Assembly (NCBI RefSeq): GCF_000282475.1
Contig: NZ_AKJF01000101.1
Location: 1-57,227, forward strand
Reading direction: 5' to 3'
From: Pseudomonas sp. GM78
GTDB taxonomy: Bacteria; Pseudomonadota; Gammaproteobacteria; Pseudomonadales; Pseudomonadaceae
Length of the DNA: 57,227 bases
Of this stretch, positions 1 through 57,227 are shown in pieces. Below the pieces are notes generated by a model. That model was not told the DNA's origin and searched no databases. It saw only the letters and a list, made by a program, of their open reading frames with translations. Every line of letters begins with the position of its first letter. Position 1 is the first letter of the stretch. Position numbers and translations under genes: made by a program.

Positions 1-1336
1 TGATCTCCAGTGGAATCTTGCCTGGGTTGCGCAAGCGGTGTACCGAGGCAATCGGAATGTAGGTCGACTGGTTTTCGGTCAGCAGGAACACATTTTCATC
101 ACAGGTCACTTCAGCGGTGCCGCTGACGACGATCCAGTGCTCGGCACGGTGGTGGTGCATCTGCAGCGACAGGCATGCCCCCGGTTTGACCGAGATGTGC
201 TTGACCTGGAAGCGCCCGCCCATGTCCACCGAGTCGTAGGAGCCCCACGGACGATAGACTTCGCAGTGGTTCTGGGTTTCGCTGCGGCCCTGTTCGTTGA
301 GGGTGTTGACCATCTGCTTCACGCCTTGGACCTTGTCCTTGTGGGCGATCATCATGGCGTCCTTGGTTTCGACCACGACGATATTTTCCAGGCCAATCAC
401 CGACACCAGTTTGCCATTGCCGTGGATCATGCAGTTGCGGCTGTCCTGGATTACCACGTCGCCTTTGGTGACGTTGCCGTGGGCATCTTTTTCATTGACT
501 TCCCACAGCGACGACCAGCAGCCGACATCGCTCCAACCGGCGGTCAGTGGCACCACGCAGGCGCGCTGGGTTTTTTCCATCACCGAGTAGTCGATGGAAT
601 TGTCCGGGCAGCAGGCGAACGTGGCTTCGTCGAAGGTGATGCTGTCGGCGTCTTGCTGGCTGCGCTCCAGGGTCAGCAGGCAGGTGTCGTAGATGTCCGG
701 ATCGTGCTTTTTCAGTTCTTCGAGGAAGCGGCTGGCACGGAACAGGAACATACCGCTGTTCCAGAAGTAACCACCGGACTGCACATACTCGGTGGCGCGT
801 TTGACATCCGGTTTTTCGACAAAGTGCGAAACGCGGCTGACGCCTTCGGGCAGCAGCGAATCGTTGGTCGACTTGATGTAGCCGTAACCGGTTTCCGGTT
901 TGGTGGCCGGTACGCCGAACAGCACCATCTCACCGTTTTCCGCGGCGACGGTGGCCAGGGCCAGGGCGCGTTGCAGGGCTTTCTGGTCTTCCAGCACGTG
1001 GTCGGCCGGCAATACCAGCATCAGTTCGTCACGGCCTTCATTGACCAGCATCATCGCGGTCAGCGCTACGGCCGGCGCGGTGTTGCGGCCGAATGGTTCC
1101 ATCAGGATGCGCTGGGTTTCCAGTTTGCGCGCGGCCAGCTGCTCGTTGACGATGAAGCGGTGGTCCTTGTTGCAGACCACGATCGGCGTGTCCATGCCTT
1201 CGAACACCAGGCGTTCCAGGGTTTGCTGGAACAGGGTGTGCTCGCCGGTCAGGGCCAGGAACTGTTTCGGGAACTGCTTACGGGAAAGCGGCCAAAGACG
1301 TGAGCCACTACCACCTGACAGAATTACCGGAATCAT
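1..1336 (-). CDS. algA: Bifunctional mannose-6-phosphate isomerase / GDP-mannose pyrophosphorylase, 3' end cut by window
   Basis: Cytosolic enzyme catalysing the first and third steps of GDP-mannose supply for alginate: fructose-6-P to mannose-6-P, and mannose-1-P to GDP-mannose. The start at 1336 follows GGAGTAAC. The N-terminus MIPVILSGGSGSRLWP is the nucleotidyltransferase signature, and FPKQF follows. The C-terminal cupin-like isomerase domain with an HHHRAEHW metal site lies near bases 70-170. The gene runs off the left edge after about 445 codons, so roughly 35-40 C-terminal residues are missing relative to the usual length of about 480. It is the last gene of the alg operon, separated from algF by a paired REP element. 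Confidence 0.95.
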   Translation of the reverse strand, partial: MIPVILSGGSGSRLWPLSRKQFPKQFLALTGEHTLFQQTLERLVFEGMDTPIVVCNKDHRFIVNEQLAARKLETQRILMEPFGRNTAPAVALTAMMLVNEGRDELMLVLPADHVLEDQKALQRALALATVAAENGEMVLFGVPATKPETGYGYIKSTNDSLLPEGVSRVSHFVEKPDVKRATEYVQSGGYFWNSGMFLFRASRFLEELKKHDPDIYDTCLLTLERSQQDADSITFDEATFACCPDNSIDYSVMEKTQRACVVPLTAGWSDVGCWSSLWEVNEKDAHGNVTKGDVVIQDSRNCMIHGNGKLVSVIGLENIVVVETKDAMMIAHKDKVQGVKQMVNTLNEQGRSETQNHCEVYRPWGSYDSVDMGGRFQVKHISVKPGACLSLQMHHHRAEHWIVVSGTAEVTCDENVFLLTENQSTYIPIASVHRLRNPGKIPLEI

Positions 1337-1371
1337 GTTGTTACTCCTTGAAAATCGTTTGGTTAGGCTTT

Positions 1372-1457
1372 TGTGGGAGCTAGCCTGCCGGCGATGGCAT
1401 CACCTCGGTACATCTGCAAAACCGAGTTGCCTGCATCGCCGGCAGGCCGGCTCCCAC
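1372..1457. repeat. Paired REP element between algF and algA
   Basis: Imperfect inverted repeat. The outer arms are TGTGGGAGC and GCTCCCAC, and the inner arms share a CCTGCCGGCGATG-type core. It lies in the 149-bp algF-algA gap and would form a long hairpin in the operon mRNA, possibly lowering algA readthrough or protecting the upstream 3' end (inference). Confidence 0.85.
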
Positions 1458-1485
1458 GAAGAGCCGGGTCAGTTCGGAAAAATCG

Positions 1486-2142
1486 TTAGCGCGTCGACAC
1501 CGGGCGTTTTACCCAGACCGGCGACAGGCTGCTGCCGCTGCCGGTGACGTACAGCACCGCGGCTTCACCGCGTTCCAGGGCAACTGGCTTCACGTCGCCG
1601 ACTTTGGTTGCGCCGTCGTACAGCGCCAGGCTGACTTTCACCGGGTTGATTTCACGCTCGCCACGGCCCTTGGCGGCCACGTTCGGCACCACGTCGGTCT
1701 TGCCGTCGGCGGTTTTCAGGGTCAGCGCCTTGTCGCTGAGGTTCTGCACGCGTACCAGGGATTTCTGCTTGTTCTTGAACGGTGGCTCTTCGATCAGTTG
1801 TGGCGCGCCGCTGGCGTTATTGACCAGGGTGTAATAGTGGTCACCGGCCAGTTTCACCGGCAGGGTCTGGCTGCCGACCTTGGCGCTGTAGTCACCGCCG
1901 GGCATGAAGCTGAAGTCGCTGCTGGACAACGGCGCGACATCGCTCAGGTTGGTGCTGCCGACGGTGGCGCTGACTTCGGCGTTGCTGGCGTTGTAGATGC
2001 GCACGAAGGACGAGCCTTTCGGTGCGGTCGGGCCGTACAGCGCGGAATCGCCCGCGGCAAAGGCCTGCATGGACAGCACGCTCATGCCGGCAACGAGAGC
2101 AAAAGTCTTGGCGAGACGACGAGGAGTTGTAGTGAAAGTCAT
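1486..2142 (-). CDS. algF: Alginate O-acetyltransferase subunit AlgF
   Basis: Periplasmic protein needed, with AlgI, AlgJ and AlgX, for O-acetylation of mannuronate residues. It has 218 residues, the usual AlgF size. A signal peptide is visible (basic MTFTTTPRRLAK, hydrophobic stretch, cut near AFA-AGDSA). The rest is beta-rich, with the typical end VLYVTGSGSSLSPVWVKRP. It lies 17 bp downstream of algJ and is presumably cotranscribed. Catalytic residues are not known for this family; a scaffold or acetyl-relay role is family knowledge. Confidence 0.93.
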   Translation of the reverse strand: MTFTTTPRRLAKTFALVAGMSVLSMQAFAAGDSALYGPTAPKGSSFVRIYNASNAEVSATVGSTNLSDVAPLSSSDFSFMPGGDYSAKVGSQTLPVKLAGDHYYTLVNNASGAPQLIEEPPFKNKQKSLVRVQNLSDKALTLKTADGKTDVVPNVAAKGRGEREINPVKVSLALYDGATKVGDVKPVALERGEAAVLYVTGSGSSLSPVWVKRPVSTR

Positions 2143-2159
2143 GGAATTACCTCTCTCTT

Positions 2160-3335
2160 TCAGTTTTGCGCCCGGTCGGGCGTCTCGGATTTAGCGTTAA
2201 TGGCTACGTTTTGTTGGCGGGCGCCGGCTTGTTTAAGCTCTGCGACCCACTGCGGGTCGGCGTCGCCGATTTCGTTGTTCACAGGCAGATAGCGTTCCGG
2301 AAACTCCCAGATCAGCACCTGTGGCGGGCTGTTCTTGAAAGCGTCGCTTTTGAGGTAGCTGAGCATTGGCAGGATCGGGCCGTGGCCGTCTTCGGCGTAA
2401 CTGACCACGTCGCTGCGCAGGGCTTGTTTCAGCGCGCCGACAAAATTCCAGCTCGGGTTGGCGCTGTAGCTGGTACCGATCAGCGCAACCGGCACTTCGG
2501 TGTTGGCGAACAGCGCGTCGTCACCGGCTGGCTGGCCTTGCGTGGCAACCGTGTTGCGCTTCTGCAAAGGCTCTTGCGCCGGCATCAGGTTTTCGAACAG
2601 CGGGTCCAGCGGCAGGAACAGACGCAGGTCGCCCTTGTGGGTGATTTTTTCCGCAGGCTCGGTGACGAAATCTTGCGGCTCGCCGCTCAGCGGGTACTTG
2701 TCGGCGATGGTTTTGGCCAGGCGGTTGGCGGCGATCTCGGCGCCTTCCGGGGTCCAGTGGGTGTCGGTACGCAGGAACACTTGCTTGCCGTCGCGCTTGG
2801 CCGCTTGCAAGGGGCCCAGCAAATCAGGGGCAAGGATGCGGTCGGCGGCCAGGCGCTTGTGGAAGTCCTGATAGAGATTGGCGTGGATGCTGGCCGGTTT
2901 CACCTCACCCAGGTGTTCCGGGTACAGACGCACCTTGGCCGGGACCACCGCCATCACCAGTTTCACGCCTTTGTCTTTCAGGGTCTGGCGCACGCCTTCG
3001 ACCAGGGCGTAGTTGCCCTGCAGGTTCAGCTCTTCGTTGACGGTCGGATGAAATTCCTCATCGCTGTACAGCCACTGGTCGCGACCAAGCACAACGCCCG
3101 GACGACCTTCGTTGAACAGTTTGAAATCCAGCGCGGCCCAGAGGTTGGTGCCCAGGCGCTTGATCGGGAACTCGTCGTCGTAATGCGTCTCCACGGCTTT
3201 GCTCCAGCGGCCGTTGAGCACCGTCGCATCGGCGTTGGTGCTGAAGCCGAGGAAGCTGCGGACCGACCACAGGCCCAGGGCCAGCAGCGTCACCAGGAAC
3301 AGGGCGATGTAGAAGATGCGTAATGAGCGGGTCAT
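2160..3335 (-). CDS. algJ: Alginate O-acetyltransferase AlgJ
   Basis: SGNH-like acetyltransferase tethered in the periplasm that takes acetyl groups passed on by AlgI. It has 391 residues with an N-terminal signal anchor at about residues 8-25. The catalytic triad is visible as D191-x-H193 in RTDTHWTPEG and the serine near 289 in LIGTSYSAN. GAGGGATC supports the start at 3335. It is paralogous to the N-terminal domain of AlgX in the same operon and lies 11 bp after algI, consistent with the algI-algJ-algF acetylation module. Confidence 0.95.
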   Translation of the reverse strand: MTRSLRIFYIALFLVTLLALGLWSVRSFLGFSTNADATVLNGRWSKAVETHYDDEFPIKRLGTNLWAALDFKLFNEGRPGVVLGRDQWLYSDEEFHPTVNEELNLQGNYALVEGVRQTLKDKGVKLVMAVVPAKVRLYPEHLGEVKPASIHANLYQDFHKRLAADRILAPDLLGPLQAAKRDGKQVFLRTDTHWTPEGAEIAANRLAKTIADKYPLSGEPQDFVTEPAEKITHKGDLRLFLPLDPLFENLMPAQEPLQKRNTVATQGQPAGDDALFANTEVPVALIGTSYSANPSWNFVGALKQALRSDVVSYAEDGHGPILPMLSYLKSDAFKNSPPQVLIWEFPERYLPVNNEIGDADPQWVAELKQAGARQQNVAINAKSETPDRAQN

Positions 3336-3346
3336 GGTCAGATCCC

Positions 3347-4912
3347 TCAGAACTGGAAGTAAAGGAACGGCGAGAAGCTTTGCGCCGAGAGTTTGAGAAT
3401 CGAGGCGATGAACAGCAGCAGCACCAGGGCACGCATTGCGTAGCGCGACCAGTCAGCGGTCCAGTAGGCCGGTTGCACCTGGGCTTCGACGCCGACGGTG
3501 TAGCCAGGCTGGTGGATGCTGGCCGGGTTATCCCCAGGCACGGCTTTGATCGTGCCGGCTGTTGCGGCGGCCGGGCCGTCTGCATCGACATTGACCGCAG
3601 GCTTGGTCTTGACCGGTGGCTGATTGCTGTAGAAATCGCGCAGGCCGAAGAACGCCAGGGTCACGTAGGCCACCACCAACGTTGCGATCTGCAGGCCGGT
3701 GAGGCTGGCCTGGTTGAGTTCCGACAGCGACCAGTCGCCGAAGCTGAACATGGCGCCGTACATGCGACCGGCCACGTGCAGGTTTTCCGCGCGGAAGATC
3801 ACCCAGCCCATCACCACCAGCAGGAAGGTCAGTGCCCAGCGGATCGGGTTGAAGCTGCGCGGCGAGGTGTTCAGGCCGATGGCTTTCTCGATTGCCAGCC
3901 ACATGCCGTGCCACGCACCCCAGACGATGTAGGTGATGTTCGCGCCGTGCCACAGGCCACCGAGCAGCATGGTCAGGAACAGGTTGCGGTAGGTGGTCAG
4001 CGTGCCTTTGCGGTTACCGCCCAACGTGATGTACAGGTAGTCACGCAGCCAGGTCGACAGGCTGATGTGCCAGCGGCGCCAGAACTCGGTGATCGACTGG
4101 CTGATGTACGGCTGCTTGAAGTTTTCCATGAAGCGGAAACCCATCATCAAGCCCAGGCCGATGGCCATGTCGCTGTAGCCGGAGAAGTCGAAGTACAACT
4201 GCGCGGTGTAGGCGAGGGCGCCGAGCCAGGCATCACCCGTGGTAGGGTTTTGCAGGGCGAAGCAGTGGTCGGCCACCACCGCGAGGGTGTCGGCGATGAA
4301 GACCTTCTTGATGAAACCCTGCATGAACCGCGTGCAGCCCTCGGAGAATTTGTCGAGGGTGTGGGTGCGGTTGTTGAACTGGTCGGCCAGGTCGCGAAAA
4401 CGCAACACGGGGCCGGCGATCAGGTGCGGGAAGATCGCCACGAACGCCGCGAAATCGATCAGGTTGCGCGTTGCCGGGGTGTCGCCACGGTAGACGTCGA
4501 TGATGTAGCTGATGGACTCGAAGATGTAGAACGAGATCCCGATCGGCAACAGCACGTGGGTCAGGATGAACGGCGAAAGGCCGACCGAAGTCATCATGGC
4601 GTTGATGCTGTCGACGCCGAAGTTGGCGTACTTGAAGTAGCCCAGGATGCACAGGTCGACGGCCACGCCGAGCAGCAGCCAGCGCTGTGCAGGTTTGGTC
4701 CGCACACCGGCGGCACCGACTTTCAGGCCGATCCAGTAGTTCCACAGCGTGACCGCCGCGAACAGGGCGAGGAAGTCCACACGCCACCAGGCGTAGAACA
4801 CATAGCTGGCGATCAGCAGCAGCAAATTGCGATAGCGTTGCCCGCTCAAATAGTACAAGCCGAGAAAGATCGGCAAGAACAAAAACAGGAACACGTTGGA
4901 CGAAAAAACCAT
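3347..4912 (-). CDS. algI: MBOAT-family alginate O-acetyltransferase AlgI
   Basis: Inner-membrane MBOAT protein that moves acetyl groups from a cytoplasmic donor to the periplasmic acetylation complex. It has 521 residues and many hydrophobic segments, starting MVFSSNVFLFLFLPIF. The MBOAT signatures RRWHISLSTWLRDY and LLGGLWHGANITY, with their conserved histidines, are intact. I chose ATG 4912 over the in-frame start at 4936 because AAGGAGAG lies at proper spacing before it and the protein then matches the usual AlgI N-terminus. A paired REP element separates it from algL. Confidence 0.95.
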   Translation of the reverse strand: MVFSSNVFLFLFLPIFLGLYYLSGQRYRNLLLLIASYVFYAWWRVDFLALFAAVTLWNYWIGLKVGAAGVRTKPAQRWLLLGVAVDLCILGYFKYANFGVDSINAMMTSVGLSPFILTHVLLPIGISFYIFESISYIIDVYRGDTPATRNLIDFAAFVAIFPHLIAGPVLRFRDLADQFNNRTHTLDKFSEGCTRFMQGFIKKVFIADTLAVVADHCFALQNPTTGDAWLGALAYTAQLYFDFSGYSDMAIGLGLMMGFRFMENFKQPYISQSITEFWRRWHISLSTWLRDYLYITLGGNRKGTLTTYRNLFLTMLLGGLWHGANITYIVWGAWHGMWLAIEKAIGLNTSPRSFNPIRWALTFLLVVMGWVIFRAENLHVAGRMYGAMFSFGDWSLSELNQASLTGLQIATLVVAYVTLAFFGLRDFYSNQPPVKTKPAVNVDADGPAAATAGTIKAVPGDNPASIHQPGYTVGVEAQVQPAYWTADWSRYAMRALVLLLFIASILKLSAQSFSPFLYFQF

Positions 4913-5014
4913 CCCGATCTCTCCTTGTTTAACCAACAGTCAAGGGCCAACGGCCCCCCCAAACCCCCCACGGAAAACCAGGGGGTATTACACAAAACTC
5001 AAACCTTGCATCGA

Positions 5015-5110
5015 CCCTGTGGGAGCGGGCTTGCCCGCGATAGCGGTGGGTCAGTCACCCTCAATGCTGGATGTGCCGGCCTCATCGCGGGCAAGCCCGC
5101 TCCCACAGGG
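5015..5110. repeat. Paired REP element between algL and algI
   Basis: Perfect 27-bp inverted repeat (5015-5041 and 5084-5110) with a GTGGGAGCGGGCTTGCCC core and a 42-bp loop region. It fills most of the 210-bp algL-algI gap, the longest gap inside the operon. Confidence 0.93.
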
Positions 5111-5122
5111 TTTGTGTTTGTT

Positions 5123-6235
5123 CTAGGAACCTTTGCCTTTTTCGCTGGCCGGGTCGTAGACCTTGGTCAGGTCACCCCCGAGGCGGAAGGTCTTGAACGG
5201 TTGCATCTCGTGTTTCTTCTCCAGCACATCCGGCGAGCAGGTGTAGAGCGTGCAGAACGGTTCGAGCCAGGCGAATTTCGAGTCGACCTTGAGGTCGGTC
5301 ATATCCTGTTTCTTACCGTTCTTTTCCTCGAACTCATCCGGGTCTTCCACCCCGGCCAGCACCCGGTCACCCAGGCGTTTGAGCGCGCCGTTGTTTTCCT
5401 GGCGCAGATCCACACCGTTGACCTGGGCGAAACTGGCGATCATCGCCAGCGGCGGCAGGGCATAGTTGTGGTAGGCCAGCGCGCGTTGCTGGCGCTTGAG
5501 TTCGTTGGGCAAGAAGCCCTGGGCGTCGACCTGGTTGACGCCGACCTTGTATTCCTTGACGGCCCAGTCGAACAGGTCGCGGCGGTTGGTGGCGACCGAA
5601 GTTGCCATCACCGACCAGGCGGCCCAGTACGAGTGGTTGTTGGTTTTTTCCAGCGGCAGGTTGTCCCAGTCGCTGACCACCTGATCGGCCATCTTGCTGA
5701 ACCAGGCTTCGATCAACTGCGACTCCTGCTGATGGTTGGCCAGCGGACGGGAGTCGGAGAATTTCAGGCGAATGTACGAAGACGCCATGCTGCCCAACGC
5801 CCATTTGCGCATCGATTTGCCGGTGTGGTTGAAGTCCTTGGACATCAGCGCATCGGCCTTGGCCCAAGCCGTCAGCCAATTCAAAGTACATTCAAGCTGT
5901 TCCGGGCGACCGTCACGCATGAACTGCATCACGCGCTTGCTGGTGCCGCGCTCGATCTTGGTGATGTCGGCGGTACTGTCGCGAAAGGCTTTTTCCGATT
6001 GCACGTTCAGCGTTGAACGGGCCTTGTCCGAACCTTCGTACTTGCTGCGAAATTGCAGCGAGCCGGTGTACGGCGTCGGCATCGCGTCACAGCCTTCGCT
6101 CTTGTCGCCGCTTTTGACTTTCTCGATCGGCGCGAAGTAGCCCTGGGGCGGACGCAATGGCGCGGCCGCTTGAGTCGCGCCGGCGAACATCGCCAGGCTC
6201 AACAGCGTCAGTGTTGCAAGTTTCGGAGTTCGCAT
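5123..6235 (-). CDS. algL: Poly(beta-D-mannuronate) lyase AlgL
   Basis: Periplasmic beta-eliminating alginate lyase (PL5 type) that degrades polymer mislocalised during secretion. It has 370 residues with signal peptide [20 protein letters not shown] and cleavage near TQAAA. The active-site motif NNHSYWAAW is visible at roughly residue 200. Two starts are possible: 6247, which overlaps the algX stop as ATGA, or 6235, used here because GAGG sits 6-7 bases before it and it gives a compact signal peptide. An all-alpha toroid fold is known for the family. Confidence 0.94.
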
Positions 6236-6243
6236 AGCAGACC

Positions 6244-7695
6244 TCATTGCCCGGCTGAAGCGGTACGTTGTCCAGCGCCCGGGAATACGTTGCGTTTGCA
6301 GACTTTGGCTTCGACTTTCTGTGGCGCGGCGCCCGCTTTATCAGGGCCCTGGATTTCGACGGCCAGCAGATTCTGCGAGGCCCAGTCTTCGTCCGTGCGC
6401 AACTCGAAGGCGAAACGCCCGTCGGTGTCGGAGGTTTCCGGTTTGTCGATCTTGATGTCCTCGTGGCGCCCGTTCATGTACCAGAGGGTGGCTTGCAGGG
6501 TTTTCACCGAGGTGTCGGCGAAGCGGATGTCGACCTGATGACTGGCGTTTTGCAGGTTCAGGTTTTTGCTGTTGACCATCAGTTCGTTCTTGCCCGGTTT
6601 CAAGGTGGTGCTGCCGGACATCTGTGCATCCTTGCCTTCGCAACCGTTGTCCAGCAGCGCCATCATCTGGCGGTAGATGGTTTCCTGGTCGAGCCGGTAG
6701 AGCGGCGAGAATTCCCAGATGAGAATCTTCGGCGGGTTCTTCTGGAACTCGTCGCTGCCCAGGTACTGCAGCATCGAACCTTCCAGGCCGCCGCCGGGGA
6801 ACGCCACGTTGAGAATGTCGGCGCCGATGGCCTCTTCGAGGAAACCGGCGAAGTTGTAGTTCTTGCCGCTGTGGCTGGTGCCGACCAGGGTAATTTCCGG
6901 ATTGCCGGAATCGCCGAACAGGTCGCCATCGCCCGCTTCGCCTTTCGGCTCGGTGGTGAACTGATCCATGTACTGGATCGCGTAGCTGGTGCCACAGAGT
7001 TGACCGGCCATGTTGTGCAATGTTCCGGTCTTGCCCATGCGACCCGACTTATGGGTCTCGAATTCACGCTTGGGAATGTCGGCGAAGGCCGGGATCTGCT
7101 TGACCTTTTCGGCGACGATTTTCGCCGTGCGCTGGGCGCCATATGGCGTCCAGTGCTGGTCGCCGCGGAAGTAGAAGTCGTGGGCCGGCAGGGTGTCGGG
7201 CAATTGTTCGTTGGTCAGCGGCGACAGGTCCGGCACCACATAACCCATCTGCGCGAAACGGCCGAGCATGGTCTTGTAGTTCTTCAGCGCCTTGTCGAAA
7301 TCGAAGCTGGCTTTCTCGGCCGGATTCAACTTGTTGCGGTTCACCAGGCCACGGGTCGGTTGATAAACCACCACCAGCTCCACACCTTTGCTCTTGAACG
7401 CATCGTGCAGTTGCTTCATGCGTTTGTAGCCGGCCGGGGTGGTGTCGAATTCGGTGCGCAAGTCTTCCTGGGTACGGAACAGCCAGTCGCCCTGGGCCTG
7501 CACCAGGGTGGTGAAGTTCTGCTGGTAGCGCGTGGTGTAGTTCTTCGCGTCGTGGGCGGCCGGGCACAGGCTGCAGCACGGCTCAGCCGAGAATTTCGGC
7601 GCTTGGGCTTCATCTGCACGCGCGCCACCGCTGGCGGCGAGAATGCCGGCGGTCAGGGCCGACAGGCTGAGTAATTTGATCAAGTGTGGGTGCAT
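6244..7695 (-). CDS. algX: Alginate acetyltransferase/export protein AlgX
   Basis: Periplasmic two-domain protein: an SGNH-like acetyltransferase domain, then a carbohydrate-binding module. It performs terminal O-acetylation and is part of the trans-periplasmic export complex. It has 483 residues with signal peptide [20 protein letters not shown]. The triad residues are D179-x-H181 (RGDQHWTP) and S274 (VGTSHSGK). A cysteine cluster PCCSLC occurs near residues 40-44. Its stop overlaps the upstream possible start of algL by 4 bp, implying coupled expression. Confidence 0.95.
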
Positions 7696-7705
7696 AAAAT
7701 TATCC

Positions 7706-9298
7706 TCAGTCCCGCATTTCGGTCTGGCGTTCGACGGGGTCGATCAGCACGGCTTTCTGCTGGCGCACCAACAGGTCGAGAATTTCATCCTGGCGCTCGC
7801 CGAGAATCCCCGAGAAGCTGATGCCGCTGGATTTGGTCGGTGCGAGCATGGACACGCGATACAGCTCGACGCTCAACGGCGAGTCGATGGACAGCGGGCC
7901 GCTGCCGTTGGCCGCCAGTTCACCGCCGACCACGATCAGCGACACCTGGGCGTCGAACGGGTCGAGCTTGATGTCACGGTCGGTGTCGGTCAGGTCCTTG
8001 ATGTGCCCGTAGACGCCGGTCAGGCCGTTGGCCATGGCGACGTTTTCGTAGAGGCGAATGTTCACGCTGTTACGAATACGGATGCCGTGGCGACGGTTGC
8101 TGATCACCTTGTTGCCCCACAGCAGGTTGTCGGCACTCTCGTAGAGGGTGATGCCGTCGGTGTGGTTCTGGTAGATCTCGTTGTGCGCGATCAGGTTGTT
8201 CACGCTGTTACGGTCGATCACCAGGCCCGACAACTTGTTGTCGTAGCTGCGGTTGTTGAAGATGAAGCTGTCGTTGACCTCACGGGAAATGATGATCCCG
8301 TGCTTCTTCTTGGTCCCGAACACCGTGTTGTCGGCAATGATCAGACCGTGGGAACGGTCGTGCGGGTCGATGCCGTAGACGATGTTGTCTTTGTAGGTGT
8401 TGCCCTTGACCACGAAGTTGCTGGTTTCGTAGCAGTAAAAGCCGTACCACATGTCCGAGAATTCGGAACCGACGATCCAGCCGGTCGGTTCAGGGCGCTT
8501 GAGCACCTTGGCCATGTTCGGCGTGTACTGGGAAATACTCACACCGTAGGACTTACTGTTGGCGTAGCCGAAGCTGGCCATCTTGCTGTTGGCGATGTAG
8601 GTCTCGGTGCCGCCCCAGGCCAGCAGGAACGGGCGGAATTCCTTGGGCGACTTGAAGGCCGCCGGGCCGTTGGCCTTCTCGCTCCAGCCAGTGACCTTGG
8701 TATCACGCACGAACAACTGGCCGTCGTTGACCAGGAACGAACCGGCCTCCTGGGACAGGCGCAATTCCTGGGTCTGCTTGTCGATCTCCAGGATGCCCTT
8801 GTTGCCCACCACGATCGGCAGCTTCGCCAGGAACACGCCCGGCGAGGTTTCGCTGAAGTACTGCTTAGGCAGCTTGTTCGCCAGGTCCTTGAGGTTCATG
8901 TAGCCGTCGTCGACGAAGATCGCCTGGGGGATGCCGTGCTGGCGCACCACCCACTCGGCCATCTTGTTGTCGCCGCCGATGAAGTCCTTCAGGGCGTCTT
9001 CCTGCATCATCCGGCGCACGCTGATCTTGCCGGCCTTGCTGCGCACGATTTTCGCGGCGATGGCTTCGGCGGTGTAGCCCGAGGTGTCCGGCAGTTTCGG
9101 TGTGGCCAGTTCCAGCGGCGCGGTTGGGGCGCTGCTGACGGTATAGGTCTTGGCCTGTTGCAGTTCCTTGGCCATGGTGGCCGGCTTGGCGGCCGGCTCC
9201 ACATTGGCCTGCACTATGTTGGCGAAGCCGGCCGCACTGGCCAGCAGCAAAGCGCCGGCCAGCAGGCTGATCGAGCCTTTACGGGCTTGATGATTCAT
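7706..9298 (-). CDS. algG: Mannuronan C5-epimerase AlgG
   Basis: Periplasmic right-handed beta-helix enzyme that converts D-mannuronate to L-guluronate in the polymer. It has 530 residues from ATG 9298, chosen over the in-frame start at 9325 because AAGGGAG precedes it and the next residues (MNHQARKGS, hydrophobic stretch) form a signal peptide. The carbohydrate-binding/sugar hydrolysis-type repeats run from about residue 230 to 430, with NNLIAHNEIYQNHTDGITL-type rungs. The known catalytic motif region with DPHDRSHG is present. It is encoded next to its outer-membrane partner algE. Confidence 0.95.
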   Translation of the reverse strand: MNHQARKGSISLLAGALLLASAAGFANIVQANVEPAAKPATMAKELQQAKTYTVSSAPTAPLELATPKLPDTSGYTAEAIAAKIVRSKAGKISVRRMMQEDALKDFIGGDNKMAEWVVRQHGIPQAIFVDDGYMNLKDLANKLPKQYFSETSPGVFLAKLPIVVGNKGILEIDKQTQELRLSQEAGSFLVNDGQLFVRDTKVTGWSEKANGPAAFKSPKEFRPFLLAWGGTETYIANSKMASFGYANSKSYGVSISQYTPNMAKVLKRPEPTGWIVGSEFSDMWYGFYCYETSNFVVKGNTYKDNIVYGIDPHDRSHGLIIADNTVFGTKKKHGIIISREVNDSFIFNNRSYDNKLSGLVIDRNSVNNLIAHNEIYQNHTDGITLYESADNLLWGNKVISNRRHGIRIRNSVNIRLYENVAMANGLTGVYGHIKDLTDTDRDIKLDPFDAQVSLIVVGGELAANGSGPLSIDSPLSVELYRVSMLAPTKSSGISFSGILGERQDEILDLLVRQQKAVLIDPVERQTEMRD

Positions 9299-9324
9299 CT
9301 GGGAGACTCCCTTCGCAATGTGCA

Positions 9325-10815
9325 TCAGAAGCGCCAGATCACGTCGACGAACGCGCGGTGCATGTACGAATCGACTTCCTTGCCGTAGGCATCGCCCGGC
9401 TTGAACACACCACCGCGGAAACGCACCAGGGCCGAAGGCTCATCGATCTTCTGGCTCAACGCCGCCGGCAGCAGGCCTTGCTTGAAGTACTTGGTGACCA
9501 CCAGATCCATTTCCTGACCGAGGTCTTTGTCACCGTTGTTCAGTGGCAGGGAAGTGCTGGACAGCACCGCGCCGGTCACGTCGTCGGTGTTGTTCTGCAC
9601 CGCGTCGATTCCGTTGCTGGTGATCGGCTTGTTACCGTCGACGCGCCAGAATTTGTGGTAGATCAGGCTGGCGTCGTATTCGTCGTTGAGCATCCACGAA
9701 CCGAACAGCGTGGCCGATTGCATGTTGTTCATTTCGCCACGGAAGGCTTCGCCGAAACGGTGCACCCGCGAGCGGGTACCGGTGTAGTTCGAGCGGTTGC
9801 TTTCCAGGCCGTTCTGTTCGTAATCGGCGCTGGCACGGGCGTAGGCCGCACCGACTTGCCATTGCGGATCGAGGCGCAGGCGCACGCCCAGGTCAGTGGC
9901 CCAGCCGTCGACATCGCCGCTGCGCTTGGCTTGTGCCGGTGCGCTGCCATCGGCGTTCAGCGGATTGACCGTGTCGCGGTCGCCGCTCATGCCGGTGATG
10001 CTGCCCCAGTAATTGACCGTGTTGGTGTTGCGCCAGTTGTAGGCATCGCTGTTGGCCTGCAGGCCCAGCCAGCTGATGTCGCCATTCTGTTTTTTGTCCA
10101 GCGAATCGCCCGGTTCACCCGGCGTCGGGTAGTCGAGCTTGCCGTCATCGTGGGTGTGATGACCGCGGATGCCGGCCCAGTGGCCCGGTGTCCATTGGTA
10201 TTCGGCGTCGGCGAAGGCGTGCAGGCGGTCCTTGTCCTTGGGCGCCAGTTCCTTCAGGTCGGTGCGGTACTCGCTGAAGCGTTCGGCGACACCGGCGTTG
10301 GCGCGCAACAGGGTGGTGTCGAAGGTCCAGTTCAGGGCTTCGATGTTGGTGTCGCGCCATTGGCCGTCGTCGTTGCGCAGGCGCTGGCGACCCAACTTGA
10401 GGATCTCGCCGGGGTAGGGCGTGAAGCCACTGTAGCCGACCCAGAACTCGCGCATCGCCAGGTAGTTTTTCTTGGTCTTGCGATCACCGTTGTCGGTGGT
10501 CTGGGTGCCGTCGTTGTCGGATTCCTGCAGGGTGTCGGTTTCGATGATGTCGGTGGACGTCACAGCCTGACCCATGGCGAAGGCGCTCCACGCGCCGCTC
10601 TCGCCATAGACCCAAGGGCGCAGGTCGAGGCCCAGGCCGTTGACGTCGCCACCGCTCTGGGTGCCGAGGTCACGGTCGTCTTCGGACTGGCCGGTGATTT
10701 TCACGTCCAGGCCGTAGTTCTTGGTTTCTTCTGTCATCGCCGCCAGCGTCGGGCAGGACCAGATCAGCGCGAACGTCAGGCCGATACCGGCCTTCATGAA
10801 TGGATTCAACTTCAT
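9325..10815 (-). CDS. algE: Outer-membrane alginate export porin AlgE
   Basis: Alginate-specific beta-barrel porin. It has 496 residues, a signal peptide ([26 protein letters not shown]) and a terminal aromatic residue ([11 protein letters not shown]) typical of outer-membrane barrels. Alternating aromatic/hydrophobic strands such as [15 protein letters not shown] are visible throughout. GAGGAATCC precedes the start, which overlaps the algK stop by 4 bp. AlgK assists its outer-membrane placement in studied species (family knowledge). Confidence 0.95.
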
Positions 10816-12323
10816 AGGGATTCCTCGCCGTCTTCTTCTTGCAGGGCGTGCAGTTGCAGCGTGTTCTGGCTCAAGTTGCCGCGAACGGACTGTTCCTGTT
10901 TCAACAGGCGCTGGGCCTCGGCCAGCTGCGCAGGCGGCAGTTGGGCTTCGAGTGTTTGCGCAAGCTCGGTGGCTTGCGGGGTGTTCTGGGTCTTGGCCAG
11001 TTGGCTGAAGACATACGCATTGAGCGGGTCAGGCTTGGTGCCTTTGCCTTGGGAAAACAGTTGGGCGATGGCGAAGTCGGCGCTGTTCTGGCCGTTGCGC
11101 GCAGCAGTCAACAGGTGATCCAGTGCTTTCTGCGGGTAGACCTTGCCCAGGTAGCCACGGCGATAGATCTGGCCGAGGTAGTAATCGGCGGCGACTTCGC
11201 GGCCGACGGCTTTCTGGAAGTGTTCCTCGGCGACCTTGGCGTCCGCCGGGACCATCTTGCCTTCGTAGTAGAGCTTGCCCAGCAACAACTCGGCGCGCGG
11301 CTGGTCGGCGGCGCGGCCGTTGTCCAGGTACTTCATCATCTGGTCGACATCGCCCAGTTCCGGGAAGTCGTAGATCAGTTGCGCCAGGGTGACCCAGGAC
11401 GCCGGGTAGCCCGGGGCGATAGGCTCAAGCAGTGCCTGCGCGGTTTTTTCGTCGGGTTGGCCCAGGCTCGCATCGGCCAGTACACGGGCGACGCTGTCGA
11501 TACGCTGCGCCGACACGGTGCCGCGGCTGTGCGCCGCCTGCATCTGCTTGATCAGCTCGGCCTGTTGCTCGGGCTGGGCCTTTTTCTGATAGACCGTGGC
11601 CAGTTCGACGTAGCAGATGTCGGTGGTGTTGAGCGCGGCCTTGCAGACCTTTTCCACGTCATCCAGGTGCTGATCGTAGGTGCCCTGGGTGCGATACAGC
11701 AGCACTTGCGCCAGGCCCGCTTCCGGCTTGCCTTCGGCGCGCCATTGGCTGATCTGCTTCTGCGCATCGACGTTGGGGAAGCTGTGCGGGTGCTGCAGGT
11801 ACAGCATCGCCAACGGGATCAGGGTGTTGCCTTCGCCAGCGGCGGAGGCTTTTTTCAGCAGGCCTTCGGCTTCTTTGTGCTCGGCTTCCGTTGAGCCCGG
11901 CTTGGCCACCAACAGACGGCCGAGACGGGCCTGGGCGCGCGGCGAAACACTGGCGGCGGCGCGGTAAGTCGCCTCGGCCTGTTTCATCTGCGCCGGGTCG
12001 TGGCTGTCGACCTGGATGTCGGCCAGGCCGACCTGGGCTTCGCTGTAGCCCAGCGCTGCCAGCTGTTGGTAGTTCGCCGCGGCGGTGGCGGTGTCGCCAC
12101 GCTTGAGCGCTTCGTTGGCCAGGCGCTGGTCGGGCAGGCCGGCGCAGCCAGCGAGGCTCACCGCCAATGCCAGCGAGCACACCATATGACCCCTGTGGGA
12201 GCTGGCTTGCCAGCGATTCAGGCGACTCGGTATTTCAGAAAGATTGAGGTGTTCCAATCGCTGGCAAGCCAGCTCCCACAGGGTTTGTGGTGTTCTGAGT
12301 ATTGGTGGAGTCTTCACAGGCAT
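10812..12323 (-). CDS. algK: TPR/Sel1 outer-membrane lipoprotein AlgK, 5' end altered by an inserted REP pair
   Basis: Outer-membrane lipoprotein that scaffolds the alginate export complex and helps localise AlgE. The body is helical Sel1/TPR-like repeats (for example [38 protein letters not shown]). The lipobox LAGC lies at residues 57-60 of the long form. A paired REP element occupies 12191-12283, inside the reading frame upstream of the lipobox, so about 30 residues are REP-encoded. Translation could start at 12323, giving an unusually long basic leader, or at ATG 12185 ([14 protein letters not shown]), which lacks positive charge before the hydrophobic stretch. The frame stays open in both cases. 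Confidence 0.93.
12191..12283. repeat. Paired REP element inside the algK 5' coding region
   Basis: Perfect 28-bp inverted repeat (12191-12218 and 12256-12283) with a GTGGGAGCTGGCTTGCC core. It lies between the first in-frame ATG of algK and its lipoprotein signal sequence and keeps the frame open. Confidence 0.93.
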
Positions 12324-12332
12324 GTCCTCCGG

Positions 12333-13502
12333 TTACAGACCAGCAGCCATGGCTTTGTCGATCAGCCAGTTCAGGTTCGGGCCACGGTCGCTGTTCACTT
12401 CCACCGGGCGGCCGGCGAGGCTGCTGTCCAGGGCTTCGTCAGGCTGGATCAGGACGCGGATGTCGGAGGACAGGTCGGCGCTTTTCAGGCTGGTGCTGTT
12501 GACGATCTTGCCGGTGCGGGTCTTGTCTTCGCCGGCGATCTGGAAGCGCACCGCGGTGCCTGGCAATACGTCGCCGAACTGGCGATAGGAGAAACGCGCC
12601 TCGATGTTGGCTTCGGTGTTACGCGGCACCAGCTGGAAGATCACGTCACCCTTGCTGGCGTACTGACCGTCGGCAACCATCTGCTGGGCCACGGTGCAAT
12701 CGCAAGGCGAGGTCAGGGTGCCGGTCATTTGCTTGCCGAACAGCTCTTCAACCTTGGCCGGGGCCAGTTGATCGTCTTCCAGGTGGCCCTTGAGCACGTC
12801 GAGCATGCTGGTGCTGAAGGTCGCCAGCGGTGCGCCTTTGGCGGCAACGCCATCGGCTTTCACCAGGCTCTGCACGGTGCCGTCGCGGGGCATGGTGATG
12901 TTCACGCCTGGCACGCTGACCAAGCCCGCCTGGGCGTGGCTGACGAAGTACATGCCGTACACCGACTTGAAGATGAACCCGAACGCCGCCAGGCCGACGA
13001 CGAAAATCCCCAGGCTGAAAGTCACCGCTTTCATGCGCCCGAAAGCGCTCATGCCGTGACCGCCGTCCTTGATCTTGCGCGCCTTGGTGAAGTTGTCGCG
13101 CTGCAGGGTCGCCAGCACTTCGCCGATGGTGACGATGTCGCCGGCCAGGTGCGAAGTGATCAGATGGCGCAAGGTCGAGATGTCTTGCGGTTCCAGGTTC
13201 TGGAACTGGCAACCGGTGCGGCCGGTCTCGCGATCGCAAGAGCGCACCTGCAACTCGACGTCCATGGCCAGGCCGAGGTTGTCGATGACGAATTGCAGGC
13301 GGGCCTTGTACTTGTCGCCGACTTTCAGTGGCAGTTGCCCGGCATTGAAGGCCAGGCCACCGGCGGAAAGGTCGATCACTCGCGCTTCGACCGGGGTCCG
13401 GTCAGGGCCGAAGAAACGCAGCTTGGCCGGGATTTTCACTCGGGCGTGTTGGCGCTGGGCTTCAGATTCGTGCACTACGTTGGCGTTGACGGCGGTATTC
13501 AT
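12333..13502 (-). CDS. alg44: c-di-GMP-binding alginate polymerase co-factor Alg44 (PilZ domain)
   Basis: Inner-membrane co-polymerase that activates Alg8 on binding c-di-GMP. It has 389 residues. The N-terminal PilZ domain (about 16-120) carries QRQHARVKIPAK and the downstream D-x-S-x-x-G motif (DLSAGG), the two binding elements. One membrane segment lies at about residues 165-190 (FSLGIFVVGLAAFGFIF). A periplasmic HlyD-like biotinyl-lipoyl domain follows (GVNITMPRDGTVQSLV, DCTVAQQMVADGQYASKGDVIFQL). It lies 9 bp upstream of algK and 36 bp downstream of alg8. Confidence 0.95.
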   Translation of the reverse strand: MNTAVNANVVHESEAQRQHARVKIPAKLRFFGPDRTPVEARVIDLSAGGLAFNAGQLPLKVGDKYKARLQFVIDNLGLAMDVELQVRSCDRETGRTGCQFQNLEPQDISTLRHLITSHLAGDIVTIGEVLATLQRDNFTKARKIKDGGHGMSAFGRMKAVTFSLGIFVVGLAAFGFIFKSVYGMYFVSHAQAGLVSVPGVNITMPRDGTVQSLVKADGVAAKGAPLATFSTSMLDVLKGHLEDDQLAPAKVEELFGKQMTGTLTSPCDCTVAQQMVADGQYASKGDVIFQLVPRNTEANIEARFSYRQFGDVLPGTAVRFQIAGEDKTRTGKIVNSTSLKSADLSSDIRVLIQPDEALDSSLAGRPVEVNSDRGPNLNWLIDKAMAAGL

Positions 13503-13538
13503 AAGGGCGATTTCCTGGTTAATTCAAAAAGGGGGCGG

Positions 13539-15020
13539 TCAGACCATCATCAGCAGCACGGCGACAAAAATGCTGCCGGCGGAGAAGGTCATGGTCCGAG
13601 ACGACCAGGTGTTGAACCAACGTTGAAAGCTGGCGAGATCACGGGTCAGGGCAGTGGGCTGGCGAGTCCAGGACTGTTGGTCGAGGCGGAAGAACACGTA
13701 GATCTTCACCAGCGCGCCAACGATCTGGTTGTAATAGAGAATCGCCGGGTAGGCCGGCCCGATCCGGTGGCCGGAGCAGGACAGCAACAGGGTCAGGATC
13801 AGGCGGGTGATGCCGATCCACAGCAGGTACACCAGGATGAACGCGGTGCCGTACTTGAAGCTGGCGATCAGCGCCACGGTCAGGCCCAGCAGCGAGGTCC
13901 ACATCGACACTCGCTGGTCGAACAGCACCACGGACGTGAACGCACCGAGGCGCTTGATCCCCAGGCCCAGGGCGCGGGAGTTCTGGCGCAGGTTGTTGCC
14001 GTACCAGCGGAACATCAGCTTGCGACTGGCCTTGATGAAACTCTTCTCTGGCGGGTGCTCGACGGTGTTGATCGCGGCATCAGGCACGTAGAAGGTGTCG
14101 TAGCCCAGGCGCATCAAGCTGAACCAGCTGGACTTGTCGTCGCCGGTCAGGAACTTGAAGCGACCCAGGCGCCAGTGTTGCAGCGAGTCGCTTTCCACGT
14201 CGGCGATGAATTCCGGGTTGGTGACCACGGTGGCGCGGAACACCGACATGCGCCCGGTCATGGTCAGCACGCGCTTGGACAGGGCCATCGAGCACATGTT
14301 GATGTGGCGCTGGGCGAAACGCAGCTTGTGCCACTCGCTCATGATGTAGCCGCCGCGCACTTCGCAGAATTCGTTGGTGGTCAGGCCACCGACATTGCCG
14401 AACAGTTGGAACCACGGCACGGTCTTGCGCACGACGCCTTCGCCGAGCACGGTGTCGCCATCGATCACGGCCACCACGGCGCGGTCGTCCGGCAGGTGGC
14501 GGGAGATGGCGCGGAAACCGAAGGCCAGGCCATCGCGCTTGCCGGTGCCGGGGATACGCACGAAGTCGAGCTTCACCCGGGCAGGCGGATTCATCCGGGC
14601 CCACAGGCTCTTGACCAGCAGTTCATCGGACATTTCGACGATGGAGCAGACCACGGTGGTCGGCAGCTCGCAGTCGATCGCTTCGCGGATCACCGAGCTG
14701 TAGACCTGTGCGGTGGTCAGGGCATCGATACGGAAACTGGTGACCATCAAAAATACGTGGGACGGGTCCGCCGCCTTGCCCAGCTTGCGCACTTTGCGCC
14801 GCAGGTGCGGGTAGACCACGTACAGAAACAGCATGCCGCGCACAAAGTGCGTGGCCCCCATCGAGTAACGCCAGATACCGACGATCCCGATCAGGAAAAT
14901 GAAGTCCTTCGACTCGGAGTCGAAGGTGGACACAGGCAGCGCCATGGCGATGCCCATTAGTAAACTCAGGTAGAACAGCCAACCGGCGGCCTGGAGTAGA
15001 CCGTGCTTTAGCCTGTGCAT
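13539..15020 (-). CDS. alg8: Alginate polymerase glycosyltransferase Alg8 (GT2)
   Basis: Processive family 2 glycosyltransferase in the inner membrane that polymerises GDP-mannuronate. It has 493 residues. N-terminal membrane segments ([28 protein letters not shown]) are followed by a cytoplasmic GT domain with the D-x-D motif in [12 protein letters not shown] and the QxxRW-like QHWRLGRF. C-terminal membrane segments span about 380-490 ([21 protein letters not shown]). It is the second gene after algD, and a paired REP element separates the two. Confidence 0.95.
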
Positions 15021-15056
15021 AATCGGAATCCTAAAGTCATTTGCGAGCCCCTCGCC

Positions 15057-15128
15057 CCTGTAGGAGCCTGGCTTGCCGGCGATGGCGATCTCAAGTACGT
15101 CATCGCCAGCAAGCTGTGCTCCTACAGG
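15057..15128. repeat. Paired REP element between algD and alg8
   Basis: Imperfect inverted repeat with outer arms CCTGTAGGAGC and GCTCCTACAGG and inner CTTGCCGGCGATG / CATCGCCAGCAAG. It lies in the 151-bp gap between the first two operon genes. Confidence 0.88.
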
Positions 15129-15171
15129 TGTTTCATGCGCGAAAGCGCGGTGTCGGAGACGGGATTCCGTG

Positions 15172-16488
15172 TTACCAGCAGATACCTTCAGCGCGGCCAG
15201 CCTCGCTGGTGGCCTTGGACATGAAGCCCACCAGGTCGATCACTTGCTTGCCGTGCGGGACGTCCTGCACCAGGGCGCGGAATTTCTCGTCACGGTTGCC
15301 GAGGATGATCACGTCGGAGTTGTTGATCACCGCGTCGAAGTCGGAATTGAGCAAGGACGACACGTGCGGGATTTTCGACTCGATGTAGTCCTTGTTCGCA
15401 CCGTGGACACGGGCGTACTCGACGTTACTGTCGTAGATGCTCAGGTCGTAGCCCTTGCCGATCAGCATTTCCGCGAGGTCTACCAGCGGGCTTTCGCGCA
15501 GGTCATCGGTGCCGGCCTTGAAACTCAGGCCCAGCAGCGCGACTTTGCGTTTGTCGTGGCTGGAAACGATGTCGAACGCGTTCTGCACCTGGGACTCGTT
15601 ACTGCGCATCAGCGAGTTGAGCAGCGGTGCCTCGACGTCCAGGGAGCTGGCGCGGTAGGTCAGGGCACGCACGTCCTTGGGCAGGCAGGAACCGCCGAAG
15701 GCAAAGCCCGGGCGCATGTAGTACTGGGACAGGTTCAGGGTCTTGTCCTGGCAGACCACGTCCATCACTTCACGACCATCGACGCCGACGGCCTTGGCGA
15801 TGTTGCCGATCTCGTTGGCGAAGGTCACCTTGGCGGCGTGCCACACGTTGCAGGTGTACTTGATCATCTCGGCAACGGCGATGTCCTTGCGGATGATCGG
15901 CGCGTCGAGTTCTTCGTACAGCGATTGCAGAACGTCGCCCGAGGCCTTGTCGAACTCGCCGATGACGGTCATTGGCGGTTGGTCGTAGTCGGCGATGGCC
16001 GTGCTTTCGCGCAGGAACTCAGGGTTGACCGCCACACCGAAATCGACACCGGCCTTCTTGCCCGAGCAATCTTCGAGAATCGGGATGACAACGTTTGCGA
16101 CAGTGCCCGGCAAAACGGTGCTGCGCACTACGATAGTGTGACGGGTGGTCTTGTCACGCAGGACAAAACCGATCTCGCGGCACACGGCCTCGATGTAGTT
16201 GAGTTCCAGGTCGCCGTTCTTCTTGCTCGGCGTACCGACACAGATCATCGACAGGTCGGTGTCGCGAATCGCCTCGGCGAAGTTGGTGGTACCGCGCAGA
16301 CGACCGGTCTGGATACCTTGGGCCAGAAGTTCGCCCAGGCCTGGTTCAACGATCGGCGAACGGCCTGCATTGATCATATCGATCTTGTCTTTGGCAACAT
16401 CGACGCCAACGACGTCATGGCCCCGTGCAGACAGGCAACCGGCACAGACTGCGCCAACGTAACCCAAACCAAATATGCTGATGCGCAT
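15172..16488 (-). CDS. algD: GDP-mannose 6-dehydrogenase AlgD
   Basis: Committed step of alginate synthesis: a four-electron NAD-dependent oxidation of GDP-mannose to GDP-mannuronate in the cytosol. It has 438 residues. The N-terminal Rossmann motif is [17 protein letters not shown]. The catalytic cysteine is in [12 protein letters not shown], and the C-terminal UDP/GDP-binding domain has [17 protein letters not shown] chose ATG 16488 over 16512 because GAGGTAA precedes it and the Rossmann strand then starts at residue 2. It is the first gene of the operon, behind a leader and promoter region of about 0.75 kb. Confidence 0.97.
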
Positions 16489-17253
16489 CGCATTTACCTC
16501 AGTGTTGATCAAGCCATTAGATGGCCGGAGTTAATGGTGTTCAGCGGTTATAGTGCACGCGGAAGTTGAGCCTGGCAGGCGCGACAATACCGCGTGCTGG
16601 CATGAAAGTTCCGAGTGTCTAAATAAGTGCACTCAAGGTGTGCGCAACTAGGCCTTGTTGTTATGACTTGCCCTGTTATGCAGCCAGTCCTCTGTTCAGA
16701 AGATATTCGTGCAATGATCCTGCGCGCTCGATGTCAGGCCGAAAGCCCGTAGATCAAGCGTTATGGTGCCCGGGTGAGCACGTTTATAGGGGCGCTGCCT
16801 TGGCCTTGTAGGGGATAGTAATGGTGCATATCTCCTGTCCGTTCTGTTGTTGTCCAAATCAGGGATAAAGCAGTGAAAGTTAGTGTTGTAACTTCGCTGC
16901 ATGGATCTCTGTTCTGCGTAAGTTATCTCGTACATCCTCGGCGAGAATCGTTACCGGTGGTATGAGCGGTGCATTCGGACATAGTTCCGACCCGCCCATC
17001 ACGAAATCTGAAATTTCTTGAAATATTGACAAAGATGGCACTGCTCTCAAATTGATAGCACTTGCCGTTTCGCCCTTTATATATAGGCGGATTATTGGAA
17101 GGGATAGTTATTTGCCACTACGGAGAAAAATTTTCAGTGCCACTACTGAAAAAAATGATCGAAGTCGAGTGAAACTAAAGTTAGAAAATTGACAGATTGA
17201 TTTTTGGCGTCATAAAAATGACGGAAAGGGCGGGGGATTTCGAGGCTTTCAAT
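16489..17253. other. algD upstream region, no convincing gene
   Basis: A stretch of about 765 bp between algD and yaaA, AT-rich at 16990-17220. I see no coding frame with a good start. The known long algD leader with distal regulator sites in Pseudomonas fits this layout (family knowledge). Candidate AlgU promoters lie at 16961-16987 and 16585-16612 on the minus strand. Confidence 0.6.
16961..16988 (-). promoter_or_regulatory. Candidate AlgU (sigma-22) promoter for algD
   Basis: Minus-strand GGAACTA, 16-bp spacer, TCATA, against the AlgU pattern GAACTT-N16/17-TCTGA. It would give a leader of about 470 nt. A second candidate, GGAACTT-N16-TATTG at 16612-16585, has a better -35 but a poorer -10 and a short leader. 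Only one may be used. Confidence 0.35.
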
Positions 17254-17281
17254 GGCGGCGCACGAGAGGGCGTGCGCCGCC
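17254..17281 (-). terminator. Hairpin downstream of yaaA
   Basis: Perfect 11-bp GC-rich stem (GGCGGCGCACG / CGTGCGCCGCC, 6-nt loop), 8 bp beyond the yaaA stop. There is no clear U-tract on the minus strand, so termination is plausible but not certain. Confidence 0.5.
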
Positions 17282-17288
17282 CGTTGCA

Positions 17289-18068
17289 TCACTCTGGTGC
17301 GTGGTCGCGCAGGAACACCAGGTTGTCCGGTTTAGACTGCTCGGCGCTGTAGCGATAGCCCTGCACATCGAACTGCTTGAGGGCTTGCGGATCGTTGATG
17401 CGTTCCTCGATGACGAAGCGGCTCATCATGCCCCGGGCCTTTTTTGCGTAGAAGCTGATGATCTTGTACTGACCATTCTTCAGGTCCTTGAAGTCGGTGT
17501 TGATGATGCGTGCATTCAAGGCGCTGCGCTTGACCGCCGAGAAATACTCGTTGGACGCCAGGTTGAGCAGCACGTCATCGCCCTGATCGGCCAGGGCTTC
17601 ATTCAACCATTCACTGATACGCGTGCCCCAGAAGGCATACAGGTCCTTGCCCCGGGCATTGGCCAGCTTGGTGCCCATTTCCAGGCGGTACGGTTGCATC
17701 AGGTCCAGGGGGCGCAGCAGGCCATACAGGCCGGAAAGCATGCGTAAATGTTGCTGGGCGTAGTCGAAGTCGGCTTCGCTGAAGGTTTGAGCATTGAGCC
17801 CGGTGTAGACGTCGCCCTTGAACGCCAGCAAGGCCTGCTTGGCGTTGGCCGGGGTAAAGGCGGGTGTCCAGCTGCCGAAGCGGGCGGCGTTGAGCCCGCC
17901 GATCTTGTCGGAAACGTGCATCAACTCGCTGATCTGCGCCGGCGTCAGGTCGCGCAGTTGCTGGATCAACTCCTGGGAGTGGTCGAGGTACTGTGGCTGG
18001 GTAAAGCGCTGGGTCGCCGGCGGTGTTTCGTAATCGAGGGTCTTGGCGGGGGAAATCACCATCAGCAT
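17289..18068 (-). CDS. yaaA: Peroxide stress protein YaaA (UPF0246 family)
   Basis: Cytosolic protein that limits free-iron damage under peroxide stress in E. coli; DNA-binding properties are reported for the family. It has 259 residues, the standard length, with the start [16 protein letters not shown] and conserved blocks [21 protein letters not shown] and [11 protein letters not shown]. It is a single gene, oriented with the alg operon but separated from it by a strong hairpin and about 800 bp. Confidence 0.95.
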
Positions 18069-18163
18069 GAAGTCGTCTCCTTTAATCGTGGCGGCGATTC
18101 TAGGGGGTTGTCATCGTTGACTCCAGCTATGGGTGTGATAGGTGATCGGTGGTGTCATGGGAC

Positions 18164-18275
18164 AAGATCGCAGCCTCGCTTCGCTCGGCAGCTCCTACGG
18201 GACCGCGTTGGCGTGAAATTGGAATGTAGCCGGCACAACTGTAGGAGCTGTCGAGCGAAGCGAGGCTGCGATCTT
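18164..18275. repeat. Paired REP element between yaaA and the deacetylase gene
   Basis: Inverted repeat with GATCGCAGCC..GCTCCTAC arms and GTAGGAGC..GGCTGCGATC on the other side. It ends only about 50 bp before the deacetylase start, so it occupies that gene's upstream region. Confidence 0.85.
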
Positions 18276-18327
18276 TTGATCTTCCCGCGATATAGTGCCG
18301 CCCGGGTTTTGTTATGGAGACATCCCA

Positions 18328-19452
18328 TTGCGTATCGTTTTTCTGCTCATAGCCTGGCTGCTGAGCTTCGGCGTCATGGCGGCGCCGGGTGACGTGGCGA
18401 CGCTGGATCGCAGCACCTGGCCGGAAAAACTCGACAACCCGACCCTGTTCGATGTCGCGTCGCGTGCCGAAATCCTCATGTTCGCCCGGGTGCTGCTGGC
18501 CAGTGAGTCCCTGGACGAGGCGGCACTGGCGCAACGCCTGGGCCTGCGCACGATCAACCTGGAGTCGGTCAATCGTGTTCGCCAGCGCCTATGGCAGCGG
18601 CTGTTGGCCAACTACGATTTCGCCCAGCAGAGTTGCGACCAGGACGCCTCCTTCTGTTTCCTGGTCGAGGACATGGCCACCTTGCGCGAGCAGGCGGGCA
18701 AGTTTCAGCTCAGCGAGGACAGCTACTACATAAGGTGGGCCGAGCCGAGTCGCCTGTTCCACAGCCAGTACCTGGACGAGCAACTGCGCAAGGCGGCGCT
18801 GTTTCCGCAAACCAGCAGTGAAGTCGATCATTTCGGTGACTATGAGCGCAATGGCGACGCGATGCATGACCGGCTGTTTCTCTTGACGTTCGACAGCGCC
18901 GCCAATGCCGTGCCGGACAATACCGACTGGATTGCCGAGTACCTGCGCAAGGCCAACCTCAGCGGCACGTTCTTCGTTCTCGGCAAGGATCTCCAGGCCC
19001 GTCTGGGCGAGCGCTCGGTGGCCAGCGTGCAAGAAACCTGGTCAACCCAGTGCATCGGTGTACAAGGCTGGGAGTTTCGCTCCCACAGCCATTGGCAGGA
19101 CTGGCAGGACTCGGTACGCCGCAGCGTCGAACTGGCCAGGAACAAGCTGCCGGAGAACTTCGTGCCGCTGTTCCGCCCGCCCGATGGCCAGCGTCGCGCC
19201 GACGCCGGCGCTTTCTTCAAGGCCCAGGGCTTGCAGGTTGCCCTGTGGGACATAGATGCCCAGGACGGTGCGGGCAAGCTCAAGGGCAGCCAGAGTGCGC
19301 AACGGGTGCTGACACTGATGCTGTTGTGGCGCCATGGCGTAATTAATTTCAATGTGAAACAGGACGGGGTGAAAACGGCATTGCCGTGGCTGATCACGCA
19401 AACGGCGCAAAGCGGGATCGGTTGGGAAGACTGTCAGGAAGGGTTTCGCTGA
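18328..19452 (+). CDS. Polysaccharide deacetylase-like (NodB fold) secreted protein with degenerate metal motifs
   Basis: Exported protein of 374 residues. I chose TTG 18328 because GGAGA lies 7 bases upstream and it gives the signal peptide MRIVFLLIAWLLSFGVMAAPG. A helical N-terminal domain occupies about 25-170, and a NodB-like domain about 185-360. Motif 1 reads LLTFDSAANA where active enzymes have TFDD, so the usual metal Asp is Ser. Motif 2 reads RSHSHW instead of H-S/T-x-x-H. The RPPDG motif is intact. It may act on an envelope polysaccharide, or be a non-catalytic binder; nothing shows a link to alginate beyond proximity. Confidence 0.8.
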   Translation: MRIVFLLIAWLLSFGVMAAPGDVATLDRSTWPEKLDNPTLFDVASRAEILMFARVLLASESLDEAALAQRLGLRTINLESVNRVRQRLWQRLLANYDFAQQSCDQDASFCFLVEDMATLREQAGKFQLSEDSYYIRWAEPSRLFHSQYLDEQLRKAALFPQTSSEVDHFGDYERNGDAMHDRLFLLTFDSAANAVPDNTDWIAEYLRKANLSGTFFVLGKDLQARLGERSVASVQETWSTQCIGVQGWEFRSHSHWQDWQDSVRRSVELARNKLPENFVPLFRPPDGQRRADAGAFFKAQGLQVALWDIDAQDGAGKLKGSQSAQRVLTLMLLWRHGVINFNVKQDGVKTALPWLITQTAQSGIGWEDCQEGFR

Positions 19453-19788
19453 AAACGGCCAAAGCCCGTAAACATTGGGTAAACGGCGGTTTTAGAGGGG
19501 ATTTTGCTGCAGGTTGATCTCCGACTGTAAACAAGTGATGGCAGTCCGCCAAGGGCTTTTCGTCACTCTGCAAAATAAACTTCAAAAAAGCGTCAAAGTG
19601 CTTTTTTCTGTCATGGGTTTTGGAGTATTACGAAGACAGACCGCCGAAACCTGCAACACAGGTGGCGTCTCCCAAGACCCCGCATGTAGGCAGAACACTT
19701 GAGTCCCCGCAGGTGTATTCGGTAGTCACTTCGAGGCGCAGCACCGCCAAGGTATTGCGTCCACTGGCTCTGACAAAGGTGACCGAGT
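19453..19788. other. Intergenic region upstream of the PhoH-family gene
   Basis: A 336-bp stretch without a gene. It contains a short AT-rich inverted repeat at 19584-19607 (AAAAAAGC, 8-nt loop, GCTTTTTT) that could act as a weak terminator after the deacetylase gene. The promoter of the next gene presumably lies in 19610-19780, but I see no convincing -35/-10 pair. Confidence 0.45.
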
Positions 19789-21183
19789 ATGGATGATCAC
19801 GGACGTAGCTCTTCTTCCAACCAGCCAATCCTTTATGTACTCGATACCAACGTATTGATTCACGATCCAAACGCGCTGCTCAACTTCGAAGAACACCACG
19901 TCGCGATCCCGATGACCGTGCTTGAAGAGCTCGACAAGCTCAAGAGCGGGCATCACAGCGTTGCCGCCGAATGTCGCCAGGCCATCCGGCTGATCGACAA
20001 GACCTTGGGCGATGCCTCACCCGAGGACGTCGAGCAGGGCGTGCCGATCCAGCGGGGCAAGAGCGGACCCAAGGGATTGCTGTCAATTCTGATGAGCAAG
20101 CAGGCCGAACCCCACATCGTTCTGCCTGAGCATCTGAACGACAACAGGATCATCAACCAATTGATCGACCTGCACGCACGCGAGCCGAAGAAGCCCGTGG
20201 TGCTGGTCACCAAAGACATCAACATGCGCCTCAAGGCCCGTGCCTGCGGGATTGCGGCCGAGGACTACAGTACCGACCAGTTGGTCGACGACGTATCGCT
20301 GCTGCCTAATGGCTATCACAACATGACCGGCTCCTTCTGGGACCGGGTGAGCAAGGTCGAGACCCGTCAGGACCACGGTCGCACCTGGCACCAGGTACAG
20401 TTGATCGACAATCTGCCAGCGGTGCATATCAACGAGTTCATCATCGATGAGCAGGGGTTCGTCGGCTGGATCAAGGAGATCGAGGAAGACAAGCTGCTGA
20501 TTTTGGACCTGCACCAGGAACCGCTGCTGCACCAGGAAGCCTGGGGTCTGAAGCCGCGTGATATCTATCAGAGCCTGGCGCTGTATGCCTTGCTCGATCC
20601 CGACATCCACCTGGTCAACCTGTCCGGCGCAGCGGGCTCCGGTAAAACCATCCTCGCGCTGGCCGCAGCCATCGAGCAGACCATGGTCAGCAAGCGCTAC
20701 CGCCGCATCATCGCCACCCGTAGCGTGCAAGGCCTGGACCAGGAGATCGGCTTCCTGCCCGGCACCGAAGCGGAAAAAATGGAGCCTTGGCTGGGCGCCA
20801 TCACCGACAACCTCGAAGCCTTGCACATGGATGACGAAAGCACCCATGGCAGCGTCGACTACATCCTCAGCAAAGTGCCGTTGCAGTTCAAATCCCTCAA
20901 CTACATTAGGGGCCGCAGCTTCCAGCAGAGCCTGATCCTGATCGACGAATGCCAGAACCTGACACCGCACCAGATGAAAACCATCATCACCCGTGCCGGT
21001 GCCGGCTCCAAAGTGGTGTGCCTGGGCAACCTGGCACAGATCGACACCCCTTACCTGTCCGCGACCAGCTCCGGGCTGACGTACTTGACTGAACGCTTCA
21101 AGGATTTCCCTAACGGCGTGCACATCACCCTGCAAGGGGTGCCTCGTTCGATCCTGGCCGAATACGCCGAATCGCATCTGTAA
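19789..21183 (+). CDS. PIN domain-PhoH family ATPase
   Basis: Cytosolic protein of 464 residues combining a PIN-type RNase domain (about 10-150; YVLDTNVLIHDP with the acidic residues, then VTKDINMRLKA) and a C-terminal PhoH P-loop ATPase domain (about 255-460; Walker A GAAGSGKT near 282, Walker B LILIDECQN). This PIN-PhoH (PhoH2) arrangement is tied to RNA unwinding and cleavage in family studies. AAGGTGA precedes ATG 19789. It is monocistronic, with a strong terminator after the stop. Confidence 0.93.
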   Translation: MDDHGRSSSSNQPILYVLDTNVLIHDPNALLNFEEHHVAIPMTVLEELDKLKSGHHSVAAECRQAIRLIDKTLGDASPEDVEQGVPIQRGKSGPKGLLSILMSKQAEPHIVLPEHLNDNRIINQLIDLHAREPKKPVVLVTKDINMRLKARACGIAAEDYSTDQLVDDVSLLPNGYHNMTGSFWDRVSKVETRQDHGRTWHQVQLIDNLPAVHINEFIIDEQGFVGWIKEIEEDKLLILDLHQEPLLHQEAWGLKPRDIYQSLALYALLDPDIHLVNLSGAAGSGKTILALAAAIEQTMVSKRYRRIIATRSVQGLDQEIGFLPGTEAEKMEPWLGAITDNLEALHMDDESTHGSVDYILSKVPLQFKSLNYIRGRSFQQSLILIDECQNLTPHQMKTIITRAGAGSKVVCLGNLAQIDTPYLSATSSGLTYLTERFKDFPNGVHITLQGVPRSILAEYAESHL

Positions 21184-21194
21184 CCTTCACCCAA

Positions 21195-21224
21195 GCCGGG
21201 CGGCCCAAAAGCCGCCCGGTTTTT
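21195..21224 (+). terminator. Intrinsic terminator after PhoH-family gene
   Basis: Perfect 9-bp stem CCGGGCGGC / GCCGCCCGG with a 6-nt loop followed by five T, starting 12 bp after the stop. Confidence 0.92.
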
Positions 21225-21240
21225 CATGCCCGACACATTT

Positions 21241-21334
21241 CCCCTGTAGGAGCTGCCGAAGGCTGCGATCTTTTGATCTTGCTTTTTAAGGGCGAAGATC
21301 AAAAGATCGCAGCCTTCGGCAGCTCCTACAGGGG
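21241..21334. repeat. Paired REP element with perfect 40-bp arms
   Basis: Arms 21241-21280 and 21295-21334 are exact reverse complements, with a 14-bp spacer. The core is GTAGGAGCTGCCGAAGGC. This is the longest perfect inverted repeat in the window and lies between the PhoH-family terminator and moaC. Confidence 0.95.
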
Positions 21335-21408
21335 GGACGCCGATAATCGTGCGTGCGAAAAATTGACCCGCAGGTTTACAATCGGAACTCCTGATCAGGA
21401 GTAACCCC

Positions 21409-21882
21409 GTGCTGACTCATCTCGATTCCCAAGGTCGCGCCAATATGGTCGACGTCACCGAAAAAGCCGTGACGTTCCGTGAAGCGACGGCCCAAGCGCT
21501 GGTGCGCATGCTGCCCGAAACCCTGCAGATGATCGTCAGCGGCGGTCACCCCAAGGGCGATGTGTTCGCCGTGGCGCGCATTGCCGGCATTCAGGCGGCG
21601 AAAAAAACCAGCGACCTGATTCCTTTGTGCCATCCGTTGATGCTGACCGGGGTCAAGGTCGAGCTCAGTGCCGAAGGCGACGACAGCGTGCGCATCGTGG
21701 CGCGCTGCAAGTTGTCCGGTCAGACCGGGGTCGAGATGGAAGCCCTGACGGCTGCCAGTGTCGCCGCCTTGACCATCTATGACATGTGCAAGGCCGTGGA
21801 TCGCGGCATGACCATCGAAAGCGTGCGCCTGCTGGAGAAGGTCGGCGGCAAGAGCGGTCATTTTCAGGCGGATCCATCATGA
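21409..21882 (+). CDS. moaC: Cyclic pyranopterin monophosphate synthase MoaC
   Basis: Second enzyme of molybdenum cofactor synthesis, converting the MoaA product to cyclic pyranopterin monophosphate. It has 157 residues (family norm about 160). Conserved blocks are [14 protein letters not shown], the active-site region DLIPLCHPL, and [29 protein letters not shown] lies before ATG 21409. Its TGA stop overlaps the moaD ATG, giving a tightly coupled moaCDE operon; moaA and moaB are not in the window. Confidence 0.97.
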
Positions 21883-22121
21883 ACGTCACCGTGAAGTTTT
21901 TTGCCCGTTATCGTGAAGCGCTGGGCGTGGATTCGGTGAAGGTCGAAGGCCAGTTCGCCACTGTCGACGACGTGCGGGCATTGCTGGCGCAACGTGAGGG
22001 TGCTGACGTGCTGCGCGAGCAGAACCTGATGTGCGCGCGCAACGAAGACCTGTGCCAGCTCGACGAACCGGTCAGCGATGGCGATGAAGTGGCGTTTTTC
22101 CCCACCGTGACCGGGGGCTGA
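21879..22121 (+). CDS. moaD: Molybdopterin synthase sulfur-carrier subunit MoaD
   Basis: Ubiquitin-fold sulfur carrier of molybdopterin synthase, ending in the required Gly-Gly (FFPTVTGG) that becomes a thiocarboxylate. It has 80 residues. ATG 21879 overlaps the moaC stop; starts further upstream in this frame would lie inside moaC. moaE begins 3 bp after its stop. Confidence 0.96.
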
Positions 22122-22124
22122 GAC

Positions 22125-22577
22125 ATGGCCATTCGTGTGCAATCGACCGCGTTCGATCCCGGTGCCGAAGTCAACGCCATGCACGACGCCAATGTCGGCG
22201 TCGGGGCGGTGGTGAGTTTTGTCGGCTATGTGCGCGACTTCAATGACGGCCTGGATGTCGCCGGGATGTTCCTCGAGCATTATCCGGGCATGACCGAAAA
22301 AGCCCTCGGCAAGATCGCCATAGAGGCCGAGCAGCGCTGGCCCTTGCTCAAGTTGGAGGTGCTGCATCGCATCGGTGCCCTGGAGCCCGGCGAACCCATC
22401 GTCTTCGTCGGCGCCGCCAGCGCCCACCGCCAGGCGGCATTCGACGCCTGCGCCTTTGTCATGGACTACCTGAAAACCCGTGCACCGTTCTGGAAGAAGG
22501 AAAACACCAGCGACGGTCCGCGTTGGGTTGAGGGGCGTGACAGCGATCATGCGGCGGCGGATCGCTGGAAGCAGTAA
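22125..22577 (+). CDS. moaE: Molybdopterin synthase catalytic subunit MoaE
   Basis: Large subunit that inserts two sulfurs from MoaD into cyclic pyranopterin monophosphate. It has 150 residues with the motifs VSFVGYVRDFNDG, LEHYPGMTEKAL, HRIGALEPGEPIVFVG and the lysine-bearing active-site segment FWKKENTSDG. It is the last gene of moaCDE and is followed 24 bp later by a paired REP element. Confidence 0.97.
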   Translation: MAIRVQSTAFDPGAEVNAMHDANVGVGAVVSFVGYVRDFNDGLDVAGMFLEHYPGMTEKALGKIAIEAEQRWPLLKLEVLHRIGALEPGEPIVFVGAASAHRQAAFDACAFVMDYLKTRAPFWKKENTSDGPRWVEGRDSDHAAADRWKQ

Positions 22578-22601
22578 TTCCTGCATCGCTCTCAAATACG
22601 C

Positions 22602-22694
22602 CATCGCGGGCAAGCCATGCTCCTACAGATTCAAGGTCGTCCACATAATATTTGAACGACATCGAATCTGTAGGAGCATGGCTTGCCCGCGATG
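22602..22694. repeat. Paired REP element after moaE
   Basis: Perfect 31-bp inverted repeat (22602-22632 and 22664-22694) with a CGGGCAAGCCATGCTCCTAC core. Confidence 0.94.
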
Positions 22695-22883
22695 AGGCCA
22701 TTCGCTTCAGCTGAAAACCTCCAGAAGTGCCACCCGACCATCGGCCGGCGCCCCCCGCATTTACCCGATTGACGCCTAATACATAAAAGTCCAGTATGGA
22801 TTTATAAGTACAAAAAAAGGCTTCCCCCGTTTCTGCTCTTCTTCCATCTTGCCAAACCAACAACAACCCGCGAGAGAACGAAC

Positions 22884-23660
22884 ATGAAGAAATTCCCCCT
22901 CATCACTGGTCTGGCCCTGAGCCTGTTGGCGTGCAGCAGTCTGTTTGCCGCCGAGAAAACCTTGCGTATCGGCATCGAGGCGGCCTACCCACCGTTCGCC
23001 TCCAAGACCGACAAAGGCGAGATCGCGGGTTTCGACTACGACATCGGCAATGCCCTGTGCGCGCAGATGAAGGTCAAGTGCGTGTGGGTCGAGGGCGAGT
23101 TCGACGGCCTGATTCCTTCCCTGAAAGTGAAGAAAATCGACATGGCACTGTCGTCGATGACCATCAACGAAGACCGCAAGAAGTCGGTGGATTTCACCCA
23201 CAAGTATTACTTCACCTCATCGCGCCTGGTCATGAAGGAAGGCGCGGTGGTGGATGACCAATACGCCAGTCTCAAGGGCAAGACCGTTGGCGTGCAACGA
23301 GCGACCACCACCGACCGTTTCGCGACCGAAGTCTTCGAACCCAAGGGCATCAACGTCAAGCGCTACAGCAACAACGAAGAGATCTACATGGACCTGGCGG
23401 CCGGCCGCCTGGATGCCATCTTTGCCGACACCATTCCGCTCAACGACTTCCTGTCGATGCCGCGCGGCAAGGGCTACGCATTCGCCGGCCCGGAGCTCAA
23501 GGACCCGAAATACGTGGGCGAGGGCGCCGGGATTGCAGTACGCAAGGGCAACACCGAGCTGGTATCGGAGCTGAACAACGCAATCGACGGGATTCGCGCC
23601 AGTGGCGAGTACCAGAAAATTTCGCAGCAGTACTTCAAGTCTGATATCTACGGCGACTGA
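22884..23660 (+). CDS. Periplasmic amino-acid-binding protein (ABC transporter, family 3)
   Basis: Solute-binding protein of the lysine/arginine/ornithine/histidine type. It has 258 residues with signal peptide [22 protein letters not shown] cut before AEKT. Domain hallmarks are [20 protein letters not shown], the IGFDYDIG-like segment [12 protein letters not shown], and [19 protein letters not shown]. No permease or ATPase gene is adjacent, and the next gene converges on its stop with no spacing. It therefore probably serves a transporter encoded elsewhere. The exact ligand cannot be told from sequence. Confidence 0.9.
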
Positions 23661-24617
23661 TCAATCGCTCCCGGGGCTTTCTCGCGAAAGCCCCACTGCG
23701 CTGCTGATTGCCGAGACTTTCGATGGCTGCAGATTGAGGGCGAGTACGCTCACCAGCACGATGACCATCCCGACAATGACCATGATCGAAGGGCGTTCAG
23801 CCAGAACCACCGAGGCCATCAACATGGTGGTAGGCGGTATCAGGTAAAGCGAAATGGACGCGCGGCTCACATTGCTGTGCGCCAGCACGTAGGCCCAGGC
23901 GAGGTATGCAAGGGCGCTGGGGAATATACCCAGGATGAGCACCGCCAGATTGACCGAAGTCGGGGCGTTCTGCACTTCGCTCCACAAGCCCGGTGCGTAT
24001 ACCAGTAGCAATGCGGTGCCTGACCAGATGGTGTAGCACACCATCGTCAGCCCGTTGTAGCGATGGGCATGGCTTTTTTGCAGGGCGAAATAGAGACTCC
24101 AGGACAATGCCGCCAGCAGGACCAGCAGCCCGTGCGCATCCAGATCACCCAAACCACGATCACTGCTGACCACGACAGCGGCACCCAGTAGGCCACCTAG
24201 TACGCAGCCCCATTGCCAGCGGTTGACACGCTGCTTGAACACGAAATGCGCCAGCAACGTGCTGAATAGCGGAGTGGATTGTGCAAGTACACTGGACGCG
24301 CCGGCACTGACGCCTTGTTGGCCGTAGTTGATTGCCATGTGGTGCAGGGTGACAGCAAAGAAGCCCAGCACAGCCAACAGCGGCAGGTCTTTCAGGCGCG
24401 GCAGGGAAACACCCGCCACCCATGCGACCCCGGCCATGAACGTCGAGGCGATGAGAAAGCGCATCAGCGCCAAATGACCGGGCTCGTAAGCCACCAACCC
24501 GATGTGGATCCCTGTGGGCGAATAGGCCCAGCAAAGGATCACAAAAAACGTCGCCAGGGCGACTTTTACGCCAGGCCTTTCGGCGAGGCTCGGGATCATG
24601 CGCTGAATAAAATCCAT
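23661..24617 (-). CDS. EamA/DMT-family transporter
   Basis: Inner-membrane drug/metabolite transporter with ten hydrophobic segments in two EamA repeats (ALATFFVILCWAYSPTGIHIG and LLVLLAALSWSLYFALQKSHAHR mark the repeat starts). It has 318 residues from ATG 24617. A GTG at 24695 is in frame but would put the start among the operator-like dyads. It is divergent from the LysR gene, so probably its target. Its stop abuts the stop of the binding-protein gene. Confidence 0.88.
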   Translation of the reverse strand: MDFIQRMIPSLAERPGVKVALATFFVILCWAYSPTGIHIGLVAYEPGHLALMRFLIASTFMAGVAWVAGVSLPRLKDLPLLAVLGFFAVTLHHMAINYGQQGVSAGASSVLAQSTPLFSTLLAHFVFKQRVNRWQWGCVLGGLLGAAVVVSSDRGLGDLDAHGLLVLLAALSWSLYFALQKSHAHRYNGLTMVCYTIWSGTALLLVYAPGLWSEVQNAPTSVNLAVLILGIFPSALAYLAWAYVLAHSNVSRASISLYLIPPTTMLMASVVLAERPSIMVIVGMVIVLVSVLALNLQPSKVSAISSAVGLSRESPGSD

Positions 24618-24691
24618 AAAAGTGCCTGTTTGCCCAAAGTGTGATGACGTCACTGAAGTGCGCGCAGTCGAATTATCAAAATCATCCGGAT

Positions 24692-24736
24692 TCACTACAA
24701 GTGACTTAAACTGACTCGAGTATTCACTTTGGGTGA
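24692..24736. promoter_or_regulatory. Pair of LysR-type operator dyads between EamA and LysR genes
   Basis: Two 13-bp sites with the same arms, TCACTACAAGTGA (24692-24704) and TCACTTTGGGTGA (24724-24736). Their centres are 32 bp apart, about three helical turns. The second overlaps the ribosome-binding region of the LysR gene. A further half-match TCACTGAAGTG lies at about 24649. Binding by the adjacent LysR protein is inference. Confidence 0.55.
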
Positions 24737-24739
24737 GCT

Positions 24740-25633
24740 ATGGAACTGTCCCAACTGCGCATGTTCAACACGGTTCACCATCTCGGCAGCATCGCGCGTG
24801 CGGCCGAGGTGCTGCATTGCGTACCGTCCAATATCACCGCACGCCTCAAGTCCCTCGAGCGTGAGCTTGGCACTGCGCTGTTTTCCCGCGATGGCCGAGG
24901 CTTGCGGATCACGCCTGCCGGGGAGGTGTTTCTTGAGTACACGACGAAAATCCTCGGCCTGGCCGAGGAAGCACGCAGGGCCTTGGCTCCCGACAGTGCG
25001 CCGAGCGGTCCTTTGCGCATTGGTGCCATCGAGTCCACGGCCACTGGGCGATTGCCTCGGTTATTGGCCAAGTACCACGAGCTTTACCCAAAGGTGATGC
25101 TGGAGTTGAGCACTGGCACCTGGGCTCAATTACTCGACGACACCCAACATCGGCGGCTGGATGGGGCGTTCGTGGCGGTAAACGTTGAACGCCCGGGACT
25201 GCAGCGGGAAGTGATGTACCGCGAAGATCTGATTCTCATCGCGTCCGCCTCCCATGGGCCTTTGCGTCAGGCGGCGGATCTGCAGGGCAAGGCGATTTTC
25301 ATGTGGCCACCGGGATGCCCGTACCGTTTCGCGCTGGAACAGTGGCTGATGCGCCATGACCAGGTGCAGCCGATTGTCAGCATCGCCAGCTATGGCACCA
25401 TCGTTGGCTGTGTCAGTGCTGGCGCCGGTGTCTCGCTGGTGCCCCGTGGAATCTATGAGCAGTATTGTCTCAGCGCCGGTTGCCAGGGATATGAATTCCC
25501 GGAACTGACGAGCGTCGACAACCTTTTTTACTGGCACGAGAGCGCAGGGCGGCACCCGGCACGTGAGGCGTTTGTGAAGCTGCTGCAGGCCGAGTTCGCG
25601 GGGCCAGGGTCATTACGGTTAATCCCGTCTTAA
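24740..25633 (+). CDS. LysR-family transcriptional regulator
   Basis: DNA-binding regulator of 297 residues. The N-terminal winged helix MELSQLRMFNTVHHLGSIARAAEVL (residues 1-25 onward) carries the LysR signature, with recognition segment SNITARLKSLERELG. A periplasmic-binding-like effector domain follows from about residue 90 (GPLRIGAIESTATGRLP). It is divergent from the EamA gene with a 122-bp spacer containing paired dyads. By this arrangement it likely controls the exporter and itself. The effector is unknown. Confidence 0.92.
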   Translation: MELSQLRMFNTVHHLGSIARAAEVLHCVPSNITARLKSLERELGTALFSRDGRGLRITPAGEVFLEYTTKILGLAEEARRALAPDSAPSGPLRIGAIESTATGRLPRLLAKYHELYPKVMLELSTGTWAQLLDDTQHRRLDGAFVAVNVERPGLQREVMYREDLILIASASHGPLRQAADLQGKAIFMWPPGCPYRFALEQWLMRHDQVQPIVSIASYGTIVGCVSAGAGVSLVPRGIYEQYCLSAGCQGYEFPELTSVDNLFYWHESAGRHPAREAFVKLLQAEFAGPGSLRLIPS

Positions 25634-25739
25634 CCGACCTGTCGTCTATTCCCACGATACCCGCTGCACGCACCCGACTCTCAAAGGCCAGGGCCAGCGT
25701 GTAAACTGGCGGGCAATCGATAGTCAAAAGGGAAACACG

Positions 25740-26249
25740 ATGAGCGAGGAAACGATGCGTCTGGGCCGTGAACGGCGCTACCTGGTGCTGTTGGGCATCA
25801 TCTGCCTGGCGCTGATCGGCGGTGCGTTGTACATGCAGGTGGTGTTGGGCGAGGCGCCGTGCCCGTTGTGCATCCTGCAGCGTTACGCGCTGCTGTTGAT
25901 CGCGCTCTTCGCTTTCATTGGTGCGGCCATGCGCACCCGGCGCAGCATCACGGTGCTGGAAACCCTGGTGGTCATTTGTGCCTTGGCAGGCGTCGGGGTG
26001 GCCGGGCATCACGTCTACACGCAGTTCTATCCGGCCGTCAGTTGCGGCATCGATGTGCTGCAGCCGATAGTCGACGGCTTGCCGCTGGCGAAGATCTTCC
26101 CGCTGGGCTTCCAGGTGGACGGTTTCTGCTCCACGCCGTACCCACCGATCCTCGGGTTGTCCCTGGCGCAGTGGGCGCTGCTGGCCTTCGTGCTGGTGGT
26201 GGTGCTGGTGCCGTTGCTGACGGTGCGCAATCGCAAGGCGCTGCACTGA
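25740..26249 (+). CDS. dsbB: Disulfide bond formation protein DsbB
   Basis: Inner-membrane quinone reductase that re-oxidises DsbA. It has 169 residues and four membrane segments. The first periplasmic cysteine pair is C41-P-L-C44, next to the quinone-site Arg (QRY). The second pair is C102 (AVSCGID) and C130 (DGFCSTPYPP). It is a single gene, followed by a strong terminator. Confidence 0.95.
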   Translation: MSEETMRLGRERRYLVLLGIICLALIGGALYMQVVLGEAPCPLCILQRYALLLIALFAFIGAAMRTRRSITVLETLVVICALAGVGVAGHHVYTQFYPAVSCGIDVLQPIVDGLPLAKIFPLGFQVDGFCSTPYPPILGLSLAQWALLAFVLVVVLVPLLTVRNRKALH

Positions 26250-26279
26250 AACCATCGGCGGCATTATTGCGACACACGC

Positions 26280-26321
26280 AAAACGCCCCGGTCCTCGATG
26301 AGGGGGCCGGGGCGTTTTTGC
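26280..26321 (+). terminator. Intrinsic terminator after dsbB
   Basis: A 12-bp stem AAAACGCCCCGG / CCGGGGCGTTTT followed by T residues, about 30 bp after the dsbB stop. Flanking A and T runs make it potentially bidirectional. Confidence 0.92.
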
Positions 26322-27077
26322 ATTTCAGGGGTCAGGTAAAAAGACCGTGATGCGCGGCAATCAGGGGTGCGACAAGTCTGCGACATGTTGTCACATCGCG
26401 AGTGTCGCAGCGCGCTTTCGTGTGTCGGATTGGTGCGGTGTCCTGCAATGAAATTGGCGCGTTTGAGCGCCGCCGGATTTTCGCCGGCTCACAAGGGAGC
26501 AGGCAGTTTTAACAGGCTCTGGCGATTTGCCAGAGCCCTTGTCATATCGGGGCTAGGGCGCAGGCGAGGGTCGTTGTCGCGCCTTCGATACTGTCTGTAT
26601 CGCGGGTGGTAGCCCTACTATTTTTGGTGTTTTTGTTGAGAATCAATTTCGATAAGATGCGCCACTTTTACAGATTTGAGTCAGGATTGTTGCGGGCTGG
26701 GATAAAAATTATTTCGGGATAAGACATGGTTTATAAAACGCTACATATCTACAATCGCCCGCACTGAATTCCCGGCACTGCTCACCCAGGCATTGGTGCA
26801 TGAGTGACACGAGGGTGTCGAGAGGCCTTTTGGCCTGATGTGACGCCCAGGTGTCGGTGCCTCCAACTATCCGCACCAAATGGAATTGGGCTGTAACAAG
26901 GCCTTTGACCACGAATTCGAATAAGAACTCACCGCTGGCCCAGGATTTGTCGAAACGCCTCTGACGCTCGACGGGCAAGCCCTTATTCAATCCAAGAAAA
27001 ATGCCAACCCTTGGCAGGGTGAAGTGTTGGCGATCAAAACCCAACTGCATTGCGCAAGCTGCTTTAGAGGTCGTGAG
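26322..27077. other. Long upstream region of the cyo operon
   Basis: A 756-bp stretch without a convincing gene. At 26637-26654 the sequence TGAGAATCAATTTCGATA has a perfect left half of a 7-1-7 Fur-box dyad and a weaker right half, about 11 of 14 positions by eye. I see no clear ANR box. The length suggests a long cyoA leader or several promoters. Confidence 0.4.
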
Positions 27078-28013
27078 ATGAGTAAAAACAGGTACCCCAG
27101 ACTACTAGGCTTAGTGCCGCTGCTCGGCACGTTGTTGCTGGGAGGCTGCAACATGACCTTGCTCAATCCCACGGGCCAGGTCGGCCTGGAACAGCGAAAC
27201 CTGATCATCACCGCAACGCTGCTGATGCTGTTGGTCGTGATCCCGGTCATCGTGATGACCTTCCTGTTCGCCTGGAAATACCGCGCATCCAACACCAAGG
27301 CGACCTACACGCCTAAATGGAACCACTCCACCAAGATCGAGATCGCGGTGTGGACTGTTCCGGTGTTGATCATCATTGCCCTGGGTTACATCACCTACAA
27401 GTCGACCCACGAGCTGGACCCGTACCGTCCGATCGAATCCGACGTGAAGCCTGTGACCATCGAAGTGGTCGCGCTGGACTGGAAGTGGCTGTTCATCTAC
27501 CCGGAACAAGGCATTGCCACGGTCAACAAGATCGTGTTCCCGGCGCACACGCCAATCAACTTCAAGATCACCTCCGACGCCGTGATGAACTCGTTCTTCA
27601 TCCCGGGCCTGGGCGGCCAGATCTACGCGATGGCGGGCATGCAGACCAGAATGCACCTGATCGCCGACCGCAACGCTGAAATGGACGGCATCTCCGCCAA
27701 CTACAGCGGTGCCGGTTTCACCGGTATGAAATTCAAAGCGATCGCAACTTCCCAGGAAGATTTCGACGCCTGGGTAAGTGAAGTCAAAAAGGCACCTAAA
27801 CAGCTTGAACAAGCTGAATACGCAGCCCTTTCCAAGCAGAGCCAGAACAACCCAGTCGAGCTCTACTCCTCGGTGACGCCGAACCTGTTCCAGATCATCG
27901 TCGACAAGTACGAAGGCATGAAACCAGGCCCGAAGGTCAAGCACGAGAAGAAAGAGAAAGAAGTGGCCGCTACGGACATGAACTCGCATTCAGCTGCCGG
28001 GGCAGAGGAGTAA
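27078..28013 (+). CDS. cyoA: Cytochrome bo3 quinol oxidase subunit II
   Basis: Subunit II of the heme-copper quinol oxidase. It has 311 residues. The lipoprotein signal PLLGTLLLGGC gives a lipid-anchored Cys, and two membrane helices follow (TATLLMLLVVIPVIVMTFLFAWKY; EIAVWTVPVLIIIALGYI). The periplasmic cupredoxin domain includes WKWLFIYPEQGIATVN and TSDAVMNSFFIPGLGGQIYAM and lacks the CuA ligand set, as expected for a quinol oxidase. ATG 27078 is chosen over 27024 because GAGG lies close upstream and the lipobox fits. Confidence 0.97.
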   Translation: MSKNRYPRLLGLVPLLGTLLLGGCNMTLLNPTGQVGLEQRNLIITATLLMLLVVIPVIVMTFLFAWKYRASNTKATYTPKWNHSTKIEIAVWTVPVLIIIALGYITYKSTHELDPYRPIESDVKPVTIEVVALDWKWLFIYPEQGIATVNKIVFPAHTPINFKITSDAVMNSFFIPGLGGQIYAMAGMQTRMHLIADRNAEMDGISANYSGAGFTGMKFKAIATSQEDFDAWVSEVKKAPKQLEQAEYAALSKQSQNNPVELYSSVTPNLFQIIVDKYEGMKPGPKVKHEKKEKEVAATDMNSHSAAGAEE

Positions 28014-28016
28014 ACG

Positions 28017-30047
28017 ATGTTTGGTAAATTAAGTTGGGAAGCGGTGCCGTTCCACGAGCCGATCGTGATGGTGACCATCGCCATGATCGCGCTCGGTGGT
28101 CTGGCACTGTTCGCGGGTATCACTTACTTCAAGAAGTGGACCTATCTGTGGACCGAATGGCTGACGTCGGTCGACCACAAGAAAATCGGCGTGATGTACA
28201 TCATCGTCGCCATGGTCATGCTGCTGCGCGGCTTTGCCGACGCCATCATGATGCGTACCCAGCTGGCCATGGCCACCGAGGGTTCGCCTGGCTACCTGCC
28301 ACCTGAACACTATGACCAGATCTTCACCGCCCACGGTGTGATCATGATCATCTTCATGGCGATGCCATTCTTCACCGGCCTGATGAACCTTGCAGTGCCG
28401 CTGCAGATCGGCGCGCGTGACGTTGCCTTCCCGTTCCTGAACTCCCTGAGCTTCTGGCTGCTGGTTTCCGGCGTGGTGCTGATCAACCTGTCCCTGGGCG
28501 TCGGCGAATTCGCCAAGACCGGTTGGGTTGCCTATCCGCCGCTGTCGGGCCTGCAATACAGCCCGGGCGTGGGGATGGATTACTACATCTGGGCGCTACA
28601 GCTATCGGGTCTGGGTACGACGCTGACGGGGGTCAACTTCCTGGCCACCGTGCTGAAAATGCGTACCCCTGGCATGAAGCTGATGGACATGCCGATCTTC
28701 ACCTGGACCTGCACCTGGGCCAACGTCCTGATCGTGGCTTCGTTCCCGATCCTGACCGCTACCCTGGCACTGCTGACGCTTGACCGTTACATGGATTTCC
28801 ACATTTTCACCAATGAACTTGGTGGCAATCCAATGATGTACGTCAACCTGTTCTGGGCCTGGGGTCACCCTGAGGTTTACATCCTGATCCTGCCAGCGTT
28901 CGGCGTGTTCTCGGAAGTCATCTCGGCGTTCACCGGCAAGAAACTGTTTGGCCACAAGTCGATGATCTACGCTTCGGGCGCGATCTCGGTACTGGGTTTC
29001 ATGGTTTGGCTGCACCACTTCTTCACCATGGGTTCGGGTGCCAGCGTCAACGCCTTCTTCGGTCTGGCGACGATGCTGATTTCCATCCCGACGGGTGTGA
29101 AGCTATTCAACTGGCTGTTCACCATCTACCAGGGCCGTCTGCGTTTCACCAGCCAGGTGCTGTGGACCCTGGGCTTCATGGTGACCTTCGCCATCGGCGG
29201 CATGACCGGCGTACTGCTGGCCATCCCGGGTGCTGACTTCGTTCTGCACAACAGCCTGTTCGTGATCGCGCACTTCCATAACGTGATCATCGGCGGCGCG
29301 GTATTCGGCTACATCGCAGGTTTCGCCTTCTACTTCCCTAAAGCGTTCGGCTTCAAGCTGCACGAAGGTTGGGGCAAGGCAGCGTTCTGGTTCTGGATCT
29401 CGGGCTTCTTCGTCGCGTTCATGCCGCTCTATGCACTGGGCTTCATGGGCATGACCCGTCGTCTGAACGCCACTACCAACCCTGAGTGGGTGCCGTACCT
29501 GTACGTCGCCATGTTCGGTGCGGTGATGATCGCCGTCGGTATCGCCTGCCAACTGATCCAGCTGTACGTCAGTGTGCGTGACCGCAAGAAGCCAGAGAAC
29601 ATGTGCGAACACGGTGACCCGTGGAATGCCCACACTCTGGAATGGTCGACCTCGTCGCCACCTCCGTTCTACAACTTCGCCGTTCTGCCAAAAGCCGACT
29701 GCGTCGACCCGTTCACCGAAGCCAAGGAAAACGGCACTGCGTACAAGGTTCCGGCCAAGTACGAGCCGATCCACATGCCAAACAACACCGCCACCGGTGT
29801 GGTCATGGGTGCTCTGCTGACCGTGTTCGGTTTCGCAATGATCTGGCACATCTGGTGGCTGGCGATCGCGAGCCTGGTAGGCACTGTCGTCTACTTCGCG
29901 ATCCACGCCGCCCGTGATGATCAAGGCTATATGGTGCCGGTCGACGTGATCGAGCGCATCGAAGCCGAGCAGCACAAGCGTCTGGTAGCGGCAGGGAAAA
30001 TCCCGGCCACCGCCACCCGTGTTGAAACCTCGTTGGAACAGGCTTAA
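28017..30047 (+). CDS. cyoB: Cytochrome bo3 quinol oxidase subunit I
   Basis: Catalytic, proton-pumping subunit carrying hemes b and o3 and CuB. It has 676 residues and about fifteen membrane helices. The active-site helix is [17 protein letters not shown], with the cross-linked His-Tyr pair. [11 protein letters not shown] (the CuB His pair) and [17 protein letters not shown] (heme ligands) are present. It starts 3 bp after cyoA. Confidence 0.98.
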
Positions 30048-30050
30048 ACC

Positions 30051-30674
30051 ATGTCGAACTTAGTGACCAATGTTGGACACGCCCATGGTGACCATGGGCA
30101 CGATGACCACCACCACGACTCGGGCGAGATGACCGTATACGGTTTCTGGCTCTACCTGATGACCGACTGCATTCTGTTTGCGTCGATCTTCGCGGTGTAC
30201 GCGGTACTGGTTAACAACGTAGCGGGTGGCCCATCGGGCCACGACATCTTCGAACTGCCTTACGTACTGGGCGAAACCGCTCTGCTGCTGTTCAGTTCGA
30301 TCACCTACGGCTTCGCCATGCTGGCGTTCTACCGTGGCAACAAGAAGCAGGTCCTGGGCTGGTTGGCCATGACCTTCCTGTTCGGCCTGGGCTTCATCGG
30401 CATGGAGGTCAACGAGTTCCACCTGCTGATCTCCGAAGGCTACGGCCCTAGCCGCAGCGGCTTCCTGTCCGGGTTCTTCACCCTGGTCGGCACCCACGGT
30501 CTGCACGTGACCAGCGGTCTGATCTGGATGGCGATCATGATGTACCAGGTCAACAAGCATGGCCTGACGTCGACCAACAAGACCCGCCTGAGCTGCCTGA
30601 GCCTGTTCTGGCACTTCCTGGACGTCGTGTGGATCTGCGTATTCACCGTTGTTTACCTGATGGGGACTATGTAA
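30051..30674 (+). CDS. cyoC: Cytochrome bo3 quinol oxidase subunit III
   Basis: Five-helix membrane subunit that stabilises the oxidase. It has 207 residues. A histidine-rich cytosolic N-terminus ([14 protein letters not shown]) precedes the helices, and [18 protein letters not shown] is the subunit III signature. It lies 3 bp after cyoB and abuts cyoD. Confidence 0.97.
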
Positions 30675-31010
30675 ATGGCTAATGCACATTCTCATGGCCA
30701 CGACGATGCCGGTCACGGCAGCTACAAGTCGTACGCCATCGGTTTCATCCTGTCGGTGATCCTGACCGCCATTCCATTCGGTCTGGTGATGTACCCGACG
30801 CTGCCGAAGTCGATCACCCTGTTGATCGTCCTCGCGTTCGCGATCGTCCAGGTGCTGGTGCACCTGGTGTACTTCCTGCACCTGGACCGTTCGGCCGCGC
30901 AGCGTAACAACGTGATTGCGTTTGTGTTCGCCGCGATCGTGATCGTCCTGCTGGTTGGCCTGTCGCTGTGGATCATGTTCAGCATCCACACGTTCATGAT
31001 GGCGAAGTGA
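30675..31010 (+). CDS. cyoD: Cytochrome bo3 quinol oxidase subunit IV
   Basis: Small accessory subunit of 111 residues with a His-rich N-terminus (MANAHSHGHDDAGHGSYKS) and three membrane helices (AIGFILSVILTAIPFGLVM; ITLLIVLAFAIVQVLVHLVYFLH; VIAFVFAAIVIVLLVGLSLW). It starts directly after the cyoC stop. Confidence 0.96.
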   Translation: MANAHSHGHDDAGHGSYKSYAIGFILSVILTAIPFGLVMYPTLPKSITLLIVLAFAIVQVLVHLVYFLHLDRSAAQRNNVIAFVFAAIVIVLLVGLSLWIMFSIHTFMMAK

Positions 31011-31021
31011 GGTAAGTCCGC

Positions 31022-31909
31022 ATGTCCCTCAAGCACTTTATCCAAATCACCAAACCGGGGATCATTTTCGGTAACGTGCTTTCTGTGGCAGGCGGATTTT
31101 TCCTGGCCTCCAAAGGGCATGTCGATCTGGCCATCTTCCTGGCCGCCATGATCGGCACGTCCCTGGTGGTTGCCTCCGGTTGCGTGTTCAACAACTGCAT
31201 CGACCGCGACATCGACATCAAGATGGAACGCACCAAGAACCGTGTGCTGGTCCAGGGCCTCATCTCCCTGAAACTGGCCCTGATCTATGCGACCGTCCTG
31301 GGTGTCGCCGGCGTTGCACTGTTGTACAAGGTGGCCAACCCGTTGGCCGCCCTGTTCGCAGTCATCGGCTTCGTGATCTACGTCGGCTTCTACAGCCTGT
31401 ACCTCAAGCGCAAGTCGGTTCACGGCACGCTGGTGGGCAGCCTGTCGGGCGCCATGCCGCCGGTGATCGGCTACGTCGCGGTAAGCAACACCTTCGACAT
31501 GGCCGCGCTGACCCTGCTGGTGATGTTCAGCCTGTGGCAGATGCCGCATTCCTACGCCATCGCGATCTTCCGCTTCAACGATTACCTGGCCGCATCGATT
31601 CCGGTGCTGCCAGTGAAGCGCGGCATCCAGGTGGCCAAGAAGCACATCCTGATCTACATCCTGGCCTTCCTCGTGGCGACCTTGATGCTGACCTTCAGCG
31701 GCTACGCCGGCATGAGCTACCTCGCCGTCGCCGCGGCCATGGGCATGTACTGGTTGTACATGGCCTGGACCGGCTACAAGGCAGTGGATGACACGGTCTG
31801 GGCACGCAAGCTGTTCGTGTTCTCGATCTTCACCATTACCGCGTTGAGCGTGATGATGTCCCTGGACTTCAAAGTGCCGACCGAGTTGCTGCTGACGTAC
31901 GCGCCTTAA
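31022..31909 (+). CDS. cyoE: Heme O synthase (protoheme IX farnesyltransferase)
   Basis: UbiA-superfamily membrane prenyltransferase that farnesylates heme b to heme O for CyoB. It has 295 residues. The aspartate-rich motif [18 protein letters not shown] is at about residues 58-75, with a second acidic/cationic segment near 190-200 and about nine membrane helices. It is the last gene of cyoABCDE, 11 bp after cyoD, and is closed by a terminator. Confidence 0.97.
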
Positions 31910-31927
31910 GGTTCAGATGCAGTACCG

Positions 31928-31963
31928 AAAAGCCCCGCCTTCGAGAGAAGTGCGGGGCTTTTT
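31928..31963 (+). terminator. Intrinsic terminator after cyoE
   Basis: GCCCCGC / GCGGGGC stem extended by A and T runs, then TTTTTG, about 20 bp after the stop. Confidence 0.92.
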
Positions 31964-31993
31964 GTTGGGTGTTTTCTGGTGGTCCGGGGTGCC

Positions 31994-32089
31994 GCCATCG
32001 CGAGCAGGCTCACTCCTACAGGGATCTGCGTTGCCGCCAATGTTGAATGCAACGCCGATCCCTGTAGGAGTGAGCCTGCTCGCGATGGC
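31994..32089. repeat. Paired REP element upstream of the antitoxin locus
   Basis: Perfect 33-bp inverted repeat (31994-32026 and 32057-32089) with a GAGCAGGCTCACTCCTACAG core. It lies immediately upstream of the rearranged toxin-antitoxin locus. Confidence 0.94.
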
Positions 32090-32148
32090 CGCGACGCGGT
32101 GTATCAAGAAAGTTGCGATGGTGACTTGTCTGAGCGAAGAATCGAATC

Positions 32149-32178
32149 TTGTACATCTATACGCAACTTGCCTATAGT
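32149..32178 (+). promoter_or_regulatory. Candidate sigma-70 promoter for the antitoxin gene
   Basis: TTGTAC (32149-32154), 18-bp spacer, TATAGT (32173-32178). It now directly abuts the remnant of the toxin 3' end, so a transcript from it would reach the antitoxin after about 75 nt. Confidence 0.5.
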
Positions 32179-32264
32179 TTCGCGATGAGAATTTGACCGC
32201 CGACCAAGAAAAGGCGCTCAAGAAAGCCATAGAAACAGAGTTGAAAAAACGAGGTACCCCATGA
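32178..32264 (+). pseudogene. C-terminal remnant of a RelE/HigB-like toxin gene
   Basis: An open stretch with no usable start encodes FRDENLTADQEKALKKAIE and a few more residues, then TGA overlapping the antitoxin ATG as ATGA. The sequence resembles the C-terminal helix of RelE/HigB-like toxins (…DNLTxxQxKAL…). The preceding codon in frame is a stop (TAG, part of the -10-like element). The body of the toxin, normally about 70-80 more residues, is absent. Confidence 0.6.
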
Positions 32265-32575
32265 AAAAACGCGACCTGTTTGCAGAATTGATGCAGGGCG
32301 TTGATGAGATGGCGGCTCAACGCGAAGGCAAGATTACGTTGCGCAATACGACGGTGGAGGACATTCCGGCCCCCGAGGTAGGGGCGCAAGAAATCGTTGC
32401 GTTACGGGAAAAGTTACACATGTCCCAGGCCGTTTTTGCCAAGCGAATTCGAACCAGCCCCAGTACCTTGAGAAACTGGGAGCAGGAAAAGTCGAAGCCC
32501 AATGCACAGGCCGCTTTATTGATCAGGCTGGTGGAGAAATTCCCGGATATGGTTGATCGACTGGCAGTGGTTTGA
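32261..32575 (+). CDS. HigA/NadS-like helix-turn-helix antitoxin, orphaned
   Basis: XRE-type DNA-binding protein of 104 residues. The HTH (about 45-90) reads EIVALREKLHMSQAVFAKR then SPSTLRNWEQEKSKPNAQA, typical of antitoxins encoded after RelE/HigB toxins. An N-terminal segment (MKKRDLFAELMQGVDEMA) resembles the toxin-binding arm. Its ATG overlaps the stop of a truncated toxin remnant, so the antitoxin survives without its partner. A bidirectional terminator follows. Confidence 0.85.
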   Translation: MKKRDLFAELMQGVDEMAAQREGKITLRNTTVEDIPAPEVGAQEIVALREKLHMSQAVFAKRIRTSPSTLRNWEQEKSKPNAQAALLIRLVEKFPDMVDRLAVV

Positions 32576-32595
32576 TCGAGCCTGGCGGACACTTG

Positions 32596-32633
32596 AAAAG
32601 CCCCGAGTTTTGAAAGAAACGCGGGGCTTTTTC
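32596..32633. terminator. Bidirectional terminator between antitoxin and DUF3077 genes
   Basis: AAAAGCCCCG / CGGGGCTTTT stem with A and T runs on both sides, located between the convergent stops at 32575 and 32636. Confidence 0.85.
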
Positions 32634-32635
32634 AT

Positions 32636-32914
32636 TTACGCGCGGTTGTTACAGGGTGCATCGAGCACCTTCACCACGTCGTCGATGATTGCCTTGCTCA
32701 TGTCTTGCAGGAAATGCGATGCCCAGGCGTGTCGGTCGGAGTCGCGGACCATAGCGGCGTCTGAGGCCAGTAGTTTGGCGAGGTGGAGCAGGTCGGAGGC
32801 GTGGGAGAGGGCGGAGGTGACCGGGACACCGGCGTTGATGCGGAAAAGCGGTTCGTTGGCGTGATAGGAGAAGGGGGTGAGGCCGATGGTTTTGAGGTCT
32901 TGGGGGTTGGTCAT
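32636..32914 (-). CDS. DUF3077 family small protein
   Basis: 92-residue protein matching the DUF3077 pattern common in Pseudomonas (FSYHANEPLFRINAGVPVTSAL, then a helical tail SKAIIDDVVKVLDA). Its function is unknown. ATG 32914 has a near-perfect ribosome site (AAGGAGGTGA) that also holds the stop of a 20-codon leader peptide, so translation is probably coupled. Upstream lies a C4-like antisense RNA with complementary boxes on both sides. The downstream terminator is shared with the convergent antitoxin gene. Confidence 0.8.
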   Translation of the reverse strand: MTNPQDLKTIGLTPFSYHANEPLFRINAGVPVTSALSHASDLLHLAKLLASDAAMVRDSDRHAWASHFLQDMSKAIIDDVVKVLDAPCNNRA

Positions 32915-32920
32915 TGGGCT

Positions 32921-32983
32921 TCACCTCCTTTCGGTTGGTAGGTGGTGAATGACGTTTGAAGCAGACAGACCAATAGCGCTCAT
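32921..32983 (-). CDS. 20-residue leader peptide coupled to the DUF3077 gene
   Basis: ATG 32983 follows GGGAGC at 8-nt spacing. The peptide starts MSAIGLSASNVIHHLP and ends with TGA inside the AGGAGGTGA ribosome site of the DUF3077 gene. It sits just after the second complementary box of the upstream RNA, so pairing there could block its translation. By analogy with P4/P1 immunity regions it could be the regulated translational entry point (inference). Confidence 0.55.
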   Translation of the reverse strand: MSAIGLSASNVIHHLPTERR

Positions 32984-33035
32984 GAGTGAAGCTCCCGTAT
33001 AGAGTTGAGAGCTACCACGTTCGTTCTCAGGCGAA

Positions 33036-33120
33036 TGGGTGGCAGCTGTGCGCAGGCTGAGAACCGGAGATACGGGATTCCGGCAGACCCGAAGGTCTCC
33101 CACGCACAGCCGCCATTGCA
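33036..33120 (-). ncRNA. C4 / P4-CI-like antisense RNA core
   Basis: Minus-strand transcript with an outer 12-bp stem (33103-33114 with 33041-33052, one G-U pair), an AGACC-UUCG-GGUCU tetraloop hairpin (33085-33098), and two single-stranded boxes, CCCGTAT (33070-33076) and GGTTCTCAG (33057-33065). Both boxes have exact complements upstream (33177-33183, 33192-33200) and again downstream (32994-33000, 33023-33030; the latter 8 of 9). The seqA-seqB-seqC layout is that of phage P4 CI and P1/P7 c4 RNAs. Assignment to the C4 class is by architecture only. Confidence 0.6.
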
Positions 33121-33133
33121 CGGAAATGCTGGC

Positions 33134-33174
33134 ACAAAAAAAAGCGCCGGCAATCGTGATTGGTGGCGCTTGTG
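33134..33174 (-). terminator. Intrinsic terminator/attenuator in the DUF3077 leader
   Basis: Minus-strand AAGCGCC / GGCGCTT stem (33065+100 to 33071+100, i.e. 33165-33171, with 33142-33148) with a 16-nt loop, followed by eight U. It lies between the first complementary box and the RNA core, about 220 nt before the DUF3077 gene. Confidence 0.8.
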
Positions 33175-33200
33175 CGCCCGTATCTTACCCGGGTTCTCAG

Positions 33201-33303
33201 GCCCGGTCGCTGAATTGGCAGCGACGGGTCGAAGTTAGCGTGTGGGTATGGGATCGCACAATCGTGGCCTTGTGCTGGCCGGGATGCGATTGGACGCGGC
33301 AGT
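33201..33303 (-). promoter_or_regulatory. Probable start region of the DUF3077 leader transcript
   Basis: Contains a GTCGCTG / CAGCGAC hairpin (33205-33226) and, on the minus strand, a TTGTGC…TAACTT pair with an 18-bp spacer as a weak promoter candidate. Nothing else is recognised before the next REP element. Confidence 0.3.
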
Positions 33304-33399
33304 CCCTGTGGGAGCGGGCTTGCCCGCGATGGCGGTGTGTCTGGCGACATTGATGCTGGATGTGACGGCCCCATCGCGGGCAAGCCCGCTCCCACAGGG
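33304..33399. repeat. Paired REP element next to the MocR gene 3' end
   Basis: Inverted repeat with GTGGGAGCGGGCTTGCCC arms (about 27 bp each), the same subtype as the one between algL and algI. It ends 16 bp from the MocR stop. Confidence 0.93.
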
Positions 33400-33414
33400 T
33401 TGGGTGGTGGGCGG

Positions 33415-34833
33415 TTATTTGTGCGGCTTGTCCAGCAATCGGAAAAACCGCTCCCGCACCTGCACATGATCACTGTGCGCCACGTTGAAGCGCAGAAACT
33501 GATTGCCGTCCGCCGCCTTGCTGAGCATGGTCCCCGGCGCCAGCACCAGGTCGATTTCCAGACCCTTGCGGGCCAGGGTTTCGGCATCGAATCCATCGGG
33601 CAGTCGCGTCCAGATATACAGCCCTTCGCCAGGCAGCGAAGACACCGAACACCCGGCTTCGCCCAGCCACGCCGCCACCCGGCTGTTCGACTCGTAGAGC
33701 CGGTCCACCGTGCGGCGCATGTGTTTGGCGTAGCTGCCGTCGCTGAGCATGGTGCAGATGATCTGTTCGGCCATTTCCGAGGTCATGCCGCCGCAGGCCA
33801 TTTTCAGGGTCACCATCCGCGCCGCCAGTTGTGGTGACAGCACCGCGAAGCTGACGCGGCTGTTGGCGGTCAGGGTCTTGGAGAATCCCGAGACGTAGGA
33901 GACGTTGTCCAGTCCGCTCGCGGCCAGGCGCGGGGTTCGGCGTTGCTGCATGTCGCAGTACAGGTCGTCTTCGAGGATGTGGAAATTGTAGCGATGGCTC
34001 AACTCCAGCAAGCGGTAGACCTGCGCTGAGGTGAACGAGTGCCCGGTCGGGTTGTGCAGGGCATTGTTGGTCAGGTAGAGCACGGGACGGTGGGCGATCA
34101 GCAACTGCTCCAAGGCATCAAGGTCCATGCCGTCGCAATCGCGGCGGATGGTGATGACCTTGGCCCCGTGCCAAGCCAGGTTGGTGTGCATCGTGAAGTA
34201 ACAGGGGTCATCGAGCAGCACCGTGTCGCCGGGTTTGACCAGCAGGCGCATCAGCATGTCGATGGCCTGTACGGTGTTGGCGGTGGTGATGATCTGCTCG
34301 ACCGGCGCTTCGATGCCCAGGGTCGCCATTTTCACCCGCAAGGCCTGACGCAGTGGCAGGTAACCGCTGGCGTTGCCGTATTCGCCCATGCGCAGGGTGG
34401 TTGCGCGAAGGGTGCCGCGTACGGCCTTGAGCAATTCTTCGGCAGGCAGCCATGAGGACGGCAGGAAACCGGCCCCCGGGCGCAGCGCGCCATTGTCCAG
34501 CAGCACTGCGCGGCGGACCACGCTGAGTGTGTCCTGGGGTAGCAGGTCGGGGCCGGCGTTGCTCTGGACGCTGCTGTTGGAACGGTGCACGTAATGCCCC
34601 GAGCCCTGGCGTGACACCACCAGCCCCTTGGCACGCAAGCGGTCGAGGGCGTCGACCACCGTGGACTTGCCCACGTGCATCAGGTCGGAGAGTTCGCGAA
34701 TCGGTGGCAGCCTCGAGCCATGGGGCAGGCCGCCCTTGCTGATCGCCACCGTCAACTGATCGACGATCTGCTGCACCAGCGGCACACCCGGCTGGAACTC
34801 GATAGCGGCGATCACTGCTCGCTGAGCCTGCAT
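33415..34833 (-). CDS. MocR-family (GntR-HTH/aminotransferase) regulator of the biosynthetic cluster
   Basis: PLP-dependent transcription factor of 472 residues. The N-terminal GntR winged helix (about 10-80) has HGSRLPPIRELSDLMHVGKSTVVDALDRL, and a class I aminotransferase-like domain follows to the end. The Schiff-base lysine is in SGFSKTLTANSRVSF. It is divergent from the MFS gene with a 148-bp spacer that holds two perfect dyads, one directly before its own start, so autoregulation and control of the cluster are likely. MocR ligands are often amino acids or PLP adducts, in keeping with an amino-acid-derived product. Confidence 0.92.
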   Translation of the reverse strand: MQAQRAVIAAIEFQPGVPLVQQIVDQLTVAISKGGLPHGSRLPPIRELSDLMHVGKSTVVDALDRLRAKGLVVSRQGSGHYVHRSNSSVQSNAGPDLLPQDTLSVVRRAVLLDNGALRPGAGFLPSSWLPAEELLKAVRGTLRATTLRMGEYGNASGYLPLRQALRVKMATLGIEAPVEQIITTANTVQAIDMLMRLLVKPGDTVLLDDPCYFTMHTNLAWHGAKVITIRRDCDGMDLDALEQLLIAHRPVLYLTNNALHNPTGHSFTSAQVYRLLELSHRYNFHILEDDLYCDMQQRRTPRLAASGLDNVSYVSGFSKTLTANSRVSFAVLSPQLAARMVTLKMACGGMTSEMAEQIICTMLSDGSYAKHMRRTVDRLYESNSRVAAWLGEAGCSVSSLPGEGLYIWTRLPDGFDAETLARKGLEIDLVLAPGTMLSKAADGNQFLRFNVAHSDHVQVRERFFRLLDKPHK

Positions 34834-34881
34834 TTTACTGGTCTCTCTGGCAGTAAAGTTCGTTTGATTCTATACGAACTT
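34834..34881. promoter_or_regulatory. Two tandem operator-like dyads between MocR and MFS genes
   Basis: TTTACTG-N10-CAGTAAA (34834-34857) and AAGTTCGT-N10-ACGAACTT (34856-34881). Both have perfect arms and 10-bp spacers, with centres 23 bp apart. The first begins at the base next to the MocR start codon. Confidence 0.6.
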
Positions 34882-34981
34882 GCTCTGATCAAGACAAGCA
34901 TCTCTTTCTACCATCGCCTTACAGACTTTCTGGAGGGTCGACCTATGACGGTCGATCGATGCCAGGTTCGTGAGGTGTTGC

Positions 34982-36082
34982 ATGAGTGTCGAAACAACGG
35001 TCGTCGCGGCCAAGCCGGTGATCAACCTGCGGTTGTTCACCATCCGGATCATCACCGCCGTGTCGCTGTTCGCGGTGCTGGGCAAGGCCAACGTCTGGCT
35101 CGATACCGCCACCAACAGCATCCTGGCCCTGGGTTATCGGGCCTTGTTGCTGCTGTTGCCATTGACGTTGTTGGTCCTCGGTCGCCGCTCCTTGAGCGTC
35201 ACGCTGCTGTGCGCCGCCGGCGGGCTGGTGTTGCTGGCGGTCACCAGCAACCAGGGGGTGGTCATGTTTGCCGCGGCGTTGTTTGCCTACGGCATTGCGA
35301 TTGCCGGCTACCTGATCAAGAGCGAAGCGGCCCAGACCAAGGAGGGCGCCGCCTACAACCGCGTCGCCATGAACATGGGCAGCCTGCTGGCGGGGTTGAT
35401 CCTGCTGTCGCCGCTGTTGACCCCGACCCTGTTCTTCCTCGGCGCCGCAGGTTTCGTCCTGTTGTGCCTGCCGATCGCCATGGGCGCGACCTTCACCTGC
35501 GACCCCGTGGTTGCCCGTCCCGCCAGCCAGGATGGCAGCGGCTGGCGCAACAAGCTGCCGTGGGTCATCGCCGGCGTCATCATGGGCATCAAGCTGTTCG
35601 GCGTGTTCTCGATCCTGCCCCAGGCGATCCTGCTGAAGACCGGCGAACTGCCCGCCTGGTATGGCCTGATGCTGATCCTCAACAGCGCCGTGGTGGTGTT
35701 CGCGCAAGTACCGGTCATGAAGTTGATCGAGAGCACCGGGCGCTTCAAGGTGCTGACGGTGATCGCGATCATCGTCGGCGGTTTTGCCGTGCTGTCTTCG
35801 CCTGCCGCGTTCCACGTCGACACCCTGGTCGGCGCGCTGATCTGGGTGGCGCTGCTGTCCATCGCCGAGTGCGCTTTCAGTCACCTCGATTACTTCTCGG
35901 TCAAGCAGAACAACATGTTCGTCAAGGAAGTGTCCCTGGGCGTCGGCGCAGGGTTGACCGTGTTGATCATGCGGGTCGCGCCACCGCCCTACAACGCGCT
36001 GGTGCTGGCGGTCATCGGCGCTGGGGGGATCCTGATCTGGTACTGGCTCAACCGCCGATCGATCGCGTCGTTGCATGACTGA
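34982..36082 (+). CDS. MFS-type exporter of the biosynthetic cluster
   Basis: Inner-membrane protein of 366 residues with about ten to eleven hydrophobic helices (for example ALLLLLPLTLLVLGRRSLSV, LPWVIAGVIMGIKLFGVFSI, YNALVLAVIGAGGILIWYWL). The general layout is a major-facilitator-like carrier, somewhat short for the superfamily norm of about 400. ATG 34982 has GAGG 6 bases upstream; GTG 34970 is an alternative. First gene of the plus-strand operon and probably the exit or immunity route for the product (inference). Substrate unknown. Confidence 0.8.
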   Translation: MSVETTVVAAKPVINLRLFTIRIITAVSLFAVLGKANVWLDTATNSILALGYRALLLLLPLTLLVLGRRSLSVTLLCAAGGLVLLAVTSNQGVVMFAAALFAYGIAIAGYLIKSEAAQTKEGAAYNRVAMNMGSLLAGLILLSPLLTPTLFFLGAAGFVLLCLPIAMGATFTCDPVVARPASQDGSGWRNKLPWVIAGVIMGIKLFGVFSILPQAILLKTGELPAWYGLMLILNSAVVVFAQVPVMKLIESTGRFKVLTVIAIIVGGFAVLSSPAAFHVDTLVGALIWVALLSIAECAFSHLDYFSVKQNNMFVKEVSLGVGAGLTVLIMRVAPPPYNALVLAVIGAGGILIWYWLNRRSIASLHD

Positions 36083-36124
36083 GTCAGCGTAGTTTCGGTT
36101 TTCATTTTGCAAGTCGGGGGCTTT

Positions 36125-37405
36125 ATGAATACGACTTCATGCGTAGTAGTGGTGGGGTACAACGGCAGTCGGGTTCACGATATCCAGAAGCTGCGCGATC
36201 TGTGCAAGTCGCTGTACGACGCCAGGCTGATCCTGCTGGTCGAGCAGGTCCAGCCCCATGACGACCAGGTGGCGGATCACGTCTGCAGCACGTCCTTGGC
36301 CGAGCAGGACGTGGCGGCCTCCCTCGAGCTGGTGGTGGGGTGCCTGAAGGCCGATCGCTGGAAGCTGATTGGCGTGCTGCCGTTTTCTGACCGTGGCGTG
36401 CTGCTCGGTGCGGCGCTGGCCAGTCATTTCGGCTTGCCCGGTATTTCGCCTGCCGAGGCTCGGGCAGGGTTGGACAAACAGATTTTCCGCCAGCTCGAAG
36501 CGACGGCCACCACGGCGCCCGAAGATTACCGGCCGGTGGTTTCCTGCCGTATCGAGAGCTTGCCGGAATTGCGTCAGCGCGTGATCGAGCTGGGCGGCAA
36601 GGCGTTCATCAAGCCAGCCTGCGAAGGTGCCAGTCGCGGCTGCCGCGTCATCCGTCACCCGTCCGAATGCGACGAGGCGTGGCATGCGCTCAAGCTCTAC
36701 CGCGAGGGTGGCATCGTGCTCGAGGAGCTGATCCAGAACGCCCGGGAATACAGCTGGGACTCTGTCGCCGGAAGCACCTGGATCACCGAAAAAACCACCA
36801 CCGACGGTGCCTACCGCGCCGAGATCCAGCAAGTGGTGCCCGCACCGTTGGCGCCTGAGGTGCAGGCTCGACTGTTGGCAGCCGGCCAGCACATGGCGGG
36901 ACTGGTTTCCCAGGACAACGGTGCCTGGCACAACGAAGTGTTCTACCGGGCCAATCATCGCACCTCGGCCGTGGAAACCAACATGCGCCCCGGTGGCATG
37001 CACATCTGGGACCTGGCGCGCCAGGCGTTCGTCGATTTCGACCCGTGGGAGCGTTGGGTCCGCTGGGCCGTGGAAGGCCAGGTCGAGAGCCAGGAACCGG
37101 TGCCCCGGGGCTACTGCGGCATACGCCTGCTGCGGGCGACCACGGGCGGCATCCTGCGAGATGTTCCGGACATCCAGGCCCTGGCCCGTTCGCTGGGCAT
37201 CGAGCTGCTGGAGTCGGTGGTGAGCAAGCGCATCGGCGAATCGGTCAGCGCCCTGGTGAAAGACAACTTCTCGTTTATCGGCCACATCGTGTTGTTCAAC
37301 GAAGACTACGCGCAGCTCAGCAATGACCTGTTGCGCCTGGCCGAGGCCATTGAATCAAGGATCGGGATCACCAGCCTGGCGCCCTCCGCAAGGGTGTCGT
37401 GTTGA
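36125..37405 (+). CDS. ATP-grasp carboxylate-amine ligase
   Basis: Cytosolic ligase of 426 residues. The N-terminal domain is followed by an ATP-grasp fold: KAFIKPACEGASRGCRVI (nucleotide-binding Lys and glycine-rich loop), GGIVLEELIQNAREYSWD (hinge Glu), and the magnesium site VETNMRPGGMHIWD. Family members activate a carboxylate as acyl phosphate and couple it to an amine, so it could make a dipeptide- or amide-like product. ATG 36125 follows a GGGGG tract. It lies 42 bp after the MFS gene. Substrates cannot be read from sequence. Confidence 0.88.
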   Translation: MNTTSCVVVVGYNGSRVHDIQKLRDLCKSLYDARLILLVEQVQPHDDQVADHVCSTSLAEQDVAASLELVVGCLKADRWKLIGVLPFSDRGVLLGAALASHFGLPGISPAEARAGLDKQIFRQLEATATTAPEDYRPVVSCRIESLPELRQRVIELGGKAFIKPACEGASRGCRVIRHPSECDEAWHALKLYREGGIVLEELIQNAREYSWDSVAGSTWITEKTTTDGAYRAEIQQVVPAPLAPEVQARLLAAGQHMAGLVSQDNGAWHNEVFYRANHRTSAVETNMRPGGMHIWDLARQAFVDFDPWERWVRWAVEGQVESQEPVPRGYCGIRLLRATTGGILRDVPDIQALARSLGIELLESVVSKRIGESVSALVKDNFSFIGHIVLFNEDYAQLSNDLLRLAEAIESRIGITSLAPSARVSC

Positions 37406-37454
37406 GTGTCAGGGATCGATGTTTTTTTGCAGTATTGATCAAGAGGTTCGGCAA

Positions 37455-37949
37455 ATGATTGAGCACATGACTTGTGACGAGCGCTTCATCGCGCTGGCGA
37501 AGGAATTCGACTACGACATCTACGGTGAAAACAGCGCAGGCGGGCATTACGCGCCGCTGATCCGCCACCACGACGAGCTGTATATCAGTGGCATGGTGCC
37601 GCGGGTGAACGGCAAGATCCAGTACCCCGGTCGGGTCGGCCTGGACCTGGACATGGCGGACGCACAAGCGGCCGCCAGCCTCTGCGCGATGCGCGGCTTG
37701 GCGTTGATCGTCGATGCCATCGGTTCGCTGGACAAGATCAAGTCGCTGATAAGGATCTCAGTGTATGTGAAATCCACGGCGGATTTTGTCGATCTCAGCG
37801 AAGTGGCCAACGGCGCCTCGGATGTGTTCAGTCATGTACTGGGCGATGCTGGAAAACATACACGCACGACCGTCGGTGTTTATCAATTGCCGAAAAACGC
37901 GGCAGTGGAAGTGGACATGATCGTGGCGTTGCGACCTTCTGCGTTATAA
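37455..37949 (+). CDS. RidA (YjgF/YER057c/UK114) family protein
   Basis: 164-residue Rid-family protein. Conserved parts are LYISGMVPRVNGKIQYPGRVG near the N-terminus and HTRTTVGVYQLPKNAAVEVDMIV with the substrate-carboxylate Arg at the C-terminus. RidA enzymes hydrolyse reactive enamine/imine intermediates produced by PLP enzymes, a sensible partner for an aminotransferase/aminomutase pathway. ATG 37455 is preceded by AAGAGG; ATG 37419 is in frame but lacks a good site. The N-terminal extension relative to about 130-residue RidA is noteworthy. Confidence 0.88.
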   Translation: MIEHMTCDERFIALAKEFDYDIYGENSAGGHYAPLIRHHDELYISGMVPRVNGKIQYPGRVGLDLDMADAQAAASLCAMRGLALIVDAIGSLDKIKSLIRISVYVKSTADFVDLSEVANGASDVFSHVLGDAGKHTRTTVGVYQLPKNAAVEVDMIVALRPSAL

Positions 37950-38033
37950 GTATGAGTTATTCGACTTTACAGCGATTAATTGTTCGCCTAAGGTCGAGTA
38001 ACTCAACTCTGCAGAATAAGTTGGAAGCCGAAC

Positions 38034-38519
38034 ATGAATAACGTTCAGGGTGCATTCTTTTCCTATAAGGACTTCCGCCAAAGTCTGGTTCGTCAGCCGA
38101 TTAAACCAAGGGTTTGGACGGATGTTGAACTAACGGGGATACGTCAGAGCCTGGAGGCCAGCGATGTCGATATTGTCGCGCTGGCCCACGACAACAGCCT
38201 CGATGGCTGCTCGTTGACGCCCGGAATGGCCGTGTCCATGCAATGGTTGATACCGGGTACTCAGCTCCATGGCCATGATCATGCGTGGTGGCACCTGTTC
38301 ATCATCCAGTGCGGCAATGGCACCTTGACCCTGGGCGATGCCGAGGCCGTGCCCGTCGGCAGCGGGGACGTGCTGCTGGTGCCGGCCTGGTCCCGCCACG
38401 GCTTCGTCAACACCAGCGCCACCGAGCCGCTGGCCATGCTCAATATCAGCAACATGCCCCAGGCGCTGCTGCTCGCCAATTGCACCGACAACGTCGGCCT
38501 GATCCCCCGCCAGCTGTAA
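38034..38519 (+). CDS. Cupin-domain protein
   Basis: 161-residue single-domain cupin. Motif 1 reads PGTQLHGHDHAWWHLFIIQCG (two His plus a third in WWH), and motif 2 is GSGDVLLVPAWSRHGFVN with its His. This is a complete metal-binding set, so a metal-dependent enzyme or a small-molecule sensor are both possible. It is the last gene before a strong terminator, giving a first operon MFS-ATP-grasp-RidA-cupin. Confidence 0.85.
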   Translation: MNNVQGAFFSYKDFRQSLVRQPIKPRVWTDVELTGIRQSLEASDVDIVALAHDNSLDGCSLTPGMAVSMQWLIPGTQLHGHDHAWWHLFIIQCGNGTLTLGDAEAVPVGSGDVLLVPAWSRHGFVNTSATEPLAMLNISNMPQALLLANCTDNVGLIPRQL

Positions 38520-38540
38520 ATTCCCCCTCCGTTTCACACC

Positions 38541-38572
38541 AGGGAGTCCGCGTTCGCGGACTCCCTTTTTTC
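38541..38572 (+). terminator. Intrinsic terminator splitting the biosynthetic cluster
   Basis: Perfect 10-bp stem AGGGAGTCCG / CGGACTCCCT with a 6-nt loop and six T, 21 bp after the cupin stop. Confidence 0.95.
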
Positions 38573-38630
38573 GTTTCTGCCGTGCCCTCGACAAGCCCTT
38601 GGCTATTCGCATTTTCGAATTTTCTGTATC

Positions 38631-38655
38631 GATGCAAACGGATAATTTCTGTATC
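38631..38655 (+). promoter_or_regulatory. Direct repeat upstream of the second biosynthetic operon
   Basis: TTTCTGTATC occurs exactly twice, at 38631-38640 and 38646-38655, start-to-start 15 bp. It lies between the cupin terminator and the GST-like gene. MocR-type regulators commonly bind direct repeats, so it may be an operator for either nearby MocR protein (inference). Confidence 0.5.
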
Positions 38656-38731
38656 TGTTCAGCGCCCGGTCAACTTACTACGATCGCCTCGAATGCAACG
38701 GATTAATGTGCTTAGTGCAAGGGAGCGTTCT

Positions 38732-39388
38732 ATGGAAAGCAACAGGATTAAACTCTATGTTGGCGCGGATTTTGTCAGCGCTTTTGCGATGTCAGCGTTT
38801 GTGGCACTCAAGGAGAAGCAACTTTCATTTGAACTTGTCACGCTGGATTTAAAGGCAAGAGAGAACTATCAGGCGAAGTATCGTGATATTTCGCTGACCT
38901 GCAAGATTCCCACCTTAGTTCATACAGGTTTCGCACTGTCGGAATCTTCCGCCATCGCTGAATACCTGGAGGAACTCGCGCCAGGGCATGCAAGGCTTTT
39001 CCCCCAGGACCTCCAGCAGCGTGCCCGGGCCCGTCAACTCCAGGCCTGGCTGCGCAGCGATTTGCTGGTGATCCGCAAAGAGCGCCCATTTGACCTGGTG
39101 TACTTCGGCAAGAAAAACGTGCCGCTCTCCGACGATGCCAGGGCAGCGGTGGAGCGCCTGTTCTTCGTCGCCGAGCGCTTGCTGGAGGAGGGCGCCGAGC
39201 ACCTCTTCGGCGACTGGAGCATTGCCGACACGGACCTGGCGATCATGCTCAACCGGCTGGTCGCCAATGGCGATCAAGTCCCGGCGCGACTCGCGGCGTA
39301 TGTCCGTCGCCAGTGGGATCGCGACAGTGTGCGGGCATGGATGGACATAGAGCGCAAAGCGCCGGCCATCGCACCGGCTGTTGTTTAA
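38732..39388 (+). CDS. Glutathione S-transferase-like protein
   Basis: 218-residue GST-fold protein. The thioredoxin-like N-terminal domain runs from KLYVGADFVSAFAMSAFVAL to KIPTLVHTGFALSESSAIAEYLEEL, with the cis-Pro and the SES glutathione-contact motif. The all-helical C-terminal domain contains LFGDWSIADTDLAIMLNRL. It resembles the YfcF branch of GSTs. Possible roles are conjugation or isomerisation of a reactive intermediate, or self-protection. ATG 38732 has GGGAG 6 bases upstream. First gene of the second operon. Confidence 0.88.
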   Translation: MESNRIKLYVGADFVSAFAMSAFVALKEKQLSFELVTLDLKARENYQAKYRDISLTCKIPTLVHTGFALSESSAIAEYLEELAPGHARLFPQDLQQRARARQLQAWLRSDLLVIRKERPFDLVYFGKKNVPLSDDARAAVERLFFVAERLLEEGAEHLFGDWSIADTDLAIMLNRLVANGDQVPARLAAYVRRQWDRDSVRAWMDIERKAPAIAPAVV

Positions 39389-39422
39389 GGCGACTGTCAG
39401 GGCAATCACCAGGAGCGCTGCC

Positions 39423-40775
39423 ATGCAAGGACTGTCGGAGCACGAACGCTACAAACCCTATAACGCTCGCACCATTCGCGACACACCGTATTGGCACAGG
39501 TTGACGCCTGAGCTGCAGGAAGCCATGACGGTCGTGGCCCGGGTCATGCCGTTTCGCACCAACGAATACGTGCTGGGAACGCTGATCGACTGGAACAACA
39601 TCCCGGACGATCCGATTTTCCGCATGACCTTTCCCCACAGGGACATGTTGCTGGCCGATGAATATGCCTCGCTCAAGCACCTGATCGAACAGGATGACGC
39701 CGCTGCGATCAAGCGGCGCATCGAGGCGATCTGGCTGCGCATGAACCCCCATCCGGCCGGGCAGCTGACGCACAACGGTGCGACCCTCGATGGAAAGGTC
39801 CTGCCGGGCATCCAGCACAAGTATCGCGAGACCGTGCTGTTTTTCCCCGGTGCCGGTCAGACCTGTCATGCGTACTGCACCTTCTGTTTCCGCTGGGCGC
39901 AGTTCATCGGCGAGGAGGAGCTCAAGTTCAACGCGCGGGAATCCCAGAAACTGCTGAGCTACCTGCGCGTGCACACGGAAGTGACCGACGTGCTGATCAC
40001 CGGTGGCGATCCACTGATCATGAACACCCGCTCGCTGGCGGGGTACATCGAGCCGCTGCTGGCGCTGGCGCATCTCAAGAGCATCCGCATCGGCACCAAG
40101 TCGGTGGCGTACTGGCCGCAGCGGTTTGTCAGTGACAAGGATGCAGACGAGTTGCTCGAACTGTTCCGGCGGATCGTCGCGGCGGGTAAGAACCTGTCGA
40201 TCATGGGCCACTACAACCACCCGGTGGAGATTCGCCAGGACATCGCCCGGCAGGCCGTCGAACGCATTCGCTCCACGGGCGCGACCCTGCGCATGCAGGC
40301 GCCGGTGATCCGCCATATCAACGAAAACCCCGCCGATTGGGCGGACCTCTGGACCGAAGGCGTAAGGCTCGGGGCGGTGCCCTATTACATGTTCGTCGAG
40401 CGCGACACTGGCCCCAGCCACTACTTCGCGATGCCGCTGGCCCGGGCGTTCGAGATCTTCCAGGCGGCGTACCGCACAGTGTCTGGACTGGCGCGAACGG
40501 TGCGCGGGCCGTCGATGAGCACCTTCTACGGCAAGGTCTTGATCAACGGCATCGAGACCGTCGCCGGGGAAAAAGTCTTCGTGCTGCAGTTCCTCCAGGC
40601 CCGGGACCCGCAATGGGTATTGCGGACCTTCTATGCACGCTTCGATCCGCAGGCGACCTGGTTCGACGAGCTGCGCCCGGCCTTTGGTGAACGCGGTTTT
40701 TTCTTTCAGACCGAGCCTGAGCGTTTGCTGGCACCCGCGCCGGAGTTGATACCGGTTCTGCTGCAAACAGCCTAG
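39423..40775 (+). CDS. KamA-family radical SAM, PLP-dependent 2,3-aminomutase-like enzyme
   Basis: 450 residues. The radical-SAM cluster motif is C148-x3-C152-x2-C155 (CHAYCTFC), followed by an ITGGDPL SAM-binding segment. The PLP lysine is K371 in TFYGKVLI, matching lysine 2,3-aminomutase. In lysine aminomutase two Asp hold the substrate side-chain amine; here the position seven residues before the PLP Lys is Ser364-like (RGPSMST) and the other site is altered (VERDTGPSHYF). The substrate is therefore probably not lysine. Expected chemistry is conversion of an alpha- to a beta-amino acid. AGGAG precedes ATG 39423. It lies 34 bp after the GST gene. Confidence 0.9.
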   Translation: MQGLSEHERYKPYNARTIRDTPYWHRLTPELQEAMTVVARVMPFRTNEYVLGTLIDWNNIPDDPIFRMTFPHRDMLLADEYASLKHLIEQDDAAAIKRRIEAIWLRMNPHPAGQLTHNGATLDGKVLPGIQHKYRETVLFFPGAGQTCHAYCTFCFRWAQFIGEEELKFNARESQKLLSYLRVHTEVTDVLITGGDPLIMNTRSLAGYIEPLLALAHLKSIRIGTKSVAYWPQRFVSDKDADELLELFRRIVAAGKNLSIMGHYNHPVEIRQDIARQAVERIRSTGATLRMQAPVIRHINENPADWADLWTEGVRLGAVPYYMFVERDTGPSHYFAMPLARAFEIFQAAYRTVSGLARTVRGPSMSTFYGKVLINGIETVAGEKVFVLQFLQARDPQWVLRTFYARFDPQATWFDELRPAFGERGFFFQTEPERLLAPAPELIPVLLQTA

Positions 40776-40806
40776 GACGACACTTGATGACTGGGGAGAC
40801 AAGGAC

Positions 40807-41679
40807 ATGAGCGGTATCCCGTTTGATCAGCGCGAAGGATTGATCTGGCTCGATGGCGAGTTCGTCGAGTGGTCCCAGGCGCGCCTGCATGTGCTGACCC
40901 ACGGCTTGCATTACGCAAGCACGGTGTACGAGGGCGAGCGCGTGTACAGCGGCAAGATCTTCAAACTGCGCGAACACACCGAGCGGTTGTATCGCTCGGC
41001 ACAGTTGATGGATTTCGCCCTCCCGTTCGAACTCGACGAGCTGGAAGCGGCCAGCCAGCAATTGCTGCAACGTAACAATGTGGTCGACGGCTATTTGCGG
41101 CCGGTGGCCTGGCGCGGCAGTGAGATGATTTCCACGTCGGCGCGGTTCAATCGCGTGCATGTGGCGATCGCCTGCTGGCAATGGCCGAGCTATTTCGACC
41201 CGGCGGCGCGCATGGCCGGCATCCGCCTGAAGACCGCCACCTGGCGCCGTCCGCCGCCCAGCAGCAGCCCGTTCGAAGCCAAGGCGTCCGGGCACTACCA
41301 GATCGCCACGCTGAGCAAGCACGACGCCGAAAACAACGGCTATCACGACGCCTTGATGCTCGACTGGCGCGGCCATGTCGCCGAAGCCACCAGCGCCAAC
41401 GTGTTCTTCGCCAAGGGGCGGACCTTGCATACGCCGGTGCCTGATTGCTTCCTCGACGGCATTACCCGCCAGACCGTCGTCGAGTTGGCCCGGGCGCTGG
41501 ATTATCAGGTCATCGAACGCACGATCCTGCCCACGGAACTGGGCGACTTCGACGAGTGTTTTCTTACCGGCACCGCCGCCGAAATCACCCCGGTACAGAG
41601 CATTGATGAACAGCGATACCGACCGGGCAGCGCCTGCAGTGAATTGATTGCCGCTTACACCTCAACCGTAAACGCCTGA
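40807..41679 (+). CDS. Class IV (branched-chain/D-amino-acid type) aminotransferase
   Basis: PLP enzyme of 290 residues with fold type IV features: LTHGLHYASTVYEGER, the PLP lysine K171 in ATLSKHDAENNGYHDALMLD, E193 in VAEATSANVF, and TGTAAEITPVQSID at the C-terminus. Its relatives include branched-chain aminotransferase and aminodeoxychorismate lyase. In this cluster it may install or remove the alpha-amine before or after the aminomutase. It lies 31 bp after kamA-like and 21 bp before the dioxygenase gene. Confidence 0.92.
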   Translation: MSGIPFDQREGLIWLDGEFVEWSQARLHVLTHGLHYASTVYEGERVYSGKIFKLREHTERLYRSAQLMDFALPFELDELEAASQQLLQRNNVVDGYLRPVAWRGSEMISTSARFNRVHVAIACWQWPSYFDPAARMAGIRLKTATWRRPPPSSSPFEAKASGHYQIATLSKHDAENNGYHDALMLDWRGHVAEATSANVFFAKGRTLHTPVPDCFLDGITRQTVVELARALDYQVIERTILPTELGDFDECFLTGTAAEITPVQSIDEQRYRPGSACSELIAAYTSTVNA

Positions 41680-41700
41680 TAAACCGCCAGGAAACTCACC

Positions 41701-42459
41701 ATGTCAGACCAAGGGATTGTTGCGTCCAAACCTTATGTTTCGCTGGGCCATCGCCATGAAGAGTTGTCAAATCGTGGCTGGACTGTGCTGACCCCAGGGG
41801 AATTTGCCCACGATGTAGCAGGAACACTGCATGAGTTCGGCCCGATCATTCCGCAGTTCAATGGCCAGATAGCGTTCGCCATCACCCGCAAGCCGGGCTA
41901 CGAGGACTTGCCGTACTCCCAGAGCATGAACGGCATCGGCCCGCACACCGAAGCGCCGGTGTACGGCCCGCCACCGCGTTACCTGGCGCTGCATTGCCAT
42001 AAACAGGCGACCTGCGGTGGCGGTCACACGGGGCTGGTGGACGGGTATGCGTTCTTGAAGTCGCTGGAGCAATCCGAGCCGGAACTACGCGAGTGGCTTG
42101 ACGACACGCCGGTGGAATTCGTCGCCACGGCCAAGCCCGGCGAGCCGGCGCAAACCCGGGTCAGGGAGTACATCCTGACACCGACCGAGGAGGGCGATAT
42201 TTTCCGCTTCAGCTACAACCAGTTTCACTACGGCGATGTGAATCCGTCGAAGGAAGCCTTGCAGCAATCACAGGTCAACAACAACGACTCGCCGCTGGCC
42301 CGGTTTGCCGTACTTGGCGAAGCGTACTTCGTCGAACACAACATCCCGGTGCTGATTCCCGACGGATGCATGCTGATTTGGGACAACTGGCGGATGATTC
42401 ATGCCCGCAGCCGATACACTGACCCGGCGCGCAACCTGACCCGCTACTGGCTGGCCTGA
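41701..42459 (+). CDS. Fe(II)/2-oxoglutarate oxygenase, TauD/clavaminate-synthase type (HxE variant)
   Basis: 252-residue oxygenase. Its iron triad reads H82-x-E84 (GPHTEAPVYG) and H234 (RMIHARSRYTD), with R248 14 residues later as likely 2-oxoglutarate ligand. Most TauD enzymes have HxD; HxE is the clavaminate synthase/asparagine oxygenase pattern. That branch acts on free or carrier-bound amino acids, so beta-hydroxylation, desaturation or ring closure of the amino-acid intermediate is plausible. It lies 64 bp before the diiron oxygenase gene. Confidence 0.9.
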   Translation: MSDQGIVASKPYVSLGHRHEELSNRGWTVLTPGEFAHDVAGTLHEFGPIIPQFNGQIAFAITRKPGYEDLPYSQSMNGIGPHTEAPVYGPPPRYLALHCHKQATCGGGHTGLVDGYAFLKSLEQSEPELREWLDDTPVEFVATAKPGEPAQTRVREYILTPTEEGDIFRFSYNQFHYGDVNPSKEALQQSQVNNNDSPLARFAVLGEAYFVEHNIPVLIPDGCMLIWDNWRMIHARSRYTDPARNLTRYWLA

Positions 42460-42483
42460 TTTTTCCGTCGCCCTTCTTTTTTC

Positions 42484-42505
42484 CGCGTACCCCCAGGGGT
42501 ACGCG
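42484..42505 (+). other. Intercistronic hairpin between oxygenase genes
   Basis: CGCGTACCCC and GGGGTACGCG are separated by 2 nt, so an 8-9-bp stem with a small loop can form. It is followed by TTCT only, so it is more likely an mRNA processing or partial-termination element than a full terminator. Confidence 0.4.
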
Positions 42506-42523
42506 TTCTACAGGTATCGCGTC

Positions 42524-43483
42524 ATGCAAACAGCAATCGAGATCGCCCAGGTCGATCATCAACTGATCGTACGGCTCAATCAGGCCTGGACCAAACGCGC
42601 CGCGGTGTGTTCGCCGGACAGGGCCCAGATCAACGAAGTGTTCGACCCGGCACGCCCGGATTACCCGGAGTGCATGGTGCCGTTTTTCCATCATCCGAAA
42701 TTCCAGGCCTTGAGTGATGAGCTCAAAAGCAAGGTGGTGACCTGGGGCTGGATCGGCTACAACCTGCGCACCGTCACCGCCGAGGAGCATGTGGTTAACC
42801 CGGCGTTGAGCGTCCTCGCCAATCAGTACCTGGGCAAGGACGACTGGCATTTTCGCGAAGCGATGCAGCAGACCCTGATCGACGAGCACTACCACACCCT
42901 CATGCACCTGCGGGCCATCGAGCGGACCAAGCTGGATCGCGCACTGGAGCAGGATCTGCAGTTGCCGCCATCGGTGACTTACCTGCGCCTCAAGGCCCTG
43001 CACGAGGAGTTGTCCGAGCCATGGCAGCGGGACCTGGCGGCGATCACCTTCGCGGTGGTGGCCGAGATCAGCGTCAATGCCTATCTCGACCTGCTGGCGG
43101 ACGACCAGACCATCCAGCCGCAAAACCGTCGCGTGGCCGAACTGCACAACCGCGACGAATACGCCCACAGCAAGGTGCTGGCCGAGGTGGCCAAGGTGAT
43201 GTACGCCAACATGCAGCCGGTCCAGCGGGAATTTTTCGCCCGCAACCTGTCGGTGGCGTTGAGTGCCTTCATCGCCCAGGACTACTCGATGTGGGAGGCG
43301 ATCCTCACGCAGCTCGGGGTCGAGGACGCCGCGTCGATCATTGCCGACACCCGCGAGAGCAACCGGAACGCGACGATCATGCGCGACTACAGTGGCCTGC
43401 ATAAGCTGGCACACGACCTGGGCATCAGCGAGCAGATCGACTTCGATTTTCGCCCGACCCTCAAAGCCACCGCAGCCGCCTGA
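42524..43483 (+). CDS. AurF-type diiron N-oxygenase
   Basis: 319-residue carboxylate-bridged diiron protein. The metal ligands fall at E87/E88, E121, H124, E181, H208, E212 and H215. The spacings E-x2-H, then 57, 27, 4 and 3 residues, equal those of the AurF arylamine oxygenase ligand set (E136, H139, E196, H223, E227, H230). Visible motifs are IDEHYHTLMH, VVAEISVNAY and LHNRDEYAH. Family members oxidise amines to hydroxylamine, nitroso or nitro groups. In this cluster an aliphatic amino-acid amine is the likely substrate (inference). Confidence 0.92.
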   Translation: MQTAIEIAQVDHQLIVRLNQAWTKRAAVCSPDRAQINEVFDPARPDYPECMVPFFHHPKFQALSDELKSKVVTWGWIGYNLRTVTAEEHVVNPALSVLANQYLGKDDWHFREAMQQTLIDEHYHTLMHLRAIERTKLDRALEQDLQLPPSVTYLRLKALHEELSEPWQRDLAAITFAVVAEISVNAYLDLLADDQTIQPQNRRVAELHNRDEYAHSKVLAEVAKVMYANMQPVQREFFARNLSVALSAFIAQDYSMWEAILTQLGVEDAASIIADTRESNRNATIMRDYSGLHKLAHDLGISEQIDFDFRPTLKATAAA

Positions 43484-43497
43484 ACCCGGAGGTGTCC

Positions 43498-44298
43498 ATG
43501 TCCATTCCCATGTACGAAGTGTTCGCCATCCGTGTCGGCGCCAACGCGCAGCGCACCGCCCGGGAGAACTTCCTCTACGACGCCTGCTGTGGCGACCCGA
43601 ATGCGCCGATGCCGCTGGACTATTACTTCTGGGTCATTCGCAACGAGCACCAGGTGATCGTGGTCGACACCTGTTTTCAACCGGCCACGGCGGACCGGCG
43701 CAACCGGCAGATGTATCGCCTGCCGGAAGATTCCCTGCGGCAACTGGACATCGATCCGGCGCAGGTCGAGCACCTGATCCTCACGCACCTGCACTGGGAC
43801 CACGCCGGCAACCTGGGGCTGTTTCCCAAGGCTACGGTGCATTTGCAGGAAGCCGAGTTGCGCTTCTGCACCGGGCCGAAGATGGCCCATCACACGGTGA
43901 ACAAGACCTATGAGGTCGAGGATGTGATGTCGGCGCTGCCGCCGCTGTTCGAAGGCAGGATGCGTTTGCACAACGGCACGGTGGAGGTGCTGCCTGGCGT
44001 CACACTGCACGCGGTGGGTGGTCATACACCGGGTAGCCAGGTAGTGCGGGTGAACACCGAACGGGGCTGGATCGTGCTGGCGTCGGACGCTGCGCACCTT
44101 TGGGTGAACATCCGCGAGCGTAGTCCGTTTCCAATCATCGATGACCTGGCGCAGTCGCTCGAAGCGTTCAGTGAAATCGATCGCCTGGCCGATAGTGCAG
44201 ACCACGTCATCCCCGGGCACGACCCCTTGATAGCCGAGCGTTTCCCGCACTGGAACGACGATCCGCACATCATCTGCCTGCACCAACCTCCACGCTAA
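43498..44298 (+). CDS. Metallo-beta-lactamase-fold hydrolase (lactonase-like)
   Basis: 266-residue MBL-fold protein. The zinc motif is H97-x-H99-x-D101-H102 (THLHWDHAGN). Later ligands lie in GGHTPGSQ, the bridging Asp in LASDAAHLW, and the last His in IPGHDP. The layout resembles AHL lactonases and related small lactone or thioester hydrolases. GGAGG precedes ATG 43498, 14 bp after the diiron oxygenase. It is the last gene of the second operon; a paired REP element follows 4 bp later. Confidence 0.88.
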   Translation: MSIPMYEVFAIRVGANAQRTARENFLYDACCGDPNAPMPLDYYFWVIRNEHQVIVVDTCFQPATADRRNRQMYRLPEDSLRQLDIDPAQVEHLILTHLHWDHAGNLGLFPKATVHLQEAELRFCTGPKMAHHTVNKTYEVEDVMSALPPLFEGRMRLHNGTVEVLPGVTLHAVGGHTPGSQVVRVNTERGWIVLASDAAHLWVNIRERSPFPIIDDLAQSLEAFSEIDRLADSADHVIPGHDPLIAERFPHWNDDPHIICLHQPPR

Positions 44299-44301
44299 CT
44301 T

Positions 44302-44375
44302 CTGTAGGAGCTGCCGGAGGCTGCGATCTTGTTTTTTCAGAATCAAAAGATCGCAGCCTGCGGCAGCTCCTACGG
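44302..44375. repeat. Paired REP element closing the biosynthetic cluster
   Basis: Inverted repeat with CTGTAGGAGCTGCCG and CGGCAGCTCCTAC outer arms and GGCTGCGATCTT / AAGATCGCAGCC inner arms, with one mismatched position each side. It begins 4 bp after the MBL stop. Confidence 0.9.
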
Positions 44376-44422
44376 GGGCGCACAAATATTTTTCAGCGAA
44401 TACATATATACCGCTGCCGTGA

Positions 44423-47400
44423 ATGACGATTGATGATCATGGAATGTGTGTTTTCTCAGGTACCACGCCTGAGGTGACGACATCGAGATCTTCTACATTC
44501 ACGGACGATTACGTTATGGAAAACTCGTTAGCTCGCGTCAAACGTACAGCCAATGTCACCGTCAAATTGCCCGCACTCAGCCCGCCTTTCATCAGTGCGG
44601 ACGATGCGGCGCGGTTTGCTCATGAGGCCATTGGCAATAAAAGGGACCGGGAGTATGGCGGCGCCATTCTTCGGCATGAAGACGGTCGCTTCTTTGCGAC
44701 CCTGCCTATCGCGGGCGATACCGTATTATTTGATCATCAAACGATGATGTCGACGGATGCGCAAGGCAACTTCGTCCACCCTGCCGGCTTCAAGTGCTAT
44801 GCCTTTTATCATTCACATCCAGCACACACTGCCAAGGTAAAAGAGGCTAACCCGTCGTTCTCCGATGACTTTATTGCCGTGGTCATGAGTTTCTATTCGG
44901 AAGCCGACAAGTACTTCATCATCCATCACAGGGCTTTTGCCCCGGCTCACTATTTATCAGGGGCTGAGAACTGCCTGCTTAAATATGTGAGCAGCGGATC
45001 CGCTGCGGAGGATCAGGTAGCGAAAACCATCAGGGAGGGACGAGCGCCTGACTCATTCGCGAATTTTGAAGGGCCGATTCACGAGTTGGCGCAGGCGGGA
45101 ACCCTGGGCGTTGTTGTGCCCAACACAGTATGGGGCGGACGCAGAGGCCAGATTCACCCGCAATGGACCTTGAACACGCCTGTGACGACCTCCCGGACGC
45201 CCACGGAACAACCCTTCTGCACACGCGTGTTCGATCAGTCGGCCAAGGCCGTCGACGCTGTACTGGGCTTTGACGGTACCCCATCCGATGACGGCTGCAT
45301 GGGGTTCATCCTCAAGGCGGTAGGCAAGGATGAATATGTCGCCACCCAACCGCTGAGCGCCCTTACACCGTTGTTTTCGCCGATCGAACTATTCCCCCAG
45401 CGTGCCAATGGCGGGCCGAAGCTGCCTTCCAACTTCAGGCTCGACGGCATCTACTATCGGTCTCGACCGGTCGCGGCGCAACGGCCTCCCAGGCAAGCCT
45501 GGCTGTATGACAACTTCTTTTCCCCGCAGGAGCTCGCGGCGGCGATCGCTCAGTCGCGTACCGACACCTATCTGCTGGATAGCCAGCGCGGGTTGACCCT
45601 GCATATGCGGGCCAAGGGCAACGCGCTGTTGAGTTACCAATGCTCTGGATCCGCTGCCGAAACAGCACTGCTGTCGGCACAAGGCACGACCTTGCACAAC
45701 GAACTGAAGGCTGGAACCTTGAGCGCTTTCGACTTTGTCCTCAAGGTGGCTGCTGCCGGCAGGTTGACCGTCGTGGAAACTGGCGACGTGTGGGATAAAA
45801 CGGGGGTTGTGGAGCAGAACTGGCGGCCTTTCGAGCGTATTCACCAAGCGCTGGGCCCGGCCTTTCTATCGGCCGACGATGCTGCTCGTCATGTCCACGA
45901 ACAGTTGGGTGATGTGCGAACTCATGACTGTCTGGGTTATGTGCTTGAGCGTTCGGACGGCAAGTTTTTTGCCACGCAGCCGGTGCGATCGGAACAATGG
46001 CTTGAGGGTTGGGGGCTCCCCCATGCAGGGGGTGTATCGAGCAAACTGATTGAACTTCCCGGTTATCGATACAAGGGGCAATACCTTGCCAATGCCCAGA
46101 CCCAGGCTCGGGTCAAAGAGCTGAACCCTTCCTGGTCGGAGGATGAGATCAATTTGTATGTGAGCATGCCCTCGATTGGCGCCATAGCCGGCATCGCTTC
46201 ACAGACCGCCGTACCCGCGCTCTATCATTCAGGTGCTGGCGGCTCGTTGATCAAATATGTGTGCAGTCGCTCCCAGGAAGAACTCAACTTCAAGAATCTT
46301 TTGGCTGCCGCGTTGGCGGGTGACCATACCATCGGTAAACAGCTCGATGGGTATGATGGGTCGACAGAACAACTGGTTAAAAAACTGGTGAGGACCGGTG
46401 AGCTCAGCGTCATCGTTTCGAATCGGGCCTGGAGAGGCTCGCGCGGAAAAGTGCCAACGGCGTGGGTTGCCTATGAGCCTTTTGACTCCGCGTCACCTGT
46501 CGCCCCCGCGCTCAGCTGGGTCTTTCAGGATGCAGAAACGGCCGCGCAATTTGCCCATGACCAGATGTTGGCAAAACCCACGGTCAGGCAAGTTGCTTTT
46601 ATCCTCAAGAACTCCCAGGTCGAAGAGTACGTGGTCACCGATCCGGCCGTCATCGATGCCGCCAACAGTGCATTGCCGTTGTTTTCGCCCCTGCATGCCT
46701 TCGCTGTCGATGATGCCGGGAAGTTCAAACTCCCCGAGGGCTATGCCCTGCAGAGTATTTGCTACCTGTCTTTGCCTGACGCCAGTTCGGCACGTGAAGA
46801 AAAGTGGGTTTACGAATGTTTTGTTTCTCCCACGGATTTCGCATTGGCAGTCGGCACCTCCCGAGTCGGGAAACCGACTGGGTTTGCGCTCTACATAAGC
46901 ACCCGCGATCGCGCGCAGTTGAAGTACGTATTCTCCCAATCCGCACAGGAGAACCAGTTGTATGCGGTTAATCCGCATGGAATCGTCACGGACAACGGTG
47001 ATCAAGCCGATTTGCTCTCGGGAACACTGACGCCTTCGGCGTTCGTAAAACGGGTGGCAGCAGCGGGCGAGATGTCGGTGATTCAGACGGGCAGGCTCTG
47101 GGATGTAGCGGGCTCTGTGGATCAGAACTGGCAGCCTTTTGCGCTGCATCCGAAACCCGTCTTGAGCCCGTCATTTCTCACGGCAGATGATGCGGCTCGT
47201 TATGCGCACGAACGTATCGGCAATCAGCGCGACTACGAGTTCAGTGGCTATATCCTGCAACGTCAGGATCAGCGGTTTGTTGTGACCGAGCCGCTCGACA
47301 ACTTCAAGTTCGGACGATTCACACCAGGCGCCATCTACCCTGTGGATGCTTCCGGGAAAGCGATACTGCCTGAGCGGCATGTTCTTTATGGCGTGTATGC

Positions 47401-50400
47401 CTCGTGCCTGGCTTTGTCGATGTATGACCCGGACAAGATGCAACGCTACTCATGGACTCGGCAGCAGGCATGCATTGATGCGCAGATGTTCACCGATGTG
47501 GATATCCACACCATTGTGCAGAACCGCCATAGTGTTTCATTGGCCTATCTATCCACGGCTGAAGACTCCCTGATCGCCTATGACTGCAGTGGTTCCACGA
47601 CTGAAAGTGCGCTGCTCAAGCAAGTTGCGCCCGGGCCGCAGGGCAGTCTGCTCGCACAGGATCTGGCGAGCGGTGCGCTGGTGCCTGAAGACGTAGTCAA
47701 ACAACTGGCCGATGCGGGTGGCTTGCGGGTCGTCGTTGAGAGTGACTTGTGGGGCGCGCCGGGAATGGTTCCCGAATACTGGAAAGCCTTCCCCTCGGCC
47801 AAGGACCGTGCGGTGCCCGAGCAGGTGGCTTTTGGGGCGATATTTGCCAGCATGGACGCTGCCGCCAAGGATGCCCATCAGCGGGTACGGCGGCACGGCC
47901 CGGACCAGACCTGTTTTGGATTTATCCTCAAGCATAAAAGTAAAGAGGAGTACATCGTCAGCGAAACGGTGACTGCCAGCGACAAGCAGGCACTCTTTTC
48001 TCTGGCGAGCCTGTTCCGTACTCATGAAACCGGAGGCTTCGAGTATCCACAGGATTTCGACCTGAACGGCCTTTTTCATGCGCGGCAATGGATGCCCAAG
48101 GGGCTCGGTTCGACCGAGGCCTGGTTGGCGCAGCACTTCATTTCTTCGAGCGACCTGTATAAGGCCTTTTTTGAAGCTCGACGCAGGAAGCCCAAGGACG
48201 CGACTGCAGGGTTGCAGGTTTACATCTCGACCCTGGACAAGGCGCTTCTGAAGTATCAGACACCTGATTCAACGACCCTGTTCGACGCCCGGATTCAGCC
48301 CTCGGGAGCGGCCGAGGATGTTCATACGCAGCTGGCCAGTGGTCAGTTGTTGCCAAAGGACTTTGTCACCCGGGTGGCCACCCTGAGCTGGCTGACCGTC
48401 GTGGTGCCCAACGAATTCTGGGGCGAGCAGGGTACCGCCAGGTTGACGGAGGATTGGGAGCCTTACCCACAGAACATCCGGCGAGCCCTGAGCCCGGCGT
48501 TCATCTGCGAAGCCGATGCCGTCCGGTACGCCTATCGATTGCTGGGTAATCGGCGCGACAAAATTTACGGGGGGCTGATTCTCAGAAGTATCGACGGCTT
48601 GTTCGTTGCAACCGAGCCTATGGAGGTACCGACAGAGAACTTCGATCCCGTCTGGATTTTACCGGACGAACATTTCAGCAAGGGCCTGCGAGCCCCGGGA
48701 TGTTCAATCGTAGGCCGCTATCGCTCGCGCGCACTCACGGAGTATCCGTTCCAGTTAACGGGGTTGGAGAAGGGCGTTTATCGCAACTTGCTTTCTACCG
48801 AGGTGCTGTCAACGGCGCTCGCTTCGTCTCAGCTCTGGAACCATGAGTACCTGTTCGGCCCGGATGGTTCACTGATCAGTTTCACTTTGCTTGATGAGGA
48901 CCGGGATCTGTTGACTACGTCGCTCAAGAACGAGTTGACAGCCCGCGTCACACTGCTGGAAAACCAACTCGCGCCCTCCACCGATTCCCCCCATGATCCT
49001 TGGAGCAACTTGATCGAACGGCGAATTCGCAATGGCGCTGCCACCCCCACGGAATTCGTCACTCAGTTGGTCAAGGCCGCAGCAGTGCATGTACTGGAGA
49101 GTTCCAACCTCTGGGGCCCTGTCCAGAAACTGCATGCCGGCTGGCAGCCGCTGACGTCTGGATACTCCAGCCCCGAGACTGCCCGATTTGCCTTGGTTGA
49201 TCGGACATTGAGCCCGACGTTTGAACATATGGATGATGCCGTGCATTACGCCCATGAGCGTGCGGGCAGGCGTGAACATATGTCCTATGGCTTGATCCTG
49301 AAGTCGTCGCGTCGCGGCCATTTCGTGACAAGTTTGCCGGTCGTAGCTGATGAGCTGAAGTTTGCGTTCGACCGGGTATTTCCCAATGGAGTACTGCCCA
49401 CCGGGTATACGGTGCAGGGGCTCTATGTGTGCGCGCCGGCGCGACAGCCTGATGAACTGCCGAGTCACGATGTGTACTACAGTTTTGTTCCGCCGTCGGT
49501 ATTGGCGACAGCCTTGGCGGCCGTCGGTATTCCGGGGCAGGCACTCAGGTTCCAGCCGCTGTACCTGTCTTGCGCCGATGGCGCCTTGCTCAAATACGAG
49601 GCCGTACGCCTGGACAGCGATCTGCAGTTTGGCAGCGGGTTGAGGGCCTATGTGAAAACCCTGCAAGAGGATGGGGACCCCGCGCAATACATCCGCAAAG
49701 TCATAGCGGCCGGTTATCTCAGTGTGTTGGTCAGCAGCCCGGTATGGGCCTCCACGGGGCGTGCGATCTTCAACTGGCAGCCCCGGCAAATATCATCGTA
49801 CGTATCCAATAATGAACGATTGCCACTGGGACCCCTGTGCTTGCACCCGGACGATGCTGCGCGCCAGGTGTGGCGCCTGAGAAGGGTTTATCACGGCAAA
49901 GCCTATCTGGGGGCGATTCTGAGGAACGAAGCCACTCACACTTTTGTGGCTGTTCAGCCGTTGAACGATACCGGCTCCAGCGTGGTGCTCGGTGAGGCTT
50001 ATCGCCGTCTCTTTTCCGGGGTCATGAACACCAGCCTTCCAGCCTCCAACAAGTATCCCACCGGATACGAGGTCATGGGGGTGCAGCAAATCTACAAGCT
50101 GGACGACACCCCGCATAATTTCAGCACTCATTATGAAAAAGCTCTGTACCGCAATTTCATTGCACACGGTGAAATTCGCGCAGTCATAGACAAGTTGAGA
50201 GTGGATAACGTCCCTGATGCCCGCTACTACCTGACCCCTCGAAACGGCGCCTTGCTTGCGTATGCACCCGGTTATTCCACGAACGAAAGCGAAGTCTTGT
50301 TCAACGATTGGCAAGACGTGGAAAACGGCGTCACCCGTTCCAAACTCCAGGAAGTTCTCGGGACTCTGGCGAAACGGGGCAGGTTCTACGTTCTGGAACC

Positions 50401-50485
50401 TGATAAATTCTGGCAACCGCGTGGCCAACTCGCCACGAAAGAGATTCGCGAATTAAGCAGGAGAGGAGACTCGAATCCTTCCTGA
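44423..50485 (+). CDS. Giant protein of nine tandem DUF4329-like units
   Basis: 2020 residues without signal peptide or membrane segment. About nine units of roughly 215 residues start near residues 51, 267, 476, 691, 914, 1135, 1356, 1595 and 1802. Each has an N-half DDAARxAHExxGxxRD…ILRxxDGxFxATxP and a C-half with a LLKYxxSGSxxE segment, then AGxLxVVxxxxWG…WxP. Units 2, 4 and 6 form a second subtype (GFILK…EEYVAT…LFSP). Only unit 1 keeps a JAB/JAMM-like H130-S-H132-P…S-x-x-D pattern; the others have lost it. DUF4329 otherwise occurs in RHS/toxin contexts. The start is uncertain (44423, 44444 or 44516; none has a strong ribosome site). Confidence 0.8.
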   Translation: MTIDDHGMCVFSGTTPEVTTSRSSTFTDDYVMENSLARVKRTANVTVKLPALSPPFISADDAARFAHEAIGNKRDREYGGAILRHEDGRFFATLPIAGDTVLFDHQTMMSTDAQGNFVHPAGFKCYAFYHSHPAHTAKVKEANPSFSDDFIAVVMSFYSEADKYFIIHHRAFAPAHYLSGAENCLLKYVSSGSAAEDQVAKTIREGRAPDSFANFEGPIHELAQAGTLGVVVPNTVWGGRRGQIHPQWTLNTPVTTSRTPTEQPFCTRVFDQSAKAVDAVLGFDGTPSDDGCMGFILKAVGKDEYVATQPLSALTPLFSPIELFPQRANGGPKLPSNFRLDGIYYRSRPVAAQRPPRQAWLYDNFFSPQELAAAIAQSRTDTYLLDSQRGLTLHMRAKGNALLSYQCSGSAAETALLSAQGTTLHNELKAGTLSAFDFVLKVAAAGRLTVVETGDVWDKTGVVEQNWRPFERIHQALGPAFLSADDAARHVHEQLGDVRTHDCLGYVLERSDGKFFATQPVRSEQWLEGWGLPHAGGVSSKLIELPGYRYKGQYLANAQTQARVKELNPSWSEDEINLYVSMPSIGAIAGIASQTAVPALYHSGAGGSLIKYVCSRSQEELNFKNLLAAALAGDHTIGKQLDGYDGSTEQLVKKLVRTGELSVIVSNRAWRGSRGKVPTAWVAYEPFDSASPVAPALSWVFQDAETAAQFAHDQMLAKPTVRQVAFILKNSQVEEYVVTDPAVIDAANSALPLFSPLHAFAVDDAGKFKLPEGYALQSICYLSLPDASSAREEKWVYECFVSPTDFALAVGTSRVGKPTGFALYISTRDRAQLKYVFSQSAQENQLYAVNPHGIVTDNGDQADLLSGTLTPSAFVKRVAAAGEMSVIQTGRLWDVAGSVDQNWQPFALHPKPVLSPSFLTADDAARYAHERIGNQRDYEFSGYILQRQDQRFVVTEPLDNFKFGRFTPGAIYPVDASGKAILPERHVLYGVYASCLALSMYDPDKMQRYSWTRQQACIDAQMFTDVDIHTIVQNRHSVSLAYLSTAEDSLIAYDCSGSTTESALLKQVAPGPQGSLLAQDLASGALVPEDVVKQLADAGGLRVVVESDLWGAPGMVPEYWKAFPSAKDRAVPEQVAFGAIFASMDAAAKDAHQRVRRHGPDQTCFGFILKHKSKEEYIVSETVTASDKQALFSLASLFRTHETGGFEYPQDFDLNGLFHARQWMPKGLGSTEAWLAQHFISSSDLYKAFFEARRRKPKDATAGLQVYISTLDKALLKYQTPDSTTLFDARIQPSGAAEDVHTQLASGQLLPKDFVTRVATLSWLTVVVPNEFWGEQGTARLTEDWEPYPQNIRRALSPAFICEADAVRYAYRLLGNRRDKIYGGLILRSIDGLFVATEPMEVPTENFDPVWILPDEHFSKGLRAPGCSIVGRYRSRALTEYPFQLTGLEKGVYRNLLSTEVLSTALASSQLWNHEYLFGPDGSLISFTLLDEDRDLLTTSLKNELTARVTLLENQLAPSTDSPHDPWSNLIERRIRNGAATPTEFVTQLVKAAAVHVLESSNLWGPVQKLHAGWQPLTSGYSSPETARFALVDRTLSPTFEHMDDAVHYAHERAGRREHMSYGLILKSSRRGHFVTSLPVVADELKFAFDRVFPNGVLPTGYTVQGLYVCAPARQPDELPSHDVYYSFVPPSVLATALAAVGIPGQALRFQPLYLSCADGALLKYEAVRLDSDLQFGSGLRAYVKTLQEDGDPAQYIRKVIAAGYLSVLVSSPVWASTGRAIFNWQPRQISSYVSNNERLPLGPLCLHPDDAARQVWRLRRVYHGKAYLGAILRNEATHTFVAVQPLNDTGSSVVLGEAYRRLFSGVMNTSLPASNKYPTGYEVMGVQQIYKLDDTPHNFSTHYEKALYRNFIAHGEIRAVIDKLRVDNVPDARYYLTPRNGALLAYAPGYSTNESEVLFNDWQDVENGVTRSKLQEVLGTLAKRGRFYVLEPDKFWQPRGQLATKEIRELSRRGDSNPS

Positions 50486-50506
50486 ATGGGGGCGCGCTTC
50501 ACAATG

Positions 50507-50536
50507 AGCCCCTCCCGTGTTTGAAAGGGAGGGGCT
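50507..50536 (+). terminator. Hairpin after the DUF4329 repeat gene
   Basis: Perfect 10-bp stem AGCCCCTCCC / GGGAGGGGCT with a 10-nt loop between the convergent stops at 50485 and 50564. U-tract poor on both strands. Confidence 0.6.
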
Positions 50537-50563
50537 TGCAGCGCGCCGCGCTTCAGGACCTGA

Positions 50564-51982
50564 TCAGGGCTGTTCGAGTAACTGACCCAAAGTTGCCAGC
50601 GCCTGCTCGATCTGCGGCGAAAATGGCGTGCCACAGCCTATTCTCAGGCAATGAGCAAACCCTGGGGTGTTGGAAAAGATATCCCCAGGCAAAATCTGTA
50701 TCCCCCTCTTCAACGCCTCGTGGAACAAGCCCATCGATGAGTAGCCGGATGGCAGTTCCACCCATAACAGCGTGCCGCCCCGAGGCTCAGTGACGCGAGT
50801 ACCTGGGGGGAAATGCTGCAGGATCGCGCTGCTGATCTGCTGGCGCTGCTGCATAAGGGTCTTCCTCAGCCGCCGCAGGTAACGTTCGTAGGACGGGGTC
50901 TTCATGAAGGCACTGACCGCCAACTGCGACAGCGTCTCGCAGCCCCTCGATTGACTGTGCTTGAGCATCTCCACGCGGTCATGCCACCTGCCGGCGCTGA
51001 TCCAGCCCAGGCGCACGCCGGGGGCTAGGGTTTTGTTCAGGGAGGCGCAGTAAATCAGGTTATCGCTGCGGTCCCAGTGTTTGAGCGTGGACAGCGGTTG
51101 CTCGGTGTCCACCAGGTCGCCATAGGTGTCGTCTTCGATCAGCACCGTGCCGTGTTCGGAGCACAGCTGCACCAGTCGTGCCTTGTGCGAGTCGGGCATG
51201 ATACTGCCTAGCGGGTTTTGCAGATTGGGCATGACAATCAAGGCGTGGATCCGCTCGGGGCCGCGTAGTATCTGCTCCAGGGCAATCAGATTGATCCCGC
51301 AGTGCGCCGTCGCCGGCACCTCCCGCACGCGCAGGCTCAGGCTTTCGAGAATCTGCAGCAGGCCGTGGAAAGTCGGCGACTCGACAGCGACGGTATCGCC
51401 CGGTTGGGTGACGGCGCGCAGGGCCAGGTTCAGGGCCTCAGATGCGCCGTTGGTGATCACGATCTGCTCTGCACTCAGCTGGGTTTTGCAGGTCAAGGCC
51501 CGGCGGGCGAGGATGTTGCGCAGTGCCAGGTTGCCGCAGGTTGGCCCGGTCCTCCCCAGCAACTGCGGGTCCTGGCGCAACGCCTTGGCCATGTGGTCCT
51601 GGAGGATTTTCAGCGGGTAGAGTTGCGGCGCGCAGTAGGGGCTGGCGAAATTGACCTTGATGGTCGCGCGCTGGCTGGCCTTGAGCACCGACGACACCTG
51701 TTGGTGAATGCCCACATACGCACCGGCATCCGGCACCACCAGGGGAATGGGGCGGGGCGGGGTGTCGGGCTGGCGGATGTAGTTGCCCGAGCGCGGGCGC
51801 GCCTCCAGCACACCCTGGCCCTCCAGCTCCCGGCACACTTGCACCGCAGTCGACAGGCTGACGGCGTGCTTCTCCATCATGAGGCGGATGGAGGGAAAGC
51901 GTTCGCCGGTTTTCAAGGTGCCGCTGCGGATCGCGTCGAGGTAGTGGTTGGCTAACTGACGGTACAGGGGAAGTGTGTTCAT
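50564..51982 (-). CDS. MocR-family (GntR-HTH/aminotransferase) regulator
   Basis: 472-residue PLP-dependent regulator. The GntR winged helix is at about 5-75 (LKTGERFPSIRLMMEKHAVSLSTAVQVCREL), and the aminotransferase-like domain follows with the PLP lysine in YCASLNKTLAPGVRLGWI and the TNGASEALNLALRAV segment. It is the same length as the MocR at 33415-34833 but clearly diverged from it, so not a recent duplicate. A CCTCAG-N11-CTGAGG dyad sits 6 bp before its start. No divergent target gene adjoins it; targets unknown. Confidence 0.92.
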   Translation of the reverse strand: MNTLPLYRQLANHYLDAIRSGTLKTGERFPSIRLMMEKHAVSLSTAVQVCRELEGQGVLEARPRSGNYIRQPDTPPRPIPLVVPDAGAYVGIHQQVSSVLKASQRATIKVNFASPYCAPQLYPLKILQDHMAKALRQDPQLLGRTGPTCGNLALRNILARRALTCKTQLSAEQIVITNGASEALNLALRAVTQPGDTVAVESPTFHGLLQILESLSLRVREVPATAHCGINLIALEQILRGPERIHALIVMPNLQNPLGSIMPDSHKARLVQLCSEHGTVLIEDDTYGDLVDTEQPLSTLKHWDRSDNLIYCASLNKTLAPGVRLGWISAGRWHDRVEMLKHSQSRGCETLSQLAVSAFMKTPSYERYLRRLRKTLMQQRQQISSAILQHFPPGTRVTEPRGGTLLWVELPSGYSSMGLFHEALKRGIQILPGDIFSNTPGFAHCLRIGCGTPFSPQIEQALATLGQLLEQP

Positions 51983-51987
51983 ACAGG

Positions 51988-52010
51988 CCTCAGCAATTGC
52001 ACCACTGAGG
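51988..52010. promoter_or_regulatory. Dyad upstream of the second MocR gene
   Basis: CCTCAG-N11-CTGAGG, 6 bp before the start codon, at a position suited to autoregulation. The arms are short, so chance is not excluded. Confidence 0.3.
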
Positions 52011-52133
52011 TCCTGATCTGGACAGTGAGTTGACGCTCCCCGCAGGCGGACCCATGGTGCTCAAGGGTTAAGGGAAGTGTGATGTTGTTTTGATACTGGA
52101 ACAGTAGTCGCGGACTTGCCTGAATCGCAGGCA

Positions 52134-52162
52134 ATAAAAAGCCCCGCACGAGGGCGGGGCTT
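52134..52162 (-). terminator. Intrinsic terminator after the 52.2-52.9 kb gene
   Basis: Minus-strand GCCCCGC / GCGGGGC stem with a 6-nt loop followed by five U, about 45 bp after the stop at 52205. Confidence 0.9.
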
Positions 52163-52204
52163 GGGGGATGCTTGAACTAGCGAAGCATTCGGGGCGCGGG
52201 CGTG

Positions 52205-52909
52205 TTACTGCGCGGCGATAGTGAAGCCATCGAAGGCGGTCTGTTGTTGCAGCGCGGTGATGATGTTCTTGCGGTTGATCGCCTGTTCGGTGCCGTTGTT
52301 GTCCAGGAACGTTTCGCTTTCCAGCTCCGCTTCATCGCCTTCGCCAACGAAGGTGAAACCGAGGAACTCCAGGGCTTCACGGTCGACGTTCAGGCGCGAG
52401 CGCGGGGTGCGCAACGGCAAGGTGACGCTGATGCCGTCCTTGCTGATGGTGAACACTTCGAGTTCTTTTTTCGCCTTGGCGGCTTTGCTCTTGCCGCCGC
52501 TCGGGTTGCTGATGGCCTGGTGGGTCTGGTTCAGCACCTTCAGGGCCAGGCCGTAGACGATTTCCTGGAACGCCGGGTCGTCCTTGAAGCTGGACAGGAT
52601 GCGGCTGATCGGGAACTTGCTGCTCAGGTCTTCTAGGGCGGCGATGTCGGCGGCCTCGGCGTCCTTGAGCTGCTTGAGCTCACCCATCAGTTCGTAGGCC
52701 TTGTCATCGTCGAAGCTGTCGTGGGCCTGGCGGATCGCGGCGCGCAGCTCGCGGATCTGCTCGCTTTCGCGGGTGGACTGGAAAGCGTCCAGGACCATCT
52801 CGCTGATGGTCTTGGCCTGTGGCACATGCTGTGAAAGATTGATGGAGTTTTCGTATTCCGCTTTGGACGACAAGGTGACTACGGATTCAGCGGTGTTGGA
52901 ATCGGACAT
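52205..52909 (-). CDS. Hypothetical soluble protein
   Basis: 234 residues, family not recognised. The N-terminal 120 residues are acidic and predicted helical by eye, with a possible coiled coil (SEQIRELRAAIRQAHDSFDDDKAYELMGELKQLKDAEAADI region, about 50-95). A Ser/Lys-rich linker (SGGKSKAAKAKKE) follows, and the C-terminal 80 residues look beta-rich (FTISKDGISVTLPLR, LGFTFVGEGDEAELESETF). No signal peptide or membrane segment. It is monocistronic with its own terminator, and normal codon use suggests a real core-type gene. Confidence 0.75.
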   Translation of the reverse strand: MSDSNTAESVVTLSSKAEYENSINLSQHVPQAKTISEMVLDAFQSTRESEQIRELRAAIRQAHDSFDDDKAYELMGELKQLKDAEAADIAALEDLSSKFPISRILSSFKDDPAFQEIVYGLALKVLNQTHQAISNPSGGKSKAAKAKKELEVFTISKDGISVTLPLRTPRSRLNVDREALEFLGFTFVGEGDEAELESETFLDNNGTEQAINRKNIITALQQQTAFDGFTIAAQ

Positions 52910-53040
52910 TGAAATTTCACTACTTCTTTGAACTTGAATAGAGGCGAGAAAGCCCGGGGGGCTTTTTCAGGCCGACTAATCTATTGGACCGGGGCGCGGT
53001 TGTCACGGAGCAACAGGCGGCTGGTCAATTTTTTGCCTCT

Positions 53041-53136
53041 CTGTAGGAGCGAGCCTGCTCGCGATGGACGACAGAACACCGCGGGGCGTCAGGCTGCCAG
53101 CGTTATCGTTGAAGTCCATCGCGAGCATGCTCGCGA
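53041..53136. repeat. Paired REP element downstream of the RHS-core gene
   Basis: Inverted repeat with CCTGCTCGCGATGGAC and GTCCATCGCGAGCATG arms. The outer part is diverged on the right side (CTGTAGGAGC has no matching arm), so this copy is decaying. Confidence 0.8.
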
Positions 53137-53189
53137 AGCGATAGTGAGGTCAACGCAACTTTCGATCTTGTCAGAGCACCTGAAACTCA

Positions 53190-53220
53190 AACCGGCGGCT
53201 GATGTTGATGACCGCCGGGT
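53190..53220 (-). terminator. Hairpin downstream of the RHS-core gene
   Basis: Minus-strand CCGGCGG / CCGCCGG stem with a 13-nt loop followed by TTTGAGTTT, 60-90 bp after the stop at 53280. Confidence 0.55.
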
Positions 53221-53279
53221 GGCACAAGCCCAGATAATCGAGGCAGTAAACATTGCTGCCAACGGTAATCTAAACAGGT

Positions 53280-54296
53280 CTACGTAGATCGACGAATACT
53301 AATGTACCCTTGCAGCGAATTGTTAAGGGTTCCAGGAAACTTTTCTGAACGTTGTCTTGTCGGTGTTTGCGAGGGCGAATTAACTGAATCATAACTCGGT
53401 GGTGGGCCGTAATTTTCCATAGCTGAACTATAATTCGGTGGTGGGACGTCAAGTTCCATAACTGATTCATAATTCGGTGGTGGTGGGGGGGCGGGCTGCG
53501 AAAGTCGACGTGGTATCTTGGGCGGACGAGTGAATATCCTAAAAGTCATTAAGACAGACTGAGCGATAGTTGAAAGAGTAAAGAAGGCTCCAGCAGCGAC
53601 TAATCCACCTGTTAACATATCCTTGTTGTTAGTGATCCCCCCTGCAATGCCGACTGCCGCGCCTGAAAATGTTAAAGCTCCAGCAGCTGCAAGCGCTAAT
53701 GTTTCTGCTGGCTTTTTTGGTTTTGCTAGTTCCAGTGATACTTGTGTCAATAGACGCAAAAAAGAATGCCCGGTCGGATCGCTCCGATTTATCGGATCTG
53801 CGCCACAGTACATATAAGCATTGACTCCACCCTCCCTAAACGGACTCCAACTATCCGGGCTGTTAAACCGCATCAACGTCGGGTTGAACTGTCGATAGCC
53901 ATTGCCCAAATGATAATGCCCGGTGACCGGGTCCGGCCGTTCGCCGTTGAAGCCGAGCAGGCTGAGCAATCCGTTTCCGAGAGGGCGATGGCCGTAGGGA
54001 GTGTAGGCGAGGGCATGGGGTTGCGTCGCGTCGAGTGCATTCAACACCGAACGCTGTTGATCGGTCGCCAGCAAGGCAGTGTCGACTTTGTCCCCCGTGT
54101 GTCGCTGCTGCGCCAACACCTGGTCACCATGCTGCAAGACGCTGCACTTCGCCGCCCCCTGGATTTCGGTGGCCAGGCGATTTTTGCAGTGAAAGCGCTG
54201 AATGCTGGCCTGTTGGTCGGGCGCCCAGTCTATCGAACGGTCCAGAGGGTCGTAGCGGTAGCGACACAGTAGGGTTTCGCGAGGTGACATGGGCAT
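53280..54296 (-). CDS. Short orphan RHS-core protein with hydrophobic segments and three PPxY repeats
   Basis: 338 residues. The RHS repeat-associated core lies at about 95-177 (YTPYGHRPLGNGLLSLLGFNGE, then MRFNSPDSWSPFREGGVNAYMYC and NRSDPTGH). After it come two hydrophobic segments (about 203-222 and 228-252) and a Pro-rich tail with three 13-residue tandem units. Their PPxY motifs end at Tyr276, Tyr289 and Tyr302. A variable C-terminus after the core is typical of RHS/TccC toxins. There is no full-length RHS shell, signal peptide or obvious immunity gene. The tail region is AT-richer than neighbours. A toxin role is possible but unproven. Confidence 0.8.
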   Translation of the reverse strand: MPMSPRETLLCRYRYDPLDRSIDWAPDQQASIQRFHCKNRLATEIQGAAKCSVLQHGDQVLAQQRHTGDKVDTALLATDQQRSVLNALDATQPHALAYTPYGHRPLGNGLLSLLGFNGERPDPVTGHYHLGNGYRQFNPTLMRFNSPDSWSPFREGGVNAYMYCGADPINRSDPTGHSFLRLLTQVSLELAKPKKPAETLALAAAGALTFSGAAVGIAGGITNNKDMLTGGLVAAGAFFTLSTIAQSVLMTFRIFTRPPKIPRRLSQPAPPPPPNYESVMELDVPPPNYSSAMENYGPPPSYDSVNSPSQTPTRQRSEKFPGTLNNSLQGYISIRRST

Positions 54297-54404
54297 TGGC
54301 TGAGCTCCGTGCAGGGTCGGTAAAGCCGGACCTTTAGCTTCGGAGCTTTTTCAAGCGTTGGCTACTAGCAGAACTGATAGGGTCCTGACAGGCACCACAG
54401 CCAT

Positions 54405-55925
54405 TCAGGCTTGCCGTGGTGTATTGAGGTTCATCGACCGAACCGCCAATCCCGACGCGGTCTGTTCATCGATCGGCAACGAAAACCGAAACGTCGCCCC
54501 ACGCCCCGGCACATCGATTAACTGAATTTCAAGCCCATGCAATTGCAGGATGCGGTGCACGATCCGCAACCCCAGCCCGCCATCACGTCGTGCACCGCCG
54601 ATATTGAATGGCCGCAAAAACAGACCTTCGCGCAATTCAGGCGCGATACCGGGGCCGCTGTCGCTGACCGTCACTTCAATGAACGACCCTTGTGGACGCA
54701 AACCCAGTTCGATCTCGCCACCTGGCGGCGTATGGCGCAATGCGTTGTCGAACAGGTTGGTCAGCACCCGCTCGATCAATCCCAGATCAGCGCAGGCTGC
54801 GGATACGTTAGGGGCGAAGGTGGCCTTCAACTCTACCTGCCGCGCCTCAGCCGTCAGTTCGAATTTCTGGAAAATGTCCTGGGCCAGGTCGGTCAGGGAA
54901 AACCGCTCCAGCACCGGCTGAACAAAACCATGTTCCAGCCGCACCAGTTCCAGCAGCGACTGCGCCAGACCACCGACCTTGCGGCTCTGGTCCAGGGCGA
55001 TGCCGAGATAGCGACGGCGGTCGGCAGGGGACAGCGTGGCGTCCTTGAGCGACAGGGTTTCCAGATAGCCGTGTAAGGAGGCCAGCGGCGTGCGCAGGTC
55101 GTGGGAGATGTTCGCCACCAGTTCGCGACGCTCCTGGTCCTGGCGGGTCAAGGAGCGCCATTGTTCGCCCAGGCGCGCCTGCATCTGCCGGAACGCGGCG
55201 TCGAGTACGGCGATCTCATCGTGGCTGGCGGCTTTTTCCAGGGGGACGGGCAGGGCCGGCGTCACGGGGACGCCATCTATGTCGAACTGGCTGACGGTTT
55301 CGGTGAGGCGGCGCAATGGCCGGGTGATCAGCGCAAAGGCGGTGAGGCCGGCAATCAGGCACAGCAGCGCGACCAGGCCGATGGACAGCAGGGCGGTATT
55401 GAGCGCCGCACTGGTGGCACCGCGCTCGGCCAGGCGATCATGGTCTTCACCCAGCAGCACTACATAGAGATAACCGACGGCCTTGCCATCGACCTTCAGT
55501 GGCGCGGCGCTGAACACCTTGCGCGCATCGACACTGCGCGGATCGTCACCGGCAATCGGCAAGGCATCGCCCCGGAGCAGGCGCTGGATCGGCGCCAGGT
55601 CGACGCGCTCGCGCCGAATCCGGCCTTCGGGCGCGGCACTGCCGACAATCTTGCCCTCGGTGTCCAGCAGGTACACCTCGACACTGGGGTTGACCTGCAT
55701 CAGCTTGCTGAACAGATCACGCACGGCATTGGGCATCAGGCCCTGGGTGTCCATCAACACCGTGTCGCGGGCAATGTGCTGTGCCAGGTCCCGGGACAGC
55801 CCTTGCACCACTTCCTGTTCATGCATCTGGTTGGAACGCACCTGCAGCCACGCCGAGGTGCCGCAGCACACCAGCAGCAGCACGGCGAACACCAGTGACA
55901 GGCGCTGTGTCAGGGTCAGCCTCAT
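54405..55925 (-). CDS. Two-component sensor histidine kinase
   Basis: Inner-membrane EnvZ-type kinase of 506 residues. TM1 at about 8-28 is followed by a periplasmic sensor of about 140 residues, TM2 (LLSIGLVALLCLIAGLTAF), HAMP, and the phospho-acceptor His in NISHDLRTPLASLHGYL. The ATPase domain has LTNLFDNALRHTPPGG, SDSGPGIAPE and GGLGLRIV. ATG 55925 is chosen because it overlaps the regulator stop as ATGA and gives a signal-anchor start; upstream in-frame starts lie within the regulator gene. Stimulus unknown. Confidence 0.93.
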   Translation of the reverse strand: MRLTLTQRLSLVFAVLLLVCCGTSAWLQVRSNQMHEQEVVQGLSRDLAQHIARDTVLMDTQGLMPNAVRDLFSKLMQVNPSVEVYLLDTEGKIVGSAAPEGRIRRERVDLAPIQRLLRGDALPIAGDDPRSVDARKVFSAAPLKVDGKAVGYLYVVLLGEDHDRLAERGATSAALNTALLSIGLVALLCLIAGLTAFALITRPLRRLTETVSQFDIDGVPVTPALPVPLEKAASHDEIAVLDAAFRQMQARLGEQWRSLTRQDQERRELVANISHDLRTPLASLHGYLETLSLKDATLSPADRRRYLGIALDQSRKVGGLAQSLLELVRLEHGFVQPVLERFSLTDLAQDIFQKFELTAEARQVELKATFAPNVSAACADLGLIERVLTNLFDNALRHTPPGGEIELGLRPQGSFIEVTVSDSGPGIAPELREGLFLRPFNIGGARRDGGLGLRIVHRILQLHGLEIQLIDVPGRGATFRFSLPIDEQTASGLAVRSMNLNTPRQA

Positions 55926-56641
55926 GGCGGCGATTCCTCCCCGGTGGCGAACTTGTAGCCGCGGCCCCAGACCGTGAGGATGCGCACCGGTTGCGCCGGG
56001 TCGGCCTCGATCTTGGCGCGCAGGCGATTGATGTGGGTGTTGACGGTGTGCTCGTAGCCTTCGTGGCTGTAGCCCCACACGGCGTTGAGCAGGTCCATGC
56101 GCGAAAACACCTTGCCTGGCTGGCGGGCGAAAAAGTACAGCAAGTCGAACTCCCGGGGCGTGAGGTCCAGGCGCCGGCCATCGAGGGACACTTCGCGGGT
56201 GATCGGGTCGATGGCCAGGCCGTCGATGAGCAGGCTGCCGGCGTCCATCTTCAGGTTGCGCGCCATGGCATCCACCCGGCGCAGCAGCGCCTTGACCCGG
56301 GCCACCAGTTCGAGCATGGAAAACGGCTTGGCCAGGTAATCGTCGGCGCCGAGCTCCAAGCCGAGAATCCGGTGCACTTCACTGGAGCGCGCGCTGGTGA
56401 TGATGATCGGCGTGTAGCGGGCCATGGCGCGGGCGCGGCGGCAGATTTCCAGGCCGTCGACACCGGGCAGCATCAGGTCGAGGATCAGCGCATCCCAGTT
56501 GCCTTGCTGCAGCAGGCGCATGCCTTCAGTGCCATCGGCGCTGTGCACCACCTCGAACTGCTCGTCACGCAGGTGCAGGCAGATCAGGTCGGCGATATGC
56601 AGGTCATCCTCGACCACGAGGACGCGTTTGGTCTGTTCCAT
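55922..56641 (-). CDS. OmpR-family response regulator
   Basis: 239 residues. The receiver domain has the acidic pair E11-D12, the phospho-acceptor D55 (ALILDLMLPG) and a K near 104 (DDYLAKPF). The C-terminal winged-helix domain includes LDLTPREFDLLYFFARQPGKVFSR and VNTHINRLRAKIE. ATG 56641 is preceded by AAAGGATG; 56671 and 56650 are in frame but poorly placed. It is divergent from the msrB gene across about 150 bp, which could make that gene a target (inference). Confidence 0.94.
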   Translation of the reverse strand: MEQTKRVLVVEDDLHIADLICLHLRDEQFEVVHSADGTEGMRLLQQGNWDALILDLMLPGVDGLEICRRARAMARYTPIIITSARSSEVHRILGLELGADDYLAKPFSMLELVARVKALLRRVDAMARNLKMDAGSLLIDGLAIDPITREVSLDGRRLDLTPREFDLLYFFARQPGKVFSRMDLLNAVWGYSHEGYEHTVNTHINRLRAKIEADPAQPVRILTVWGRGYKFATGEESPP

Positions 56642-56791
56642 CCAGCTCATCCTTTGGCGCAATGAGCGCATTGTGCGGGTTTTTCGCGGCCCGAGTTATC
56701 ACGAATTGTTTAACTTCCCGTGAGGATTTGGCGATCAGGCCAAGACTAGGCTGTGCTCCATGAAAGACCCCTGGAATTTTTGGAGACGGCC

Positions 56792-57227
56792 ATGCTTTCA
56801 CCACGCTTTTCACGCCGGCAATTCCTCTTCGCCAGCGGCGGGCTGGGCGTTGCAGCCCTGGCGATCGGCCTGTTGCCGAAATTCTCCACAGGCACTGCGC
56901 TGATCAGTGATGCCAGCGCGGCCGAGGCGTTCGAGGTCACCCACAGTGACAGAGAATGGCACGCCATCCTCAGCGACGAACAGTATGAAATCCTCCGCGA
57001 AGAAGGCACTGAACGGGCTTACAGCAGCCCGCTGAACAACGAGCACCGCGACGGCACGTTCCTCTGTGCCGGTTGCCAGTTGCCGCTGTTCTCATCGGCG
57101 ACCAAGTTCGACAGCCACACCGGCTGGCCGAGTTTCTGGGCGCCGCTGGACAAGGCCGTGGCCACCCGTCAGGACCGTGCCTACGGCATGGTGCGCGAAG
57201 AGGTGCACTGCCGCCGTTGTGGCGGGG
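56792..57227 (+). CDS. msrB: Tat-exported peptide-methionine (R)-S-oxide reductase, 3' end cut by window
   Basis: Reduces methionine-R-sulfoxide in proteins. The N-terminus carries a twin-arginine signal (SRRQFLFASG plus a hydrophobic stretch to about residue 42), so this MsrB works in the periplasm, unlike the usual cytosolic form. Conserved parts are LCAGCQLPLF and CRRCGG (zinc Cys pairs) and HTGWPSFW. TGGAGA precedes ATG 56792. The catalytic Cys region lies beyond the window edge, so completeness cannot be judged. Confidence 0.93.
   Translation, partial: MLSPRFSRRQFLFASGGLGVAALAIGLLPKFSTGTALISDASAAEAFEVTHSDREWHAILSDEQYEILREEGTERAYSSPLNNEHRDGTFLCAGCQLPLFSSATKFDSHTGWPSFWAPLDKAVATRQDRAYGMVREEVHCRRCGG

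Follow-up and report, generated by a model that had tools for sequence, protein, structure and literature searches.

A conserved two-operon gene cluster of Pseudomonas that looks like an undescribed pathway to an N-oxygenated acidic amino acid

Introduction

What might a compact set of ten genes make when it combines an ATP-grasp protein, a radical SAM aminomutase and a diiron N-oxygenase? The question is raised by a locus in a stretch of 57,227 nucleotides from Pseudomonas sp. GM78 (contig NZ_AKJF01000101.1), hereafter the window. Our analysis indicates that the ten-gene set looks like an undescribed pathway in which an amino shift on an acidic amino acid would be combined with oxidation towards nitro and with export, and that it has distant cousins in other bacteria.

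Results

Gene content and candidate control sites

The ten genes and the divergent MocR-type gene proposed in the initial annotation were all recovered where they had been placed. Most of the proposed families were confirmed by Pfam and NCBIfam scans, the exception being the exporter, which matches no family model. The scans found no NRPS or PKS among the cluster genes, as claimed, and no arylamine (pab) genes. On the plus strand, a multi-pass membrane protein of 366 aa, a putative exporter (34982..36082), is followed by an ATP-grasp protein that is a probable carboxylate-amine ligase (36125..37405) and by a RidA/YjgF-type enamine/imine deaminase with a possible role in self-protection (37455..37949; PF14588, 54 bits). 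Downstream of a putative second promoter come a small cupin (38034..38519; PF07883), a glutathione transferase (GST) family protein (38732..39388; NF011693, 300 bits against a cut-off of 150), a KamA-type radical SAM 2,3-aminomutase with glutamate as its predicted substrate (39423..40775), a class IV aminotransferase of the BCAT type (40807..41679), a 2OG oxygenase resembling TauD and gamma-butyrobetaine dioxygenase (41701..42459), an AurF-type diiron N-oxygenase (42524..43483) and a metallo-beta-lactamase-fold (MBL) hydrolase (43498..44298). Intergenic gaps are 14-84 nt except for the 212 nt between cupin and gst; the ATG starts on which these values depend, and the start codon of the membrane protein, were chosen in this analysis.

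The MocR-type gene (33415..34833, minus strand; GntR DNA-binding and aminotransferase-like domains, PF00392 and PF00155) lies just beyond the edge of the interval originally annotated. Between it and the first plus-strand gene is an inverted repeat, AAGTTCGT-N10-ACGAACTT (34856..34881), that occurs once in the window and is a putative MocR operator. Its arms are perfect in 17 of 20 aligned rows (the exceptions are L028, L037 and L038), and its identity to the window is 0.95 versus 0.76 across the remaining intergenic region. MocR would control operon 1 through this repeat. The putative second promoter, TTTACA-N17-TAAGGT (approximately 37966..37994, plus strand), precedes the cupin gene. Of the 20 rows, 18 carry the TTTACA box, L037 has TTTAGA and L038 has no match; TAAGGT follows after 17 nt in 11 rows, and most of the others have near variants. 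A downstream gene for a 2020-aa DUF4329 protein was considered as a cluster member and rejected because none of 19 related loci carries one.

Conservation and co-inheritance

The same eleven genes, including mocR, occur in identical order in 19/19 named Pseudomonas loci (L021-L039), and median dN/dS between the window and these loci is 0.06-0.23 across the eleven genes, indicating purifying selection. The shared order and the low dN/dS together argue that the gene set is not a chance assembly. The cluster adjoins cyoABCDE at one chromosomal site, with cyoE seen in 17 of the 19 loci. Joint inheritance of the two operons had been set beforehand as a test of the annotation: ATP-grasp, a marker of operon 1, and KamA and AurF, markers of operon 2, co-occur in 30 of 298 Pseudomonas genomes, an identical set for all three (identity at least 67%, 83% and 76%, respectively), and the operons are therefore co-inherited. 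Synteny and co-inheritance thus support the original claim of a conserved cluster of biosynthetic type. Reading frames are shortened in the cupin gene of L022 and in at4 and aurF of L039, and kamA of genome G107 has one in-frame TGA. A search for AurF outside Pseudomonas, in 398 sampled genomes of the phylum, returned only the window's own; a Trinickia locus came to light through KamA only.

Ligase, exporter and accessory enzymes

The ATP-grasp protein scores below cut-off with both Pfam (PF13535/PF02222, 19 bits) and a D-Ala-D-Ala ligase model (26 bits), and also has a weak biotin carboxylase match. No orthologue was found in the Trinickia locus, nor in the Trinickia genome in a search run without a positive control. 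Trinickia thus appears to lack the ligase, and amide ligation, which the initial annotation had proposed, does not belong to the shared core. The putative exporter has about 12 hydrophobic segments in a hydropathy scan and no Pfam or NCBIfam match at E 0.01. The prediction of a membrane protein stands, but its role in export is unproven, and a single-gene "exporter family" was dropped for want of a family match.

The aminotransferase exceeds the cut-off of the BCAT model PRK07544 (469 versus 396 bits) and matches solved BCATs with E values down to 3e-69. The 2OG oxygenase matches PF02668 (64 bits) and structure 4bg1 (E 1.6e-8), and the MBL hydrolase matches PF00753 (70 bits) and 8x78 (E 1.5e-19), followed by AHL lactonases. 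An additional gene for an Ldh_2-type (malate/lactate-type) dehydrogenase (PF02615, 348 bits) separates kamA from at4 in L038 and L063, the carriers being P. gingeri and Trinickia; spacing leaves no room for it in 18 of 20 type A loci.

The aminomutase and its substrate

The KamA protein belongs to the radical SAM aminomutase superfamily, as judged by its CxxxCxxC motif (CHAYCTFC in the window), its C-terminal motifs and a C-terminal GK lysine, K385; the motifs are found across 70 KamA rows and the lysine in 70/70. K385 presumably binds PLP, by analogy with Lys337 of lysine 2,3-aminomutase. The protein matches the lysine 2,3-aminomutase structure 2a5h (E 2.5e-21) and scores 144 bits against TIGR00238, below the cut-off of 199. 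We rejected an identity as lysine 2,3-aminomutase, since the curated model TIGR03820 gives 113.8 bits against a cut-off of 525.4. The arginine 2,3-aminomutase model gives 98 bits (cut-off 600), and that for the clostridial-type glutamate enzyme, TIGR04368, gives 100.2 bits (cut-off 650). The latter score places the protein outside that family; use of glutamate is still possible.

By sequence, this KamA belongs to a widespread branch, present in at least two phyla (Pseudomonadota and Actinomycetota), that includes a member from L103, a macrolactam-type locus in which PKS and AMP-binding genes are accompanied by genes for a PLP enzyme and an iminopeptidase. Among characterized contexts, this one is closest to the window KamA. 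The L103 protein is 52-53% identical and shares the motifs PYYxFxERDTG and RGPxMSxxxGK with the window branch; L103 itself is presumably of the incednine type. The enzyme of such clusters, IdnL4, has been assigned as a glutamate 2,3-aminomutase, although activity in vitro was not seen, according to the available part of PMC11284099. Within the branch, R341 is invariant (70/70 rows). In an ungapped comparison R341 lies opposite Asp293 of lysine 2,3-aminomutase, which we take to be the lysine-binding residue. In a HMMER alignment it is E340, not R341, that occupies this position, which counts against an acidic substrate. Because R341 is invariant and because of the macrolactam context, we favor an acidic side chain, and the substrate of the amino shift is probably glutamate.

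Two kinds of N-oxygenase

The AurF-type protein matches PF11583 (154 bits) and gives 250 bits with the NCBIfam AurF model (cut-off 620). Homology is full-length, over about 300 aa, with E values of 1.9e-68 for 5hyg and 5.1e-64 for 3chh (AurF). Seven residues (E, E..H, E, H...E..H) align to identical residues in both structures, at positions that we take to be the ligands of the diiron site.

In 17 of 80 KamA loci, the gene nearby is not aurF but one for a homologue of L-aspartate N-hydroxylase (8cp2, E 2.2e-62), which fits an acidic aliphatic substrate. In one copy examined, that of the type B locus L083 rather than the window, 7/7 core arginines to which substrate or sulphate binding is ascribed (R13, R266, R276, R409, R412, R416 and R577) are kept, as is R597; N413, an aspartate-binding residue, is replaced by E, which counts against the preferred reading, and R593 by K; the accessible text of PMC10404684 names the aspartate- and sulphate-binding core residues of the enzyme. 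Among the 17 loci with this FAD enzyme, MBL is absent from 3, cupin from 6 and GST from 10, and the shared module is therefore loose. In a KamA tree of 47 rows, in which 4 of 21 type A rows and 6 of 29 type C rows were kept, type A forms one clade (95/96) and type B requires two changes; its branches are long, and which oxygenase replaced the other is not established by it.

Discussion

An alpha-to-beta amino shift with N-oxidation, as proposed initially, is still the best reading of the locus; it remains a prediction and is now narrowed to an acidic substrate. We think it possible, at somewhat less than an even chance, that the two operons make a small N-oxygenated acidic amino acid that resembles beta-nitroglutamate and is formed from glutamate by way of beta-glutamate. 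We infer every reaction, every substrate and the order of the steps. KamA would convert glutamate to beta-glutamate, and the AurF-type enzyme would oxidize the beta-amine to nitro or go no further than hydroxylamine or nitroso. Next, the alpha carbon would be hydroxylated by the TauD-type enzyme. In P. gingeri and Trinickia the Ldh_2-type dehydrogenase would turn the alcohol into a ketone, a conversion that would fall to some other step elsewhere, and the BCAT-type aminotransferase would install a new alpha amine. These steps would yield an amino acid like beta-nitroglutamate, and Pseudomonas would join it to another amino acid by means of the ATP-grasp protein and then export it. RidA would clear the reactive enamine formed when PLP enzymes eliminate nitrite from the product.

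Several known systems resemble parts of this cluster. Incednine-type macrolactam clusters have a KamA-type radical SAM enzyme like that of the window, a likeness drawn through L103. In the macrolactam pathway, as described in the accessible parts of PMC11284099 and PMC10662134, beta-glutamate loses a carboxyl group and becomes a polyketide starter, whereas the Pseudomonas cluster has no PKS and has an N-oxygenase, a 2OG oxygenase and an aminotransferase instead. The CreE/FzmM family of nitrosuccinate synthases (PDB 8CP2; available portion of PMC10404684), whose homologues stand beside KamA in the 17 loci, likewise N-oxidizes an amino dicarboxylate; in contrast, the window cluster has an unrelated diiron enzyme and no recognized nitrite-releasing lyase. 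The Pbo cluster of P. syringae pv. phaseolicola, in the part of PMC8473136 that was accessible, contains a KamA-type enzyme (pboF), an ATP-grasp L-amino acid ligase (pboG), a 2OG oxygenase (pboH) and MFS transporters. The first three are shared with the window, by description rather than by sequence. Pbo also has NRPS and PKS, and its table in that source includes no AurF, BCAT, RidA, GST or MBL; with no NRPS or PKS gene, the window cluster is not of the Pbo type. The claim that no described pathway has this gene set stands in that no description of the cluster or product was recognized in the open literature searched; Pbo is a partial parallel in gene combination. Nitropeptin contains a beta-nitroglutamate residue. 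This nitro dipeptide antibiotic of Streptomyces xanthochromogenes (cited in the accessible part of PMC5138215) is the kind of product predicted for the cluster, and our literature search found no gene cluster for it.

Other explanations have to be weighed against a nitro amino acid derived from glutamate. The AurF-type enzyme might oxidize an aromatic amine, like AurF itself and its pab-linked relatives, KamA might make a separate beta-amino acid and the ATP-grasp protein might join the two. The full-length likeness to AurF and CmlI (3chh and 5hyg) would fit, as would the nearest solved relatives of the cupin, which at low score include the aromatic-ring enzymes gentisate and 5-nitrosalicylate dioxygenase, and two of 11 records of the nearest plasmid AurF homologues (26-39% identical) were inspected and both lie beside pabB, which favors an arylamine. 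Yet the eleven genes include no pabA, pabB or other aromatic-amine gene, and the aspartate N-hydroxylase homologues of the 17 loci speak for an aliphatic substrate, so that we consider an aromatic amine distinctly unlikely. N-oxidation might instead end at a hydroxylamine or oxime, with cyclization to an isoxazolidinone-type compound or an N-hydroxy lactam, or nitrite might be released as a reactive donor. Nitrosuccinate is a source of nitrite. The aspartate N-hydroxylase family yields it in many pathways (PMC10404684, in the part available), and the nitro pathway assigns no role to the MBL hydrolase and the cupin. We judge these outcomes unlikely, given that family scans of the cluster recognized no gene of the nitrosuccinate lyase type and that the reactions of AurF and CmlI proceed fully to nitro.

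A different view would make the locus a catabolic or stress operon that degrades a nitro or amino acid. Its fixed position next to the cyo genes, the frequency of RidA, GST, MBL and cupin proteins in catabolism and the occurrence of MocR-RidA alone would be in keeping with this, but the ATP-grasp protein, putative exporter and N-oxygenase fit synthesis, and occurrence is patchy (the 30 of 298 genomes), making degradation improbable. It also seems very improbable that KamA uses a different amino acid, be it lysine, alanine, an aspartate-like or a branched one, with the later logic unchanged. The aminotransferase scores above BCAT cut-offs, a type that would match branched or hydrophobic chains, and the substrate of the KamA branch is a prediction from sequence; against this, the invariant R341 and the macrolactam context indicate an acidic side chain.

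If the preferred reading, a nitro amino acid made from glutamate, is true, the cluster would represent a ligase-type route, free of NRPS and PKS, to rare nitro amino acids, and an AurF enzyme would have an aliphatic substrate. A radical SAM branch would feed N-oxygenases in at least two phyla, Pseudomonadota and Actinomycetota. Bacterial use of beta-glutamate, an old question, would become testable, and the widespread RidA would gain a specific role in self-protection.

A fuller version of this proposal is doubtful as a whole but worth stating. The product would be beta-nitroglutamate, or a dipeptide of it, made from glutamate; AurF would act on an aliphatic amino dicarboxylate, and cousins in Streptomyces, Burkholderia, Pantoea and Pseudomonas would use the unrelated flavin enzyme for this N-oxidation, so that two interchangeable N-oxygenases would perform one and the same new chemistry. 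Toxicity would come from loss of nitrite inside PLP enzymes, and MocR-RidA would confer an immunity that some non-producers have retained at the same chromosomal site. Neither RidA nor MocR is confined to the cluster: RidA orthologues occur in 40 of 268 genomes lacking the cluster, and we rejected the pair as diagnostic of it. At one of five cluster-less sites read, L117, mocR and rid stand by themselves, and a variant form of the inverted repeat lies ahead of rid.

Conservation and novelty of the gene cluster

The gene cluster is real and conserved. In the window (contig C101; Pseudomonas-group genome, 7.29 Mb) it is placed between cyo genes on one side and a second MocR gene on the other. 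Family searches found the divergent mocR and the ten genes mostly as the initial annotation had named them. The ten are co-directed and encode, in order, a membrane protein, an ATP-grasp protein, RidA, a cupin, a GST, a KamA-type radical SAM enzyme, a class IV aminotransferase, a TauD-type oxygenase, an AurF-type oxygenase and an MBL hydrolase. The ATP-grasp assignment of the second gene is tentative. The first had been called an exporter; a membrane protein with about 12 hydrophobic segments is predicted, but a family search gave no match.

A KamA search of genome contigs yielded 591 relatives, and our locus counts rest on the best 80 of these. Among them, all eleven genes occur in unchanged order in 19 of 19 loci (L021-L039), all Pseudomonas, with cyoE upstream in 17/19 and the second MocR gene downstream in 18/19 (L023 is a short contig). 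Median dN/dS is 0.06-0.23 across the eleven genes (NG86; window against the 19 loci). KamA, AurF and ATP-grasp reached E 1e-30 in 38, 33 and 37 of 298 Pseudomonas genomes, and close forms (at least 83%, 76% and 67% identity, respectively) fell in the identical 30 when the genome sets were compared by hand. The check for co-inheritance of the two operons thus placed markers of both in the same genomes. The remaining eight KamA-positive genomes have copies that are 48-66% identical, and three of them (G100, G114, G293) carry KamA with an L-aspartate N-hydroxylase homologue, the flavin-type cluster.

As far as we searched, the cluster is undescribed: the open literature on the gene combination or its product turned up no account of such a cluster, in line with the earlier statement that no described pathway has this gene set. 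The closest published parallel that we found is the Pbo cluster, as presented in excerpts of PMC8473136. PMC2922099 predicted further operons of the peptide type that combine cupin, N-hydroxylase and ATP-grasp genes; the window's gene set is absent from those described in its consulted part.

Regulation and the MocR-RidA pair

Of 20 aligned sequences, 18 retain a TTTACA box 5' of the cupin gene (sequence match only), which supports the second of the two operons proposed initially. The inverted repeat AAGTTCGT-N10-ACGAACTT at 34856-34881 is conserved above its surroundings (0.95 vs 0.76), and by sequence match its arms are perfect in 17/20 rows.

Neither RidA nor MocR is cluster-specific. RidA orthologues (at least 74% identity) occur in 40 of 268 cluster-less genomes by hand count, and the equivalent site in five cluster-less genomes holds RidA in three and MocR in one. 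At the same chromosomal site in L117 (2225-4236), mocR adjoins rid with no cluster, and a variant of the inverted repeat lies between them. The two genes may therefore be a resident pair of older date, a leftover of cluster loss, or an immunity pair.

A diverse aminomutase branch

The window KamA is far below the model thresholds for lysine, glutamate, arginine and EpmB enzymes. Across 70 aligned KamA sequences, the capital-letter positions of PYYxFxERDTG and RxxRGPxMSxxxGK are invariant. The residues of interest in lysine 2,3-aminomutase are Asp293, Asp330 and Lys337; the clostridial glutamate enzyme has a Lys/Asn pair. An ungapped comparison puts R341 and S378 of the window KamA opposite Asp293 and Asp330; the HMMER alignment has a one-residue gap, hence E340 rather than R341 opposite Asp293.

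Genomic contexts of the branch are strongly diverse among the best 80 of 591 relatives. Members occur in a macrolactam-type PKS locus (L103), in an NRPS/PKS locus (L101), and in a Rhodococcus locus (L105) that also has a cupin gene. In L105 and, by eye, in L149, KamA lies next to genes for an N-hydroxylase and a class I tRNA-ligase-like protein, the type of set known for N-N bond formation. In 29 of these 80 loci a transporter is the sole neighbour of interest; it is of the MFS type, as in L052 and L077 (Oxalobacteraceae and relatives), and beta-glutamate is perhaps secreted or stored there. For incednine, excerpts of PMC11284099 state that IdnL4 is assumed to form beta-glutamate, with gene disruption in favour and in vitro activity unseen.

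Proposed chemistry

The pathway that we propose from these sequences is an unproven hypothesis, sharper than the initial one. We predict that N-oxidation acts on an amino dicarboxylate, mainly because two unrelated N-oxygenases accompany one aminomutase branch. Within the best 80 of 591 loci, AurF is present in 20 (the 19 Pseudomonas loci and L063 of Trinickia terrae), a PF13454-type flavin protein takes its place in 17, and 14 have no AurF, flavin protein or transporter within the sequence at hand. The Pantoea flavin protein matches 8cp2 over its full length (E 2.2e-62), the L-aspartate N-hydroxylase of Streptomyces sp. V2. Judged by the residues given in the consulted sections of PMC10404684, it keeps 7/7 core arginines that contact aspartate or sulphate and deviates at N413 (glutamate) and R593 (lysine). 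In Pantoea (L083, 5229-9853) the flavin-type cluster adjoins genes for another KamA-type enzyme, for a 2-hydroxyacid dehydrogenase and for a further ATP-grasp protein; Rahnella L085 has the same extra genes.

Against an amino dicarboxylate substrate, AurF homologues adjoin pabB on plasmids of Rhodococcus qingshengii (L112) and Burkholderia glumae (L113), in both of the two records, out of 11, whose surroundings were examined, and their products are likely 4-aminobenzoate-derived. The scheme also gives the cupin, GST and MBL proteins no part, which we count against it; in the flavin-type loci (best 80 of 591), MBL is present in 14/17, cupin in 11/17 and GST in 7/17.

An Ldh_2-type dehydrogenase gene lies between kamA and at4, the aminotransferase gene, in Trinickia L063 and P. 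gingeri L038 (59% identical). Since genes for a hydroxylase (TauD type) and an aminotransferase (BCAT type) lie beside it, one carbon would be successively hydroxylated, oxidized and transaminated. The order may also run in the opposite direction, with the amine removed and the ketone reduced. In the other 18 loci with KamA and AurF the kamA-at4 spacing is too small for a dehydrogenase gene, so the middle step, oxidation, has an assigned gene just in L063 and L038. A search of Trinickia, run without a positive control, found no ATP-grasp orthologue, and the end product there may thus be a free amino acid.

Other features of the window

Between cyoE and mocR, 33035-33238 (- strand) contains a C4 antisense RNA together with its a1/b1 target, and also an isrK-like RNA; this is likely a phage remnant. 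Immediately 5' of aurF is a short GC-rich palindrome (42460-42523, by eye), perhaps a processing or attenuation hairpin. The interval 44299-44422 holds a long inverted repeat whose arms are of the GATCGCAGCC type, resembling a REP element by eye; it separates the MBL gene from a gene for a 2020-aa protein with a DUF4329 domain (44423-50485, + strand). The latter is inserted straight behind the MBL gene and matches nothing in the 19 Pseudomonas loci. An RHS-like fragment was seen by eye at 53280-54296, where a Pfam search gave no match. Genes for making and exporting alginate (AlgX, lyase, exporter, glycosyltransferase) lie at 2160-15020 (- strand).
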